IMG/VR virus record: IMGVR_UViG_3300001419_000001
Span: 13,397 to 67,122 of that record
Length of the DNA: 53,726 bases
Direction: 5' to 3' (one strand)
DNA from: a virus
Below are positions 1-53,726 of this stretch, in pieces. The notes beneath the pieces were generated by a model that saw only the letters and a program-made list of their open reading frames with translations, did no database searches and was not told where the DNA came from. Within the stretch, counting starts at the first letter, position 1, and each line of letters opens with the position of its first letter. A program made the translations under genes and the position numbers.

Positions 1-44
1 GCAATGATGTCGCCATCAATGATTGCAGTAGTTGGTTTATTCAT
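1..44 (-). CDS. 5' end of a probable 5'-3' exonuclease gene (truncated by window edge)
   Basis: Only the first 14 residues are visible, reading MNKPTTAIIDGDII. The start ATG overlaps the end of the dNMP kinase gene by 8 nt, the same close packing as in the rest of the replication block. An early hydrophobic stretch followed by DGD is how T7 gp6-like and other FEN-type 5'-3' exonucleases begin, and T7-like phages carry such a gene after the DNA polymerase. Both points are suggestive only; the product cannot be named firmly from 14 residues. Confidence 0.45.
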   Translation of the reverse strand, partial: MNKPTTAIIDGDII

Positions 45-777
45 TGTCTTCCATTTCATCTTCTATCAAGTTAAGGATGTCGTCAATCTGGTCGATTTCA
101 TCCTTGAGCATGAGCAATTTGAGGAATGCCTCGTTGCCCATTTCACCTTTTCTGTACTTGATGTTTGTTGGATCATTGGATGGATTGTCTTCAGTCAACC
201 ACTTGAAGAAGTTTGATCTGACATATTCAACAAGTTCAGGAATAGGCTGTCGGTTGACAAGGTACTCATGGAATAGATCCGTGTAGTCTGAGTTGCCTGC
301 TTCGACGTTGACAGCAAGAGTTTCAGACTCATGAAGTCTCCATTCCTCAAACATTTCAGGAAGAGTTCTCTTGCCTGTAGTAATGAAGATTTGATATGCA
401 TCTACTTCACGACCGAATGCAATCTCATTCATGTAACGAACATCGTCTTGAATAATGAGGTGTTCAAACCTGTCTTCATTCCTTGACTTGAGGAAAGTCT
501 CAACTTCAATAAGCATATTGACTTCTTCCTTGACCTTGTTTACCCAGTAATCAGGATTTTCCTTTCGCCTTTGGGCACCAAGTCTCTGGCAATAACGACG
601 ATACTCTTCAGGGCTTTCATCTTTGGTGATTCCTTTTTCCTTTGCCTCTTTTTTCAGTGCTTTGGCAAACGGAAGAATGATGGGGATATATCCATTCTCC
701 ATGGCTACATCATGAATGATGCTAGCAACGGTGGATTTGCCTGCTCTTCCTGCACCACACAGTTGAATGAATTTCAT
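37..777 (-). CDS. Deoxynucleoside monophosphate kinase-like P-loop protein
   Basis: A 246-aa P-loop protein. The Walker A motif GAGRAGKST is at residues 8-16, right after the first beta strand, and a mid-protein strand with IIQDDVRYMNE resembles the DVR-x-x-E region of phage dNMP kinases such as T4 gp1. The predicted role is phosphorylation of dNMPs to dNDPs for phage DNA synthesis, which fits its place just after DNA polymerase and the ThyX gene elsewhere in the window. A Shine-Dalgarno AGGAG lies upstream of the ATG. The last 50 residues are highly acidic. Other small P-loop kinases cannot be excluded on sequence alone. Confidence 0.75.
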   Translation of the reverse strand: MKFIQLCGAGRAGKSTVASIIHDVAMENGYIPIILPFAKALKKEAKEKGITKDESPEEYRRYCQRLGAQRRKENPDYWVNKVKEEVNMLIEVETFLKSRNEDRFEHLIIQDDVRYMNEIAFGREVDAYQIFITTGKRTLPEMFEEWRLHESETLAVNVEAGNSDYTDLFHEYLVNRQPIPELVEYVRSNFFKWLTEDNPSNDPTNIKYRKGEMGNEAFLKLLMLKDEIDQIDDILNLIEDEMEDNE

Positions 778-823
778 AAGTTCTCCTATGGATTAAATAT
801 ACTACACTTACCAACAAGTATAA

Positions 824-2527
824 TCAATGTGTTTCAGACCAGTTACTACCGACGCGATACTCTGCATCGGTTTTAATCTTGCAACCAAAGTAATCACCAG
901 CACGCAAGGCACAGGTGCATACTTCGCGACCAAGATCATGAGCGATGTCAGGTGAGCATTCGATTTGAATTTCGTCATGGACATTGGCAACCCATCGCCA
1001 TTGATTTGGAAACATTCTATTGAGATACATATCACAATAACATGCCCATACCTTGGCAATGTGGGCACCAGAAGATTGCAGCAATGTATTGAGGGCAGCG
1101 TGTGCAGACCTGACTGGAATATCCCGCCAGTTGAATGGTCTTACGCAACCATGGGCATGAGTTGAGAACTCACAATCCTTGATGACTCTGCGAAGACCCG
1201 GAATGTTCTTGAGTAGTTGGTTCTTGGTATCTCTTGCTTGACGAGCAGAGGAGCCAATGACACTACCAAACTTTGCATCACCACCACCATACAAGAAACA
1301 ATAGATGGCACTCTTTGATTTGCTGCGTGAGTCAAGACCCATTGCATTTTGATTGTGAGTATGAATATCACCTTCAAGAATCTGCTTTGCATATGCACCG
1401 TCATCATACTTGTGAAGATAGTGTGCAAGCATTCTCAACTCCAAACCAGACAAGTCGGCACCAACAAGAACCCATCCCTTGCGAGGGACGAATAGAGACC
1501 TTGCTCTCTTGTCGCTGCTGACTTGCTGCATGTTGGGGTTGTTGGATGTCATGCGACCAGTGACAGTGCCTAGGATATTTATATTACCATGAAGCCTGTT
1601 GTCACGGCTGCACTTGGCACGAAGGATCCAGTCTGAGATCTGAGATAACAACTTGGTCTCATCAAAGTATTTGACCAGTATCTTTGCCTCGGGGTATTCC
1701 AACTTGGCAAGCACGGATCTATCAACCTTTGGGTTTCCCTTGTCGGTTGTTGGAGGATTCCAACCATACTTCTCATTGAGACGCTCTGCAATCTGTTGAC
1801 GAGAACCCGGATTGAATACGGTGATCTTGTCCTTGAGTCTCTTACCAGTCTTGTCTGACCACCTTTCTTCTATTTTATCTGGAAAGATCTTTTGCATTTG
1901 ATCTTCGATCTCAGCCTTGTCAAGCATGAGTTGCTTTTCATTTTCCTCTGCTTGTACAAGATCAAAACCAAAACCATTTTCCACCTGACTAGAGATGATC
2001 TTAGCAACATTCATTTCCATGGCTATTGCTTTTTCATTCTTCTCTCTGAACTCTTGCTGATACTTGTAGATCTTTGCAGTGACCACGGTATCTTGAACGC
2101 AGTAGTCCAACATGTCTTGGCAGAATGCATCAAACCCACCAGTGTACTCTGTCTTCTGATCTCCAAGCAGGAGACCCCATGACTTGAGTGAGTGGGATTG
2201 ACCCGGAAGCATGGGCTTGTCAGGCCAGATCAAACGAGACACAACCAAAGTGTCATACACTTTCTTGTAATTAACTTTTCTTACAAGTCTATTTAGCAAT
2301 GGCAAGTCATAACCAAAGATGTTGTGACCAACAACAAGATCAGCAGACTCAAGAGCCTTGATGAATTCTTCAAGTTGATCTTCGGTATAGGACTTGCACT
2401 CACCAGTCTCGACATTACAAGTTGCAGCACACCAGATGCGAGTAGCCTCTGGAATGCATTCCCCTTTTCTATTAATTGTTACTTCATTCAGACCATTACC
2501 TTCAATGTCAAATGCCAATACTTCCAT
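824..2527 (-). CDS. DNA polymerase, family A (T7 gp5-like) with 3'-5' exonuclease
   Basis: A complete 567-aa replicative polymerase, shorter than T7 gp5 (704 aa). The proofreading domain has Exo I D7-x-E9, Exo II GHNIFGYDLPLL and Exo III YCVQD. The polymerase domain has motif A DLSGLELR (D358), motif B beginning at K405 (KSAIYCFLYGGG) and motif C VHDE (D518), so both catalytic aspartates are intact. The residue equivalent to E. coli Phe762 is Tyr409, as in T7. The start overlaps the end of the primase-helicase gene by 20 nt, so the two are probably translationally coupled. The host processivity factor (thioredoxin in T7) cannot be predicted here. Confidence 0.95.
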   Translation of the reverse strand: MEVLAFDIEGNGLNEVTINRKGECIPEATRIWCAATCNVETGECKSYTEDQLEEFIKALESADLVVGHNIFGYDLPLLNRLVRKVNYKKVYDTLVVSRLIWPDKPMLPGQSHSLKSWGLLLGDQKTEYTGGFDAFCQDMLDYCVQDTVVTAKIYKYQQEFREKNEKAIAMEMNVAKIISSQVENGFGFDLVQAEENEKQLMLDKAEIEDQMQKIFPDKIEERWSDKTGKRLKDKITVFNPGSRQQIAERLNEKYGWNPPTTDKGNPKVDRSVLAKLEYPEAKILVKYFDETKLLSQISDWILRAKCSRDNRLHGNINILGTVTGRMTSNNPNMQQVSSDKRARSLFVPRKGWVLVGADLSGLELRMLAHYLHKYDDGAYAKQILEGDIHTHNQNAMGLDSRSKSKSAIYCFLYGGGDAKFGSVIGSSARQARDTKNQLLKNIPGLRRVIKDCEFSTHAHGCVRPFNWRDIPVRSAHAALNTLLQSSGAHIAKVWACYCDMYLNRMFPNQWRWVANVHDEIQIECSPDIAHDLGREVCTCALRAGDYFGCKIKTDAEYRVGSNWSETH

Positions 2528-4247
2528 AATTGTATAGAATCTCTCCGTCTGGGGTTACGGTAAACTCCACCTCTTGCAATCTACTTGTGTCCTTGTTGTA
2601 GTACAGGGCACAACCAATGCCACAGGCACCAGTCTTGCGATTCTTGAGAACACGAATGCAAGTTGTGTTTGAGATGTTTGGATCTGGATGTTGCCTGTTT
2701 CTTTCAAGTGCAAACACATAGTCTGCAATCTGAGCAAGCGAACCAGAACCACGAAGATCGCTAAGTGAGATCCTATCACCTTCATCTACGTTCTTGTCAG
2801 TTTTCTTGATGTGTGATACGACATGAACAATAACACCAGTACGTTCAACCAATGCTCTTAGTTGCTTCATGACATCATCAAGGATCAACCTTTCAGAGTT
2901 GCCATAATTGTCTTGCTGACTGAGAAGCATGTTGCCAAGCAGGGTGATGTGATCAACAACAAGAACCTTGCAACCAAGTGCAACAGCCATGTACTCAAGA
3001 CGAGACATTACATTGTCGATGTTTGAGTTGCCGATGTGATCATAGATGTACAACGGATAGTCGCCAATCTCTCTGCGGGCAGCACCATACTCCTCATCGG
3101 ATAGGTTGTCTGCAACACCAAGATCGACTTCACTTCTGTTGAACTTCTTTCTAAGATCATTGAGTTGTCGTTGACCCATGATCTTACGCACATGCTTGCC
3201 TAGTTTGAGCGAGATGAGATCATCAACAGTAGACTCTGGAGATTCCTCCAAGAAGATGCAACCAGTGGGATTGCCTTGTTCAAGGTGATGAATCAAGATC
3301 TCCTTGATGATTGAGGATTTGCCATGACCAGTGGCAGAAGTCCATAGATACAATCTTCCACTGTCTTGACCAACCATGAAGTTGGTTAGGTTTTCCCAAG
3401 GGAACTCATACAGGATTGATGGGTTGTTGTTTTCACCAGTGACCTGAGACACATGCAGAATGCTGTCAGGACTGTGGGTCTTGGCATTCCAATAGGCTTG
3501 GAGCAGTTGCTTGCCTTCTCCAGCAACCAGCATCTCATTGGGATCCTTGCGGGGCAGGTCCATGATCTTGACCTTGCCCGGAGGGAGGATCTCTGCAACT
3601 TCCTTTGCAGCCTTGCGACCCGGATCATCCATATCGAAACAGATAACGATGGTATCGAATGATGCAAGGAACTCATAGTTGTCCTTGATGCTTCGTGCTG
3701 CACCCTGTACTCCGGTTGGAATGGAGACTACAGGATACTTGTTGTCGAACAATTGAGACATGCTTAGGCAATCAATGGCACCTTCTGTGATGAGAATGCG
3801 TGGACCACCACGTTCCCATACATGCTGACCAAACATCTGTAGTTGCTTGGTGTTGCCAATCCACTTGAAGTCCTTGTTCTGGATGTTGCGAATCTTTTGT
3901 GCTTGCAACATACCATCGGAACTATAATAGTTCTCGATCTCGACGTGACGATCCATTGTGTTGCACGTCTGATACCTGAACTTCCTACAGGTGTCGGCAT
4001 TGATGCGGCGATGGGGAAGCATTTCAATGTCGCCAGCAATTGGATTGAAGTCTCTTACAATGTTTTCATCTCTCACTTCCGTCATGTACTTCTTGTCCCC
4101 TTTCTCATAATAGCCACAAGCAAAGCAATACTTGTGGTTGTCATCATAGATGGCTAGATTATCACCAGATGTGTCACCACCATTTGATATACACTTGGGG
4201 CATGACTGTCTCTCTACAACTTTGCTATCTGTTGCTTCTAAACTCAT
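2508..4247 (-). CDS. Bifunctional primase-helicase (T7 gp4-like)
   Basis: A 579-aa protein close in length to T7 gp4 (566 aa). An N-terminal zinc ribbon has C16-x2-C19 and C41-x2-C44. A TOPRIM domain follows with ITEGAIDCLS and the acidic DMDD. The C-terminal RecA/DnaB-type helicase has Walker A GHGKSS (K310), Walker B KVLVVDH and the downstream VVSHIKK and GSGSLAQIAD segments. It should unwind the fork and make RNA primers for the adjacent polymerase. The start overlaps a small membrane-protein gene by 23 nt. All key motifs are present. Confidence 0.95.
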   Translation of the reverse strand: MSLEATDSKVVERQSCPKCISNGGDTSGDNLAIYDDNHKYCFACGYYEKGDKKYMTEVRDENIVRDFNPIAGDIEMLPHRRINADTCRKFRYQTCNTMDRHVEIENYYSSDGMLQAQKIRNIQNKDFKWIGNTKQLQMFGQHVWERGGPRILITEGAIDCLSMSQLFDNKYPVVSIPTGVQGAARSIKDNYEFLASFDTIVICFDMDDPGRKAAKEVAEILPPGKVKIMDLPRKDPNEMLVAGEGKQLLQAYWNAKTHSPDSILHVSQVTGENNNPSILYEFPWENLTNFMVGQDSGRLYLWTSATGHGKSSIIKEILIHHLEQGNPTGCIFLEESPESTVDDLISLKLGKHVRKIMGQRQLNDLRKKFNRSEVDLGVADNLSDEEYGAARREIGDYPLYIYDHIGNSNIDNVMSRLEYMAVALGCKVLVVDHITLLGNMLLSQQDNYGNSERLILDDVMKQLRALVERTGVIVHVVSHIKKTDKNVDEGDRISLSDLRGSGSLAQIADYVFALERNRQHPDPNISNTTCIRVLKNRKTGACGIGCALYYNKDTSRLQEVEFTVTPDGEILYNYGSIGI

Positions 4248-4452
4248 TAGTCTCCCTTGTCAGAATAAATGACCAAGCAAGTGCAACCACAGAAACAACA
4301 ATAAAGATTGAGGTTGGTGTGATTAGAATCAAGAAAGGAATCCAAAGGGATACGGAATCAGACACGGCAGCAGCACCAAAGCCAATCATACCGAGAAAGA
4401 AAGCAATCCAATTGGTTATGAAATAAATTCTTTCAATATAAATGTGCTTCAT
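4225..4452 (-). CDS. Small two-helix membrane protein, function unknown
   Basis: A 75-aa protein with two hydrophobic helices (about residues 10-30 and 38-65) and a charged C-terminus RETNEFRSNR. It is judged a real gene because GGAGG sits 6 nt before the ATG and it overlaps both neighbours by about 20 nt in the usual style of this block. It lies between an unknown acidic protein and the primase-helicase. No family is recognised. A role at the membrane during takeover or replication is possible, but nothing in the sequence shows it. Confidence 0.65.
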   Translation of the reverse strand: MKHIYIERIYFITNWIAFFLGMIGFGAAAVSDSVSLWIPFLILITPTSIFIVVSVVALAWSFILTRETNEFRSNR

Positions 4453-4849
4453 CTAGAACCTCCATGATGCTGGGTGGATCGGAGTTTTCCACTTCAAGCG
4501 AAATGGCATTGTCGATCTCAACCCACATGTTCTTCATAAATTCATTCTTATTATTTCTGTCATTGTTATAGACAACAAAGAAGTCATCTTCGTCACCAAA
4601 CATGGTGGCTTCGGCCCGGAGGCGAAGGTGGGGCTCCGCGTCGTCGAGGACCACGTCTCGCCCAAACACTCTCGCCTCGTGGAAATGATAGCCTTCAACG
4701 CACCATCTTGTTCCGAAGTTACCACCAACAGTGGTGTCATCTTCCATCCAATACACTTCAACTTCTGCGCTGACATGATATGTGATGTTGTTGTCAACCA
4801 CTTCAAACTCAAAAGTTCTTTCAACGGTATACACTGGATTGTAATGCAT
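4433..4849 (-). CDS. Hypothetical acidic protein with a GC-rich internal patch
   Basis: A 138-aa acidic protein of unknown function, beginning after AAAGGA 8 nt upstream of its ATG. The first half looks like beta strands (TFEFEVVDNNITYHVSAEVE), the second is acidic and Asn-rich. An internal stretch of about 80 bp (4603-4682) is far richer in G+C than the flanks and encodes Arg/Glu/Asp-rich sequence around residues 56-82. The frame stays open through it. A strong hairpin terminator lies just upstream, so the gene may start a new transcript or depend on read-through. Confidence 0.6.
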   Translation of the reverse strand: MHYNPVYTVERTFEFEVVDNNITYHVSAEVEVYWMEDDTTVGGNFGTRWCVEGYHFHEARVFGRDVVLDDAEPHLRLRAEATMFGDEDDFFVVYNNDRNNKNEFMKNMWVEIDNAISLEVENSDPPSIMEVLDEAHLY

Positions 4850-4872
4850 GTTTGTTTCCTTTGGAAAAAAAT

Positions 4873-4898
4873 AGGGAAGCCTATTGCTAGACTTCCCT
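4873..4898 (-). terminator. Hairpin terminator after the deaminase-like gene
   Basis: On the minus strand the 7-bp stem AGGGAAG/CTTCCCT is extended by an inner CTA/TAG pairing, and a run of seven T residues follows directly. The position, at the 3' end of the gene ending at 4887 and before the gene starting at 4849, fits an intrinsic terminator. Confidence 0.65.
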
Positions 4899-5249
4899 TA
4901 CCATCCCATGACGGGTGGTGTAGTAGATTTCATTAAATATTTCTTTGCACCAATTCATGCACAGACAACATGGTCTGGACATTCTCCATTGATTGAGATA
5001 ACCAAATCTAAAATTGACTAGTGTATATTTCCTGCACTTGTCTTTTACTTTGATCCAAGCATCCAACTCCGAATGAACTTCATCAAATCTATATTTGTAT
5101 GAAGCAGCAAGGGGATGAGTCTTACGTTTGTTGATACCAACTGCAACAGGTCTTGACTTGTGCAGTATGATAGACACATGCTTAAACTTTCTTCCCTTAA
5201 GCAAAGGGAGTTGTTTCAATGCGAGATTTTCCAGAGCATCTATGTTCAT
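4887..5249 (-). CDS. Cytidine/deoxycytidylate deaminase-like zinc protein
   Basis: A 120-aa protein with the two signatures of the cytidine deaminase fold: HSE (in EVHSELDAW), giving a zinc ligand and the catalytic glutamate, and PCCLC (in SRPCCLCMNWC), giving two cysteine ligands about 37 residues later. The spacing suits a small deaminase. Known members convert cytosine to uracil in nucleosides, nucleotides or nucleic acid; the substrate cannot be told here. Next to RusA and SSB and together with ThyX and a dNMP kinase in the genome, supply of dUMP is plausible. It overlaps the RusA-like gene by 4 nt. Confidence 0.65.
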   Translation of the reverse strand: MNIDALENLALKQLPLLKGRKFKHVSIILHKSRPVAVGINKRKTHPLAASYKYRFDEVHSELDAWIKVKDKCRKYTLVNFRFGYLNQWRMSRPCCLCMNWCKEIFNEIYYTTRHGMVREV

Positions 5250-5620
5250 GCCTTTTCCATTGCAACTGTGAAGTAACCATCTTGATCAGGCTCTGCCCAA
5301 TTCTTGCTGACATACAAGCCAATGATTTGGGAGTCGTCAATCCACAGTTTCTTGTTCATTAAATCCATAACGGCTTTAGCTAGGTTATCGACATCAGACT
5401 TTGGGAATGGCAACTTGGTTGTCTTTGGTCTCTTACAATAGCATTTGATATCGACCATCAATACATCATCAAAAGGAGTGAATCCTTTGAGCATTTCAGA
5501 GACAACCTTTGATCCTTCTTCCCTGAACCGCTTGTAGGCACCCGTGTAGTAGGAACCATGCCTACCAACACGAGGCCTAGAAGCGGCAACTGGACTCACC
5601 GGAAAGGTGAGTTCAATCAT
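5246..5620 (-). CDS. RusA-like Holliday junction resolvase
   Basis: A 124-aa protein matching the RusA family in length and motifs: an early basic segment ASRPRVGR followed by a Tyr-rich turn, then KSDVDNLAKAVMDLMN and IDDSQI, which carry the metal-binding aspartates. RusA cuts four-way junctions in DNA, and in phages it resolves replication and recombination intermediates before packaging. It sits between SSB (1-nt overlap) and the deaminase-like gene. It would take the place of T7 gp3-type endonuclease, which is not seen in this window. Confidence 0.85.
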   Translation of the reverse strand: MIELTFPVSPVAASRPRVGRHGSYYTGAYKRFREEGSKVVSEMLKGFTPFDDVLMVDIKCYCKRPKTTKLPFPKSDVDNLAKAVMDLMNKKLWIDDSQIIGLYVSKNWAEPDQDGYFTVAMEKA

Positions 5621-6129
5621 TAGAAGGGAATGTCATCGCTGGATTCGGCAGCACCGGCTCCAACGAAGCCCCCATCAACAGTACCCATGCCGGAACCACC
5701 ACCGGAACCCGGCTCGTAGTTACGCTTGATCAACTGGATCTTTTCCATGTAAAAGGAGACCGAGTTGTCTCTGGCAATGAGTGCTGGAGTAACCTTGACT
5801 CTAACCACATCTGAACCAAATGGAATGGTTTCAGTGGGTTGGTCATTGCTGTCAAGCACAGGGAATGCCTTGACTCCCTTGCGTGCCTGAAGCACATTCT
5901 TGAACCGGACAAGACGATTCCCAGTCTCAGGATCATTCTTGAGACCATTGATCTTCTTGCCACCAAGTTCCTTTGCAGCAGCCTCTAACTGCTTGTTAAT
6001 CTCATCATCAATAATTAGAGTGACAGAGTGATTGGGGTTGCCAAACTTGTCATCCGGGGACATGAGATGGGACCATCGCACTTCTGCGGGTCCGACAACA
6101 ATGCTGTTGCCATAATTACTTTTCGTCAT
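5620..6129 (-). CDS. Single-stranded DNA-binding protein (gp2.5/DUF2815-like)
   Basis: A 169-aa protein with an OB-fold-like body and a Gly-rich linker (residues about 138-160) ending in ESSDDIPF. The acidic tail with terminal DIPF is the partner-docking tip of bacterial SSB, and T7 gp2.5 also has an acidic tail with terminal Phe. The body, with FGNPNHSVTLIIDD and KKINGLKND, resembles the phage DUF2815 family. It should coat ssDNA at the fork and recruit polymerase and helicase. Neighbours are RusA and a small coiled protein. Confidence 0.8.
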   Translation of the reverse strand: MTKSNYGNSIVVGPAEVRWSHLMSPDDKFGNPNHSVTLIIDDEINKQLEAAAKELGGKKINGLKNDPETGNRLVRFKNVLQARKGVKAFPVLDSNDQPTETIPFGSDVVRVKVTPALIARDNSVSFYMEKIQLIKRNYEPGSGGGSGMGTVDGGFVGAGAAESSDDIPF

Positions 6130-6367
6130 CAGATTCTACTCCTTCGATAACTGGGTCTGAAGCACCTTCTTCTTTCGGGTTCTTCATGACGAAATTCTGA
6201 ACATCATTCTTGTTTGTTTCAACAATGTTGTTCATGGTAGTGCGGATCTGGAAACTGATGTTGTCCAGAGCCATAAAAATCTCCCTTAAATACTGTAATA
6301 CAGCATTGGTTGCAACCATAGGGGGATACGATTGTTTGGGTTGTTCAGTCTTTTGTTCTTCAGTCAC
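6116..6367 (-). CDS. Small hypothetical protein, GTG start
   Basis: An 83-aa protein. The start chosen is GTG at 6367: it overlaps the stop of the metallophosphatase gene in a GTGA overlap, with GGAGG 4 nt upstream. A longer reading with ATG at 6409 would run inside the upstream gene. The middle is probably helical (VLQYLREIFMALDNISFQI) and the C-terminus is acidic (ESDDEK). It overlaps the SSB start by 14 nt. No family recognised; the position suggests a replication accessory role, without proof. Confidence 0.6.
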   Translation of the reverse strand: MTEEQKTEQPKQSYPPMVATNAVLQYLREIFMALDNISFQIRTTMNNIVETNKNDVQNFVMKNPKEEGASDPVIEGVESDDEK

Positions 6368-7029
6368 ATGACCTCCAAGTAGGGATGACCATCCTTCACG
6401 ACACCACATGAAAGGAATGGTTTCTTTAATGAATATCTACCATAGAGCATGGCAAGATGTTCCGCATCCACACCACATCCCACATTCATACCAAAGACGG
6501 TGTCAGTTCCATTGTTATGATGAGAGATTGAAGCAACTGAATGCAAGTGACCACAGACGACGCTTCGTCTTAGATAACAGGCAGCATTGAATGCTGGGGT
6601 CTTGCCACTCCAATTGGTTCCGTGTGTGTATAGGATTCCATCTACAACATGGTCGTATGCCCATGTCCATCCTCTTGTTCCATATACGTCGTTATAAGGC
6701 TTCAAATACAAACTGGGAATACCTTCTGACTTGGCTCGACGCATCACACGCTCGTCATGATTGCCAATACAAACAACAGCATTGGGGAATGCCCGATACC
6801 ATTGATTGACTTGCTTCTGTGCAATCAAGTATTCACTATAAGCCGAAGGTAGATCTGGATTCTTTTCGTGGCGAGAGATTGCTTCATGATCAACGATGTC
6901 GCCAATGAATACAGTCTTGTTTGTATTGTATTTCTTTGTTATCTTCTTGCAGAAAGAAAGATATTTGTCATGGGTTGCTGGTGCATGAAGATCACCAACA
7001 ACTAGTACACTACTCATCTCTTCTTCCAC
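6364..7029 (-). CDS. Calcineurin-like metallophosphoesterase
   Basis: A 221-aa protein with the complete metallophosphoesterase signature in order: GDLHAP near residue 12, GDIVDHE, GNHDER, THG and GHLHS. These supply the two-metal site ligands and the catalytic His of the family. Substrates range from phosphoproteins to cyclic nucleotides and nucleic acid ends, and the sequence does not say which. Such enzymes are common in marine and T7-like phages next to replication genes, as here. Length is normal for a single-domain phage enzyme. Confidence 0.85.
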   Translation of the reverse strand: MEEEMSSVLVVGDLHAPATHDKYLSFCKKITKKYNTNKTVFIGDIVDHEAISRHEKNPDLPSAYSEYLIAQKQVNQWYRAFPNAVVCIGNHDERVMRRAKSEGIPSLYLKPYNDVYGTRGWTWAYDHVVDGILYTHGTNWSGKTPAFNAACYLRRSVVCGHLHSVASISHHNNGTDTVFGMNVGCGVDAEHLAMLYGRYSLKKPFLSCGVVKDGHPYLEVM

Positions 7030-7259
7030 CGTGCTTCAGCATCTCTTCGCCATTGCTCGGCTAGAGATGGGAGATCCACACGCTTTCTTGTATTAGGCAC
7101 AGGATGTGCAGAAACAAACTGACCTTCTTCATCTGCAACATGAACCCATTCCTCAACATACGCTTCGATGGGCTTATACACATCAATTAATTTGTTGATA
7201 TGATCTTGTTGAAGATTATTCAGACTTGGCTTTACGCCTTCTTCTGCGTTCTTTGTCAC
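7014..7259 (-). CDS. Hypothetical protein, start uncertain
   Basis: About 81 aa with a helical middle (DHINKLIDVYKPIEAYVEEW) and a basic C-terminus ending RWKKR. Two GTG starts are possible. The one at 7259 has AAGGA 8 nt upstream and is preferred. The one at 7295 has no clear ribosome site and would overlap a basic 42-codon gene more deeply. No ATG is available in frame. It overlaps the metallophosphatase start by 16 nt. Family not recognised. Confidence 0.5.
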   Translation of the reverse strand: MTKNAEEGVKPSLNNLQQDHINKLIDVYKPIEAYVEEWVHVADEEGQFVSAHPVPNTRKRVDLPSLAEQWRRDAEARWKKR

Positions 7260-7344
7260 GTTTCTTTTCCTTTCTTTTTTTGAAGTACTTGTCACTGTCC
7301 CAAGATCTTTGATCTTTTCTTCGGATGCTCTTGTCTTCAGCCAT
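7216..7344 (-). CDS. Very basic 42-aa protein
   Basis: A short frame starting MAEDKSIRRKDQRSW and ending in a run of Lys/Arg with five consecutive arginines. The ATG overlaps the stop of the upstream gene by 8 nt and has GAGG 7 nt upstream, so it looks translated by coupling. The charge suggests nucleic acid binding. It overlaps the next gene in another frame by 44 nt, or 80 nt if the earlier GTG start is used. Short length and overlap make it tentative. Confidence 0.45.
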   Translation of the reverse strand: MAEDKSIRRKDQRSWDSDKYFKKRKEKKRDKERRRRRKAKSE

Positions 7345-7540
7345 CAAGCACCTCGTTTCTTAGATCATTGAGTTTATTCCATTGTTTGAGAATGCTTTCA
7401 TGGAGAATAATATTGTTCTTTATTATTTTACCAAGAGCATCTGAATCAAGATCATAAACTCCCTGTTGACCGACAATGAAAACAAGTGACCTACCATCTG
7501 AGAATTCCCTGTTTGTCCATACGATATCTTGCTTAGTCAT
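7337..7540 (-). CDS. Hypothetical 67-aa protein
   Basis: A 67-aa protein beginning MTKQDIVWTNREF with a hydrophobic middle strand (SLVFIVG) and helical C-terminal half. It overlaps the preceding gene by 8 nt and the following basic one by 8 nt. The ribosome site is weak, so coupling is likely. Family not recognised. Confidence 0.55.
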   Translation of the reverse strand: MTKQDIVWTNREFSDGRSLVFIVGQQGVYDLDSDALGKIIKNNIILHESILKQWNKLNDLRNEVLDG

Positions 7541-7847
7541 TTTTAATTCTGTCTAAGAGAATCTGCTGATGTAAGACCATGCACTTGGGAATCTTGTGGA
7601 TCTGACTGGTTTCGGCTGGGCCAACAGTTGATGCAACCACATATTGATTGGCATCTTCATGGATTAAAAAACCAACTGTGTACATGACAGGCAATTGAGT
7701 CTTGCTGTACTTCTTTGTGTCTGACATCTCCATCCATTCTGAACCTCCAATTGTTTGAGCATCAACCCAAGAAAAATATATAATTGGTTTTAAATATTTA
7801 ACTGAAGAAGTATTGTGATTCAAGGACTTCATTGATGTCAAAGTCAT
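7533..7847 (-). CDS. Hypothetical protein downstream of the T7-like RNAP
   Basis: Start chosen at ATG 7847, which has GGAG 7 nt upstream; this gives 104 aa and a 50-nt overlap with the end of the RNA polymerase gene. A longer form from 7898 would only add sequence antisense-like to the polymerase C-terminus. The mature part, FSWVDAQTIGGSEWMEM then VMYTVGFLIHEDANQY, has a beta-rich pattern seen in small phage proteins that start with a W-V/I-D strand. Function unknown. A still shorter form starting at MEMSDTKK is possible. Confidence 0.55.
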   Translation of the reverse strand: MTLTSMKSLNHNTSSVKYLKPIIYFSWVDAQTIGGSEWMEMSDTKKYSKTQLPVMYTVGFLIHEDANQYVVASTVGPAETSQIHKIPKCMVLHQQILLDRIKND

Positions 7848-10230
7848 CTTTTCTCTCCGGGATGTCAGGTAATCTGATTTCATATTTCTTTTCGACATAT
7901 GATTTGAATTGTTTCAAGGGATTGTCTGTGTGAATCTTTACAAACGATTCTTTCAGAATCTTATCCATGATGTCCACATATGGACCATAGGTACCATATG
8001 AATCATGAACAAAACTAAATGCCTTGATACCTTGCAGCCACATCTCATGTATGGTCATGAACATATGGGCTGCGTCCCAACTATGAATGAAGTTGGGAGA
8101 TATGGCAAGATACTGTGCATCTCCATCGAGATCCTTGCTCAATGTGGAGAACACAAGTTGTTGCTTGTTGAACAACTCAGCATAAGAGATACGTTCAATG
8201 ATTTGATTGTACACATGCTGAACAACAAAGCCACTGCTTGTTTCCCAAAGCAATGGTTTGTTTGTTGCGTTGATTAAACGAGCAACTTCTCTCAAGTAGT
8301 CTTTGCCCTTGTTGGGTTCTTCCATTGTACCTTGCAATCCACTTTGCAAAGCACGGGACAACTCAACTATTGCACTACCTCGCTCTTCCTTTGGAACCCA
8401 ATCAACATGACCTTCTTCTTTGACATACTTTTGTATGCCGTAGAAGGTTAGACCATAGGAGTCACACATGGTGCTTCTCTTTGCGACAGATCTTGGAAGT
8501 TCATCATGCCAATACTCTTTGAATTTATCATACCATTCAACATCATCAATGTTGTTGGAGATGATTTCATAAGTCTTGTCTGCCACATGTTGATACAGAT
8601 CTTGAGGCTTGTCACTTGGCAAGACATTGGTTAACTTAGCCAACTTCTTGTCTCGCATGATTGCAGCCCAGTGCTGCACACCATTGTTTGCACCATCCTT
8701 TTGAACAGGCAACTGAGTCATGCCATCGGTTCGACACAACTCAAAACAAGCAGCAAGTCTTTGAAATGATGGGTTCTTCTTCTTTGCATTGGATACCCAT
8801 TCTTGATTATTGAGTGGATCTTCTGCAATGGATTTGATCATGTCCATATTGTCATCAACCCACCTGACTCTTTCTTCATAGGTCAACTTGTCCTTGTCGA
8901 ACAGGTTGGCGGTATGAACCTTGAGCCACCACAGTCCCTTCTCCGTCTGCTGGATTGGTTCTGCGAAGTGGATCAATGCACGATCAAAGTCGATGCCTTG
9001 GCATGACAGAAGTTCACATACGGTGTATGCTCTGCCTCTGAAGTCCAAGGTGTAAGGCATGTAGAAGAAGTCATTGAGAAGAAGTGTCCGAGCAAGAGAC
9101 AGACGCACAATCATTCTGCTGCGTGCCTGTTCCTCCTTGTACCACTCACCCCATGCTTCAGTGGATTCCGACATCCACAATGCCTTTTCTCTTTTTGTGC
9201 CATCTTCTGGGTAAGGACGAGAGAATGCAAAGTCTTTCTGCGTGTAGGCAGGAAGGTTTGCAATCTTGTAGTCAAACTTGAACATGGTGGACATGACTTC
9301 AAATACTTTCTTGTTGATGGACCATTCAGTCATCATCAAGGCATTGATGCCATCAATAACCATATCAGAAGGCTTGGACTTGTAGTCTCTTGGATCACAG
9401 CCAATGGGATGATATCTCTTGATCATCTTCTTTCTGATCCAAGGATTCAAGAAACCACCATCCTTGTCCTTGGTATGCAATGCAGGAGGGCAAAGCATTG
9501 GTCTGTAGACCATGCTTCCAGTCTCAAGCATCTGATGCCTATTGCCTAGTTCCTTGAGTACATCTGGAGCAAATGAAACAAGAAGAGACTTCTTGCGTCG
9601 TCCGGTCCAGACAACCTTGCCTTCCAAGATGTCGGAAGACAATGCAATGCGTAGCATGTTGTGACCAAAGTCTTCCTTCTGTTTGGGAGTGTATTTATAT
9701 ACCATTCCCATTTTCTTAGTGAAGGCCCTGGCCCTCTTGGGTGTCCAGTTCTTGATGAACTTGGATTGTCTCAGCCAATCGTCCTTGAATTTCTTCTTGG
9801 CTCTTTGGTATGAGACAATATTGATTACATTATCTGCAACCAACTTGGCAATTGTTTGTGCGCTGGGTGCAGACAAAGGTACACCATGAACAAAGTCAAT
9901 GTTTGTCATGTTGGTTCTGCTTAGAAACAATTCAATCACTGCTCTTACAGTGATGTCAGCCATCTTTGCAGCACCAATAGACAACAAAGGAGGAAGCCAC
10001 TCGGGATTCTTTGGACCACTACATACCTTGTCTATCCATTGTTGATAGAATGGAGTGAGGTGGATGACAGCAGACTCAAGAAGCAACTGCTCAGGTTTGC
10101 CTTCATCCTTCACTCTATCCCACTCTCTCCAATACCTTTCAATTCCTGCGGTTAGAAGATCCTCTTCCCACAGGAGTTGCTGGTCTGTCTTTTGTTTCTT
10201 TTCTTCTGAACTTAGTTTGTCCCAAAGCAT
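7798..10230 (-). CDS. T7-like single-subunit DNA-directed RNA polymerase (RNAP 1)
   Basis: An 810-aa enzyme slightly shorter than T7 RNAP (883 aa). All catalytic motifs are intact: DFRGRAY (D396, R398, R400), motif A DGANNGVQHW (D512), motif B R580-x3-K584-x7-Y592, the PNFIHSWDAAH segment, and motif C VHDSYGT (D743). The R400 to D512 distance is 112 residues, as in T7. It should transcribe middle and late phage genes from its own promoters, which I could not identify. Its gene follows ThyX with a 1-nt overlap, which places it in the middle of the replication block rather than at its head. Confidence 0.95.
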   Translation of the reverse strand: MLWDKLSSEEKKQKTDQQLLWEEDLLTAGIERYWREWDRVKDEGKPEQLLLESAVIHLTPFYQQWIDKVCSGPKNPEWLPPLLSIGAAKMADITVRAVIELFLSRTNMTNIDFVHGVPLSAPSAQTIAKLVADNVINIVSYQRAKKKFKDDWLRQSKFIKNWTPKRARAFTKKMGMVYKYTPKQKEDFGHNMLRIALSSDILEGKVVWTGRRKKSLLVSFAPDVLKELGNRHQMLETGSMVYRPMLCPPALHTKDKDGGFLNPWIRKKMIKRYHPIGCDPRDYKSKPSDMVIDGINALMMTEWSINKKVFEVMSTMFKFDYKIANLPAYTQKDFAFSRPYPEDGTKREKALWMSESTEAWGEWYKEEQARSRMIVRLSLARTLLLNDFFYMPYTLDFRGRAYTVCELLSCQGIDFDRALIHFAEPIQQTEKGLWWLKVHTANLFDKDKLTYEERVRWVDDNMDMIKSIAEDPLNNQEWVSNAKKKNPSFQRLAACFELCRTDGMTQLPVQKDGANNGVQHWAAIMRDKKLAKLTNVLPSDKPQDLYQHVADKTYEIISNNIDDVEWYDKFKEYWHDELPRSVAKRSTMCDSYGLTFYGIQKYVKEEGHVDWVPKEERGSAIVELSRALQSGLQGTMEEPNKGKDYLREVARLINATNKPLLWETSSGFVVQHVYNQIIERISYAELFNKQQLVFSTLSKDLDGDAQYLAISPNFIHSWDAAHMFMTIHEMWLQGIKAFSFVHDSYGTYGPYVDIMDKILKESFVKIHTDNPLKQFKSYVEKKYEIRLPDIPERKDDFDINEVLESQYFFS

Positions 10231-10922
10231 TAATGTTCCTGATAATTATCAGTAAGATATTCCCAACACACAGGAAACAATTCCTTCATGATGACTCCGA
10301 TTGCAGAGGCATACTGTTGGATTTCCCATTGTGCATGAGGATGAATTCTTTGATTGTAGAATCTAGCATAAGCAGCAAGACTGCCAGTCCAGATCCACTC
10401 AGTGAACGTACCTTGGGGGAGGACAAAACGAGCCTGCTCTGGTGCAACACCAGAATCAAGAAGTTTCCTGTAAGACCTGAATGCACAGTCAGTTGCAAAT
10501 CTGTATGCTGCATCCATGGACTTGACAGGATCTTCCGCATCTGATTCAAGATCCCATTCAATAAAATTGGATGAGCCTTGCTTGCTGTTGGTTGGCTTGC
10601 CTCGCCACTTGGGATGGTAGAATTCTGGAAAACCGAGTTCCACATATCTACCACTAACTTCATTCTCTACAAAGCCTTGCTTATGCTTGAAGAACTGGGT
10701 TCTGATGGAGATAGGTGCCTTGATCCTCAAAGAGATCTGAGGATGGGCAAAGGGAGTCCAGTGATAGTGTCTTGCAAGATATGAAATCAACTTCTCATCT
10801 GAACTATCAAAACTAAATTTCTCCTTTTTGAAAGACACTCTTGCTGCATTGACAACAGTGAGATCATCTCCCATGTGGTCAATCAAGGTGACTTTTCCAC
10901 GCCCAAGCAATTCAATATCCAT
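10230..10922 (-). CDS. thyX: Flavin-dependent thymidylate synthase
   Basis: A 230-aa protein of normal ThyX length. The signature region reads FFKHKQGFVENEVSGRYVE (K79 to S90, R92) in place of the usual RHR-x7-S-x-R-Y; a lysine-containing form of this motif is, from memory, typical of marine phage ThyX. The enzyme makes dTMP from dUMP using FAD and methylene-tetrahydrofolate. Upstream HWTPFAHPQISLRIKAP fits the folate/FAD-facing region. It gives the phage its own thymidine supply during DNA synthesis. The gene abuts RNAP 1 and overlaps the upstream hypothetical by 11 nt. Confidence 0.9.
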   Translation of the reverse strand: MDIELLGRGKVTLIDHMGDDLTVVNAARVSFKKEKFSFDSSDEKLISYLARHYHWTPFAHPQISLRIKAPISIRTQFFKHKQGFVENEVSGRYVELGFPEFYHPKWRGKPTNSKQGSSNFIEWDLESDAEDPVKSMDAAYRFATDCAFRSYRKLLDSGVAPEQARFVLPQGTFTEWIWTGSLAAYARFYNQRIHPHAQWEIQQYASAIGVIMKELFPVCWEYLTDNYQEH

Positions 10923-11373
10923 GGTTTTTCAGACTCCTTAGTAAAGTGCTAGGAAGAACACAAAAAGGTAGGTCTATGTCACAAGAATAATTCAACATCT
11001 TTCTTGTAAACGAAACACAATCTTGTTTGAGGAATCCCAGCAGACCAAACGAATAAAACCAAGCATACACAGTCCACTTCTTGACAGGAATATACTTAGA
11101 CATCATTGCTATGTCCAATAACCTATCATCTTCAATTTCAGTTATTGGAATTGATAATGAAGGTGGACCAAATGCTCGATCAGAAACTCTTCTAGTTACC
11201 CATTGTACTTTGTTTGTAAAAGGATGGACGACCCAATCGCCATACTGGATAGCGAGATGGGTTACGTCCTCCTTACCGTACAATGCTCTTAGGATTGGAA
11301 GATGGATGTAGTATGTCCATCCCATTCTCTCAAGAGATGTCCACTTGTAGCCTAATACAGATACATCAATCAT
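10912..11373 (-). CDS. Hypothetical protein with an aromatic-rich core
   Basis: A 153-aa protein rich in Trp, Tyr and Phe. It includes WTVYAWFYSFGLLGFL (about residues 100-115) followed by KQDCVSFTRKML, whose DC-V-S-F resembles the start of papain-like or NlpC/P60 active-site helices. The partner histidine would have to lie before the cysteine (HLAIQYGDWVVHPF), which is not the usual order, so no enzyme call is made. It overlaps ThyX and the upstream gene and is clearly part of the operon. Confidence 0.6.
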   Translation of the reverse strand: MIDVSVLGYKWTSLERMGWTYYIHLPILRALYGKEDVTHLAIQYGDWVVHPFTNKVQWVTRRVSDRAFGPPSLSIPITEIEDDRLLDIAMMSKYIPVKKWTVYAWFYSFGLLGFLKQDCVSFTRKMLNYSCDIDLPFCVLPSTLLRSLKNHGY

Positions 11374-11654
11374 TGAGGTCTTTTATCAAGGACTTTCTGG
11401 GTATTGCTAAGTGCCTTGGTTACAGGATCATCCTTTGACCATGCAATACTATCAAGAACAGACAACTCGTATCGAGTCAGTTCTATAATAGCACGAACAA
11501 TTTCCTTGTTCAAACCCCAAACAGAAGAGTAACTTGGAAGATGATCAACAACATCAGGTTGCTTGGCAAGTTCCTTCAACACCTCTTCCAAGTCTTCACG
11601 ACACTGACGAAGAACTGTAGTGGTATAACGAATTTGATCAGTGGTTGTTACCAT
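11370..11654 (-). CDS. Hypothetical helical protein
   Basis: A 94-aa largely helical protein (TTTDQIRYTTTVLRQCREDL onward) with a 4-nt overlap with the next gene. No motif or family is recognised. It lies immediately after the DUF932-like gene with a 9-nt gap. Confidence 0.6.
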   Translation of the reverse strand: MVTTTDQIRYTTTVLRQCREDLEEVLKELAKQPDVVDHLPSYSSVWGLNKEIVRAIIELTRYELSVLDSIAWSKDDPVTKALSNTQKVLDKRPQ

Positions 11655-11663
11655 TCTTATTCC

Positions 11664-12593
11664 TTAAACGCGAGTAAGAGTAGTGGCAAACAGACGCTCC
11701 TTGGTTGAAGCATTGTTGCCAAAGAAGTTGGACACAAAGCGATTCTCAGTCTTGTTCTCACCCCTGTACGAAGTGTCATGATCAAGCCACTTGGTGATGG
11801 CATTCATGGCAGTCCAGAGGTTTGCACCACACTCATCAGTCTCATTGTCGAAGTTGATGTTCCACTTGAGAATAGCATTGATCTTCTTGGTATGGGCACG
11901 AACCTCAGCATCAGACTTGGGATTATTAGGAACATTCTTTACAAACTTGTTGTACATGTGGCTAAAGTAGTCATAAAGCATGATGGAATCAACACTCTTA
12001 GCAGCAAGAGTTCTGCTGTTGTTTGTAAACTCTTCAGTTCTCTTATAGAACTCACCAAGAGTATTTATAAGGGACTCCATCTTGTCACCCATGTTTCCCT
12101 TGTGACGGATGGAGATGTAGGAACCTTGGGCTCTACCTTCTCTCATTGCCATGTTCAAAGTATTCTGACAGATGACACGGACAGACGTAGGCGTCCCCCC
12201 AAGGCTCTGCATTCCATTGTGACCATTGGTCAGCAAAAGATACGGAAACACATCATCATTGCCAGAGACGTTGAATGCGTCGGCTTCAATTGAAAGCCAG
12301 ACCTTTTCTCCATGGCTGAGTTCACCAGCAGTTGACACCTTCATGTTATTGTTTCTGGTGATGGTCTCCGCCATATACACAAGTTCTTTATTTTGAACAA
12401 TCTGATAGTTCTCGGACACGATACCAAGGACTCTACCATTGTCCGTACGAACCGTGGCTCTCTTGTCTAGGGTATACCCCTCCACGCTCGGACATGGAGC
12501 ATGAAGACAATCAGACAACTCAACGGTCCAGTCGAGGTTAGCATCCTTGAGGATGTTGCCATTGTTGGTCTTGCCAACATTAAATACACTCAT
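11664..12593 (-). CDS. DUF932 family phage/plasmid-like protein
   Basis: A 309-aa protein matching the DUF932 (TIGR03299-like) pattern. An early segment VLGIVSENYQIVQNKELVY is followed by LLTNGHNGMQSL and VRVICQNTLNMA, then a helical C-terminal half. These proteins are widespread in phages and plasmids near replication or recombination genes; their biochemical role is unsettled. AGGAG lies 8 nt before the ATG, and the start is 4 nt into the previous gene's end. Identification is by motif resemblance. Confidence 0.8.
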   Translation of the reverse strand: MSVFNVGKTNNGNILKDANLDWTVELSDCLHAPCPSVEGYTLDKRATVRTDNGRVLGIVSENYQIVQNKELVYMAETITRNNNMKVSTAGELSHGEKVWLSIEADAFNVSGNDDVFPYLLLTNGHNGMQSLGGTPTSVRVICQNTLNMAMREGRAQGSYISIRHKGNMGDKMESLINTLGEFYKRTEEFTNNSRTLAAKSVDSIMLYDYFSHMYNKFVKNVPNNPKSDAEVRAHTKKINAILKWNINFDNETDECGANLWTAMNAITKWLDHDTSYRGENKTENRFVSNFFGNNASTKERLFATTLTRV

Positions 12594-12916
12594 GAGTTAG
12601 ACTCCTGTTCAAGAAACATTTGTGGCAAATCAATATGATCATCTTCATTGTCACGCTTGGTTTCAATTAAGTTGATATTATTAATAAGCCAATCAGTAAA
12701 AGGTTGAAGTTTATTCCTAGGGAAATATCCATGGACTCCCATTCCAATGAGATCATGGCGAATAAGGGCATTGTCAATTATTGCAATCTCAACTGAATCA
12801 GAATCTGAATATGTTCCTTCCCCAGAGATAGCAGAAAGGTATATATTATTATCTTTGCTGATATAATATTTTGTTCGATGGATCCAGCCATCATATCGTA
12901 TAAATGGATAACTCAT
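12590..12916 (-). CDS. Hypothetical protein with YDGWI motif
   Basis: Start taken at ATG 12916 (MSYPFIRYDGWIHR), preceded by AGGAAAG, which gives 108 aa. A longer reading from 12991 overlaps the upstream small gene heavily. The N-terminal YDGWI followed by basic and Tyr-rich strands recurs in the preceding small gene. The tail is acidic (NEDDHIDLPQMFLEQESNS). The DNA encoding YDGWI is part of a 25-bp sequence repeated exactly near 33.2 kb. Function unknown. Confidence 0.55.
   Translation of the reverse strand: MSYPFIRYDGWIHRTKYYISKDNNIYLSAISGEGTYSDSDSVEIAIIDNALIRHDLIGMGVHGYFPRNKLQPFTDWLINNINLIETKRDNEDDHIDLPQMFLEQESNS
12878..12902. repeat. 25-bp exact repeat, copy A (copy B at 33242-33266; 16-bp partial copy at 12962-12977)
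   Basis: A 25-bp sequence beginning ATGGATCCAGCCATC occurs here and, identical over all 25 bp, at 33242-33266. A third, shorter copy (16 bp) lies 84 bp away at 12962-12977. Copies A and B are read in different frames by their host genes, so protein conservation does not explain the match. Confidence 0.8.
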
Positions 12917-13103
12917 TGTCTTTCCTGTAGCAAGCAAAGGGGATCCAATCCTTTCCCTTGAGGATCCAGCCATCATAGGTGTAATCCTCAATCTTCCCTT
13001 GTTTCAACAAGTCTTCCAGTAAAGTGAACTTCTGAGTAGGAAGAGTCCCATTCAAATTCCGAAGGCTCGTCTTCCCAATGCTCTTTGACATCCCTTCTTT
13101 CAC
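12891..13103 (-). CDS. Small hypothetical protein with YDGWI motif (GTG start)
   Basis: A 70-aa frame starting at GTG 13103 in a GTGA overlap with the previous stop, with GGAG 7 nt upstream. It ends YDGWILKGKDWIPFACYRKD then a short tail, echoing the YDGWI start of the next gene, so the two may be pieces of one duplicated domain. An alternative frame over 12988-13212 is open too and cannot be fully excluded. Function unknown. Confidence 0.45.
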   Translation of the reverse strand: MKEGMSKSIGKTSLRNLNGTLPTQKFTLLEDLLKQGKIEDYTYDGWILKGKDWIPFACYRKDNELSIYTI

Positions 13104-13306
13104 GGAGATACTCCTCTAGATAAGAGTTCAATGTCAATGCGATCAATTTCTTGCTGCATTTCAGACAGAAACTCATTGGAATCTGGAAAATCGACAGGCA
13201 ATTCTTGAGCATTTGCCATTTCCTTTATCATAATAAACACATTCCGTGCAATCACAAGGGATTGCGTATCAAATTCTTCAAGATTTTCTGGAGGTTTAAG
13301 CATCAT
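13100..13306 (-). CDS. Hypothetical acidic 68-aa protein
   Basis: A 68-aa protein (MMLKPPENLEEFDTQSL start) with two probable helices, the second acidic (SNEFLSEMQQEIDRIDIELL). A second ATG follows the first directly, so the start could be either. It is the first protein gene after the tRNA-Lys/tRNA-Leu pair. No recognised family. Confidence 0.55.
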   Translation of the reverse strand: MMLKPPENLEEFDTQSLVIARNVFIMIKEMANAQELPVDFPDSNEFLSEMQQEIDRIDIELLSRGVSP

Positions 13307-13377
13307 TTACATCATGCTTCCTTTCTGTATACTAGGTTATTGGGATCTGTATCATAACTATATACAATACAAAGATA

Positions 13378-13450
13378 TAGGACCACTGGGACTCGAACCC
13401 AGACTGGATGGATTTTAAGTCCACTGCCTCTGCCGTTGGGCTATGGTCCC
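13378..13450 (-). tRNA. tRNA-Leu (UAA), short variable arm
   Basis: A 73-nt cloverleaf with acceptor GGGACCA pairing TGGTCCT, discriminator A, T arm CTGGG-TTCGAGT-CCCAG and anticodon loop CTTAAAA giving UAA. The variable loop is only 5 nt, whereas cellular tRNA-Leu has a long one. The amino acid call therefore rests on the anticodon. CCA is not encoded. The first 7 nt are also the last 7 nt of the tRNA-Lys gene. Confidence 0.85.
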
Positions 13451-13516
13451 GGTGGGACTCGAACCCACAACTTACGGATTAAAAGTCCGCTACTCTACCA
13501 ATTGAGTTACGAGACC
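13444..13516 (-). tRNA. tRNA-Lys (UUU)
   Basis: A 73-nt cloverleaf with acceptor GGTCTCG/CGGGACC, D arm ACTC/GAGT, anticodon stem GCGGA/TCCGT with loop CTTTTAA (UUU), and T arm GTGGG-TTCGAGT-CCCAC. CCA is not encoded. Its 3' acceptor strand plus discriminator overlap the 5' acceptor strand of tRNA-Leu by 7 nt. Confidence 0.9.
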
Positions 13517-13560
13517 GTACAGTTGAGGGTAGTTTTATTACCCACAATGCGTATTATTTA

Positions 13561-13755
13561 TCAGTCATTGAACTCAGCCTGCCACTCTTCATCAGTTACT
13601 CCACTAATGATGAACTCCCTGTCAGAAGGGGGCAGGTGAGGAGCAACGACTTGGATATGCTCTCCCTTCAACCAGTTGTCATATTGCTCTTGGGTAATGT
13701 CAATAATCTTTGTTCTTTTGATACCCGAGAACATGCTAACTCTAGTGATTTCCAT
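13561..13755 (-). CDS. Small conserved-type phage protein
   Basis: A 64-aa protein starting 7 nt after AAGGAG. The sequence MEITRVSMFSGIKRT, then ITQEQYDNWLKGE, and the end ISGVTDEEWQAEF resembles a small protein found in several unrelated phages, with a C-terminal I-S/T-G-x-T-x-E-E-W segment. Its function is unknown. It lies alone between tRNA-Arg and tRNA-Lys. Confidence 0.75.
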   Translation of the reverse strand: MEITRVSMFSGIKRTKIIDITQEQYDNWLKGEHIQVVAPHLPPSDREFIISGVTDEEWQAEFND

Positions 13756-13769
13756 GGGTGTCTCCTTAG

Positions 13770-13843
13770 CGTTCCCGGCTGGACTCGAACCAGCAACCTA
13801 CTGCTTAGAAGGCAGTTGCTCTATCCGATTGAGCCACGGGAAC
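13770..13843 (-). tRNA. tRNA-Arg (UCU)
   Basis: A 74-nt cloverleaf with acceptor GTTCCCG/CGGGAAC, D arm GCTC/GAGC, anticodon stem ACTGC/GCAGT with loop CTTCTAA (UCU), T arm GCTGG-TTCGAGT-CCAGC and discriminator G. CCA is not encoded. It reads AGA/AGG codons. Confidence 0.93.
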
Positions 13844-13848
13844 AATTG

Positions 13849-14028
13849 CTAAAATTGATATTCATTTAGACCAATTTCAAGAATTGGAGTGACATCATAT
13901 ATCTTTTCACTACCATTTGAAACTCGTTCAAGTTGGTCCTTGGTAAGAACTACAATGCAACAACCTTCCAACCCACTGAAAGTTTCACCATCATTCAATA
14001 CCACAACAGAAACAGTTTCATTATTCAC
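13849..14028 (-). CDS. 59-aa hypothetical protein, GTG start
   Basis: A short gene starting at GTG 14028 and coupled to the upstream basic gene by a GTGA overlap, with AAGGAG about 7 nt upstream. The product begins MNNETVSVVVLNDGETFSGL and continues GCCIVVLTKDQLE. An alternating hydrophobic strand pattern and Asn-Asp-Gly turn suggest a small beta protein. It stops 5 nt before tRNA-Arg. Function unknown. Confidence 0.65.
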   Translation of the reverse strand: MNNETVSVVVLNDGETFSGLEGCCIVVLTKDQLERVSNGSEKIYDVTPILEIGLNEYQF

Positions 14029-14165
14029 CGTAGTCTCCTTCCACTACCACTTTTGGCGACTCTTTTCCATTTGTTACCCCACTTGGGCTTCATCTTGCGA
14101 GGCTTGCCTTTCTTGAGGATGTCCCTCAAGCGTTGCCTCTTTATGCCAGTTGACAATTTAGCCAT
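14025..14165 (-). CDS. 46-aa basic protein
   Basis: A Lys/Arg-rich protein (MAKLSTGIKRQRLRDILKK, then PRKMKPKWGNKWKR) starting 6 nt after GGAG in the shared leader GGAGATCAAC. The charge suggests nucleic acid binding. Its stop overlaps the next start as GTGA. Confidence 0.65.
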   Translation of the reverse strand: MAKLSTGIKRQRLRDILKKGKPRKMKPKWGNKWKRVAKSGSGRRLR

Positions 14166-14174
14166 GTTGATCTC

Positions 14175-14219
14175 CTAGGCATTGTTGACTCTTACATCAA
14201 GGAGTTGACATTTTGTCAT
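14175..14219 (-). CDS. 14-codon mini-gene or leader peptide
   Basis: ATG at 14219 has AAGGAG 6 nt upstream (AAGGAGATCAGC) and encodes MTKCQLLDVRVNNA before TAG. The stop lies inside the ribosome-site region of the next gene. The ribosome site is as good as those of its neighbours, so it may be translated as a peptide or used to feed ribosomes into the next gene. Too short to judge by coding statistics. Confidence 0.35.
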   Translation of the reverse strand: MTKCQLLDVRVNNA

Positions 14220-14262
14220 GCTGATCTCCTTGTAAAATTAATTCAGAGGATGCTTGCTTCTG

Positions 14263-14580
14263 TCAGAGACAAGACAGGTACACCTTATCTTGGTAGGAAT
14301 CGAGATTCCAATCGACCTCATCAAAGATGAAGGCGCCTGAGCGACGAACACCGTTCATGTATTCCTTATCGAGGCCGTGGTTCTCAGCAAAGCAGCGAAG
14401 GGAATTGGCTTCCTCGAAGATGCTGCTGTACGGCTTCGCGGGGCAGTCTAGAGAATTGGCTAGATTCTCAGTGCTGAGGACCAAGATCTTAGTAAGAATG
14501 TTTCGCGAAACATTGACGGTTCCGCTAGCATTGCGAGATGGACGAGATGCGGTACGAATCGAACGAGTACGAGTTGGCAT
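14263..14580 (-). CDS. Hypothetical 105-aa protein
   Basis: A 105-aa protein with a basic N-terminus (MPTRTRSIRTASRPSRNAS) and an acidic C-terminal half (FIFDEVDWNLDSYQDK). It starts 6 nt after AAGGAGATCA, the same leader as the two mini-genes downstream. Function is not recognised; the basic tail could bind nucleic acid. Confidence 0.65.
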   Translation of the reverse strand: MPTRTRSIRTASRPSRNASGTVNVSRNILTKILVLSTENLANSLDCPAKPYSSIFEEANSLRCFAENHGLDKEYMNGVRRSGAFIFDEVDWNLDSYQDKVYLSCL

Positions 14581-14648
14581 AATGATCTCCTTGAAAGAGG
14601 AATAAGCAAGACGGTGAGTGGTCTTACCACCCGCCTTCGCCCTGCAAA

Positions 14649-14723
14649 TAGGCCGGGCAGGATTCGAACCTGCGTCTCCCCAGTTATAAGCCGGGGCGCT
14701 TTAGGCCGCTGAGCCACCAGCCC
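14649..14723 (-). tRNA. tRNA-Ile (UAU)
   Basis: A 75-nt cloverleaf with acceptor GGGCTGG/CCGGCCT, anticodon stem CCCGG/CTGGG with loop CTTATAA (UAU), T arm GCAGG-TTCGAAT-CCTGC and discriminator A. The D arm pairs less cleanly. CCA is not encoded. It reads AUA, a codon much used by AT-rich genes. Confidence 0.88.
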
Positions 14724-14777
14724 AAGTATTATTTTTTAAGCGGTTGATCTTAAACTCAACCTGTCTTGCCAAGAAAA

Positions 14778-14807
14778 GGAACCTAGGGTATTTCTACCCT
14801 AGGCTCC
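14778..14807 (-). terminator. GNRA-loop terminator hairpin 1
   Basis: On the minus strand a 13-bp stem with one G-T pair (GGAGCCTAGGGTA with TACCCTAGGTTCC) encloses a GAAA loop, followed by TTTTCTT. It has the form of an intrinsic terminator and lies 54 nt before tRNA-Ile. Confidence 0.75.
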
Positions 14808-14978
14808 ACGATAGTAATTGCCCACAAGAAACGCACTATCATTGTCTCTTGTGTGTCTCTAGGTATCAAGACCTATTGACTTGGCGGTTTTTTGTCCCGC
14901 TATTTATTAACCGCCTACGGGCTAGGTTGCTTGCGGTGCCCCTTCTGGCTTGATCCAAGGCTAGGGCGTAGCCTAAAG
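14808..14978. other. Non-coding stretch between hairpins 1 and 2
   Basis: No gene with a ribosome site was found on either strand. The only structure noticed is an inverted GCGGTT/AACCGC pair around 14883-14914. A phage promoter for the tRNA block would be expected near here, but no sequence can be assigned. Confidence 0.4.
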
Positions 14979-15006
14979 GAGCCTAGGGTATTTCTACCCT
15001 AGGCTC
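14979..15006 (-). terminator. GNRA-loop terminator hairpin 2
   Basis: A perfect 12-bp stem (GAGCCTAGGGTA/TACCCTAGGCTC) with a GAAA loop on the minus strand, nearly identical to hairpin 1 but followed by only a short T run. It lies 3' of the 69-aa gene ending at 15044. Confidence 0.65.
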
Positions 15007-15008
15007 GA

Positions 15009-15033
15009 CTCCCGGTTTATCCTACCGGGGGAG
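15009..15033 (-). terminator. Hairpin next to terminator 2
   Basis: CTCCCGGT pairs with ACCGGGGG around a 7-nt loop (one G-T pair), directly adjoining hairpin 2. With no T run of its own it may act together with hairpin 2, or protect the 3' end of the transcript of the 69-aa gene. Confidence 0.4.
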
Positions 15034-15043
15034 GTGTGGGAGG

Positions 15044-15253
15044 TTATTCCACTACTGCCAGACCTCGCTCTTGAGCGACCTCCATCAATGCCTCGATCTT
15101 GACAGGATCCTTCATGGTTCCGGCCTCGATCTGTCCAAGCATCCCAAGGATGAGATGATTATCAACCCTGCGATACTTCTCCAAGGAAGATTCCTTCTGC
15201 GTGGTAGTAACAATGTACTCCACCCCATTAACAACCATCTTCTTTGTAGGCAT
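15044..15253 (-). CDS. Hypothetical 69-aa protein
   Basis: A 69-aa protein (MPTKKMVVNGVEYIVTTTQK start) with AGGAG 7 nt before its ATG. A short N-terminal beta hairpin is followed by helices (DNHLILGMLGQIEAG, IEALMEVAQERGLAVVE). It is the first gene after the repeat-bearing non-coding region and is followed by two hairpins, so it probably forms its own short transcript. Function unknown. Confidence 0.65.
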   Translation of the reverse strand: MPTKKMVVNGVEYIVTTTQKESSLEKYRRVDNHLILGMLGQIEAGTMKDPVKIEALMEVAQERGLAVVE

Positions 15254-15441
15254 GGACCTACTCCTGTGAAAGTTGGTGCGTTACCTTGCCTACACCATGT
15301 CGGCATGGCACACACCGGGTGAACAAATTTCAAAAGGCTGACGCCGGGCTTACCACCGGCGGCAGCCGTAAGATGTAAGATGTAACTCGTACATGGAAAA
15401 AAGCAGGTAGCCCTAAGTACGACCCCCTGTAGCCAGTAAAG

Positions 15442-15469
15442 TACGGTAAACTACGGTAAACTGCGGTAA
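15442..15469. repeat. Phased direct repeats, CGGTAAA type (3 copies, 10-bp period)
   Basis: Three copies of a 10-bp unit around CGGTAA occur at 15444, 15454 and 15464 with no spacer. The period equals about one DNA turn. Confidence 0.75.
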
Positions 15470-15533
15470 GAAAGTACGCTAAAGTACAATTTAGGTACAG
15501 TCCGGGGTACCCTACGGTAGTGTAAACAGTATA

Positions 15534-15572
15534 GTAGGGTAACAGTAGGGTAATGTAGGGTAACGTAGGGTA
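15534..15572. repeat. Phased direct repeats, GTAGGGTA type (4 copies, 10-11 bp period)
   Basis: GTAGGGTA occurs at 15534, 15545, 15555 and 15565. The core is constant, with small changes in the 2-3 nt between copies, and lies about 65 bp from the CGGTAA array. Confidence 0.8.
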
Positions 15573-15603
15573 TTTCATTGCCCTTTTATTTTACAACTAA
15601 CTA

Positions 15604-16026
15604 TCAATCCTCGTTGGTGTACCTTGCCTCAGTTGGCTTGAAGTGCGTGTGCCACCCGGTTTCCCGAGTCTCGGCGTTCCACTTCTTCCAGAACTCCTCC
15701 TTGGCGTCTGACAGCGTTGGTCCACCAACATGTGTGACCGTGATCGTGTCTCCCATGGGGTGCTTTGCACGCTTGATGGTCACACGCCAAGACAACTCCG
15801 ACACCTGCTTGGTGTAGGTAGTCTTTGCCATCCACTGGTTGGGAATTACTTCCCAGCCCATGGCCTTAGCCATGGCAGTCACCGGACCCCAAGGGGATCC
15901 ACTCTTGATGGCAAGTCCCTGAGTGTCTCCCTCGGCCTCCAAGATCTTGAACCTCTTGTCCAAGGTGATGGAAACCAGAGAGGTTCGGTCCTTTGACCAC
16001 AGAAGGAACTTTCTACATGGAAACAT
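15604..16026 (-). CDS. Hypothetical 140-aa protein of the GC-rich block
   Basis: Start taken at ATG 16026 (MFPCRKFLLWSKDRT) because GGAGG lies 7 nt upstream; a longer form from 16077 would have to read through a hairpin. The product is basic, with beta-rich segments (VSITLDKRFKILEAEG, SWRVTIKRAKHPMGDTITV) and a C-terminal EFWKKWNAE. It shares the raised G+C of the polymerase gene upstream, so the two may have been acquired together. A partner role for that polymerase is conceivable, but no family is recognised. Confidence 0.65.
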   Translation of the reverse strand: MFPCRKFLLWSKDRTSLVSITLDKRFKILEAEGDTQGLAIKSGSPWGPVTAMAKAMGWEVIPNQWMAKTTYTKQVSELSWRVTIKRAKHPMGDTITVTHVGGPTLSDAKEEFWKKWNAETRETGWHTHFKPTEARYTNED

Positions 16027-16036
16027 GCTTAACCTC

Positions 16037-16051
16037 CGGTGCTTAGCACCG
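16037..16051 (-). promoter_or_regulatory. Small hairpin ahead of the 140-aa gene
   Basis: CGGTGC-TTA-GCACCG is a perfect 6-bp hairpin. Its 3' edge on the minus strand runs into the GGAGG ribosome site of the gene starting at 16026, so it could limit or shape initiation there. Function inferred only from position. Confidence 0.4.
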
Positions 16052-16090
16052 ATAGAGAAAGGAACACCTAACCACATTGGTTAGGGAATG

Positions 16091-16118
16091 CCCTTGCCCC
16101 CATTTCTGGGAGCAAGGG
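16091..16118 (-). terminator. GAAA-loop hairpin after the second RNA polymerase gene
   Basis: On the minus strand CCCTTGCTCCCA and TGGGGGCAAGGG pair with one mismatch around a GAAA loop, 13 nt after the RNA polymerase stop. No T run follows. It may be a terminator for a phage polymerase, or a processing or stability hairpin. Confidence 0.5.
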
Positions 16119-16130
16119 TCCATGTGTTGC

Positions 16131-17921
16131 TTAGCAACCAAGGATGTGACGGGACTTGGCAAACCGCTTGCGGTCAGCACCCGGATAATTCAGGGGCGTG
16201 ACCTTTGAGGGAATCAGGATCTCACGATCCAAGAACTTCTGATCCACCCGACTGATGCAAGCCTTGAAGGCCTGCCGAGCCCATCGAGCGTGGGCGATGG
16301 GAGTTCCGATGGAGTCATGGATTGGCGCAATGCGAATCCCTGCCTCTGCCGCCATGAGAGCCATGAAGTGGATTGCACTAGCATCCACAGAGTGGATGAC
16401 ATTCGGGCCTGCCGCAGCATCTGAGGACGCTGCGTGAAGTGGCTGGAATGAGATTCGATGACGCTTGCCATCGAAGGTCACACTCACATCCCACGGCTTG
16501 GCATCCATGTCGACGACCATGCCGCGGTTGAAGACACGGCATCCCGATGGCGAAGTCCAGTTAAGGACTTGACCATCATTACGACGGTTACGAGATGCCT
16601 GCTTGATTGCCATCATGGAAGGACGAAGACGGCTGGTAAGACCAGCAGCCGCCTTGGACCCGAACAACGAAGTCTCGTATGCCCGAGCCACATCACTGGC
16701 AACACGAACTGCCAGAGACCATCCAAGAGCCTGCCACACACCAGCGTACCTCTCGTTGAGGTCCAACTTGGAGACCTTTTCAAGAGATCCCACTATGTAA
16801 TCACCAGCATTGTCCACATACTGGATTGGGCTGGTCTGCGGGTTCTTGAGAATTGCACCCCGAGTAAGCGAGGGGTTTGCTGCCGAGTAGATCATCGGAA
16901 CAGCAAACGTCTTGGCGGTCTTCCGATCAACGAACATCGGGTTGTCCCTGACATGAACAGGCAGGAGACGTGCCTCGTTGACGTAGGCAGACATTGCAGT
17001 GTACAACGACTGCGGCGAGTCTGAAGGGTAGAGGTTGGTGAGATGGCACAGAGCCTCGTCACCAGTGAACCAGCCATACCACGCTGGACCAGATGCACTC
17101 TGGTCCTGCTGGAGAATGTAGCCAGAACAACCCTCTTCCTTCATCTCGCGAATTGCCTCAGCAGCCCGCAATGCACAGAAGGGCTTGCTGTCCTTGCAGT
17201 CCCTGACAAACTTCACGGGATCTGCAAGGATGTCCTCGTAGTTGTCCTCCGTGACACCGTACTCCTTCTTGATGACTTCCAGAAAGATCTGGATATCATC
17301 GTCCGAAGCAGGCAACTTCTCAGCGAAGTCACACGACGCACGGTGGGCATCACCACCTTGATAGGAGGCAACGCCGCGCGAGTCAGTGTACAGACGATAG
17401 CGGAAGTCTGGGAACAATGGGAGGTAGTAATTACCCTCACCAAAGTTCGTGAACTCCTGAAGCATCAGGAGTTCCATTTGGTTCCGCTTGGGGTCAAAGA
17501 ACCCCTCAGCAGCCAGAGTCCGCATCGCCTGAAGCACCAACTTGTTCGGAGCGAACTCAGTCTCCGACAAGTACGTCACAGCATCCTTGAAGGCATCTGG
17601 CAAGTCAAGGTCCAGAACACCGTCAGGTGCCATCGACCGCCGCCTCGTGGCTGCGGCACTACGCTGAAGACGAGCCGTGGTCTTGCCGGTGGACTCGACA
17701 TCGTTGTTCCGAATGAACAACGATGAGTAGTTGTTACCAACTTCACCGGCCTCGTCGATCGCATCACTACCTGAGAGGGAGAACATGCTCAGGTTGCCAT
17801 CATCGAGACCCATCTGCAACAACTGCTGCAACCCATCGCGGTCATCGACGCCGGTATGTTCGGCGACCCGTTGCATGAACTTGGATGCACGCAACACATT
17901 GTTTAACAGGTATCTATACAT
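16131..17921 (-). CDS. Second, short single-subunit RNA polymerase (RNAP 2)
   Basis: A 596-aa protein with the T7 RNAP catalytic set in the right order: PDFRYRLY (D172, R174, R176; the usual Gly is Tyr175), motif A DQSASGPAW (D273), motif B R333-x3-K337-x7-Y345, GPNVIHSVDASAIH, and motif C IHDSIGT (D536). It is about 290 residues shorter than T7 RNAP; only about 170 residues precede the DxRxR motif, so most of the promoter-recognition region is absent or remodelled. G+C is clearly higher than in most of the window. It has GGAG 9 nt before the ATG and is the first protein gene after the structural and small basic genes, an early-gene position. It probably transcribes a different gene set from RNAP 1. 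Confidence 0.85.
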   Translation of the reverse strand: MYRYLLNNVLRASKFMQRVAEHTGVDDRDGLQQLLQMGLDDGNLSMFSLSGSDAIDEAGEVGNNYSSLFIRNNDVESTGKTTARLQRSAAATRRRSMAPDGVLDLDLPDAFKDAVTYLSETEFAPNKLVLQAMRTLAAEGFFDPKRNQMELLMLQEFTNFGEGNYYLPLFPDFRYRLYTDSRGVASYQGGDAHRASCDFAEKLPASDDDIQIFLEVIKKEYGVTEDNYEDILADPVKFVRDCKDSKPFCALRAAEAIREMKEEGCSGYILQQDQSASGPAWYGWFTGDEALCHLTNLYPSDSPQSLYTAMSAYVNEARLLPVHVRDNPMFVDRKTAKTFAVPMIYSAANPSLTRGAILKNPQTSPIQYVDNAGDYIVGSLEKVSKLDLNERYAGVWQALGWSLAVRVASDVARAYETSLFGSKAAAGLTSRLRPSMMAIKQASRNRRNDGQVLNWTSPSGCRVFNRGMVVDMDAKPWDVSVTFDGKRHRISFQPLHAASSDAAAGPNVIHSVDASAIHFMALMAAEAGIRIAPIHDSIGTPIAHARWARQAFKACISRVDQKFLDREILIPSKVTPLNYPGADRKRFAKSRHILGC

Positions 17922-18158
17922 GATACCAGTCTCCTAGTTGACCCTGTTGGTGATTGGGTTTGTGTTGGGTCAGACACAAGCCCTAAGTGCTGTAACAGTA
18001 CAGCCATGGCTCCCCTCTTGTGAGGGGAGCCGAGGTCACACTGTTGCCACCCACCAGCACAGTAGCATTGCTGGGGGGGTAAGGGGGGGTAACGATACCT
18101 CCCAACTTGTTACTCCCCCTCCGTAAATTCCTGACCCCCTAGTCGATTTTCTTTTTTA
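17922..18158. other. Non-coding region with G tracts and hairpin, candidate genome junction
   Basis: No gene was found. It holds a perfect 10-bp hairpin and two runs of seven G separated by TAA (about 18064-18090), then a T-rich stretch. It divides the last late-type genes from the first early-type gene, where a T7-like genome would have its ends or its first early promoter. Neither can be assigned from the sequence. Confidence 0.4.
18008..18031. terminator. Strong 10-bp hairpin, GGCTCCCCTC stem
   Basis: GGCTCCCCTC and GAGGGGAGCC form a perfect stem with a 4-nt loop. No T run follows on either strand, so it is at most a probable terminator. It lies between the small basic genes and RNAP 2. 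Confidence 0.45.
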
Positions 18159-18389
18159 TTATTTTTTCCAAGAAATTCTCTTTGGTCCTTTCTTGCGGTT
18201 CTTTGCTGACGAACACATGGCTTTGGTTGGTCGGCACGCTGGATATGGTCGTTTGCTTCCTCCCTTGGCAGACTTCCTCCCACATGTCTTTCCTGTCTTG
18301 CAATCCACCCATCCCTTGCCTTGATTGCGACTAAACCATCCATGCAATCCCTTTTTCTTTTCTTGATCGAAGTTAGCCTTTTTTGCCAT
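18159..18389 (-). CDS. Small basic Cys-containing protein (third of three)
   Basis: A 76-aa Lys-rich protein beginning MAKKANFDQEKKKGLHGWFS, followed by GWVDCKTGKTCGRKSAKGG and a second pair of cysteines (YPACRPTKAMC). The four cysteines could bind a metal or form a small knuckle. Similar short proteins recur in marine phage genomes. It overlaps the preceding small gene by 17 nt. A DNA-condensing or virion role is possible, unproved. Confidence 0.7.
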   Translation of the reverse strand: MAKKANFDQEKKKGLHGWFSRNQGKGWVDCKTGKTCGRKSAKGGSKRPYPACRPTKAMCSSAKNRKKGPKRISWKK

Positions 18390-18531
18390 TGGACTTACCC
18401 TTTCCCCAGTTCTTGGCTCCGACCTTTCGGCATTTTACCAGTGCCCCGGAGGCGTATGCGCTGGGCCATTTGGTGTAACGACTTTTTACTTTGGAGTAGC
18501 AGGCGTCTCGTTTTGCTTTCTTTTTTGCCAT
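18373..18531 (-). CDS. Small basic protein of the DUF5872 type (second of three)
   Basis: Start set at ATG 18531 (MAKKKAKRDACYSKVKSRY), 1 nt after the previous stop; a longer frame from 18594 lies inside the upstream gene. The 52-aa product contains CYSKVKSRYTKWPSAYASG then ALVKCRKVGAKNWG, a motif that recurs in marine phages and that I know as DUF5872. Function unknown. The two Cys and the basic charge fit with its neighbours. Confidence 0.75.
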   Translation of the reverse strand: MAKKKAKRDACYSKVKSRYTKWPSAYASGALVKCRKVGAKNWGKGKSNGKKG

Positions 18532-18532
18532 G

Positions 18533-18793
18533 TCAGCACGCCCACTTTCTTCTTGCCTTACATGCTCGTTTATCAGGAGTCTTTTTACAATCAATATTGA
18601 ATTTCTTGATTTGTCCTAGGTTGCGGGCACAGAAGGATTTCTTTCGTGGACCCCCTCCCGGCTGGGGTGGCTTGAGGTTGGAGCCTGTCTTTCGGTTGAT
18701 CATGGCTCTTCCCTTGGCGGTAAGCCCACCCTTGGGATCTTTACATTTGTTTCCGATATTGCAACCTTTCATTGCACCTTTCTTCTTTGCCAT
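18533..18793 (-). CDS. Small basic Cys-rich protein, DUF6321-like (first of three)
   Basis: An 86-aa protein beginning MAKKKGAMKGCNIGNKCKD, with GGLTAKGRAMINRKTGSNLK and PRKKSFCARN, the conserved core of a small family common in marine phages (DUF6321-like, from memory). Six cysteines and about 30% Lys/Arg. The ATG overlaps the stop of the 3946-aa gene by 1 nt, so it is co-expressed with the virion proteins. A structural or DNA-binding role is inferred from that. Confidence 0.75.
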   Translation of the reverse strand: MAKKKGAMKGCNIGNKCKDPKGGLTAKGRAMINRKTGSNLKPPQPGGGPRKKSFCARNLGQIKKFNIDCKKTPDKRACKARRKWAC

Positions 18794-21700
18794 TACGGTC
18801 CTCCTAACTGTTCTGGTGGTTTGGCAGGATTGATACTCCTTGGTCCCTCCATTGGGCTAGGAGTTGTGGTTGGTTGTGGCTGAGGTGCCGCAGGAGGCTC
18901 TGAGACGCCCTCTGCGGGACTTTGTAGGTTTTGGAGTAGTTCGGTAGCCTTGGGAGGCTGGAACGGCATAGGAGGCATCTGAGCGTCCATAAACGAAGGC
19001 ATTGGTTGGACTAGGTTCTTCATTCCTGTTGGGAATGCTTCGTTCAGTATTGCCCTAAATAGGCTTCTTTCTGTCTCTAACTGATTATCCATCAAGGTGT
19101 TACCTACATTTATGGGGCTTGTGTTCCTTCCTCTATTGGTTTTATTCTTGTTTTGTTTGAATTCTGGGTCAATGACTGATGCAATATAGTATCTTGTAAT
19201 TGGGTCAATAAATGGAATTAACCTAGCCGCAAAATCAGTAGCCTGCCCTAATGAAAATTCACCATCTCTATTGATGGCATCTTGACCAATTTGAATACTT
19301 TTTGCTACACCGCTTAAGATTGCGGCGGCTGCTGGAGGCAGTCCTGCCAAGGTCATGTCATAGATTGAGATTTTATCACCAGCAATGGTCTTGCCAGCAA
19401 TAATGGGAAGTAGTGATGCAACGATGCTTGGTAGCATTCTTGTCGTAAAGAATGGGTTTCGTGCAACAACGGTTGTGAGAAGCGTATAGTCTTTTATGTT
19501 TGGTCCTTCTTTCTTCCATCTTTCTATGTCATCTTCTGTAATGACACCAACAGCCCACAACAATGCAAGATTGTAAATAATATCAAAGAACCCTGCTGTT
19601 ATAACCTTGGTTGCAAGGATCCCACCTGTTGTTCTGCCATAGGATTCTAAGGCATGTTGGGTTACAAACAACTTTGGAAACGATCTGTACAGATTCATGA
19701 ATGATAGGATAGGACGACCTTCTGTCTGCCTATCCATTGTATTTCCTTCTGTAATAGCCTGTCTCATCAATGAGACTTGGAATTTACCAACAGCATTCAA
19801 TGCTTCGTATAGATCGTTCTTTGTCAGCCCACCAGAGTTTGGCATCTTGTCAAACAGTCTTGATGTTACAGATTCTTCAATCATTCTTTGGATTTCGCTG
19901 ATATCAAAGAACTCTCTTCCCAATATTCCAGTTTTCGAGATTCCGTTAAGTTCAGTTACAATGTACTTTAGAGCCTTGATTGTTTTTCGATCAAGCAAAC
20001 CAGACTCATGCATGTATTGGACAACCAGTTTTTCAGATCCCCAAAGATCCAAGATCCTAGTAGTTCCTACTTCTACTTCCAATCTCTTGTACATTTCTGG
20101 TCCTCTTGGACCATCATATTGTTCGATAAAATCAAGATACTTCTCTAATTTGTTGATTCTTCTAATCAATGCTACCTGTGCTTGTCGCATCATTGCGGCT
20201 CTTAATGCAGGTTCTACTATAAGATGAGAGTCTTTTATTCTTTTCCAAAAAGAATCAATAGCACCTTTTACCTTTATTGGTTTTGTTTTTTTGAATCCAT
20301 TTTGATCTAGACTGCTGACGGCTTCTTCTTCATCTTTAGTAATTAATTGATGTTCTAAGAATCCTCTTGTTGCTGTGTCGATATCGAACAAGGCTTGAGG
20401 GACAGATGTGAATATTGAATTGTTAAGCAATCTATTTCCAAGTTTTCGTGAGATGACATTTGTAAATAAGGGCAATATACCAGAGACCACATCTTTCATG
20501 AATGCTATGGGATTGCCTCCATAGATTGTGGTAACAACGGTACTTAATGTACCTTCGTTGATTAATGCTGCGGCGTTTCGGTTTGGACCCCATAGTGCAG
20601 TGGTAAAGAAGTCTGCTGCACGCAATCCAAAATTTTCTTCACCCGATCCTTGAGTTTCAATTACTCTAGTTGCAGCACCAATTGCAAGATCGTGTTTTCT
20701 CTGGACCTCATCCAATACACTATCCCAATCGGAATCTTGCTTTGCGCCTTTAATTGCTTCAATGAGGTTTGCAAAACTAACTCCCCTGACTCCAGACAGG
20801 TCTTGGATGGCTTTTCGGTTATAGGCAGATCTTGCCATTGTTCTTTCCATACCTACAATGATTGATTTTAGATCTGTTGAAAACCCATTTCTAAGGATGC
20901 TTCGTTCGTTTGGATTCAAACCACTTGCCTCGATAAAGATATCCTTGGCAGTTACATCCAATGACTGGGCATTAGGCATAACAGTACTATGACCTTGTGA
21001 GTTTATTAAATTAAGTACTCTCAACCTAATAGGAGAATTCTTTTTGTCAAGAACATTGTTTTTAAAATACTTTGGTGGTTTTGTAGAACCATAAAAGATG
21101 TATGGCAGTCTGCCTCTTACAATATCTTGTTCTTGTCGTACCGCCGATTCACTAACTTGATTGTTTAAGTTACCCTGTAGGTATTTAATTATCGTATTTC
21201 TTTGACTTGAATTTAAAGATTTAAAGATAGTACTATATGATTTACCAGAGTTTGCTTGTCTTAGGATTCTAGTTGCGGCTTCTAAAAGATGCTCTTTGGC
21301 GGCTTGCCAATTGCTGTTTGTTGTGTTTAACTTTAAGGAATACTTAAACGAACTAAGAGTCAAAGTGGTATTTGGGTTCTTTTCTTTGTATAACTCAAAA
21401 GCAAAAGACTCAACTTCATCGAGAATAAGTCTTTGTGCTTCATTTAGTTTGATTATCTCACTTTGGATTTTATTGTAGAATTCCTCAATTGGGCTGTTGT
21501 TTGAATATGCATCGCTGATACTAAACATGCCACCGCTCAGGTAGAGGGAGTATACATCTACCATGCCCTCATCTTTCATGTTGTCTTCTACCTTTTTGGT
21601 GTATAGTTTGGACAATGCTTCTTCAAATCTACCAGCACTTTCCGAATCTTTCTCAAAGAATGTGTTGTTTATTCTCAAAGCAATCATATCTTCAGGCGAG

Positions 21701-24700
21701 ACAAAGCTTGAAGTGTAGGTTTCATACTCTACAGCAAGATCTACAAAGTTTGAAATGTTGCTTGCATATGTTTCAGCATACTGTTTGGCAAGTTCAAACA
21801 TCTCATTTGTAAGATCTTCACCAATTGGTATTTGATTTCTATCAGATGGCTTTCCTAAAAGCATATAATAGAAGGCTGCACTGCGAATTAATTGTGCTTC
21901 TCTTTGGTTATAGGAGTTTTTAATTCTTTCTGACATCAATACAACAGGTCTTGACCATTGTTCAATGTAGTTTTTGTCTTGAAGAATGCCCCCAACCTTT
22001 TCACTGAAGATTCCACCACCCTTAACCGTGTTCATAATGAAGCCAAGTGCAACCAAAATTGACTCGGCAGACGCATAGGTAAGGTTTGCACTGCTACCAC
22101 CACCCAAACCTCCGCCAAGTTTACCTTGTTCTCCGACTTTTCTTGCTGTTCCGGTCAAGAATGTTTCAATAATCCAGTTTCTTACTCTTGTTGCCTTGGG
22201 CATATCCCTTACAAGTCTTGAAATTACAGAAAGATTATCTGGTCTTACGCCTCTAATCTTTGAGATTCTCTCCAAAACAAAGGTAGCAAGTGCTATTCTT
22301 TCATCTTTGCTTCTTGGTTTTCTTGTAATCTCAACTTGACCAGTCTCACTACCATATTGAACCAGTCTATTTATGGTTTCGATGTACTCTTTTGTGTCCA
22401 AACCTAGAATTGTATTTGCTGGTAGTTCAGCCAACTCGTTTTTGTAATTTATAAGTGTGGCTTGCTCCTCTTCACTAAGATATTCCACCCTTGATTCTAG
22501 TGCATCCACTGTATTGTACTTGCCCAAAAGGTCAACAATTTTATCACTGTCTATTATTCCGGTTCCTCGCTCCAATTCTACAAGAGGAGTGCCGAATGTT
22601 CCTGTTATATTGTCAACCGCAGCCCTAGATGTGCTGTATGTATTGCCAAAGTTAAACATGACTTCAACAAGGTTGTCCATATACTCCATTGCTTTGCGAT
22701 TTGATTGTCTAAATACCTGCATTCTTTGTGTTATGGACGAGGCAATTCTTTTTATTCTATTGAATGCTCGCTCCCACCAACTGGTTGCCTCATCAACAAC
22801 ATTGTATTTTTCTCTGAGTTTGTTAATATTGTTGATGACACTCTTGTTATTGATGGTTCTTGATATTAAAACAAATGCTCCCCACTCTGCAAGAAATTCT
22901 TCTGCATTTGTGGTATAGTGATCAAGCAATGCATTTATTTCACCCTTGTCTCCAGCATACATGGAAGTTACCATGTCGGTAATTGCTTCTTTTCCTTCTT
23001 TGGTTCTGAATGCTGCAATAAATCCACGATATGCTTCACTTTCGGTTTCCAAATGCCTGAGCCTTGCAATGTGTGAAATCTCATGTGCCATGACTTCCAA
23101 TGCTTCAGGTACGGCTCTACGCTTTAATAGTTGTGGGTTGAGTTTGATTACAAACCTATCGCCATATCTCTGACTTAAACCAGCACGCTCAAGGCTAGGG
23201 TCTAAAACAATTGATAAGTTGTTTGCAAACTCCTTGTTGTGAGTTAGAATGATTCCAAACATGCCTCTATACAACTCGGCAGTTTCTTCTGTTATTGCTC
23301 CTTGTTGAACAAGTGCAGAGATTTGTATTTCAATATGTTGTCCATTTGATTGGAATGCATCAGTAAGACCGTCGTCTTCGACAAGTGTCTCAATATTGTT
23401 GTCTGTTAACAAGATGCCAGCCTCTTGGGTGTATTGTTTGTTGGCATTCTCAAGGGCTTGCTTTGCGAGTTGAACTTCTTCTCTGCTAGAGGTATCCTCA
23501 ACACCAATAGCCTTAAGAACCTTTGGACTAATGTTTATAACTTCAATTGGTCCATTCAACTCAACAAATCTTTTGGCTTGATGGGAGAATTTGTTTCTAG
23601 GTACATCTCTTGTAACAGCGTTCAAATAATCATTTATAAATAAAGAAGCATCTCGATAAATCTTTTCAAACTGCTTATTATCCATAGCAGATCCAACATA
23701 AGATCTTAATCTTTGTAGTCTTGCTTCTCTTTCTTCAACTTGAGACATGATGATGATTGCTGGAATAAGATACTTGTTGTCGCTTGTTAATAGAGTTTCA
23801 AGTCTTTCTGCTTCTTCTGTAAGTCCATACATCCTTGCCGTCTCAATTGCTCTTGAGATTTTACCCTGCCATGCTCTATCAAATGCGGTGCCTCTTGGGT
23901 CAGCATCTTTTCCTGCAACATAAAAACCAGCATCATATACTTCAACAGGCAAACCAAAATCGCCACTCATTCCCACATTGTATGTTGTTCTTAATGGAGA
24001 AGTAGAGCGAGAGTGCAGAATTGAAAGGATATCCATTTCATCAGCATAGGCCATTCTCTGTGTTTCGTAGAATCGTCTTCGTTCTGCATTCATAAACACC
24101 ATATTCTCATTGTCTACCATGCCAATATCTGTTCCAAGTGCTGTTGCTAGTTCTGTGTTATACAACAATACTTGGTTTTGAAGTTGGGTAAACATGTTTT
24201 GCAAATCTTCTGGTGTTAGTTTGTAGATTGTATTGCCATTGGTTCGTGAAGTATCGAACCTAGGCATTCCACCATCCCGTCCCCTTGCTTTAGGATTCTT
24301 AGCATTGTCAAAATCTATTTTATTTCCAATTTGAGTTTCTTGTGTAACTTCATCAATGAACAAGTAAAGATCAAACTCTTCTCTTCTTTGCGTTCTATCC
24401 GATGTGAAGATCTCTCTAAATACTGCTTGCTGATGTTCTTTTGGTACAGAACTCAATAGTACAAAGCCATTACCATCCTTTTCCAGCGATTTAAAGTTTT
24501 CTGGGTCTACCTTTTTCATGTACTCTGTTGCTATTTTTCTGCCTTCAGTTTCATATACAACATTGTAAATCATCTGTAAGGAGTCGATACTCTGCACTGT
24601 AAGAGTTGTTATTCTTGTAGAGCGTTCGTCTGATGAAGGTTCTCCAGAAGCAACGATGTTGTTTGTTGGCTCAAGACCTAGTGTAATTGGCTTAAGGACA

Positions 24701-27700
24701 TTGACTCCTCTTTTAGCAAAATAAAACAACATGTCAATGTAATGTTTTTCTTGTAATGTCTTGCCCTCAATACCAATCATCTTGCCAAATTCAAGATAAG
24801 ATCTTGATTCAGCCGATACGCTGTCGTGAAATGACCATAGTTGGGTCAATGCTTGATACATGTTCAATGCGTGTGACTGAGCCAATACATATTCTTTTCT
24901 TTCTTGTCCCGGCTTGTTTTTAAGTTTAGCCATTTTTCTAACGTAAGGACTGATTGCAAGATTGTTGATTTTCCAAATGGTATATAGTTTTGCCCAGTTC
25001 TGTTCTTCTACAAGATCTTTATGACCATGGGTCATGCCAAATTTTTCAAGAGTGTATTGAAGGTTGTTGGCTCTCAACTCCAATCGTCTAGATGTGTTTC
25101 CAGTTGTCATCTCATAGATGCCATCAACTGGTGTGGGATAGACATATGGAGCCTTGGAGTTTTTGTACCTATTGGCATATCCTCTTGCTTCAGATGGAAT
25201 AACATCATTGACAGAAGTTATCTCTTTGTCCATTCTAGCTACCTTGTCTGCTTTGGCATCTTGGATCAACTTATTATAGAACATCTGTTGAAGTGACATG
25301 ATGCCTCTTTCCTGCCAAGGAATGGCTGCATACTCTGGCCTGAATGCACCAAGCCCCTTGATGCTTTTTTCTGATCCGGGGTTGTATTCAATATCCATTG
25401 CAGTATTAAGTGTTCTAGATGGGTCAACCAAGAATCGGATTGCATTCTTAAGCAAGCCACCATTGCTTCTTCTTAAATCAATTGCGTCTTTTGATAAACT
25501 TGGTTCATTGCGAATATAGTCAATATATGATTGGTCTTCTCTAGTTGATCGCTCATACCACTCTTGCATAAATCCTTCTCTTGTTTCGGATTCAGCCATG
25601 TTGTAGTTACCAAACTTTGGTGCATATCGTGGTGATAGTTGCATAGCAATATGTCTTGCCATAAGTTTTTGCACCTCAAGTTCAGCCTTATCTCTACTCA
25701 ATTTGCTAAGATTGTTTTTATTGAATCCCCACATGGCATACTTCTGATCATCTTTTCCACCGGGGGTATTTTCTCTTTCGACTGATGACAGTTCTGAGTT
25801 GATAGGTTGGAACTTATGCCCAACAAAATACCCACGCCCACCACTTGAATCAAACCCCATTGTAAAATAGACATTGAAATCTTCAAAACCAAGAATATCC
25901 GATTCCTCAATGCGACGGCCAAGGATATCGGAATGTTCTTGTATTCTACCTCTTATGCCATCATTCTCGATACCTCTTAATCTAAAGGGAACTCTTTGCA
26001 ATGCATTCAATGCTATTAGAGTAGGTGTTGTCTTATACCATTCTTCTTTGCCCATTAGAATAATATTAAGTTTCCTTGCTTGCTCATCTCCCAGTTTAAT
26101 AAGCCCATCTTCAGTTTTTTCTAAACCACCAACAAACTCTATTGCTTTATCAATTCTTTCTTGATATTCGGCTCTTACTGTTTTAATATCAAGTTTTCTA
26201 ATTTCAGCAATAAATTTAATTCTTTCTTCAATGGCTTCTTGTAAGAAATTTAAGGAGAACATTCTTTCTGCGGTTATAGTGTAACCATTTTCCTTAGCCT
26301 TTTGTCTAAGATTTTTTGTCCAATCTTTTTGGTATACATCCCGCAATTCTGTTGATATTGCCGCTGCTAATTGTTGTCTTTGCTCAGAAGTAACACCACC
26401 CAATGCTTCATCTAGAATATTGAATTGAAGATATGCTTTGGTGTTCATCAAGTGTTGAGCAATAAAATCTGCATCAACTCCCGTAAGTCCTACTGGTTTG
26501 GATTCAGACATCCAATTTTCAATACCCTCTCTAACTGCTTTCAACCCACCAGAATATAGTCTAGCAATAACTGCATTCTTAAAACCTTCTCTTGCTTCTT
26601 GAGCAGATTCTGTTAAAAACTCTTTTAGTCTTCGTGCCTGCTCCGTTCCATTTGTATCTTTCTGTGAGATATATACCTTTTCAATTTGATCAAGACTATC
26701 ACGCAAGAGAGTTACGGCTTCTTGGTATCTATCTTTTGCTTCATCCTCAAGACCAATATCTCTTAACATGTCATCCAACCTAGATCCATCTTTGTCAAGG
26801 TACATCAAAGACAAAGCAGCCATGTGGTGGGCACCGTTCATGTTGAAGTCAAAGTAATTACTTCTACTAAAACCACCCTCTTTATATGCTTTGATTCCTC
26901 TTTCAAGTGATTGATATAAAATATCTTCGCCTAAAAATGGATATGTTTTGACATGAGCAAACAATGGACCCATACCCGAAAGAACTGCGGTTGCTGACAA
27001 CGACCCCGGAGAAAGTGCATCTTCCTTGAACATTCTATTTTTGGTATTTTCATCCAAGAATATTTTTGCTCCGGGTGCATATGTCATTGAGTCGTGTTGC
27101 CAAAGAAGTAGCAACTCTGGCATATCCAATAGTGCTTCAATTGTCCTTGCCCTAAGATCTTCAATTGTTGGTAGTTTATTAGATAAAGCCCTGTTATTTG
27201 TATTTGGATTCAAGCCCATTGATAACAGATCTGGTCTTCTATCGGTTAAGACTTCATCTGGATCTTCTGTGAGATTCTTGTAGGCATTGATAACAGACTC
27301 TGGATCGTCGATGTCGGAATTAAGAATATGTTGAATGCGTTGTCTTAATCTGTAATCTACAAATGCAGATTCAATGTCTGGCAATGCCCTTGGGAAAATA
27401 TGATGGACCTCACCAACAACCGGTGCCCTAAAGATAAGAGACTGATATACCTTCCTATCTGGTTTACCGCCTGATGACAATAGGTGTCTATTAGCCCTAG
27501 CACTTATTTCTTCACTAGGTTTAGAATTTAATGATGGTTTAAATCCTTGCCGGTGGTTTGTAATAATTTGTGCAATACCACGACCAAGGCTTGTTGCTAC
27601 GGCATAGTCAATGTTTCCATTTCCAAAATCAACAATATCAAAGTCTTTCAAATCACTGTACTTCTTGATTGTGGCAATGAGGAATTCCATAATGTAGTCA

Positions 27701-30633
27701 TCTTCTCGGTTTGTTGATTCTTGCGGCTTGAAGTTCTCTGCTTCTGCAAGTTCAGCAAGTCTTTTCTGATAGGATCTACCTAGTTGTTCCTTGAATCCAT
27801 CAACAACAGCACTGATGTATTGGTTCCTTTGGTCTTTTTCATTCCCTTCTGCAAACTCAATGCCCGGAATCAATCCGTTTTTATCTGCTCCTATAATCCC
27901 AATTGGAAGTCTACTGTCGTTGCTTAGATAAGTACTCTTGTTGATTTCCTTAGCAGCCTCCGCATTTAACTTGGAAATCTTAACGGCTGTCATGTATGCC
28001 TGTTGTTCTGGCGTAAGACCTTCTTTAATAACCTTAGATAGAACTCTTCCAAAGGCTTCAGTGTTTGGCGCAAATCTTAAGGATGCAGCCATAAGAGCCA
28101 TTACAATTGGTTGGGCTTTGTCAAGATCTATGACCGTTTTGTTGTTTTCTTCTTGTCCAAGGAAACTATCAAATGCCGTTGCCATTGTTCTACCTAATGC
28201 TGTTGTAGTCCACTGTGCAACAGATTCAGATATGCCATTATAGGTAGATGAGTGTTGTGTAACGGATGCCCAAGTAGGCACTAGTTCCTCAATAGTTACA
28301 GCATAGACGTTCCTGTTGGTGTGTCTGACTCTGACAGAAGCACCGTTTCTTTCCTGCATGGCCCTGAACACTTGAATGTTTAATGCTCCATCAGCCAGTG
28401 AATATGTTTCCAGTCTTTGTCTTGCCTGATCAGAAGTTACTTTGTTGATGTCCTCGACAATTATTTCCTTTTCTTCTGCGGACAATACTTCATCTGGTAT
28501 TGCAGAAAGATCTTCAATGGTTACTGTCTGATCAAGAGATCTTTTCTTCAACAATGGAGGCATGTAGTTATCTTCTGTCTTAAACTCAGATACACCTACT
28601 GCTGATGCCACATTGCCCAACTTATACATCTGGCTAGTGGCATTTGTTGAGTTCTCCGTTGTGCTTCGGAATGCCCTCATGTTTTGGAATATATCGAAAC
28701 TACGAAGCATGATCCTAGATGCCATTTCGGTTGCTTCTCGTGTTCCAATCTTTTGAGCAATGGCATATAGATCAAATGCGTTGCCGTTATATGTTACCAA
28801 AGCCATGCCTTGGTTTTGTTTTGATTCAATCTCAACCAATAGATCCATCAACTCTTCGCTGGTAAATGCCACACCATCTGCACTTGATCGAACAGAACTA
28901 GGATCTTTCTCCCTGCCCTCTTCTGTAAAGATGACGGTGTGGATGTTTTTATCACCATCCAAATATGTTTCAAGACCCAATGAAAAGACTTTTGTGTTCT
29001 TCTTCCAGTTTACTGGATCGGTAAACTCTGGGGATGATAGCACATCTTCATCCAATCCTAGTTCTTTTAGCAGAGTTTTTGTTATACTGAGAATCTCATC
29101 ATATGACATGTCTCCAGCACTGGTATCCGAATCTCTCCACTGAATTGCCTTCTTAAACAATATAGTAGCATCTACGTCATCAATCTTTGGGATTTGGCTG
29201 ATGATCTTGGCAATAAATGCTATATCGACAAACCTTCCAAATTGGGGCAGTCTTCGATATGTTTCCATTCGAGATAGCAATGACTTTAATGCTCGATAGA
29301 GAACCTCTCCGTCTTTTTCTCCAAGGACATTCTTGCTTGGGATCTTGCCCGGTGTAGAATCTCTTATGCTTTCTGCCAGTGACTTGTCAGGTATCAGTAG
29401 CATCTGTCCATCTGTTTCGTCAATGATCCCCTCTATTGTTGGATCATTCAGTGATGAAGCAAGTTCATCAAGGGATTCCTCATCTGCAAAATCAGTATCC
29501 GCAATGAATTTTTCTCTAGATCCTGCATACTCAAAGGAAAGGCTCTTCCACTCTTTGAACAACTCATTGACCTTTTTTCTGGTAAGCGGCTTGTTTTTGT
29601 CCACCCGTTGCATTACAAAATTCTCACCCAATACTTTAGCAAGCAAGGCTGATTCAATTGTATTACTTTCCTTGAACATTTCTTCAATGACATCTTCCCT
29701 GAATGAAATGTCTCTCTTCATTTCTTCTATGTCTTTGGCTATGCTTGCTAGAGTTTGTGGAACACTGTCAATGAATGAGTCCAAGGAAACTCCTCGGTAG
29801 ATACCAAAGTCTTTTGACAACTGATCAATAAGATCTCGCTTTTGTTTGATCAATTCTGCCAATGCTTTTCTTTCTGATGGGTTTCTTTGTTTAAATTGCT
29901 CTACTACTTTATTAGACTTCTTTTCCAGTTCTTTTATTTTCTTTACAATCTCTGACGCTTGCTTCTTTAATGCTCCCTTTCGTTTAGAATTTTTTTCAGA
30001 GTCAATTTTATTATTGATTCTTTGTAATCTTTTGCCTAACTTAACCAACTCTAGTCTGTTTTCGTTGATTGCTTTAGGCTTGTTTTGATTTAGAAGCATT
30101 ACAATTGTGTCGATATCTTGATTTAGATCATCCAATTTCAACTCTAGTTCATTAAGTTTAGCATTGTCTTGCCCTCGTCTGTTATTTGCCTCGGCTCTTT
30201 CTCTTGCTTTTCTAAGAAGAGTTGCTAAACGGTTTGCCTTTACCTCATCTCCAGAATCACGATATCGTTGGATCATGCTCTCTGCTGTTTCAAACCTAGT
30301 TATTTTTGGTTGTGGACCCCCTCTGTTTGATTTCTTATAGACCAACACTCTAAGTCTTTCAGTCTCACCTTGTGAAAGAATACTAGAAATTCTTGGTATA
30401 CCGGCATCAAAGCCTCGTCTTGCCTTTTCAATCAGTCCATCCAATTCTCGTTGCTCATCTGCATTCAGCCCTTTGGGTTGCACCAATCTAGCATATCCAG
30501 CAGGATCGCTAAGTGCTGCCTCCACATGGGCAAGGTCTGCTGCAATTTGATTTGCATTCAATCCTCTGCCTTCTAGTTGAGTGCGTCTTTCATCAAGAAT
30601 TTTTTGTATAAGTTCTGGTGAGCATGGGTCCAT
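18793..30633 (-). CDS. Giant 3946-aa virion-type protein with RNAP-like, metallopeptidase-like and nuclease-like segments
   Basis: An intact 11.8-kb frame, AAGGAG 6 nt before the ATG, following the internal-protein genes. Residues 140-270 are strongly charged coiled coil. VFSLGLETY (about 550) with VTYNGNAFDLYA (about 613) resembles Exo I/II of DnaQ-type exonucleases. VHHIFPR (H1077-H1078) resembles an HNH start. DFNMNGAHHMAAL (D1262, H1270) and R1348-x3-K1352-x7-Y1360 match single-subunit RNAP motifs A and B 90 residues apart (94 in T7); FDSSGG (D1595) is a possible motif C lacking the usual His. AHEISH (H2517-H2521) is a zinc-metallopeptidase motif. The C-terminal 300 residues have several hydrophobic helices and a Pro/Gln-rich tail. 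It is probably packaged and ejected, like N4 vRNAP or other large polyvalent phage proteins. Every enzymatic label is tentative. Confidence 0.75.
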   Translation of the reverse strand: MDPCSPELIQKILDERRTQLEGRGLNANQIAADLAHVEAALSDPAGYARLVQPKGLNADEQRELDGLIEKARRGFDAGIPRISSILSQGETERLRVLVYKKSNRGGPQPKITRFETAESMIQRYRDSGDEVKANRLATLLRKARERAEANNRRGQDNAKLNELELKLDDLNQDIDTIVMLLNQNKPKAINENRLELVKLGKRLQRINNKIDSEKNSKRKGALKKQASEIVKKIKELEKKSNKVVEQFKQRNPSERKALAELIKQKRDLIDQLSKDFGIYRGVSLDSFIDSVPQTLASIAKDIEEMKRDISFREDVIEEMFKESNTIESALLAKVLGENFVMQRVDKNKPLTRKKVNELFKEWKSLSFEYAGSREKFIADTDFADEESLDELASSLNDPTIEGIIDETDGQMLLIPDKSLAESIRDSTPGKIPSKNVLGEKDGEVLYRALKSLLSRMETYRRLPQFGRFVDIAFIAKIISQIPKIDDVDATILFKKAIQWRDSDTSAGDMSYDEILSITKTLLKELGLDEDVLSSPEFTDPVNWKKNTKVFSLGLETYLDGDKNIHTVIFTEEGREKDPSSVRSSADGVAFTSEELMDLLVEIESKQNQGMALVTYNGNAFDLYAIAQKIGTREATEMASRIMLRSFDIFQNMRAFRSTTENSTNATSQMYKLGNVASAVGVSEFKTEDNYMPPLLKKRSLDQTVTIEDLSAIPDEVLSAEEKEIIVEDINKVTSDQARQRLETYSLADGALNIQVFRAMQERNGASVRVRHTNRNVYAVTIEELVPTWASVTQHSSTYNGISESVAQWTTTALGRTMATAFDSFLGQEENNKTVIDLDKAQPIVMALMAASLRFAPNTEAFGRVLSKVIKEGLTPEQQAYMTAVKISKLNAEAAKEINKSTYLSNDSRLPIGIIGADKNGLIPGIEFAEGNEKDQRNQYISAVVDGFKEQLGRSYQKRLAELAEAENFKPQESTNREDDYIMEFLIATIKKYSDLKDFDIVDFGNGNIDYAVATSLGRGIAQIITNHRQGFKPSLNSKPSEEISARANRHLLSSGGKPDRKVYQSLIFRAPVVGEVHHIFPRALPDIESAFVDYRLRQRIQHILNSDIDDPESVINAYKNLTEDPDEVLTDRRPDLLSMGLNPNTNNRALSNKLPTIEDLRARTIEALLDMPELLLLWQHDSMTYAPGAKIFLDENTKNRMFKEDALSPGSLSATAVLSGMGPLFAHVKTYPFLGEDILYQSLERGIKAYKEGGFSRSNYFDFNMNGAHHMAALSLMYLDKDGSRLDDMLRDIGLEDEAKDRYQEAVTLLRDSLDQIEKVYISQKDTNGTEQARRLKEFLTESAQEAREGFKNAVIARLYSGGLKAVREGIENWMSESKPVGLTGVDADFIAQHLMNTKAYLQFNILDEALGGVTSEQRQQLAAAISTELRDVYQKDWTKNLRQKAKENGYTITAERMFSLNFLQEAIEERIKFIAEIRKLDIKTVRAEYQERIDKAIEFVGGLEKTEDGLIKLGDEQARKLNIILMGKEEWYKTTPTLIALNALQRVPFRLRGIENDGIRGRIQEHSDILGRRIEESDILGFEDFNVYFTMGFDSSGGRGYFVGHKFQPINSELSSVERENTPGGKDDQKYAMWGFNKNNLSKLSRDKAELEVQKLMARHIAMQLSPRYAPKFGNYNMAESETREGFMQEWYERSTREDQSYIDYIRNEPSLSKDAIDLRRSNGGLLKNAIRFLVDPSRTLNTAMDIEYNPGSEKSIKGLGAFRPEYAAIPWQERGIMSLQQMFYNKLIQDAKADKVARMDKEITSVNDVIPSEARGYANRYKNSKAPYVYPTPVDGIYEMTTGNTSRRLELRANNLQYTLEKFGMTHGHKDLVEEQNWAKLYTIWKINNLAISPYVRKMAKLKNKPGQERKEYVLAQSHALNMYQALTQLWSFHDSVSAESRSYLEFGKMIGIEGKTLQEKHYIDMLFYFAKRGVNVLKPITLGLEPTNNIVASGEPSSDERSTRITTLTVQSIDSLQMIYNVVYETEGRKIATEYMKKVDPENFKSLEKDGNGFVLLSSVPKEHQQAVFREIFTSDRTQRREEFDLYLFIDEVTQETQIGNKIDFDNAKNPKARGRDGGMPRFDTSRTNGNTIYKLTPEDLQNMFTQLQNQVLLYNTELATALGTDIGMVDNENMVFMNAERRRFYETQRMAYADEMDILSILHSRSTSPLRTTYNVGMSGDFGLPVEVYDAGFYVAGKDADPRGTAFDRAWQGKISRAIETARMYGLTEEAERLETLLTSDNKYLIPAIIIMSQVEEREARLQRLRSYVGSAMDNKQFEKIYRDASLFINDYLNAVTRDVPRNKFSHQAKRFVELNGPIEVINISPKVLKAIGVEDTSSREEVQLAKQALENANKQYTQEAGILLTDNNIETLVEDDGLTDAFQSNGQHIEIQISALVQQGAITEETAELYRGMFGIILTHNKEFANNLSIVLDPSLERAGLSQRYGDRFVIKLNPQLLKRRAVPEALEVMAHEISHIARLRHLETESEAYRGFIAAFRTKEGKEAITDMVTSMYAGDKGEINALLDHYTTNAEEFLAEWGAFVLISRTINNKSVINNINKLREKYNVVDEATSWWERAFNRIKRIASSITQRMQVFRQSNRKAMEYMDNLVEVMFNFGNTYSTSRAAVDNITGTFGTPLVELERGTGIIDSDKIVDLLGKYNTVDALESRVEYLSEEEQATLINYKNELAELPANTILGLDTKEYIETINRLVQYGSETGQVEITRKPRSKDERIALATFVLERISKIRGVRPDNLSVISRLVRDMPKATRVRNWIIETFLTGTARKVGEQGKLGGGLGGGSSANLTYASAESILVALGFIMNTVKGGGIFSEKVGGILQDKNYIEQWSRPVVLMSERIKNSYNQREAQLIRSAAFYYMLLGKPSDRNQIPIGEDLTNEMFELAKQYAETYASNISNFVDLAVEYETYTSSFVSPEDMIALRINNTFFEKDSESAGRFEEALSKLYTKKVEDNMKDEGMVDVYSLYLSGGMFSISDAYSNNSPIEEFYNKIQSEIIKLNEAQRLILDEVESFAFELYKEKNPNTTLTLSSFKYSLKLNTTNSNWQAAKEHLLEAATRILRQANSGKSYSTIFKSLNSSQRNTIIKYLQGNLNNQVSESAVRQEQDIVRGRLPYIFYGSTKPPKYFKNNVLDKKNSPIRLRVLNLINSQGHSTVMPNAQSLDVTAKDIFIEASGLNPNERSILRNGFSTDLKSIIVGMERTMARSAYNRKAIQDLSGVRGVSFANLIEAIKGAKQDSDWDSVLDEVQRKHDLAIGAATRVIETQGSGEENFGLRAADFFTTALWGPNRNAAALINEGTLSTVVTTIYGGNPIAFMKDVVSGILPLFTNVISRKLGNRLLNNSIFTSVPQALFDIDTATRGFLEHQLITKDEEEAVSSLDQNGFKKTKPIKVKGAIDSFWKRIKDSHLIVEPALRAAMMRQAQVALIRRINKLEKYLDFIEQYDGPRGPEMYKRLEVEVGTTRILDLWGSEKLVVQYMHESGLLDRKTIKALKYIVTELNGISKTGILGREFFDISEIQRMIEESVTSRLFDKMPNSGGLTKNDLYEALNAVGKFQVSLMRQAITEGNTMDRQTEGRPILSFMNLYRSFPKLFVTQHALESYGRTTGGILATKVITAGFFDIIYNLALLWAVGVITEDDIERWKKEGPNIKDYTLLTTVVARNPFFTTRMLPSIVASLLPIIAGKTIAGDKISIYDMTLAGLPPAAAAILSGVAKSIQIGQDAINRDGEFSLGQATDFAARLIPFIDPITRYYIASVIDPEFKQNKNKTNRGRNTSPINVGNTLMDNQLETERSLFRAILNEAFPTGMKNLVQPMPSFMDAQMPPMPFQPPKATELLQNLQSPAEGVSEPPAAPQPQPTTTPSPMEGPRSINPAKPPEQLGGP

Positions 30634-30645
30634 ACTATCTCCTTG

Positions 30646-33345
30646 TTAACAATCCGTTCGTTTTCTTGCATCAGCAATAAACTGATCAAAGTCAGATTGA
30701 GGTTCTGTTTTAGTTAGATCAATTGGTGGGGTATCTGTTTCCGAAACACCTTCATCTACAGGTGTTGTGATTTGTTCTAAGGGTAATGTAGGCGTACCCT
30801 CGGCTTGTTCACTTGCTGGTGGTTTAGGAGTCTCAGGAGCAGCCTCAGGAGCAGCCTCAGGAGCAGCCTCAGGAGCAGCCTCAGGAGCAGCCTCAGGAGC
30901 AGCCTCAGGAGCAGCCTCAGGAGCAGCCTCAGGAGCAGGTCTAGTCGCTTGTGTTGCTTCCCTTTCTTCTATCAATCTTCTTACAATACTTAATGTATTT
31001 TTGTGTATGTTGGCATTTAGATTTTCAACCATGGTAATGCCTTCTTTAGCCAACTCTGTATCAATAACACCATCATCATCTCTGAAGATATCCAAGAACT
31101 CCAAGGCTTGTGCATTTTCATTATAACTATTAAGATCTATTTTTAAGTCTGGTAGATTTGTCTTTTCTCTTGCTGATTTATATATTTCAGTAATTCTTTC
31201 TGCTGCTTCTGTGATTGCTTCAGGATCAGCACTAATCTCTTCATAAGTATCTTGAATCAATTCTTTAAAGGCATCTATATCTGTTGATGCCAATCTCATA
31301 AGGTCGGTTTCTGAGATGCCTTTTTCCTCAAGTTTATTTCTCATAATGAACTCAATTGAAATAGCCCTTTGTAGAGCCTTCATGTCTTCATCACCAACAC
31401 GAATGTTTCTTTCTCTTAGACGATCTACTGTATGGGTATGCAGAAGAATGGCTGCTTCTTCTGTTGTCAATTGCACGCCTTCTGGGACAGAATCAAACAC
31501 TGAACTGATTATGGAATTGAGATCAATGTTGACACCCTTGTTGGCTGCTTGTCGTTGAAGGGCTGACTGCAATCGTATTACACTTAATGGCATTGACTTA
31601 TCCCCAGTCATCTGCTGCCAAGCGAAGTGTTGATGGAGTTGAAGGAATGCATTGAAATACGTCTCTTGGATAACCTCAATTGGTACATCCTTCACATTGA
31701 GGTTTGCTTGTAACTCAATCATTTGCTTGAGAGCAGGGTCTATTTTTCTGGTTGCCTTATCCCAAAGTGCTGGACCAATTTGATCAGCACCTATTCCTTC
31801 AATTGCCTGTCCCAATCCCAAGTTGATTCCCCTGAAAACTTTTCCAAATACTATCTGACCAACACCCTCTTCAAGCATTTCACCCCAAAGTCTTCCACTG
31901 CTCCATTCCATATTGTCTGTAATCTGGTTTTGTATATTGTACAAGGCACCTTCTACAAGACCTTGCCCAAAGTCAGTGAAAACCGAAGTCATGAACTTAC
32001 CCGCAGTAACCTCTGATCCCCATTGTACACCTTCAACAGCCAGTCTTCTTGATAGGATACTGTTGGTTACAATATAACCCCAGTTACTTGGGACCATGAG
32101 TGCTTGGTATGTTCTTAGATTCTGCAACAATGAGTTTGTTTTCTTTGTGGCATTGGCTAGATCTCTGGCATTGTCAGCCATCCTAGCAGCACTGTATACT
32201 CCTCTGCTTAAAGATCTTGCTTTGTTTGCTCTGACTAGTGTTGTAACGGCTCCTACGCCTGCGTAGCCGCCTGCTGATGCTAGGGTAAGGGCAAGTTCTA
32301 CAGGCATGTCGGCAGATCTAAAACTCTGAATGATGAACTGTTTTGCAAAATCTAATTTATTCTCAACCCAGTTTTGATCTCTTGCTCTAGATGAAAGTAT
32401 TGCTTGGATGTGGGACATATCCACGGCTTCATTGATAGCGTATCTAAACTCCCAATGGTTTGGTGTCCTTAACAATTGTTCTACATTTACTCCAGCAACA
32501 TTTACTAGATATGAAGAGTAGTCTGGGTGGTATTCTTGCATGAGTTCCCAAGCCTTTTTAGCATCCCATCCTTCTTGTTTTTGCTCCCCAAATACTTGAG
32601 TTGGAAGGATCCCCTCTTCGCCAAACAAGGCTCTAATATTTTCAAATAAAAAGAAGTTTGTATCTACATCTTCCATTCCCTCTCGTCTATTATCGACAAA
32701 AGGAATGTAGTCAAGGATCTTTGCCCAAGTTGAATCATAGGCAGTTGATCGTTTTCTAAATGCTTCTTCTTCTGGGGTTAAGCGAGGAAACAACTCTGGG
32801 TTCTCTCTCTCAAGAGTTCCAAAGTATTGTTCTCCTATTGTGTATAATCTAGTAGTTCTATAGATAGATGGGGTTTCAACAGCAGATAAAGCAAGTTGGT
32901 TGAGTCTTCCGTAGGATGCTTGATCAAACGCTTGCTGCGGATCAATATCTCTAGAAACAAGGTTTCCCGTCTCTAAATCGAAACCAATAACAGGAGCCAG
33001 TGGACCAAGGTCTTTGCGTAGTTTCTTTTGGTTTTCTGTTAATCCACCAGAATTGTCTAACATTTTGTTTATAAAATCATATGATTCTTGTCTTGACTGG
33101 GCTTGTTGTTCTTTCATCTCTTGTTCTAATTGAGATCTTTGAACCATACTGGGATCTACGCTTTCATAAAAACTAGTATAAACAACAAGGTCTGAAACAA
33201 ATTTATTAAACTCTTCCATATTCTCATCTGTTTCTTCTGCTATGGATCCAGCCATCATATCGTATATTCTTTGGTTTTTTTCCTGCCTAAGCCTTTCTTG
33301 CTCAGATGGCTCGTTCTTCATTTTCCACCAGTCATATAAACTCAT
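30646..33345 (-). CDS. 899-aa probable internal virion protein with AAPE repeats
   Basis: An 899-aa protein between the muramidase-bearing internal protein (ATGA overlap) and the giant gene (12-nt gap), an arrangement that suggests a T7-like core or ejection protein. The first 150 residues are charged helices; residues about 345-500 include Ala/Leu-rich stretches (LALTLASAGGYAGVGAV) that might meet membrane. Near residues 803-838 is a run of AAPE repeats followed by a Pro/Thr-rich acidic tail, probably a flexible linker. No enzyme motif seen. Confidence 0.7.
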   Translation of the reverse strand: MSLYDWWKMKNEPSEQERLRQEKNQRIYDMMAGSIAEETDENMEEFNKFVSDLVVYTSFYESVDPSMVQRSQLEQEMKEQQAQSRQESYDFINKMLDNSGGLTENQKKLRKDLGPLAPVIGFDLETGNLVSRDIDPQQAFDQASYGRLNQLALSAVETPSIYRTTRLYTIGEQYFGTLERENPELFPRLTPEEEAFRKRSTAYDSTWAKILDYIPFVDNRREGMEDVDTNFFLFENIRALFGEEGILPTQVFGEQKQEGWDAKKAWELMQEYHPDYSSYLVNVAGVNVEQLLRTPNHWEFRYAINEAVDMSHIQAILSSRARDQNWVENKLDFAKQFIIQSFRSADMPVELALTLASAGGYAGVGAVTTLVRANKARSLSRGVYSAARMADNARDLANATKKTNSLLQNLRTYQALMVPSNWGYIVTNSILSRRLAVEGVQWGSEVTAGKFMTSVFTDFGQGLVEGALYNIQNQITDNMEWSSGRLWGEMLEEGVGQIVFGKVFRGINLGLGQAIEGIGADQIGPALWDKATRKIDPALKQMIELQANLNVKDVPIEVIQETYFNAFLQLHQHFAWQQMTGDKSMPLSVIRLQSALQRQAANKGVNIDLNSIISSVFDSVPEGVQLTTEEAAILLHTHTVDRLRERNIRVGDEDMKALQRAISIEFIMRNKLEEKGISETDLMRLASTDIDAFKELIQDTYEEISADPEAITEAAERITEIYKSAREKTNLPDLKIDLNSYNENAQALEFLDIFRDDDGVIDTELAKEGITMVENLNANIHKNTLSIVRRLIEEREATQATRPAPEAAPEAAPEAAPEAAPEAAPEAAPEAAPEAAPETPKPPASEQAEGTPTLPLEQITTPVDEGVSETDTPPIDLTKTEPQSDFDQFIADARKRTDC
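30833..30938. repeat. 12-bp tandem repeat coding for AAPE
   Basis: Eight exact copies of TCAGGAGCAGCC (plus strand) plus a partial ninth, in frame in the 899-aa gene. All copies are identical at the DNA level, which suggests recent slippage or gene conversion; the length probably varies between isolates. Confidence 0.95.
33242..33266. repeat. 25-bp exact repeat, copy B (copy A at 12878-12902)
   Basis: Identical over 25 bp to 12878-12902 and in the same orientation. It lies in the N-terminal coding part of the 899-aa gene, where it encodes IYDMMAGSI in a frame different from that used at copy A. Confidence 0.8.
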
Positions 33346-36300
33346 GATCGTTTCCTCTTGGCTTCGTCTCGAATTGCCTTAGCAACATCTTCCATTCTTT
33401 TCCGAATACCTCTTCGACCATCCTCAACCGCTGTTCGATACTCATCATTGTTTAGGAATTCTTTTGCTGCTTCTTCATACTTGCCTTCAGAAAGCAGTCT
33501 TCTGGTTTTAGGTGACTTGCCCCAACTACCCCTAAATGTAGCAGAGATAATGTATTTTTGAAGTTCATCAGAGTGATCGTCAAAGGTTAATCCACCTAGT
33601 TTTCCACCCTTTGGTCTTTGCTGTGTTTTTTTATTGTAGATATATTCGTGGTTTGTGAACTCTCTGGCTCGTTTTATATAGTCTGGCACATCTGTTTCAA
33701 ACAACCTAAGGGCTTCTTCCTTGGTTATTGATCCCTTGCCTTTCATAAACTCATCGTAGTTCTTATCTGGAAGGGCTTTTTTAAAGGCAGCCCTACTTCT
33801 ACTACTACCATCTAATCTGTGTCCATGACCAACTGTTAAGTATTGCTCAGTTTTAGTTGCCTTTCTTGGCTTTGATATAAAACCTTCCTCACCAATAATT
33901 AATTTTGCTACATCTCTTTGTGGTGGCAAAGCCATTGTTGTTTGAGAGAGCATAGCAGCAGCCGATCCCAAAGTACCAAGCGAACCTCCTGATGCAGTAT
34001 TAGAACTTAATGGTATTGTTTTTTCCCCATCAAAAAAGCCACCACCACTGGATTCTTCGCTTGGTAAGTAATCCTCTCCTAGTTTTTCTTCTATTACTTT
34101 TATTACATTTTTAGGAAGATCTGCGGTTCGTCTTTTGGGATCTATTGGTTTAACTTCTTTTCTACCGTTAAATATTGGGGCTGTTTGATAAGTAAGCGCA
34201 CCATAAAGTCCTCCCATACCAATAGCCACTCTTTCTAAATCTCTCATTTCTTTTGGCGTACGAGGATTTACAATTGAATTAGCAACTGATCTTAAATCAA
34301 TAAATGCCATAAGATCTCCAGAAAGCGGTAGTTCTTGATTACTTCCATTATTCCTTATGATAAACGCACCCTCATTATTTCTTTGAAATCCATACGGATC
34401 TCTAGGTATTTCTACTAATCCCCATCCTCCCTGATCAAATGCTCTTCTTAGATCATTATCTTCCAAGTTGCCAGAATTGTATGTAAAATCTGGATATCTA
34501 GGATTGGCAAATGATGGTACTTCTTTGTTTGCCAAGTATGATGCTCCTCTCATGAAATCTATTAATGTAATATCTGAAAACGCAAGCGTCTGTATTGTGT
34601 CTTTGGTTTTGTCAGATAGTTGATTCCATGTTGCTCCAAAACCGGGAATTCCAGTTTTAATAAACTCTAATCTATTTTTTGAATATTGTTCAGGATTGAA
34701 GGAAAGTTTTGGTCTAGAGTTGAAAAACAATCCTGCTATTTGGTGTTTATCATTTGCAAAAACATGTTTTCCATTTGAGTCTTGTAAAAGATTATTGGGG
34801 AAGTTCCATGATGGTCTTCCATTTTTATTTAAATATGGCGGCGGCACATTTAAAGATTTTGTTTGATCGAATCCACCTCTCATGTTTGTTGAGCGATAGG
34901 ACCAATATGGACCCACTGGTCTTGTGACATTTGACAAAAGGAATTCATCTGCAATTTTTTCAAATCTATCGCTATAAGATAGACCTTGTTCTGGGGGTAT
35001 ATATCCTTGTTCGTTAGCATATGCTAAGAACCCTAATGTAAATGCAAAATTATCTGAACGTCCCGGTGTAGTTTCTGACGCAAAGGCATCAAAGTTATCC
35101 AATAAAATTTTCATCATCTCTAGTTGATCTTGATCAGACCCATTACTACCGAATTCCGCAAGTCTGCTTTGGTTTTCTGGATTACGATATGATTGCAATA
35201 TTTTATTTAATGATATAACATTTGGATCATTTGCCCATAATGGTATTACTGTACCCGGAAGAATTGTATCTGATTCATTTAAAGACGATGCATTCCAAGC
35301 ATCAGCAACTCCTTCTGGAACTCGAATAGTAATGTTGTGGTTTGCTCTTTTAAGTAAGTTCAGCATTCCTATTGTAGTATCTAAAGACAATTGTCCTCTG
35401 TTGTCATCATTGATAACTATTTGCTCAGATCGCGGTGCCCTTGTATTTGTTATTGAAACAAGAAGACCTAGTGGTGTTTCTATGTTTAAGTCATCACGAT
35501 CTTGTAGCGAAGACCTATATAATCTCGCTGCTTCCATTGCATTTAAATCATTTCCATTGGGCCTAATTTCAGGCATAGCACTGGTAAAATTTGAATTTCT
35601 TATGTTATTTAGACTTGCTTTATCATCGCCTGCTATAGCAAAGCGAGTTGTAAAACCAAACGATGTTTCTCTAAGAATTCTTTTTTTATCCTCTGGAGAA
35701 ACATTTTTTAATGCTCTTAGTTGTTTAGCGACATTCAAAGAAAATGCTAGTGATATGTTGTCAGTTTTTTCATTTGGGTTATTGAATATCCTTGTAAATC
35801 TATCTTGATATCTTACAGATGGGTCATATGTTAGGTCAACAATATTAGATGAAGCAGGACGACCAATCATGGTATCTGATAGATTGAGTTGAAATGCTGC
35901 ATTATCTCTTAGAGATATTCCCTCATTGGCAACCATTTCTCCAACTCCAATAAATGCAGTTAGAAATGTAAGTGGAGTACCTATCATATCTGGTTCGTCT
36001 CCGAAACTCCTTTCAGCATCTGCTACAGAAATTAGGAAACTTTCCATTCTATTAATTTTATTCTCATCTACTGTGGGACCATAAATCAAATCATTGCTAA
36101 GGTATGCCCATGCTACGGCTCCCTTTTGAGTTAGTTGTCCTGCTTCCTTATTGAATAAATTAGGATCTTCCCACAAATTTCTCACATCTGCAATAGATGA
36201 TTTATCAAAATTAAATAACTCTTCTGATGATATGGTTATATTGGGACTGACAAGCCCCCAACCAACCAATTGTTTTGTAAACATGTTTCCTGTTTGTGTT

Positions 36301-38360
36301 CTATACTCAATGTCTAAGGCTGTTTGATATAGTTTTGTGGCTGATGCTTCATTGTGACCTGATCGTAATAAGTCCCCTAGAAAATCATCAAGGCTATCTG
36401 GATTTTCTTTATATCTTTTTAGAAAATCTAATGCTTCGTATCTCATCATGGGGTTTTTAAGCGGATCTTCTGTGTTTATCCATCTATTTATTACATCTCT
36501 TGATGCTCCAGAATTTGCCTGCCTGTTGTCAAACGCACTAAGCACTGCTCTGACTTTGGTTTGGATTGTAGAAGAAGAATCTCCCATAATTCCCAACACT
36601 TTTTGAGAAGGCAGTTTTATTTGATCACCAAGTCCAAGTGTATCAACAATATCAGCATCGGATACACTCTGATCAAATGGGAATAATTCTCTTGTTATTC
36701 TAATAAGCGATGCATTGATTCTATCTGCTGCTTGGTCCACATTAGCAGAGGCTAATATATGAGTATCTCCAATTAGATTACTCAAAGTATTTTGATAAAT
36801 GGTTTGATACTCTCTTGATTGGACTACTGTAGAAAGCATCTCATTTTTCTTTGATTGCTGATAAGACATGCCTTTTTCTGTAAGGAAATATATTCCGTTT
36901 TCTTCAGTATATAATCCCCTCTCTACCAAGTTTTCTTTGCTTGTCTGGAAGTGCAACTCTGCTACTCTAACTTGACTGGAAGATAAAGGCATTCCTCTGT
37001 ATCCTAGATTGTCATCCCAATATGCTGATGTTAGGGATATTACAAAAGGAAGAGGTTTGTATTCGTTTTCTGGTGGTCTTGTCAATAAACCTCTCATTCC
37101 ATCAACAGCATCTTTTTCTGTTGTTCCTATATACAACTCCGTTGGTGGAATATATTTTGCTCCTTCTGGATTGCTAGCATACTCATTTAATTCCATACTT
37201 CTACCCAATACTGTTGCATATCTTTCTTGTTGTAGTCTTCTTTCTGTCTCTTTACTAGCAATTTTTACAATAGGCCCTTCAACTGAACTTACGAAGGCAC
37301 GAATTTGGCTTTCTCTTTCTTCAGGAGTTAAGTTTGGCACAAATTGTAATGAATGATCTGCTATGGCTTGCACCAATCTGTTCAAATTGTTAGCCGTAGG
37401 GTTATCTACTATGCTGTCAATAATAGAGCCATTTACAATATCTCCATCTGCAAAACCAATTGCTTGAAAAAACTGATCGGCATTTGGCATATCTCCAACC
37501 AATTGTTGAAAACTTGGGAAGATTGTGTTTATGTCTCCATTTGTTGATAAGGCTACAAACTCAGGAAGAACATCAACCACAGTTGACATTGAATCTTTCC
37601 ATCCTTTGGTAGCCTGTTCTAATAGATAACTATTAGCACCCCTAGAGTAAGAAGAGTTGTTTTTAAATATACCTAGTTGAATCTGTTCCATTGCTGTAGA
37701 TTTTGTGTCACGATATGAATTTATTTGTGTGACCAAATCGTTTATTTTTGGATCGGATCTAAACGCTATATCCATTGCAGCAGGATTCAATAAAGGATTA
37801 TCTCTATTAAATCTATCTACTTCTTTTTGATACTCAAGGAAAAGTTCATTTAATCTGCCATCAACATTTTGATTTCTTTGTGCTAAGATTGACGTTTTCA
37901 ATCTAGATGCTTCTGCTTTCCCACCAGATGTGATAAGATTACCAAGCATTCTTTCTTGAATATCCAGTTCCAACTGAGACTTTCCTTCTGGTCTGTTGAT
38001 AGGATATTCATTGTTGTTGTAGTTGTAAAGTGATTCTCCATTGAGGGAGGCTTGCTCAACTTTATTCAACTCGACTTGGTATGCATTGATTGCATCTTGA
38101 TCGTGTCTTTGGTCTCTTTGTCTTTGTGCCTGCTCTAGTTGACCCGGTATTTGTGCCAGTCCCATTGCAGCATTTGCAATATTAGCCAGATTACCATACA
38201 TGTATTCTTCTTGTGATTGACTGGGAAGACGACCATAGACATCTCCAAGTTGGATTTGCCCTCCAACAACCTGCCCCTGTCCATAGTATTGTGGAGACGG
38301 TGTGACAATATCGGTATTAGGTGGTACTGCCTCTGGTCGAATCATTCTTGGATCAATCAT
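33342..38360 (-). CDS. 1672-aa internal virion protein with C-terminal lysozyme domain
   Basis: A 1672-aa protein in the position of T7 gp15/gp16 core proteins, after a gp14-like gene, with AAGGAG upstream of the ATG. The C-terminal part (about 1485-1660) resembles T4-type lysozyme (GH24): GEEGF (E1491-E1492) as catalytic glutamate, then YLTVGHGHRLDG and ITKEEALRLFETDV. The residue equivalent to T4 Asp20 is not obvious. T7 gp16 carries its transglycosylase at the N-terminus; here the murein-cutting module is at the C-terminus. The N-terminal half is helical and Gln/Asn-rich. It probably opens the cell wall during ejection. Confidence 0.8.
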   Translation of the reverse strand: MIDPRMIRPEAVPPNTDIVTPSPQYYGQGQVVGGQIQLGDVYGRLPSQSQEEYMYGNLANIANAAMGLAQIPGQLEQAQRQRDQRHDQDAINAYQVELNKVEQASLNGESLYNYNNNEYPINRPEGKSQLELDIQERMLGNLITSGGKAEASRLKTSILAQRNQNVDGRLNELFLEYQKEVDRFNRDNPLLNPAAMDIAFRSDPKINDLVTQINSYRDTKSTAMEQIQLGIFKNNSSYSRGANSYLLEQATKGWKDSMSTVVDVLPEFVALSTNGDINTIFPSFQQLVGDMPNADQFFQAIGFADGDIVNGSIIDSIVDNPTANNLNRLVQAIADHSLQFVPNLTPEERESQIRAFVSSVEGPIVKIASKETERRLQQERYATVLGRSMELNEYASNPEGAKYIPPTELYIGTTEKDAVDGMRGLLTRPPENEYKPLPFVISLTSAYWDDNLGYRGMPLSSSQVRVAELHFQTSKENLVERGLYTEENGIYFLTEKGMSYQQSKKNEMLSTVVQSREYQTIYQNTLSNLIGDTHILASANVDQAADRINASLIRITRELFPFDQSVSDADIVDTLGLGDQIKLPSQKVLGIMGDSSSTIQTKVRAVLSAFDNRQANSGASRDVINRWINTEDPLKNPMMRYEALDFLKRYKENPDSLDDFLGDLLRSGHNEASATKLYQTALDIEYRTQTGNMFTKQLVGWGLVSPNITISSEELFNFDKSSIADVRNLWEDPNLFNKEAGQLTQKGAVAWAYLSNDLIYGPTVDENKINRMESFLISVADAERSFGDEPDMIGTPLTFLTAFIGVGEMVANEGISLRDNAAFQLNLSDTMIGRPASSNIVDLTYDPSVRYQDRFTRIFNNPNEKTDNISLAFSLNVAKQLRALKNVSPEDKKRILRETSFGFTTRFAIAGDDKASLNNIRNSNFTSAMPEIRPNGNDLNAMEAARLYRSSLQDRDDLNIETPLGLLVSITNTRAPRSEQIVINDDNRGQLSLDTTIGMLNLLKRANHNITIRVPEGVADAWNASSLNESDTILPGTVIPLWANDPNVISLNKILQSYRNPENQSRLAEFGSNGSDQDQLEMMKILLDNFDAFASETTPGRSDNFAFTLGFLAYANEQGYIPPEQGLSYSDRFEKIADEFLLSNVTRPVGPYWSYRSTNMRGGFDQTKSLNVPPPYLNKNGRPSWNFPNNLLQDSNGKHVFANDKHQIAGLFFNSRPKLSFNPEQYSKNRLEFIKTGIPGFGATWNQLSDKTKDTIQTLAFSDITLIDFMRGASYLANKEVPSFANPRYPDFTYNSGNLEDNDLRRAFDQGGWGLVEIPRDPYGFQRNNEGAFIIRNNGSNQELPLSGDLMAFIDLRSVANSIVNPRTPKEMRDLERVAIGMGGLYGALTYQTAPIFNGRKEVKPIDPKRRTADLPKNVIKVIEEKLGEDYLPSEESSGGGFFDGEKTIPLSSNTASGGSLGTLGSAAAMLSQTTMALPPQRDVAKLIIGEEGFISKPRKATKTEQYLTVGHGHRLDGSSRSRAAFKKALPDKNYDEFMKGKGSITKEEALRLFETDVPDYIKRAREFTNHEYIYNKKTQQRPKGGKLGGLTFDDHSDELQKYIISATFRGSWGKSPKTRRLLSEGKYEEAAKEFLNNDEYRTAVEDGRRGIRKRMEDVAKAIRDEAKRKRS

Positions 38361-38371
38361 TTAAAGTCTCC

Positions 38372-39052
38372 TTAAGGTCTTGCTAGGTAATATGGTGCAG
38401 GTGTTTGACCAACTTGTGGTGCTGATGTGCCCATGCCGGAAATAGAGGCATACGCGCCTAGACCTGACGCAAGACCACCTGCTGTTCCTGCAATAATATT
38501 CATTGCCCCATAGGATTCTCCTATTGGCTTTTGACTGGATAACTGTAGGTTGGGCATGATTAAATCAAAGCGTTGTTGATTCATCATATTCTCCATTTGT
38601 CTCTTGATATTGTTTTCTGTTTGTTTATAGTTTCTATCTGACTGCATTGTTTGATTTAGGAAGTTTGCACTTTGTGCTAGGCTCAATGCCTTGGCTGTGC
38701 CTCCAGATATTTTGGATGCTGCTAGTTGATTACCTAATGCACCTTTCATTTGTCTGTAGGTTTTGCTCATCTCCCCATCTGCAAATGATTTTTGGAGGCT
38801 AAGTGCTTTAAGTGAATCGCTCTCAAAAAGATATGCTGCTCGTTGAATGGCAGCATTTCGTTCCATTTGTTGTTGCTGGGCATAAGAGGCATTGAATAAT
38901 TGCTTACCATTGTTGATGGCCTTTTGCATTTCTCCCTGAATCCAAGCCTGTCGTGCTTGTTGCTCTCTTCTTCTAGCAGCAGAATTGCCTGTAATACCTT
39001 GAAAAATACCGCTTACTATGCCAGCACCTAGTGCAATTGCTCCTAAATCCAT
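38372..39052 (-). CDS. Internal virion protein (T7 gp14-like)
   Basis: A 226-aa protein with a hydrophobic Gly/Ala-rich N-terminus (LGAIALGAGIVSGIFQGI), a long Gln-rich helical middle (RREQQARQAWIQGEMQKA onward), and a Gly-rich C-terminus (GTAGGLASGLGAYASISG). This profile and its place, just after terminase and before the large internal proteins, fit gp14, which forms the outer-membrane part of the ejection channel in T7. GGAGG lies 7 nt before the ATG. Confidence 0.75.
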   Translation of the reverse strand: MDLGAIALGAGIVSGIFQGITGNSAARRREQQARQAWIQGEMQKAINNGKQLFNASYAQQQQMERNAAIQRAAYLFESDSLKALSLQKSFADGEMSKTYRQMKGALGNQLAASKISGGTAKALSLAQSANFLNQTMQSDRNYKQTENNIKRQMENMMNQQRFDLIMPNLQLSSQKPIGESYGAMNIIAGTAGGLASGLGAYASISGMGTSAPQVGQTPAPYYLARP

Positions 39053-39055
39053 ATG

Positions 39056-40720
39056 TTACCTCCATCCCCATTGGTTACTTTTCTTTTGTTGCTTCTTGGC
39101 TGTCAGTTCGCGAATAGCCCCACTGTGGGGAATCCAGTCAGAAGCCCTGAAATCGCTAGCCCAACTAGCAACCATGTTTTCCCATTCTTTTTGTTTATTA
39201 TCTTGAATAAGTCTATCTGTATTGTATTGCATCATGTCCTTGTAGAAGTCCACGGCACTGGCAAGGGCATCAATGCGGTCATCATGTTTGAGGCATCCAC
39301 GCTCGTCTGTGAGCCTTGTGAGTTGGATCTGGTTCTTCTCATCCTTGGCTACCCTACGATCCCATACAAGGCGATGCTGGGCTATCACAGGCTCTAGGGT
39401 ATCCAGCATCCTTGCTTCCTTCCGTCCCGATACACGGAACTCCTCGATGCCTATACGCCCACAGTTCTCAATGAGGAATGGGGTAATGACTTTGGAAAAG
39501 AGACCATCACCAAAGTTGGACTCTACCCGTACCATTTTGATCCCATATTCTAAACATAATTTAGCAATTTTGTTTAGGACAGCATCGTTGTATCCCCCCT
39601 CCCATCCAATCAGTTCGTGGATGTAGATCATCCCACCAGCCGTGGAGGCAATGCATACAGCAGTCTCATCTGCCCCACGACCAGAGGGATCTATGACCAT
39701 GTGTCTATGTTGATAGTCCACATAGTTTGAGGATATGTGCATAGGTTCCATGATCATATCCCCACCCAGTCCCCAACTTGGCATCTTCTTATTGGCGTTT
39801 TGACCCTGCCAGATGACTTTCTCTGGAGCCTTGTCAAACGGCACATCGAATACGATGAGATCGGACAGCTTCAACGGATACTTGTCTATATCTGACAGGG
39901 TAGTATCAAGCATGTATTGCAAGGCAAAAGCCTTGGGTCCAATCTTAGCCTTGCGTTCCATGAGCATTTCCGTGTCAAAACGCTCAGGCTGGGTGGACTC
40001 GCCAGCAGCAAGATTAAGATCCCATATCCAATCAGCAATATCCTCGGATTCACCGGGGAGGCTTTGGTCAGGCATGAGAGCAGGATACTTGACCAATGGA
40101 TATGATTGCTTGAGTACTGTATATATTGATTCCGCAGAGTGCGGTGTCCCTAGGAACAAGACTCTTGATCCCTTGTTCCTGACGGACTCTAGTTCGGTTA
40201 GTTTGTGAAGAAGACGCTCTCTTGCTTCTACAGTTTGGGTATTGGTTGAGATCTCTACGTCATCACAGATGATGAGATCTGCGTGGAGTCCTGTAATCTG
40301 AGAGGTTGATCCTCTGGCAGTGCAGGATAGATCCTGTGTGAATGATGTTCTGATATTGTGATTGAAGCCAAGTGCCGAGTCTTTGGTATGCTCATCTGGA
40401 ATCATGTGATTGCAGTATGGCACCATGTTCAGGATCTTTCTTGTTTGAGATACAAACTCAATGGCTTTCTGTTGGGTGGCAGACAACACCAATACAGTCT
40501 TGTTTGGATTTGCCATCATGAACCATGAGGCAAACATGGCGGTGAGCGTGGACTTCCCTGTTCCACGCCCAGCCGCCAGAATGAAATCGTTTGGTCCATA
40601 CTGAAGTTGTCTTGAGATTTCATATTGCATGGGGGTAGGCTCTCCAAGTCCTAGGTGCTTCATGCAAAAGAACACATGGTTCCTGAAATCATTAACGACT
40701 TCTTCAGTAGGTTTAATCAA
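39056..40720 (-). CDS. Terminase large subunit (T7 gp19-like)
   Basis: A 554-aa packaging motor, close in length to T7 gp19 (586 aa). The ATPase has Walker A GRGTGKST (K57) and Walker B LIICDDVE; the RNase H-like nuclease has VIDPSGRGADET and the later DDRIDALASAVD. It pumps DNA into the prohead and cuts concatemers. The start overlaps the small subunit by 4 nt. Placement after tail-fibre and membrane genes and before the gp14-like gene differs from T7, where gp19 comes after the core genes. Confidence 0.95.
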   Translation of the reverse strand: MIKPTEEVVNDFRNHVFFCMKHLGLGEPTPMQYEISRQLQYGPNDFILAAGRGTGKSTLTAMFASWFMMANPNKTVLVLSATQQKAIEFVSQTRKILNMVPYCNHMIPDEHTKDSALGFNHNIRTSFTQDLSCTARGSTSQITGLHADLIICDDVEISTNTQTVEARERLLHKLTELESVRNKGSRVLFLGTPHSAESIYTVLKQSYPLVKYPALMPDQSLPGESEDIADWIWDLNLAAGESTQPERFDTEMLMERKAKIGPKAFALQYMLDTTLSDIDKYPLKLSDLIVFDVPFDKAPEKVIWQGQNANKKMPSWGLGGDMIMEPMHISSNYVDYQHRHMVIDPSGRGADETAVCIASTAGGMIYIHELIGWEGGYNDAVLNKIAKLCLEYGIKMVRVESNFGDGLFSKVITPFLIENCGRIGIEEFRVSGRKEARMLDTLEPVIAQHRLVWDRRVAKDEKNQIQLTRLTDERGCLKHDDRIDALASAVDFYKDMMQYNTDRLIQDNKQKEWENMVASWASDFRASDWIPHSGAIRELTAKKQQKKSNQWGWR

Positions 40721-40938
40721 TATGTTGATTCCTTGATCTTGAAGGGTGCAGCCTCGGACATTGCCTTGGTTACTTCTTCAAGTGCTTGACTTGGGATGCC
40801 ATCTGCTGCTTCTCTATTGTCATTGATGATGCCACGGATGACGGTATATAGCCCCGGAGTACACTTGTCAGGATCCTTGAGATCCCGAACAAGTGAATCC
40901 AGTAGCATCTCATTTAAGATCTGTACTTTACTCTTCAT
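40717..40938 (-). CDS. Terminase small subunit (short, T7 gp18-like)
   Basis: A 73-aa protein directly before the large subunit with an ATGA overlap. An N-terminal helix (KVQILNEMLLDSLVRDLKD) is followed by an LYTVIRGIINDN helix and a C-terminal PFKIKEST. T7 gp18 is 89 aa. Identification rests on position, size and this pattern. It should recognise phage DNA and recruit the large subunit. Confidence 0.75.
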   Translation of the reverse strand: MKSKVQILNEMLLDSLVRDLKDPDKCTPGLYTVIRGIINDNREAADGIPSQALEEVTKAMSEAAPFKIKESTY

Positions 40939-41042
40939 CGAATAAGGCTTCTAATCTTAGAGATGGGAAATATACATCCTGCGATGTATCCGGCTAGGCA
41001 CATCAGCCCAGCAAACCACAAACTTCCTAGGAATGCTTCCAT
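40935..41042 (-). CDS. 35-aa single-helix membrane protein
   Basis: A short gene, MEAFLGSLWFAGLMCLAGYI then AGCIFPISK and a basic end, with AGGAG 8 nt before the ATG and an ATGA overlap with the terminase small-subunit start. One hydrophobic helix (about residues 4-26) with basic residues after it. Size and position among membrane genes fit a small holin, pinholin or antiholin. Function not demonstrated by sequence. Confidence 0.6.
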   Translation of the reverse strand: MEAFLGSLWFAGLMCLAGYIAGCIFPISKIRSLIR

Positions 41043-41584
41043 TGTTTTTTCTCCTTTTTGTATGCAGCATCAAAGTCCTTGTCTGTTGCTCTGAGAACAG
41101 CCACGGCTTCTCTGATGCTTGTTTTGGAAGTATCGTCTTCTGCCTCAATCATCAACTTTGCGGTTTCTTTCTTCCCTTTGGGAATCATTGAGGCAAACAA
41201 TCTCATAAACGCTCTAATTGGTTTTCCCAATCCAAGGTACCATAGGATGACGAAGGCTCCTATGATTCCTAGTGACAACAATCCGTATTCCAGTATTGGT
41301 GCCCACCATGGAACTGTGTCATCAATCTCTGGTAACAGTTCCACGGTATTGTACATAATATCAATAATATCTTGTTGCTCTCTTGCTCCATGTTTTGCTT
41401 CATCACTGATGAGCAGAACATCCATATGCTCGGTTTTACGGACCTCTTCCTCAATAGTTTGGAATCGCTCTTTGCTTGACTGTGCTACTCTAGAAACCTC
41501 TACAACATTCTTTCCTATTTGTTTGGAAGGGGAACACCCATTAATTAGAACGATCAAGACGATCCATGCGTACTCTAAGCGCAT
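41027..41584 (-). CDS. Lipoprotein-like membrane protein, possible lysis gene
   Basis: A 185-aa protein with a short N-terminal signal (YAWIVLIVLINGC) ending in a lipobox-like cysteine (C17), a periplasmic-type charged helix, a second hydrophobic helix (LEYGLLSLGIIGAFVILWYL, about residues 99-120), and a basic cytoplasmic-type tail. Located with two other small membrane genes before terminase, it could belong to a spanin/holin set; T7 has gp17.5 and gp18.5 near here. The topology is unlike simple Rz proteins, so the role is open. Confidence 0.6.
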   Translation of the reverse strand: MRLEYAWIVLIVLINGCSPSKQIGKNVVEVSRVAQSSKERFQTIEEEVRKTEHMDVLLISDEAKHGAREQQDIIDIMYNTVELLPEIDDTVPWWAPILEYGLLSLGIIGAFVILWYLGLGKPIRAFMRLFASMIPKGKKETAKLMIEAEDDTSKTSIREAVAVLRATDKDFDAAYKKEKKQWKHS

Positions 41585-41804
41585 CTATTCTCTCCTTTAA
41601 AGCAGCATCTGTTGCAACAAATTCAATCTGCGATTTGGTCAACTCTTCTACAATTTCTTTTAAATCTTCTAGTTGACCTGTGTTGTAGACTTGATTTGCC
41701 TGATATTCACCTACTCTTACAAATACTCCAGCCAAACCTATAGCAATAATTACTATCTGAAGCAATTGTAAAACAGTTGATAAGTCTGGGTGCTTTCCTT
41801 CCAT
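41541..41804 (-). CDS. Single-helix plus coiled-coil membrane protein, possible holin or spanin
   Basis: An 87-aa protein with one hydrophobic helix (LQLLQIVIIAIGLAGVFVRV, about residues 12-31) and a long coiled coil (QLEDLKEIVEELTKSQIEFV, then ALKERIDALRVRMDRL). This architecture is seen in small phage holin-like and inner-membrane spanin-like proteins. It overlaps the lipoprotein-like gene by 44 nt. AGGAG precedes the ATG. No separate soluble endolysin gene was recognised in the window. Confidence 0.6.
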   Translation of the reverse strand: MEGKHPDLSTVLQLLQIVIIAIGLAGVFVRVGEYQANQVYNTGQLEDLKEIVEELTKSQIEFVATDAALKERIDALRVRMDRLDRSN

Positions 41805-41816
41805 TGTATCTCTCCT

Positions 41817-43052
41817 TTAGATTTCGTATACAAGTTGTGTTATTGGATTGGTTTGTAATTTTTCAATAGCATCTGCTTTCATGTCATCCATGTATTGAAT
41901 CATTCTTTGGCACACAGCGTGTCTTAGTGTTTCTTCGTCTGTTGGACTGTTCCAATCTGGGGCAACACCATTAAAAAATTCTTCAGTATATGCTGCTCTA
42001 TATCTGCTTATTCGTTGACCCATGGCTTGTTCGTCTTCTGGAAGATCTGTCCAATCTAGAGGATATGTCGATAGATCAAACGCACTCGGTACCCAAAAAG
42101 TTTGACCAGACCATAAAGTAAAGTTATTATACGACCCATTTTCCAATGCTGGATAAATCATTTCATCTCTTACTTCTTCACTACCTACAAATATTGGCAA
42201 ATAATTATCACCAATATTTATATATTGATACATTGGACATAGCATTGGAATTATTAGTTTGTCTTGGTTTCTGTCTTCATTGTGTCTTTTACTTGCTTCT
42301 ATATTATAATGCACCCATCTTTTAGTTTGTTCAGATCTTTCTGGGGCTACATATTTATCAAAAAATGAAGGTGATATGTAATCCTGCTCATCAAGAAGTG
42401 GACCATATGCTGTTACATATTGATTTAATCTTTCGTTTATTAAATCATACTGATTACTTTGCTCTAATCCTAACCAAGTATTGCTAAAGATAAAGAATCT
42501 AACATTTGGTTCACCATAAAAAGCCCATTTAATTTGTGGAAATGAATTTTTAACTTTTTGGATAAGATCAATCATTTCATTCAATGCATGGAAATAATTA
42601 TCATTTGGTGGATTGCTTACGCCTTGAGCCAACCAACTCATGTATGGGGTTTCAAAATCAAGAATCCCATATTCTGCGTCGTTTAACCAAGGTCGTCCTG
42701 CAATGTAATTAAGAACTGCTGAATCATTTATAGTACCAGTACTATTTGAATCGCCTGCTGCTTGAGGAACATATAGTTCTCTTTTGTGTCCTTTAGCAAG
42801 TGCCTGTTCATTGTATGTTGGTGTTGGTGGTGCTATCAAAGGCTCTGGTAAGTTATCATAATGGACAGCAGATGAATATGCATATGAGTTATCTCTAATC
42901 CAAACCTTATCAATTTTTTTCAGTTGTCCTTCTTCTCTAATCCATACATCACTTATTTCTAAGGCTGTTCCTGTGTTGTCTCTAATCCACAGTTTTCCAT
43001 TCTCTTCTGGTGGTCCTCCGGGTTGGCTCGGTCCTCCAATATGATTACTCAT
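41817..43052 (-). CDS. Possible TIM-barrel glycosidase-like virion protein
   Basis: A 411-aa protein. The first 60 residues contain three W-I-R-D/E-type repeats (LWIRDN, VWIREE, VWIRDN), like the joining domains of fibres. The rest has a pattern like a glycoside-hydrolase barrel: GILDFETPYMSW, then IKWAFYGEPN (Gly-Glu-Pro like catalytic acid/base regions) and IPMLCPMYQY. A depolymerase or receptor-binding role is plausible because the genes just before it are fibre genes. It overlaps the preceding gene by 4 nt. No firm family assignment. Confidence 0.5.
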   Translation of the reverse strand: MSNHIGGPSQPGGPPEENGKLWIRDNTGTALEISDVWIREEGQLKKIDKVWIRDNSYAYSSAVHYDNLPEPLIAPPTPTYNEQALAKGHKRELYVPQAAGDSNSTGTINDSAVLNYIAGRPWLNDAEYGILDFETPYMSWLAQGVSNPPNDNYFHALNEMIDLIQKVKNSFPQIKWAFYGEPNVRFFIFSNTWLGLEQSNQYDLINERLNQYVTAYGPLLDEQDYISPSFFDKYVAPERSEQTKRWVHYNIEASKRHNEDRNQDKLIIPMLCPMYQYINIGDNYLPIFVGSEEVRDEMIYPALENGSYNNFTLWSGQTFWVPSAFDLSTYPLDWTDLPEDEQAMGQRISRYRAAYTEEFFNGVAPDWNSPTDEETLRHAVCQRMIQYMDDMKADAIEKLQTNPITQLVYEI

Positions 43053-44125
43053 TGTTGGGCTTTCCTAAATATGATCTGGCCTTCTGGTCCAGAGGTTTCT
43101 GGTTGATCTCCTGTCTCGATTACTACAAAGTAAGGAACGGCTGTTCCATAGGTGTGATTGGGTGATGTTGTCATTCTTAACGGCTTACTCACTACTGGGT
43201 TGGCTCTTTCTACTGCCCCAATCTCATAAGAGTTTAATCCGTCTCCACCTAAACCACTGCCCGGTGCAGCAGTCTGTCTTGTTGTTGTGTGATGTCTTGT
43301 AACATGGGTTGGTAAATCATCAGCAGTGGCTGCTGTGATGCTGTCAATAAACCCATCAGCATTTGTTGAGAGTTTGTAAATATTCAGTGATTGATTTGGA
43401 GTTAGCTCAACATCTGATTTACGAACAACACTTGTAGATATAGTTGGTGGGTTACTAACAGTTGCAGTAGTAAATGAACCTAAAGCAGATGAAATTGATG
43501 ATGTAAAACTTCCAGTTTGTGCCACTATAGTGGTTGAAAGTATGGTCCCAAGTGTGGATATCCCCGGTACTTCAATATTCCCATTAAAGGTAGCGAGACC
43601 AGTAAAAACTGATGTGGATCCTACAGCTAAAGTAGTTGGGCTTAGGTTTGCTATTGACAATGTGCCTGATAAATCTGCATCAATGGACCAAATTTTCTTT
43701 ACTCTATTTGAAGTAGATCCAATGTCATATAGATTATTTGTTCCGGGTAGTATATCACCATTGAAGGTTAAGTCATTGATAATGGATCCAGTCTCTTTGA
43801 TATCTGTTGATCCTGCTTGAAACCTATCACTCAATATCTTGTCTGGGTATATTTCTGTATTATCAGATGTTGACTGAATTGTTATCTTTGAGTTTGTATT
43901 TGAGTTACTAGAAATTACAATTGATTGGAGGCTTGATGCATTAGCACTTCCAATTGTTAAACTAGATGGTGTCCATATTGAATTGTTATCACTTGATCTT
44001 AGGCTTGTTGTATAGGTGCCATTTGTTTTGGCAATAAAATCATTTGAAAAATCAGACGAGGTACAGTTACATCCACCAGTTTGATCGCTGGAGATAATCT
44101 CAATAATATCATAATTCTGTGGCAT
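43049..44125 (-). CDS. Fibre-like structural protein
   Basis: A 358-aa Ser/Thr/Asn-rich protein with the low-complexity beta pattern of fibre shafts. Residues about 117-145 read LTFNGDILPGTNNLYDIGST then SNRVKKIW, a repeat unit seen in many phage fibre proteins. The N-terminus has CNC (residues 19-21). The C-terminus ends EGQIIFRKAQQ, like the last strand of some marine phage tail proteins. Likely an accessory or distal fibre. Confidence 0.65.
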   Translation of the reverse strand: MPQNYDIIEIISSDQTGGCNCTSSDFSNDFIAKTNGTYTTSLRSSDNNSIWTPSSLTIGSANASSLQSIVISSNSNTNSKITIQSTSDNTEIYPDKILSDRFQAGSTDIKETGSIINDLTFNGDILPGTNNLYDIGSTSNRVKKIWSIDADLSGTLSIANLSPTTLAVGSTSVFTGLATFNGNIEVPGISTLGTILSTTIVAQTGSFTSSISSALGSFTTATVSNPPTISTSVVRKSDVELTPNQSLNIYKLSTNADGFIDSITAATADDLPTHVTRHHTTTRQTAAPGSGLGGDGLNSYEIGAVERANPVVSKPLRMTTSPNHTYGTAVPYFVVIETGDQPETSGPEGQIIFRKAQQ

Positions 44126-44134
44126 GGTATCTCC

Positions 44135-45982
44135 TTATACTATTGGTAGTTTACTTGCTCTGGCTGGGGTTACAAATAGTGTTGTTGCACTTACAGCAAC
44201 ACCAATTGGATCTACCAATGCACCAGAACCTGATGGGGATGTAGATGTAATTCCTCCTGCAACTGTAGCAGATAGCCAATACCAGTTTCCAATTTCCAAA
44301 TTGGTAAATCCAGACACGGCTCCAATAAATACAACAGAAAAACTTTGGTTGTCTGATGAACCAGACAGTCCATCAATCATTCCTATTCCAAGTGTTGCTG
44401 GATTGTTTGCTTGTGATTTTGTCCACAGACCTGTTCCATTGTCTAAATAAACAACATCCCTATTTGCTAATGAAGTGTTTGATCCTGCTACTTGCCAAGC
44501 AACATGGTTTGTTACTGGTGAGCCAATGCCAGCAATAATCTTACCAGTTGCATCTGTTTTAAGATAATCCGCACTTTGAACATTGTCAACTACCACATCC
44601 CAACCAGTTATTGTATTTGATGTTGTTATGGTTCCTATTGTACCAATATTTCCTGTTGTTGCAGAAAGACTAAGGGTTGGAACAAATGGCGATGAGCATG
44701 AGGCTAAAGTACCAAACTGGGCGTCTCTACCAAACCTAACTCCTGTAAACGGTGGCTCGTTGTTAACATCGAGAGTATCATTACCATAGCAATCCTGTGT
44801 TTCTCCATTAGAAAACCATATTAGTTTGTTTATAAACTCTACTGTTCCACCATCAATATAATGGCTTGTGGCACCAGCAAACAAACTGTCATCGTTTATT
44901 GTAAACAATACATCTCCAGATGATGTATTAGTTGAGGCTGTTGATTTGACAACCTCAAATGCATTGTGATTTCCTCTACCTTTAACAGATACCACTGGAG
45001 TATTTACTACTGTGTCGGTTGGAGTATAATTAAACCAATTGTTTCCAGAAGAGTACACACTTCCTTTAGCCCAGATAGACATGTTGTTGTTGAGTATAAG
45101 GGAATTACTGGAAGTAAGGTTGAATATGATATCGTTACTAGAATTGTTTACTGATAATACATCTGTAGATTGACTTGCATGTGTTATGATTTTTAATGCT
45201 GAGGCATTTGCATTTGAAACTTTTATAGTGTTCCACTCAAGTTCTTCTCCAGTTACACCCGGAAGTTTTCTAATGTATCCTAGACTATTCAATACTGTTG
45301 ATTTTTGCGATGACCAATATGCTACACCACCTCCGCTTTCCGATGGTTGGTTTTGTAGCGTTCCTGTGTGGCTAGTTGTACAATACCAAACAGTATCATT
45401 AGTTGCTTCTGTATTAGGATCGTCATGTTTAACAACATCACCTTGGATATAACTAGTACCCTCTTGCCAAGACTCAACCAATCCTAAATTATTAAGGACT
45501 GCATCAATTTCTGTTTTGTTATAGTAGTTGGCAAGAGAAGCACTGATAAATGAATAGATGTCTGCATCCTCTCCATCCAATCGTGCTGCCTCTTCTTCCA
45601 ACAAGTGAAGTGCCTGAGTATTTACAACATTCAAATCTCTGCCACTTAACTTTGCACCATCAACAAAAGTAGTATATAGGCTAGTGGAAGTAACCCTAAC
45701 TAACTTAAGTTTGTGTATTGCAGGATCTAGATATGCTGGAATCTGCTCATTGCTTTGTCCTGTATAGGTAGCATTTTTTAAACTGACCGTTGATGCGTTG
45801 CTTAAAGTATGGATCCATGATGGTCTATATAGTTCAGTCCATGGGTTGGTGTTGTTGTCAACCGCAAAGTAAATCTTTAATTGAGCAACCCCAAGTTCTT
45901 GAATGAGTTGTATAGGAGACCATGATATAAATTCAATATCATAACCACTTCCTGCTGATTTGATTACTTCTACTGTAGCCAT
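44135..45982 (-). CDS. Tail fibre protein with T7 gp17-type adaptor
   Basis: A 615-aa protein whose first 150 residues match the T7 fibre attachment domain: two strands, then LKLVRVTSTSLYTTFVDGAK and LSGRDLNVVNTQALHLLEEE. The remainder is Ser/Thr/Asn-rich beta shaft with a predicted carbohydrate-binding-like segment around residues 165-220 (VESWQEGTSYIQGDVV and a following Trp-rich part). The C-terminal 100 residues may be the receptor-binding tip. It shares its adaptor with the 1199-aa protein encoded just before it. Confidence 0.8.
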   Translation of the reverse strand: MATVEVIKSAGSGYDIEFISWSPIQLIQELGVAQLKIYFAVDNNTNPWTELYRPSWIHTLSNASTVSLKNATYTGQSNEQIPAYLDPAIHKLKLVRVTSTSLYTTFVDGAKLSGRDLNVVNTQALHLLEEEAARLDGEDADIYSFISASLANYYNKTEIDAVLNNLGLVESWQEGTSYIQGDVVKHDDPNTEATNDTVWYCTTSHTGTLQNQPSESGGGVAYWSSQKSTVLNSLGYIRKLPGVTGEELEWNTIKVSNANASALKIITHASQSTDVLSVNNSSNDIIFNLTSSNSLILNNNMSIWAKGSVYSSGNNWFNYTPTDTVVNTPVVSVKGRGNHNAFEVVKSTASTNTSSGDVLFTINDDSLFAGATSHYIDGGTVEFINKLIWFSNGETQDCYGNDTLDVNNEPPFTGVRFGRDAQFGTLASCSSPFVPTLSLSATTGNIGTIGTITTSNTITGWDVVVDNVQSADYLKTDATGKIIAGIGSPVTNHVAWQVAGSNTSLANRDVVYLDNGTGLWTKSQANNPATLGIGMIDGLSGSSDNQSFSVVFIGAVSGFTNLEIGNWYWLSATVAGGITSTSPSGSGALVDPIGVAVSATTLFVTPARASKLPIV

Positions 45983-45984
45983 TG

Positions 45985-48900
45985 TTATCCCTCAAACAAA
46001 TTGGTTTGTGGAGTTGTCACCGTGTAGAAACTCACCCTAATATTTGCAGGGATTCCAAGACGGATAAACTGTACTGCTGTTTCAAGACTAAATGCTGCGG
46101 CAGATCCACCATCTGTTGGGCTATTGTTGTGCTTATTGATATACATATCTTCATAATAAGGTGGATGATTATTTATATTTGATGTGCTATTTGCTTCTGG
46201 TTGTGCAACAGAAGTACTATCCCAATCATGAGCGTGATAATCTGCCAGCCAATCCAATGCAAGTTGTCTAAAGTTACCATCACTATCAGCATATACATCA
46301 ATTAAACCAATTCGTTTAAGTCTTGGTACCTTAAGAACAAGATCAAATCCATTACCTGTCTTGTTCCTAATGTCAATACCAAGTTTTTCATAAGGATAAG
46401 TATCCCATGCTCTTACTACATTGGCATCAAAGTCATCTGGGTAAATATGATAACCATCTGAGTTGGTTCCGCCAGATCCAATTTGAGTGCATCCGGTGCC
46501 CCCGTCATCACAACCATCAATGTACTTCTCTACCTTTGCTACAATCTCATAACAATTTGCATCAGGGCAGTTTGTAGTTGTTACAGACCCAGCCGTAGAG
46601 AATTGAACTTCAAACACATACTCATCATACATGTCAGGAAGAACTCTTTCAAGGTTTGTGAATACTTTATTTGCGTCAACTTTGATTGAATAACTACCGC
46701 CCTTAGCCATGGTTAAATCAGTAGGATCTGCTAAATAATCTGTATACCAGTTTGTAGATGCTGGTAGAATAGTATAACTATTGTCATTTTCAAGAGATAC
46801 TTTAGCAGGATCAAATGGATTATAATAACTGGTACTGTCTATATTGGCTGGATCGCTTGAGTCATTCCCACTATCATAACCTGTTATCCACCATCGCCAA
46901 TAGAACCAGTTGCTCCCAGTCCCTGCTCCAAGATATGTTGAAACATCAGTGGGAATCCCCGACTCATCAACTTTACCAAGCGTATCCATATTACCATCCC
47001 ATACGATATACGAAGGTGGGCTTCCTGTTCCATCCCACAGATGCGATAGGTAGTATGTAACAACACTTGGTACATGTTTTGTATTGGAGTAGTTATTAAG
47101 ATTCAATGCATCGGTAAATTGATAATTGACAGTAATCATACTGTTTGTTTGATCTGTATATTGAACACTTGCATTTGGATAATCGGTCAATGGATGTTCT
47201 TCTGTATAACCAAGTGCTGTGCCCCAGTCAGATTTATTAATGACACTGCGAACTCTAGAAAGATATCTGTCTGTAGTTGGGTTAAGTGTCCCACTTGTAA
47301 ACTCTAATCCAAAGGTATGGGTCTTGCTTGGGTTGTATAAGAACTTTTCAATATTGGTCATATATAACTTGTTCTTGCATACTGAGCAAGTAAGTGCAGG
47401 CCATGGCCTATAGTATGCCAAATCTGATTGTGTTGGATCTGATCCTGTTAGAGTACCCCCTGTGCCGGGGTGGTCTAAGGTATCAAACTTGTTGATATCA
47501 AAATAAGCAAGGGGATAGTCTGATATACTTGAAATATTTCTACCCTCTCCTCTACCAATTTCCCATCTAAATGATGTTAGGATTATGCCGCCAGATGCCG
47601 TGCTGGTACTGATTTGATTTGCAATATATACTGGTAGTTGTTCCGTTGGATCTCCTAGTTGATCTGAGATCTGTTGCTGTGCGGCGTAGTATCCCAACCC
47701 AAAGGATGTAATGGCATTGGGTATTAGATCCTTGGGTACAGCCATGCAGCCTGTAGTCAATGCTCCCCATGCAGCATCTATATCAGTATCACACTGCCCT
47801 AGAACATAATAGTCATCAAGATCATTATTGGCTGTTGTGTTGTAGGTTTCAAAGGTTTCAAAGTAAGTTGCAGCGGCTGGCAGGGATGCATTAACCCAAT
47901 TGGTTCCGTTGAAAGAAAGGAACTCCCCACTTGTTACACTGGTAATGCTTACATTATTTAGATTATCTAAAGTAATATTACCAGCAATCTGTGAGGGTGG
48001 TGCCCCCACAAATGATCCATTACCATCCCAAATCAATACATCATTAGCAGTTACGCTTGACAGGTCAAAGTTAAATGGAGAACTGGTTGATGGTGTTACT
48101 GTAAACAATGCTCCACCTGACCCATCATCATTAGCAACTTGATAATAGTTGTTACTTGCAAATTCCTTTTCTTGAATTAAGAAGAGCAACTGGTGCAAAG
48201 ATGTATTAAGATCTTCAGCACTTAACTTGGCTCCATCCTTGAATGTCAAGAACATTCTCTTGTCATCACTACATCTTTCAAATCTTAATTTTGCAAACCC
48301 AGCAACAGTAACCGATTGTTGTAAAGTAACTGTTGCATCTTGCTCATTGATTTGGAAATCAGTCTCATAAGTTAGTTGAGTTTTGTTTCCGCTTCCATCT
48401 ACAAGATAGACACATAATTGAAGTGAGTCAGGTACAGAACACAGTGTTGCTACATTACCGTATCCATAGGGGGTTCCAGTAGTAGGATTATCATATTCAA
48501 TAATAACCGAGGCACCCAAGTTGGATGGGTTGTAATAGATTGGATCATTTGTATTAAAATCGTAACACACTGTTTCTTCTCCTGTTGTACAGTCTGGATT
48601 GTATGGGTTTGGACATGGATCATCTTCATAACAACCAAACCAAATAGGAATGTAACTTCCTCCGCACTCATAACAATTGGCACTAAAGTCTGCACATTGT
48701 GGTGGTTCACATGCCCCTTGTTCGACTTCTTCGCAAGTAATCCATATAGAACTGTTTGGGCATTGACAACAATTTACACTGCATTGTTCAGCAGTTGGGT
48801 CAATGTTACAGTACTCACATGATTGGCAAAAACTTTCAGGCATTGGGTATCCATATGGTTGACACCCTTCACCACACGTTGGACAACATAAATCTTCTGG

Positions 48901-49584
48901 TGCCCAGATACCACAGTTTTCAAAACCCGGATAACAACACTCAACACAGCCGGGTTCTCCGGGTACACAGCATGTTGATGGACATGTTTCAGTAGATGGG
49001 ATTAACTTACATCCGCCGCCCTCACCACACGGGCATGGAACATAATCATCACATCCACCATTACATGGATTGCACAATGAATCTTCACTGTCGCAATCAA
49101 CAAACTGACCATATTCATTTATACATTTATTGTTATCCAGCGCATCACATTGAAAAACCCCACAAAGAGTTAGATCATAATTGCAATCTTCTGGAATAAC
49201 ACCACAAGGAATTGTTGATCCATTGTCGCAAAATTCACCAAGTGCATCACAAAATGCTCCCCCTAAATTGTCTGCACATTGTTCACATATACCGCAATTG
49301 CAGTTTTCTTGGCCTACATATTTAGACATTATACAAATTAACGACCAAAGAGTATTACCGCAGTTGTTGTATAAATCACAAATATTACAAATAGATGATC
49401 CTAATGCAGCAAGTTGGTGTGTAGGATTATCAGGATTAAGGCCGGGAGAAATAGTAATCTTTGGATTGGATCCATAATAACTATTCCACTGAGCGTTTTC
49501 ATTCTCCGTCTTCTCAAAGGCGTATTGCACCCATTGAGCATTTGTAAACCATCTATATGACGGTGAACGAATCCAGTCAGCCAT
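45985..49584 (-). CDS. Large tail fibre protein with a 49-cysteine domain and T7-type adaptor
   Basis: A 1199-aa protein. The first 60 residues are aromatic (SYRWFTNAQWVQYAFE). Residues 65-340 contain 49 cysteines in short CxC, CC and CxxC groups, which is extreme for a phage tail protein. A fibre adaptor like that of the 615-aa protein follows (LRFERCSDDKRMFLTFKDG, AKLSAEDLN, about residues 430-490), then a beta-rich body with few Cys and a Trp/Tyr-rich C-terminus. The cysteines could form disulfides outside the cell or bind metal. The gene begins just after the tail tube B gene and is intact. Confidence 0.8.
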   Translation of the reverse strand: MADWIRSPSYRWFTNAQWVQYAFEKTENENAQWNSYYGSNPKITISPGLNPDNPTHQLAALGSSICNICDLYNNCGNTLWSLICIMSKYVGQENCNCGICEQCADNLGGAFCDALGEFCDNGSTIPCGVIPEDCNYDLTLCGVFQCDALDNNKCINEYGQFVDCDSEDSLCNPCNGGCDDYVPCPCGEGGGCKLIPSTETCPSTCCVPGEPGCVECCYPGFENCGIWAPEDLCCPTCGEGCQPYGYPMPESFCQSCEYCNIDPTAEQCSVNCCQCPNSSIWITCEEVEQGACEPPQCADFSANCYECGGSYIPIWFGCYEDDPCPNPYNPDCTTGEETVCYDFNTNDPIYYNPSNLGASVIIEYDNPTTGTPYGYGNVATLCSVPDSLQLCVYLVDGSGNKTQLTYETDFQINEQDATVTLQQSVTVAGFAKLRFERCSDDKRMFLTFKDGAKLSAEDLNTSLHQLLFLIQEKEFASNNYYQVANDDGSGGALFTVTPSTSSPFNFDLSSVTANDVLIWDGNGSFVGAPPSQIAGNITLDNLNNVSITSVTSGEFLSFNGTNWVNASLPAAATYFETFETYNTTANNDLDDYYVLGQCDTDIDAAWGALTTGCMAVPKDLIPNAITSFGLGYYAAQQQISDQLGDPTEQLPVYIANQISTSTASGGIILTSFRWEIGRGEGRNISSISDYPLAYFDINKFDTLDHPGTGGTLTGSDPTQSDLAYYRPWPALTCSVCKNKLYMTNIEKFLYNPSKTHTFGLEFTSGTLNPTTDRYLSRVRSVINKSDWGTALGYTEEHPLTDYPNASVQYTDQTNSMITVNYQFTDALNLNNYSNTKHVPSVVTYYLSHLWDGTGSPPSYIVWDGNMDTLGKVDESGIPTDVSTYLGAGTGSNWFYWRWWITGYDSGNDSSDPANIDSTSYYNPFDPAKVSLENDNSYTILPASTNWYTDYLADPTDLTMAKGGSYSIKVDANKVFTNLERVLPDMYDEYVFEVQFSTAGSVTTTNCPDANCYEIVAKVEKYIDGCDDGGTGCTQIGSGGTNSDGYHIYPDDFDANVVRAWDTYPYEKLGIDIRNKTGNGFDLVLKVPRLKRIGLIDVYADSDGNFRQLALDWLADYHAHDWDSTSVAQPEANSTSNINNHPPYYEDMYINKHNNSPTDGGSAAAFSLETAVQFIRLGIPANIRVSFYTVTTPQTNLFEG

Positions 49585-49596
49585 GTTGATTCTCCT

Positions 49597-52350
49597 TTAC
49601 TTCTGGATTGAAGTGTCGCCCGGTCTGAAGTTTCCAATCACTTCTATCGAGGTTATGTTGCAAGGTGTTGGGAAATCACTCTTGATGTAGATGGTGGTTG
49701 AGTCGGCATATCCTAGGATCTTTGACAACAACTCTCCTTCCCTCTCAATCCGAAGCATTCCAAGAAGATCTGTAGTATCGTTATAGGTAAACGTCTCGCT
49801 CCTTACTGAAGATCTTGCCCTATTGTATCTTTCAATTTCAATATTATATTGAGCAGAGTTTCGGTGTCTTGTGGTCATCCTCTTAAGATTCAAGACTCCG
49901 GGTCTTGCTATGTTCTCTGCGTCTCTCACATGAAGAGGTGATAGTTGAATGTTCATCTCATACGGTCGCCCTGCCCACACACGCCTTGGCTGATATGATC
50001 CATTAGGTTGTCTCTCAGAAGCAAGGTTTCCGGGCACCAATAAGTTAGTGGTAAAGTGCCCATCATATTCCTGTGAGACAACGCCTGTTGCAATGTGTCT
50101 TGTATATCTTCTGCTCTCTGACCATCCATCGTCCAAAACAACTTCAATAGCCGCAGGATCAAAGTATGGTAGCCTGATGGTTGTGATATTTGAGTCCGCA
50201 TCATATGTAATCTTGTTTGACTCCACTCTAATCAACCTATCAAGCAAAGGTGTGGCAAGGGTGACAGGCTCAAAGGTACCATAGTATGCATAAAGCCTTG
50301 GAGTTACACCATTGGTTCTCTTAACAACAAGATAGAAACCTGTCTCATATCCTTGTACTGCCATGATCTGATCGTTTTCATCCAATACCCATCGGTAGAA
50401 TGCATTTTGCACAAGTTGCTGACCATTGACCTTTTGGGTATAGATATACATATGATTCTTGTTATCTTTATCAACCATGATGATTGAGTTGTATGATGGA
50501 ACTGCTGTTACCTCTTGGTAATTGACAGGTAGATATCCACGACAATGAGTACTTAACTCATAGGCGGTTGAATACTCATTGCCAAATGCATCTGACCCAC
50601 TGTACAAGAACAACTTCTCCTCATCAAAAAAGTATATGTTGGTGCCCATTTTAACTGGGTTTGCTGTGGATGCTGTAGAGTAGAACGACGTGCTTCTCAA
50701 TTCAATAGACGTGGGTGAAACATTGCCAGCATTGGTTGATGATCCTCTGATCTCAAACTGATTGCCACTTCTTGTTGTGATGAATAAGAAGTTTTGAAAC
50801 GATGTTAGACTTTGCACTCTATTAAATTGGCCTGTATTTACCGATATGTCAATTGGATCTGAGTCGGTTATGTTCAATGAGTCGTTTAAAAAGAAATTAA
50901 AAAACTCATTTACTCTAGAAGCAAAGATGGTTGTATCTGTGGCTATCCATAGTCTACCCTTCCAAAACTCCATAGCCTTGATGGTTTCATTGCTATTGAT
51001 TGCTTCTGGACCGGGGTTGTTAATAGCAGTACCACTTGTCTTTGGAACCAAAGGAGAATAGCTGATACGCCACTTGCCATCAGATTCCTTTCGGATCATG
51101 ACAGGAAAAGTTCTATGGTCGATTACAGAATTCTTATCCTCTGATCTTACTGGTTGAAAGTAAGGTTGACCATTTTCGGAGTTGCTTACTGTTCTGTAAA
51201 ACCCAGATGGGAATGAGAAGTATGGATCACGGGCATACCAAATCTCTCCCTTTCCGTATGTGTTGGCGGTTTCATAATTATAAATTGAATCGCTACCAGT
51301 AATGTCTTTAAATGGTGATGTCAAATAACCCGCATCATTTGTAGATCCTGAAATGCCATTCTCGCTTCTATGATACAAATGCTGCATCATTGCTTGTGCT
51401 TTCCATCCACAATGAGAATTAACATCATCGTCTGGGGGTGGAATAGCAACCTCAGAAAAGTTTTCTACACTATGTCCTACTGCATAGGACTCAAGGCTTA
51501 CAGAGTTAACTCTTGTTTCGATATCATCAATGACATTCTTATAACCACCACCATTAGCAGGATCTGCAACAACACTGATCCATTGATTATATAGATTATC
51601 ACTATCCTTTGATGGCTCGTAGGGAACAGCAGACTTGTCTTCTTCGTTTGCTCCGGGCAGTCTTACTTGTCCTGATCCACCATTAGCAGTATTTCCACTT
51701 GAGTCAACAAAAAACATATCTGCTGTTTTATAATGGATCTTGTCACCAGAATGAATGTATGATGGATCTGGTTCATAAAACCCATCTACACAAGGAGAGC
51801 CAAGGTCACAAGAAGGAACAACCTTGTCTGAGTTGTCTGGTAAAAACCCAAGCCTCATTTGTTTGTTCCAAAAGATTGCACCAGATCCATAGGTAACACT
51901 ACCCATGATGTCATCAATGGGAAGAGAAGAGTCTGTTGATAGGTTGTAATGCATAAGATATTCCTTCATGCCTCTATCAAAACTATTTTTATCAAACTCT
52001 TCTTCAATCCATTCCGTAGGCTCTATTCTGAACACACGAACCATTAGGTTTGTCTGTGTTTGTGCCCGGTTGATGACAATACAAAATCTATTAAGACCAT
52101 CAACATCAATGAAATGGAAATATAAATGATCTGGATTGAAGCCACCACCAGCCACAATGTTGGGTACGTTTAGGTAATCACCTTCCATACTTGTCTTGAT
52201 GTGCGTAAGAGGTGGTCTCTTTTCGGCTGATCTTTCAACAGTCAAGAGTACGTTGTCTGCATTCTCCACTTCTTGTGGTAGTCTTTTGGATGACTCTCTT
52301 CTGGAGACACCACCATTTAGTGATTGAATAGGTACTCTTGTTGTTGGCAT
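49597..52350 (-). CDS. Tail tubular protein B (T7 gp12-like)
   Basis: A 917-aa protein, larger than T7 gp12 (794 aa). The start MPTTRVPIQSLNGGVSRRES and the NADNVLLTVERSAEKRPP segment match the family N-terminus, and the body is beta-rich with RLWIATDTTIFASRVNEFFN, a typical nozzle-protein stretch. It forms the tail nozzle below gp11 and contacts the fibres. It overlaps tail tube A by 1 nt and precedes the fibre genes, as expected. Confidence 0.9.
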   Translation of the reverse strand: MPTTRVPIQSLNGGVSRRESSKRLPQEVENADNVLLTVERSAEKRPPLTHIKTSMEGDYLNVPNIVAGGGFNPDHLYFHFIDVDGLNRFCIVINRAQTQTNLMVRVFRIEPTEWIEEEFDKNSFDRGMKEYLMHYNLSTDSSLPIDDIMGSVTYGSGAIFWNKQMRLGFLPDNSDKVVPSCDLGSPCVDGFYEPDPSYIHSGDKIHYKTADMFFVDSSGNTANGGSGQVRLPGANEEDKSAVPYEPSKDSDNLYNQWISVVADPANGGGYKNVIDDIETRVNSVSLESYAVGHSVENFSEVAIPPPDDDVNSHCGWKAQAMMQHLYHRSENGISGSTNDAGYLTSPFKDITGSDSIYNYETANTYGKGEIWYARDPYFSFPSGFYRTVSNSENGQPYFQPVRSEDKNSVIDHRTFPVMIRKESDGKWRISYSPLVPKTSGTAINNPGPEAINSNETIKAMEFWKGRLWIATDTTIFASRVNEFFNFFLNDSLNITDSDPIDISVNTGQFNRVQSLTSFQNFLFITTRSGNQFEIRGSSTNAGNVSPTSIELRSTSFYSTASTANPVKMGTNIYFFDEEKLFLYSGSDAFGNEYSTAYELSTHCRGYLPVNYQEVTAVPSYNSIIMVDKDNKNHMYIYTQKVNGQQLVQNAFYRWVLDENDQIMAVQGYETGFYLVVKRTNGVTPRLYAYYGTFEPVTLATPLLDRLIRVESNKITYDADSNITTIRLPYFDPAAIEVVLDDGWSESRRYTRHIATGVVSQEYDGHFTTNLLVPGNLASERQPNGSYQPRRVWAGRPYEMNIQLSPLHVRDAENIARPGVLNLKRMTTRHRNSAQYNIEIERYNRARSSVRSETFTYNDTTDLLGMLRIEREGELLSKILGYADSTTIYIKSDFPTPCNITSIEVIGNFRPGDTSIQK

Positions 52351-52994
52351 TATCTGTATCTCCTCCTAGGATCTCTGAAGGAATAGTCTCTTGTCGATGC
52401 AAGGAATGTACCGGGATCTTGACCAAGGAAACTTCGTTTCTTATTGGTGATGTCCGATGCTCTACCTTTGGACATATAAGTTACTTCTCTTTGAGCAAGA
52501 TACTTGTCTACATTGTGATCGCCTTGGGTAATCATTTGATAATCCCTAGCAGCCGAAGACATGATACCACGTTGCATAGGAGTCTCAATATCAGACCACT
52601 CAAGATCTGTAATCAACATGATCAATATACCATCACTACCTCCCTTGTCTGTCCAATCAGCAGTATGATCTGTTACATTGAATAAATAAGGTGGGCTTCC
52701 CTTATAGGAAGCGAGGACATATTGATCTCTGTCTTTACTCCAAATAGGCTCACACAGTTCTGCATGAAGCGTATCCGAAGGAAGATAAACATACCCTTGA
52801 GAGTTGGGTTGGTATTTTTTATAATAAGAATTATTGACAAGACCCCTCATGACATAGGAGGTGATTGTCTCATCTAGGATATGCTCTGCAACACTTGTAT
52901 CAACACCGGAATCGTCTTCCAGATGGTTGACAATGTGTTCACCCGACATGAGCAACATGTGGTTGACTGCATCCAATCTGGAGAATGTTCCCAT
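52350..52994 (-). CDS. Tail tubular protein A (T7 gp11-like)
   Basis: A 214-aa protein (T7 gp11 is 196 aa). Its N-terminus, SRLDAVNHMLLMSGEHIVNH, and the VAEHILDETITSYVMRG helix are typical of the gp11 gatekeeper family; a C-terminal RDYSFRDPRRRYR follows. It forms the ring between portal and nozzle. It lies directly after a small Cys-containing gene and before tail tube B. Confidence 0.88.
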   Translation of the reverse strand: MGTFSRLDAVNHMLLMSGEHIVNHLEDDSGVDTSVAEHILDETITSYVMRGLVNNSYYKKYQPNSQGYVYLPSDTLHAELCEPIWSKDRDQYVLASYKGSPPYLFNVTDHTADWTDKGGSDGILIMLITDLEWSDIETPMQRGIMSSAARDYQMITQGDHNVDKYLAQREVTYMSKGRASDITNKKRSFLGQDPGTFLASTRDYSFRDPRRRYR

Positions 52995-53165
52995 TTACTT
53001 TTCCTTTTTTGTGTAAGATACCTTCTTGTTTAGTGCTTCCTTGCGTTCGCTGCATCTACAATCCTTTTTCTTTGGAGCAACAAGACCACCAAGGGTAGCA
53101 ATATAAGCAACCTTTTCTACTGTGTCTCCTAGTCCTTGTGATTTCTTTTTAAATGGATTATCCAT
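52995..53165 (-). CDS. 56-aa basic protein with C-x-C
   Basis: A short gene, MDNPFKKKSQGLGDTVEKVA then YIATLGGLVAPKKKDCRC and a Lys-rich end, starting 4 nt after GGAGG. It lies between the capsid terminator and tail tube A. CRC with surrounding Lys is reminiscent of the small Lys/Cys proteins near 18.5 kb, though not clearly homologous. The stop is immediately next to the tail tube A start. A small virion or assembly protein is likely. Confidence 0.65.
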   Translation of the reverse strand: MDNPFKKKSQGLGDTVEKVAYIATLGGLVAPKKKDCRCSERKEALNKKVSYTKKEK

Positions 53166-53194
53166 AATACCTCCTTATAAAACGAGAAAAAAGA

Positions 53195-53220
53195 AACCTA
53201 GGGGATTTCTCCCCTAGGTT
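53195..53220 (-). terminator. GNRA-loop terminator after the capsid gene
   Basis: On the minus strand AACCTAGGGGA and TCCCCTAGGTT form a perfect 11-bp stem with a GAAA loop followed by TTCTTTTTTC. It has the same design as the hairpins at 14778 and 14979 and would partly end capsid transcription, as T7 T-phi does. Confidence 0.8.
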
Positions 53221-53251
53221 CCCAGATATTTAGTTGTTATTTAATTGTCTA

Positions 53252-53726
53252 TCAGACGATAGCAGAACCACAAACAGCAGCACAAAGCTCTGGTCGTAGA
53301 ACGCCACCACCACGCATCACAGATGCAACGGTGAACTGAGTATTGCGACGAACGTCGCGGATAGTGTCAACCTTCATGCCCTGTAGGCTGAGGGATGCAA
53401 CTGCATCTCGCTGCCAGATAAGAGCCTTGACTGGGAACATGGCACTAAAACCAACACCACCAGAAAGAGTACCAGCAGTTGAGAAACGAAGCCAGTCAAA
53501 GTTGTACTTGGTATCACCAAGATCAACGATCTTATCTGCTTCTAGGTCACTCTGAGTAAACACGGTACCACCACCGGGAGCAACAATAATGTTGTCTAGT
53601 TCGGTGTCAATCTGACCAGCAGTTGAGGCAGCAGCAACGGTATAATCAGTACCGCCCAACTCTACAGTTTGCTGTAGAAGGTGATTGGTCTTGACAATGG
53701 TTGCACCCATGTAGGTAAGAGTGTCG
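53252..53726 (-). CDS. Major capsid protein, C-terminal part (truncated by window edge)
   Basis: The frame is open to the window end; about 158 C-terminal residues are seen. It contains KYNFDWLRFSTAGTLSGGVG, FSAMFPVKALIWQRDAVASL and IRDVRRNTQFTVASVMRGGG, the pattern of the last part of T7-like HK97-fold capsid proteins. It precedes a terminator and the tail-tube genes, as gp10 does in T7. The real start lies outside the window; the internal Met at 53710 is not the start. Confidence 0.85.
   Translation of the reverse strand, partial: DTLTYMGATIVKTNHLLQQTVELGGTDYTVAAASTAGQIDTELDNIIVAPGGGTVFTQSDLEADKIVDLGDTKYNFDWLRFSTAGTLSGGVGFSAMFPVKALIWQRDAVASLSLQGMKVDTIRDVRRNTQFTVASVMRGGGVLRPELCAAVCGSAIV

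Follow-up and report, generated by a model that had tools for sequence, protein, structure and literature searches.

A candidate virion RNA polymerase domain of a highly diverged type in a giant protein of a T7-like phage

Giant virion RNA polymerases (vRNAPs) of the single-subunit type have been described as a hallmark of the Schitoviridae (PMC12633501). The virus record IMGVR_UViG_3300001419_000001 (67,122 bases) encodes a protein of 3946 aa, inside which an original prediction placed a possible RNA polymerase (RNAP) domain, and the question raised by this locus is whether a phage of another kind may carry such an enzyme in its virion. The window, i.e. the whole stretch of DNA that was analysed, comprises 53,726 nucleotides (positions 13,397 to 67,122 of the record) and contains the following genes of interest:

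7798-10230, minus strand: RNAP 1, 810 aa, T7-type (PF00940, E 1.4e-83)
16131-17921, minus strand: RNAP 2, 596 aa, T7-type (PF00940, E 3e-14), adjoining the giant gene
18793-30633, minus strand: giant-protein gene, an open frame of 3946 aa read from 30633 to 18793
30646-33345, minus strand: protein of 899 aa encoded upstream of the giant gene, by its position probably an ejection protein, with synteny in relatives L002 and L003
33342-38360, minus strand: 1672-aa protein, probable ejection protein judged by position, with synteny in the same two relatives
38372-39052, minus strand: gp14-like internal virion protein (phrog_805, E 0.0029)

The genome carries a T7-like set of genes for the head-tail connector (phrog_449), terminase large subunit and tail tubular proteins, as well as T7-like replication genes (primase-helicase, DNA polymerase, exonuclease and ribonucleotide reductase). 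By these genes, this environmental phage counts as T7-like, and its genome is not that of a schitovirus. The giant gene comes after the gp14-like gene and the genes of the 1672-aa and 899-aa proteins, an order that agrees with its predicted placing among ejected internal proteins. The 899-aa protein matched no family; the C-terminal stretch of the 1672-aa protein (EEGF...TVGHGHRLDG) appears lysozyme-like by eye and gave no match in Pfam. The giant protein contains a single cysteine, at position 4, and this near-lack of Cys, taken with the gene order, points to a protein that is probably carried in the virion and injected from it.

Besides the giant candidate the phage encodes two T7-type RNAPs (810 and 596 aa), and in L004 and L029 the giant gene likewise has an RNAP 2-type neighbour, of 586 and 575 aa, respectively. 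RNAP 2 has no recognisable N-terminal domain and reads DFRYR where DxxGR is expected. Directly after the giant gene lie small basic Cys-containing proteins (18533-18793, minus strand, and the short ORFs that follow), whose DNA is nearly identical in this phage and L029, whereas the giant proteins of the two share only 33%; a recent exchange is possible.

Relatives of the giant protein were sought with full-protein, regional and five-row queries of viral contigs, by scans of genome contigs and by tblastn of isolated phages. This revealed four relatives in IMG/VR (identity of about 52% for L002, L003 and L004, and 33% for L024) besides one identical contig, and no others in viral contigs, genome contigs or isolated phages. 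Three other viral contigs encode homologues of 3983-3992 aa, and one partial copy has 3874 aa. All family comparisons described below therefore concern five sequences (the giant of the window plus L002, L003, L004 and L024). The candidate catalytic sites are located as follows:

26812-26862, minus strand: motif A, residues 1258-1274, with the catalytic candidate D1262
26725-26733, minus strand: D-x-Y site D1301-R-Y1303, between motifs A and B
26545-26592, minus strand: motif B, residues 1348-1363, with R1348, K1352 and Y1360
25828-25878, minus strand: motif C candidate, residues 1586-1602, with D1595

The predicted residues D1262 (DFNMNGAHHMAAL), R1348/K1352/Y1360 (REGFKNAVIARLY) and D1595 (GFDSSGG) are all present at these positions, and the distances quoted in their support proved right, both from the motif A Asp to the motif B Lys (90 in the giant, 94 in T7, 72 in the 810-aa RNAP and 111 in N4) and from this Lys to the Asp of motif C (243 in the giant, 281 in N4). 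The giant has a single instance of D-x4-G-x2-H and a single one of R-x3-K-x7-Y (chance expectation 0.13 and 0.54, respectively), and both patterns are found at a suitable distance in two of 2000 shuffles of the protein. The prediction had been made to depend on conservation of the motif residues in homologues, and D1262, K1352, Y1360 and D1595 turned out to be invariant in all five sequences. The same applies to (i) M1265, N1266, G1267, H1269, H1270, A1272 and A1273 around motif A, (ii) D1301-R1302-Y1303, (iii) R1348, A1354, I1356, R1358 and G1363 around motif B, and (iv) G1598, R1600 and Y1602 around motif C. The His of motif C, said to be missing, is indeed absent from the copy in the window, but L024, the most distant homologue, has it as the only one of the five; its stretch FSFGHDTFGERFY contains HDTFG. 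Compared with the palm strand of known RNAPs, the residues preceding D1262 (SRSNYF) are more polar. Two other sites were considered for motif C and rejected: H1936-D1937 (FHDS), which is FHQ in the distant homologue and has a poor matrix score, and, on the assumption of a permuted palm, WQHDS (1178-1182), which is invariant but scores -1.8.

For comparison with chance, matrices of motifs A, B and C were built from 11 T7-like RNAPs and 13 N4-family vRNAPs, with the giant family left out. Over the whole family alignment of 3946 columns, the best ordered A-B-C chain was exactly 1262/1348/1595, with a score of 10.5 that was equalled or exceeded in only 2 of 3000 column shuffles; among all positions, the three sites ranked 1, 2 and 1 for motifs A, B and C, respectively. 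The families of the 1672-aa and 899-aa proteins, used as negative controls, scored -7.6 and -3.6 as against 10.5, and the reversed giant alignment gave -3.3 (with the first version of the matrix, in which the sequence weights differed slightly). With a matrix of T7-like RNAPs only, the same chain was again the best (9 of 1000 shuffles were as good). A matrix of N4 vRNAPs only located A and B (rank 1 for motif B) and placed the motif C site at rank 71, with a chain that was not significant (269 of 1000 shuffles), and single sequences of the giant family likewise gave no significant chain score. As a yardstick, the T7-only matrix yielded 18.6 for the N4 family and 6.7 for the giant family; thus, the resemblance of the giant to T7 RNAPs is much weaker than that of N4.

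Profile comparison with hhalign pointed to the same region. Residues 1160-1620 matched the N4 RNAP profile with P = 6e-4 and a probability of 28%, a P value to be read as about 0.01 after correction, since several windows were tried. The score of 39.9 was not reached by any of 150 column shuffles (17.7 +/- 2.8), and the reversed region gave P = 0.39. In this alignment DRY fell on DLY of N4 and R1348/K1352/Y1360 on R666/K670/Y678; the pairing around motifs A and C was shifted and uninformative, and D1595 did not fall on D951 of N4. Against the T7-like RNAPs the best place lay in the same region (P of about 0.02), with D1262 on D537 of T7 and DRY on DIY. A full-length comparison with four sequences was not significant. 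Neither Pfam nor PHROGs models of RNAP matched the giant, and the Pfam RNAP models matched none of the five members; the models of N4 vRNAP (PF21894, PF21769, PF21867 and PF21624) recognised N4 and none of the five. A PDB sequence search with a profile of the palm gave no match. AlphaFold2 models built from the five sequences reached a pLDDT of 42 (residues 770-1800) and 44 (a narrower region with L024 as the query), which is too low to judge a right-hand fold; these low-confidence models are helical.

The T/DxxGR motif, regarded from the outset as a weak point, remains one, with two imperfect candidates only (R1018 and R1097):

27544-27594, minus strand: TSLGR1018 with Q1029-G1030; G1017, R1018, Q1029 and G1030 invariant, matrix score poor
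27343-27357, minus strand: D1093-Y-R-L-R1097; D, L and R invariant, picked by a four-motif chain with a low score

Across the five sequences the first position of TSLGR1018 is T, D, D, N or Q, so that two homologues read DSLGR, with QG at +11. Two further sites were discarded: TYAPG-K (1184-1190), which is lost in the distant homologue, and DSSGGR1600, a weak hhalign match that would fall after motif B and where L024 has HDTFG.

Two other enzyme-like domains were recognised in the giant protein:

28354-29001, minus strand: DEDDy exonuclease-like domain, residues ~545-760 (Pfam RNase_H_2 in 5/5 members, best E 1e-8)
22714-23196, minus strand: zincin metallopeptidase-like domain, residues ~2480-2640, with HEISH at 2517-2521 (SprT-like in 4/5 members)

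In the former, the DEDDy-type residues E555, N616, D621, Y744 and D748 are invariant in the five sequences. The first Asp is replaced by Gly553 in the window's copy only and is Asp in the four homologues, which makes a catalytic loss in the window's copy likely. The SprT-like matches have a best E of 3e-4 and lie below the Pfam cut-off; the motif HE[IL][ST]H is invariant, as are H2517, E2518, H2521 and E2583. The zincin domain sits downstream of the RNAP-like region, with HExxH about 920 residues after motif C. Features of this kind are familiar from N4-type vRNAPs, which have a zincin domain downstream and almost no Cys (PMC5512222, PMC12633501), and in its predicted domain order and its composition the giant is N4-like. 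The zincin alone is nevertheless weak evidence for a vRNAP, because no other domain is so common in polyvalent proteins generally (PMC5512222), and lack of Cys is common to other internal virion proteins (PMC10747016). As in polyvalent proteins, several unrelated enzyme-like domains (exonuclease-like and zincin-like), predicted here from the sequence, occur in one polypeptide.

The reading that we prefer, with a probability of roughly 0.6, is that residues ~1000-1750 form a very diverged single-subunit RNAP domain of the T7/N4 superfamily, within a packed and ejected protein that would transcribe the first phage genes. The predicted virion RNAP is partly supported, by the conservation of motifs A, B and C, by their forming the best chain and by the hhalign matches, but not by any curated RNAP model or PDB match, nor by a perfect T/DxxGR. 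We regard the giant as a candidate virion RNAP; it would represent a new and highly diverged type and would work in the manner of the N4 enzyme. It is not filed under the N4 vRNAPs, because the curated models of that family do not match it and its genome is not of the schitovirus type.

The principal competing explanation, which we consider rather unlikely, is that the giant is a T7 gp16-like ejection ('polyvalent') protein that contains an exonuclease-like and a zincin domain and lacks a polymerase, the host RNAP starting transcription and RNAP 1 and RNAP 2 continuing it. The match to motifs A, B and C would then reflect chance combined with strong conservation of a region that is unrelated and mostly helical. 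Such a protein would be expected where the gene lies, in the position of T7 gp16 in a T7-like genome, and would fit the frequency of zincins in polyvalent proteins and of Cys-poor internal virion proteins noted above, the helical predictions of both low-confidence models and the weak scores of single sequences. It accounts poorly for a chain matched by so few of the 3000 shuffles and for two independent RNAP profiles that peak at one place.

A family A DNA polymerase-like domain, working with the upstream DEDDy exonuclease-like domain in repair or in the start of replication of the entering DNA, appears improbable. The position of the exonuclease-like domain would suit it, and with a DNA polymerase matrix motif B scored 12.3 and ranked 1. 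However, motif A lacks the steric-gate Glu of family A DNA polymerases (Gly at +5; rank 40 with the same matrix), motif C lacks the Glu of HDE (Ser/Thr after the Asp; rank 790), and hhalign against phage DNA polymerases aligned motif B alone, within the shuffle range. Moreover, the first exonuclease Asp is lost in the window's copy and the phage already has a DNA polymerase. The Gly at +5 of motif A and the Ser/Thr after the motif C Asp therefore favour the RNAP reading. Still more remote is an RNAP-derived but catalytically dead domain with a structural or DNA-binding role in the ejectosome; the very high divergence, the unconvincing T/DxxGR and the likely loss of catalysis in the giant's exonuclease-like domain would accord with it, but the four key residues D1262, K1352, Y1360 and D1595 have been retained by every member of the family.

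If the giant is a virion RNAP, it would be packed with the ejection proteins and enter the cell with the DNA; its RNAP domain would transcribe the first genes to enter, probably including RNAP 2, and the zincin domain might process the giant polypeptide or a target. For the giant, the analysis shows the sequence and its conservation, the order of motifs A, B and C and a significant match at the family level; we infer the right-hand fold, catalytic activity, virion packaging and target genes. Upstream of RNAP 2 a conserved hairpin was found, with further copies in relatives:

17994-18045 of the window, minus strand: conserved directional hairpin, present four times in the L004 contig and four times in that of L024
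12110-12159, 12302-12349, 12617-12668 and ~13141-13192 of L004: hairpin copies
13163-13218, 13507-13556, ~13937-13990 and 14247-14294 of L029: hairpin copies

The hairpins have arms of 23-26 nt with the core GGCTCCCC..GGGGAGCC and mostly a GCAA loop, followed by ACAGCA; they stand upstream of RNAP 2, and two relatives have them ahead of several short early ORFs as well. No Rfam family matches them. Their pairing, with compensatory and G-U pairs, and their loops (GCAA or TACG) are RNA-like, which suggests that they act as RNA, for instance in a leader or as an RNase III site, rather than as a DNA hairpin promoter of the N4 type; hence, they were not counted as evidence. Several short inverted repeats of the type GAGCCTAGGGTA..TACCCTAGGCTC were also noticed near tRNA genes (window positions 14778-14807, 14979-15006 and 15508-15552).

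More tentatively, this T7-like lineage could begin infection with an injected RNAP of its own and then use two further T7-type RNAPs, i.e. a three-polymerase cascade outside the Schitoviridae, with an exonuclease-like domain in the injected enzyme. If the virion RNAP reading is true, the phage would deliver an enzyme of its own for transcription to the cell, like N4. A second, highly diverged vRNAP in a T7-like genome would link ejection proteins of the T7 gp16 type with vRNAPs of the N4 type, hint at the origin of vRNAPs and provide a new enzyme.

Among known systems, the giant resembles N4 vRNAP (gp50) and the other schitovirus vRNAPs in being a giant protein of the ejected type (3500 aa in N4; ejection is deduced here from gene order), in motifs A and B with matching spacing (the hhalign match with uncorrected P = 6e-4), and in a downstream zincin HExxH, a large C-terminal part and almost no Cys (PMC12633501). 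It differs in matching none of the N4 RNAP Pfam models, in the distance of HExxH from motif C (~920 residues), in an extra exonuclease-like domain and in a genome that is T7-like, not that of a schitovirus. With T7-type RNAPs, including RNAP 1 and RNAP 2, it shares D-x4-G-x2-H, D-x-Y and R-x3-K-x7-Y, and HDTFG in L024, whereas RNAP 1 and RNAP 2 score ~95 with the matrices as against 10.5 for the giant family; the giant also has no PF00940 match, and its candidate domain is embedded in 3946 aa. Like T7 gp16 (internal virion protein D), it is the large last member of an ejection-protein set in a T7-like genome, but it has about three times the length of that protein, which measures 1268 aa in pelagiphage HTVC109P. 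Polyvalent proteins (PMC5512222) are likewise giant phage proteins that unite a zincin with several enzyme-like domains of unrelated kinds, although a combination of exonuclease-like, RNAP-like and zincin domains at the size of the giant was not found described in the literature examined. A vRNAP outside the Schitoviridae has also been proposed for podophage StenR_269 (PMC10747016); it was argued there solely from size, helicity and lack of Cys, whereas the candidate catalytic motifs of the giant are conserved and were tested by sequence.
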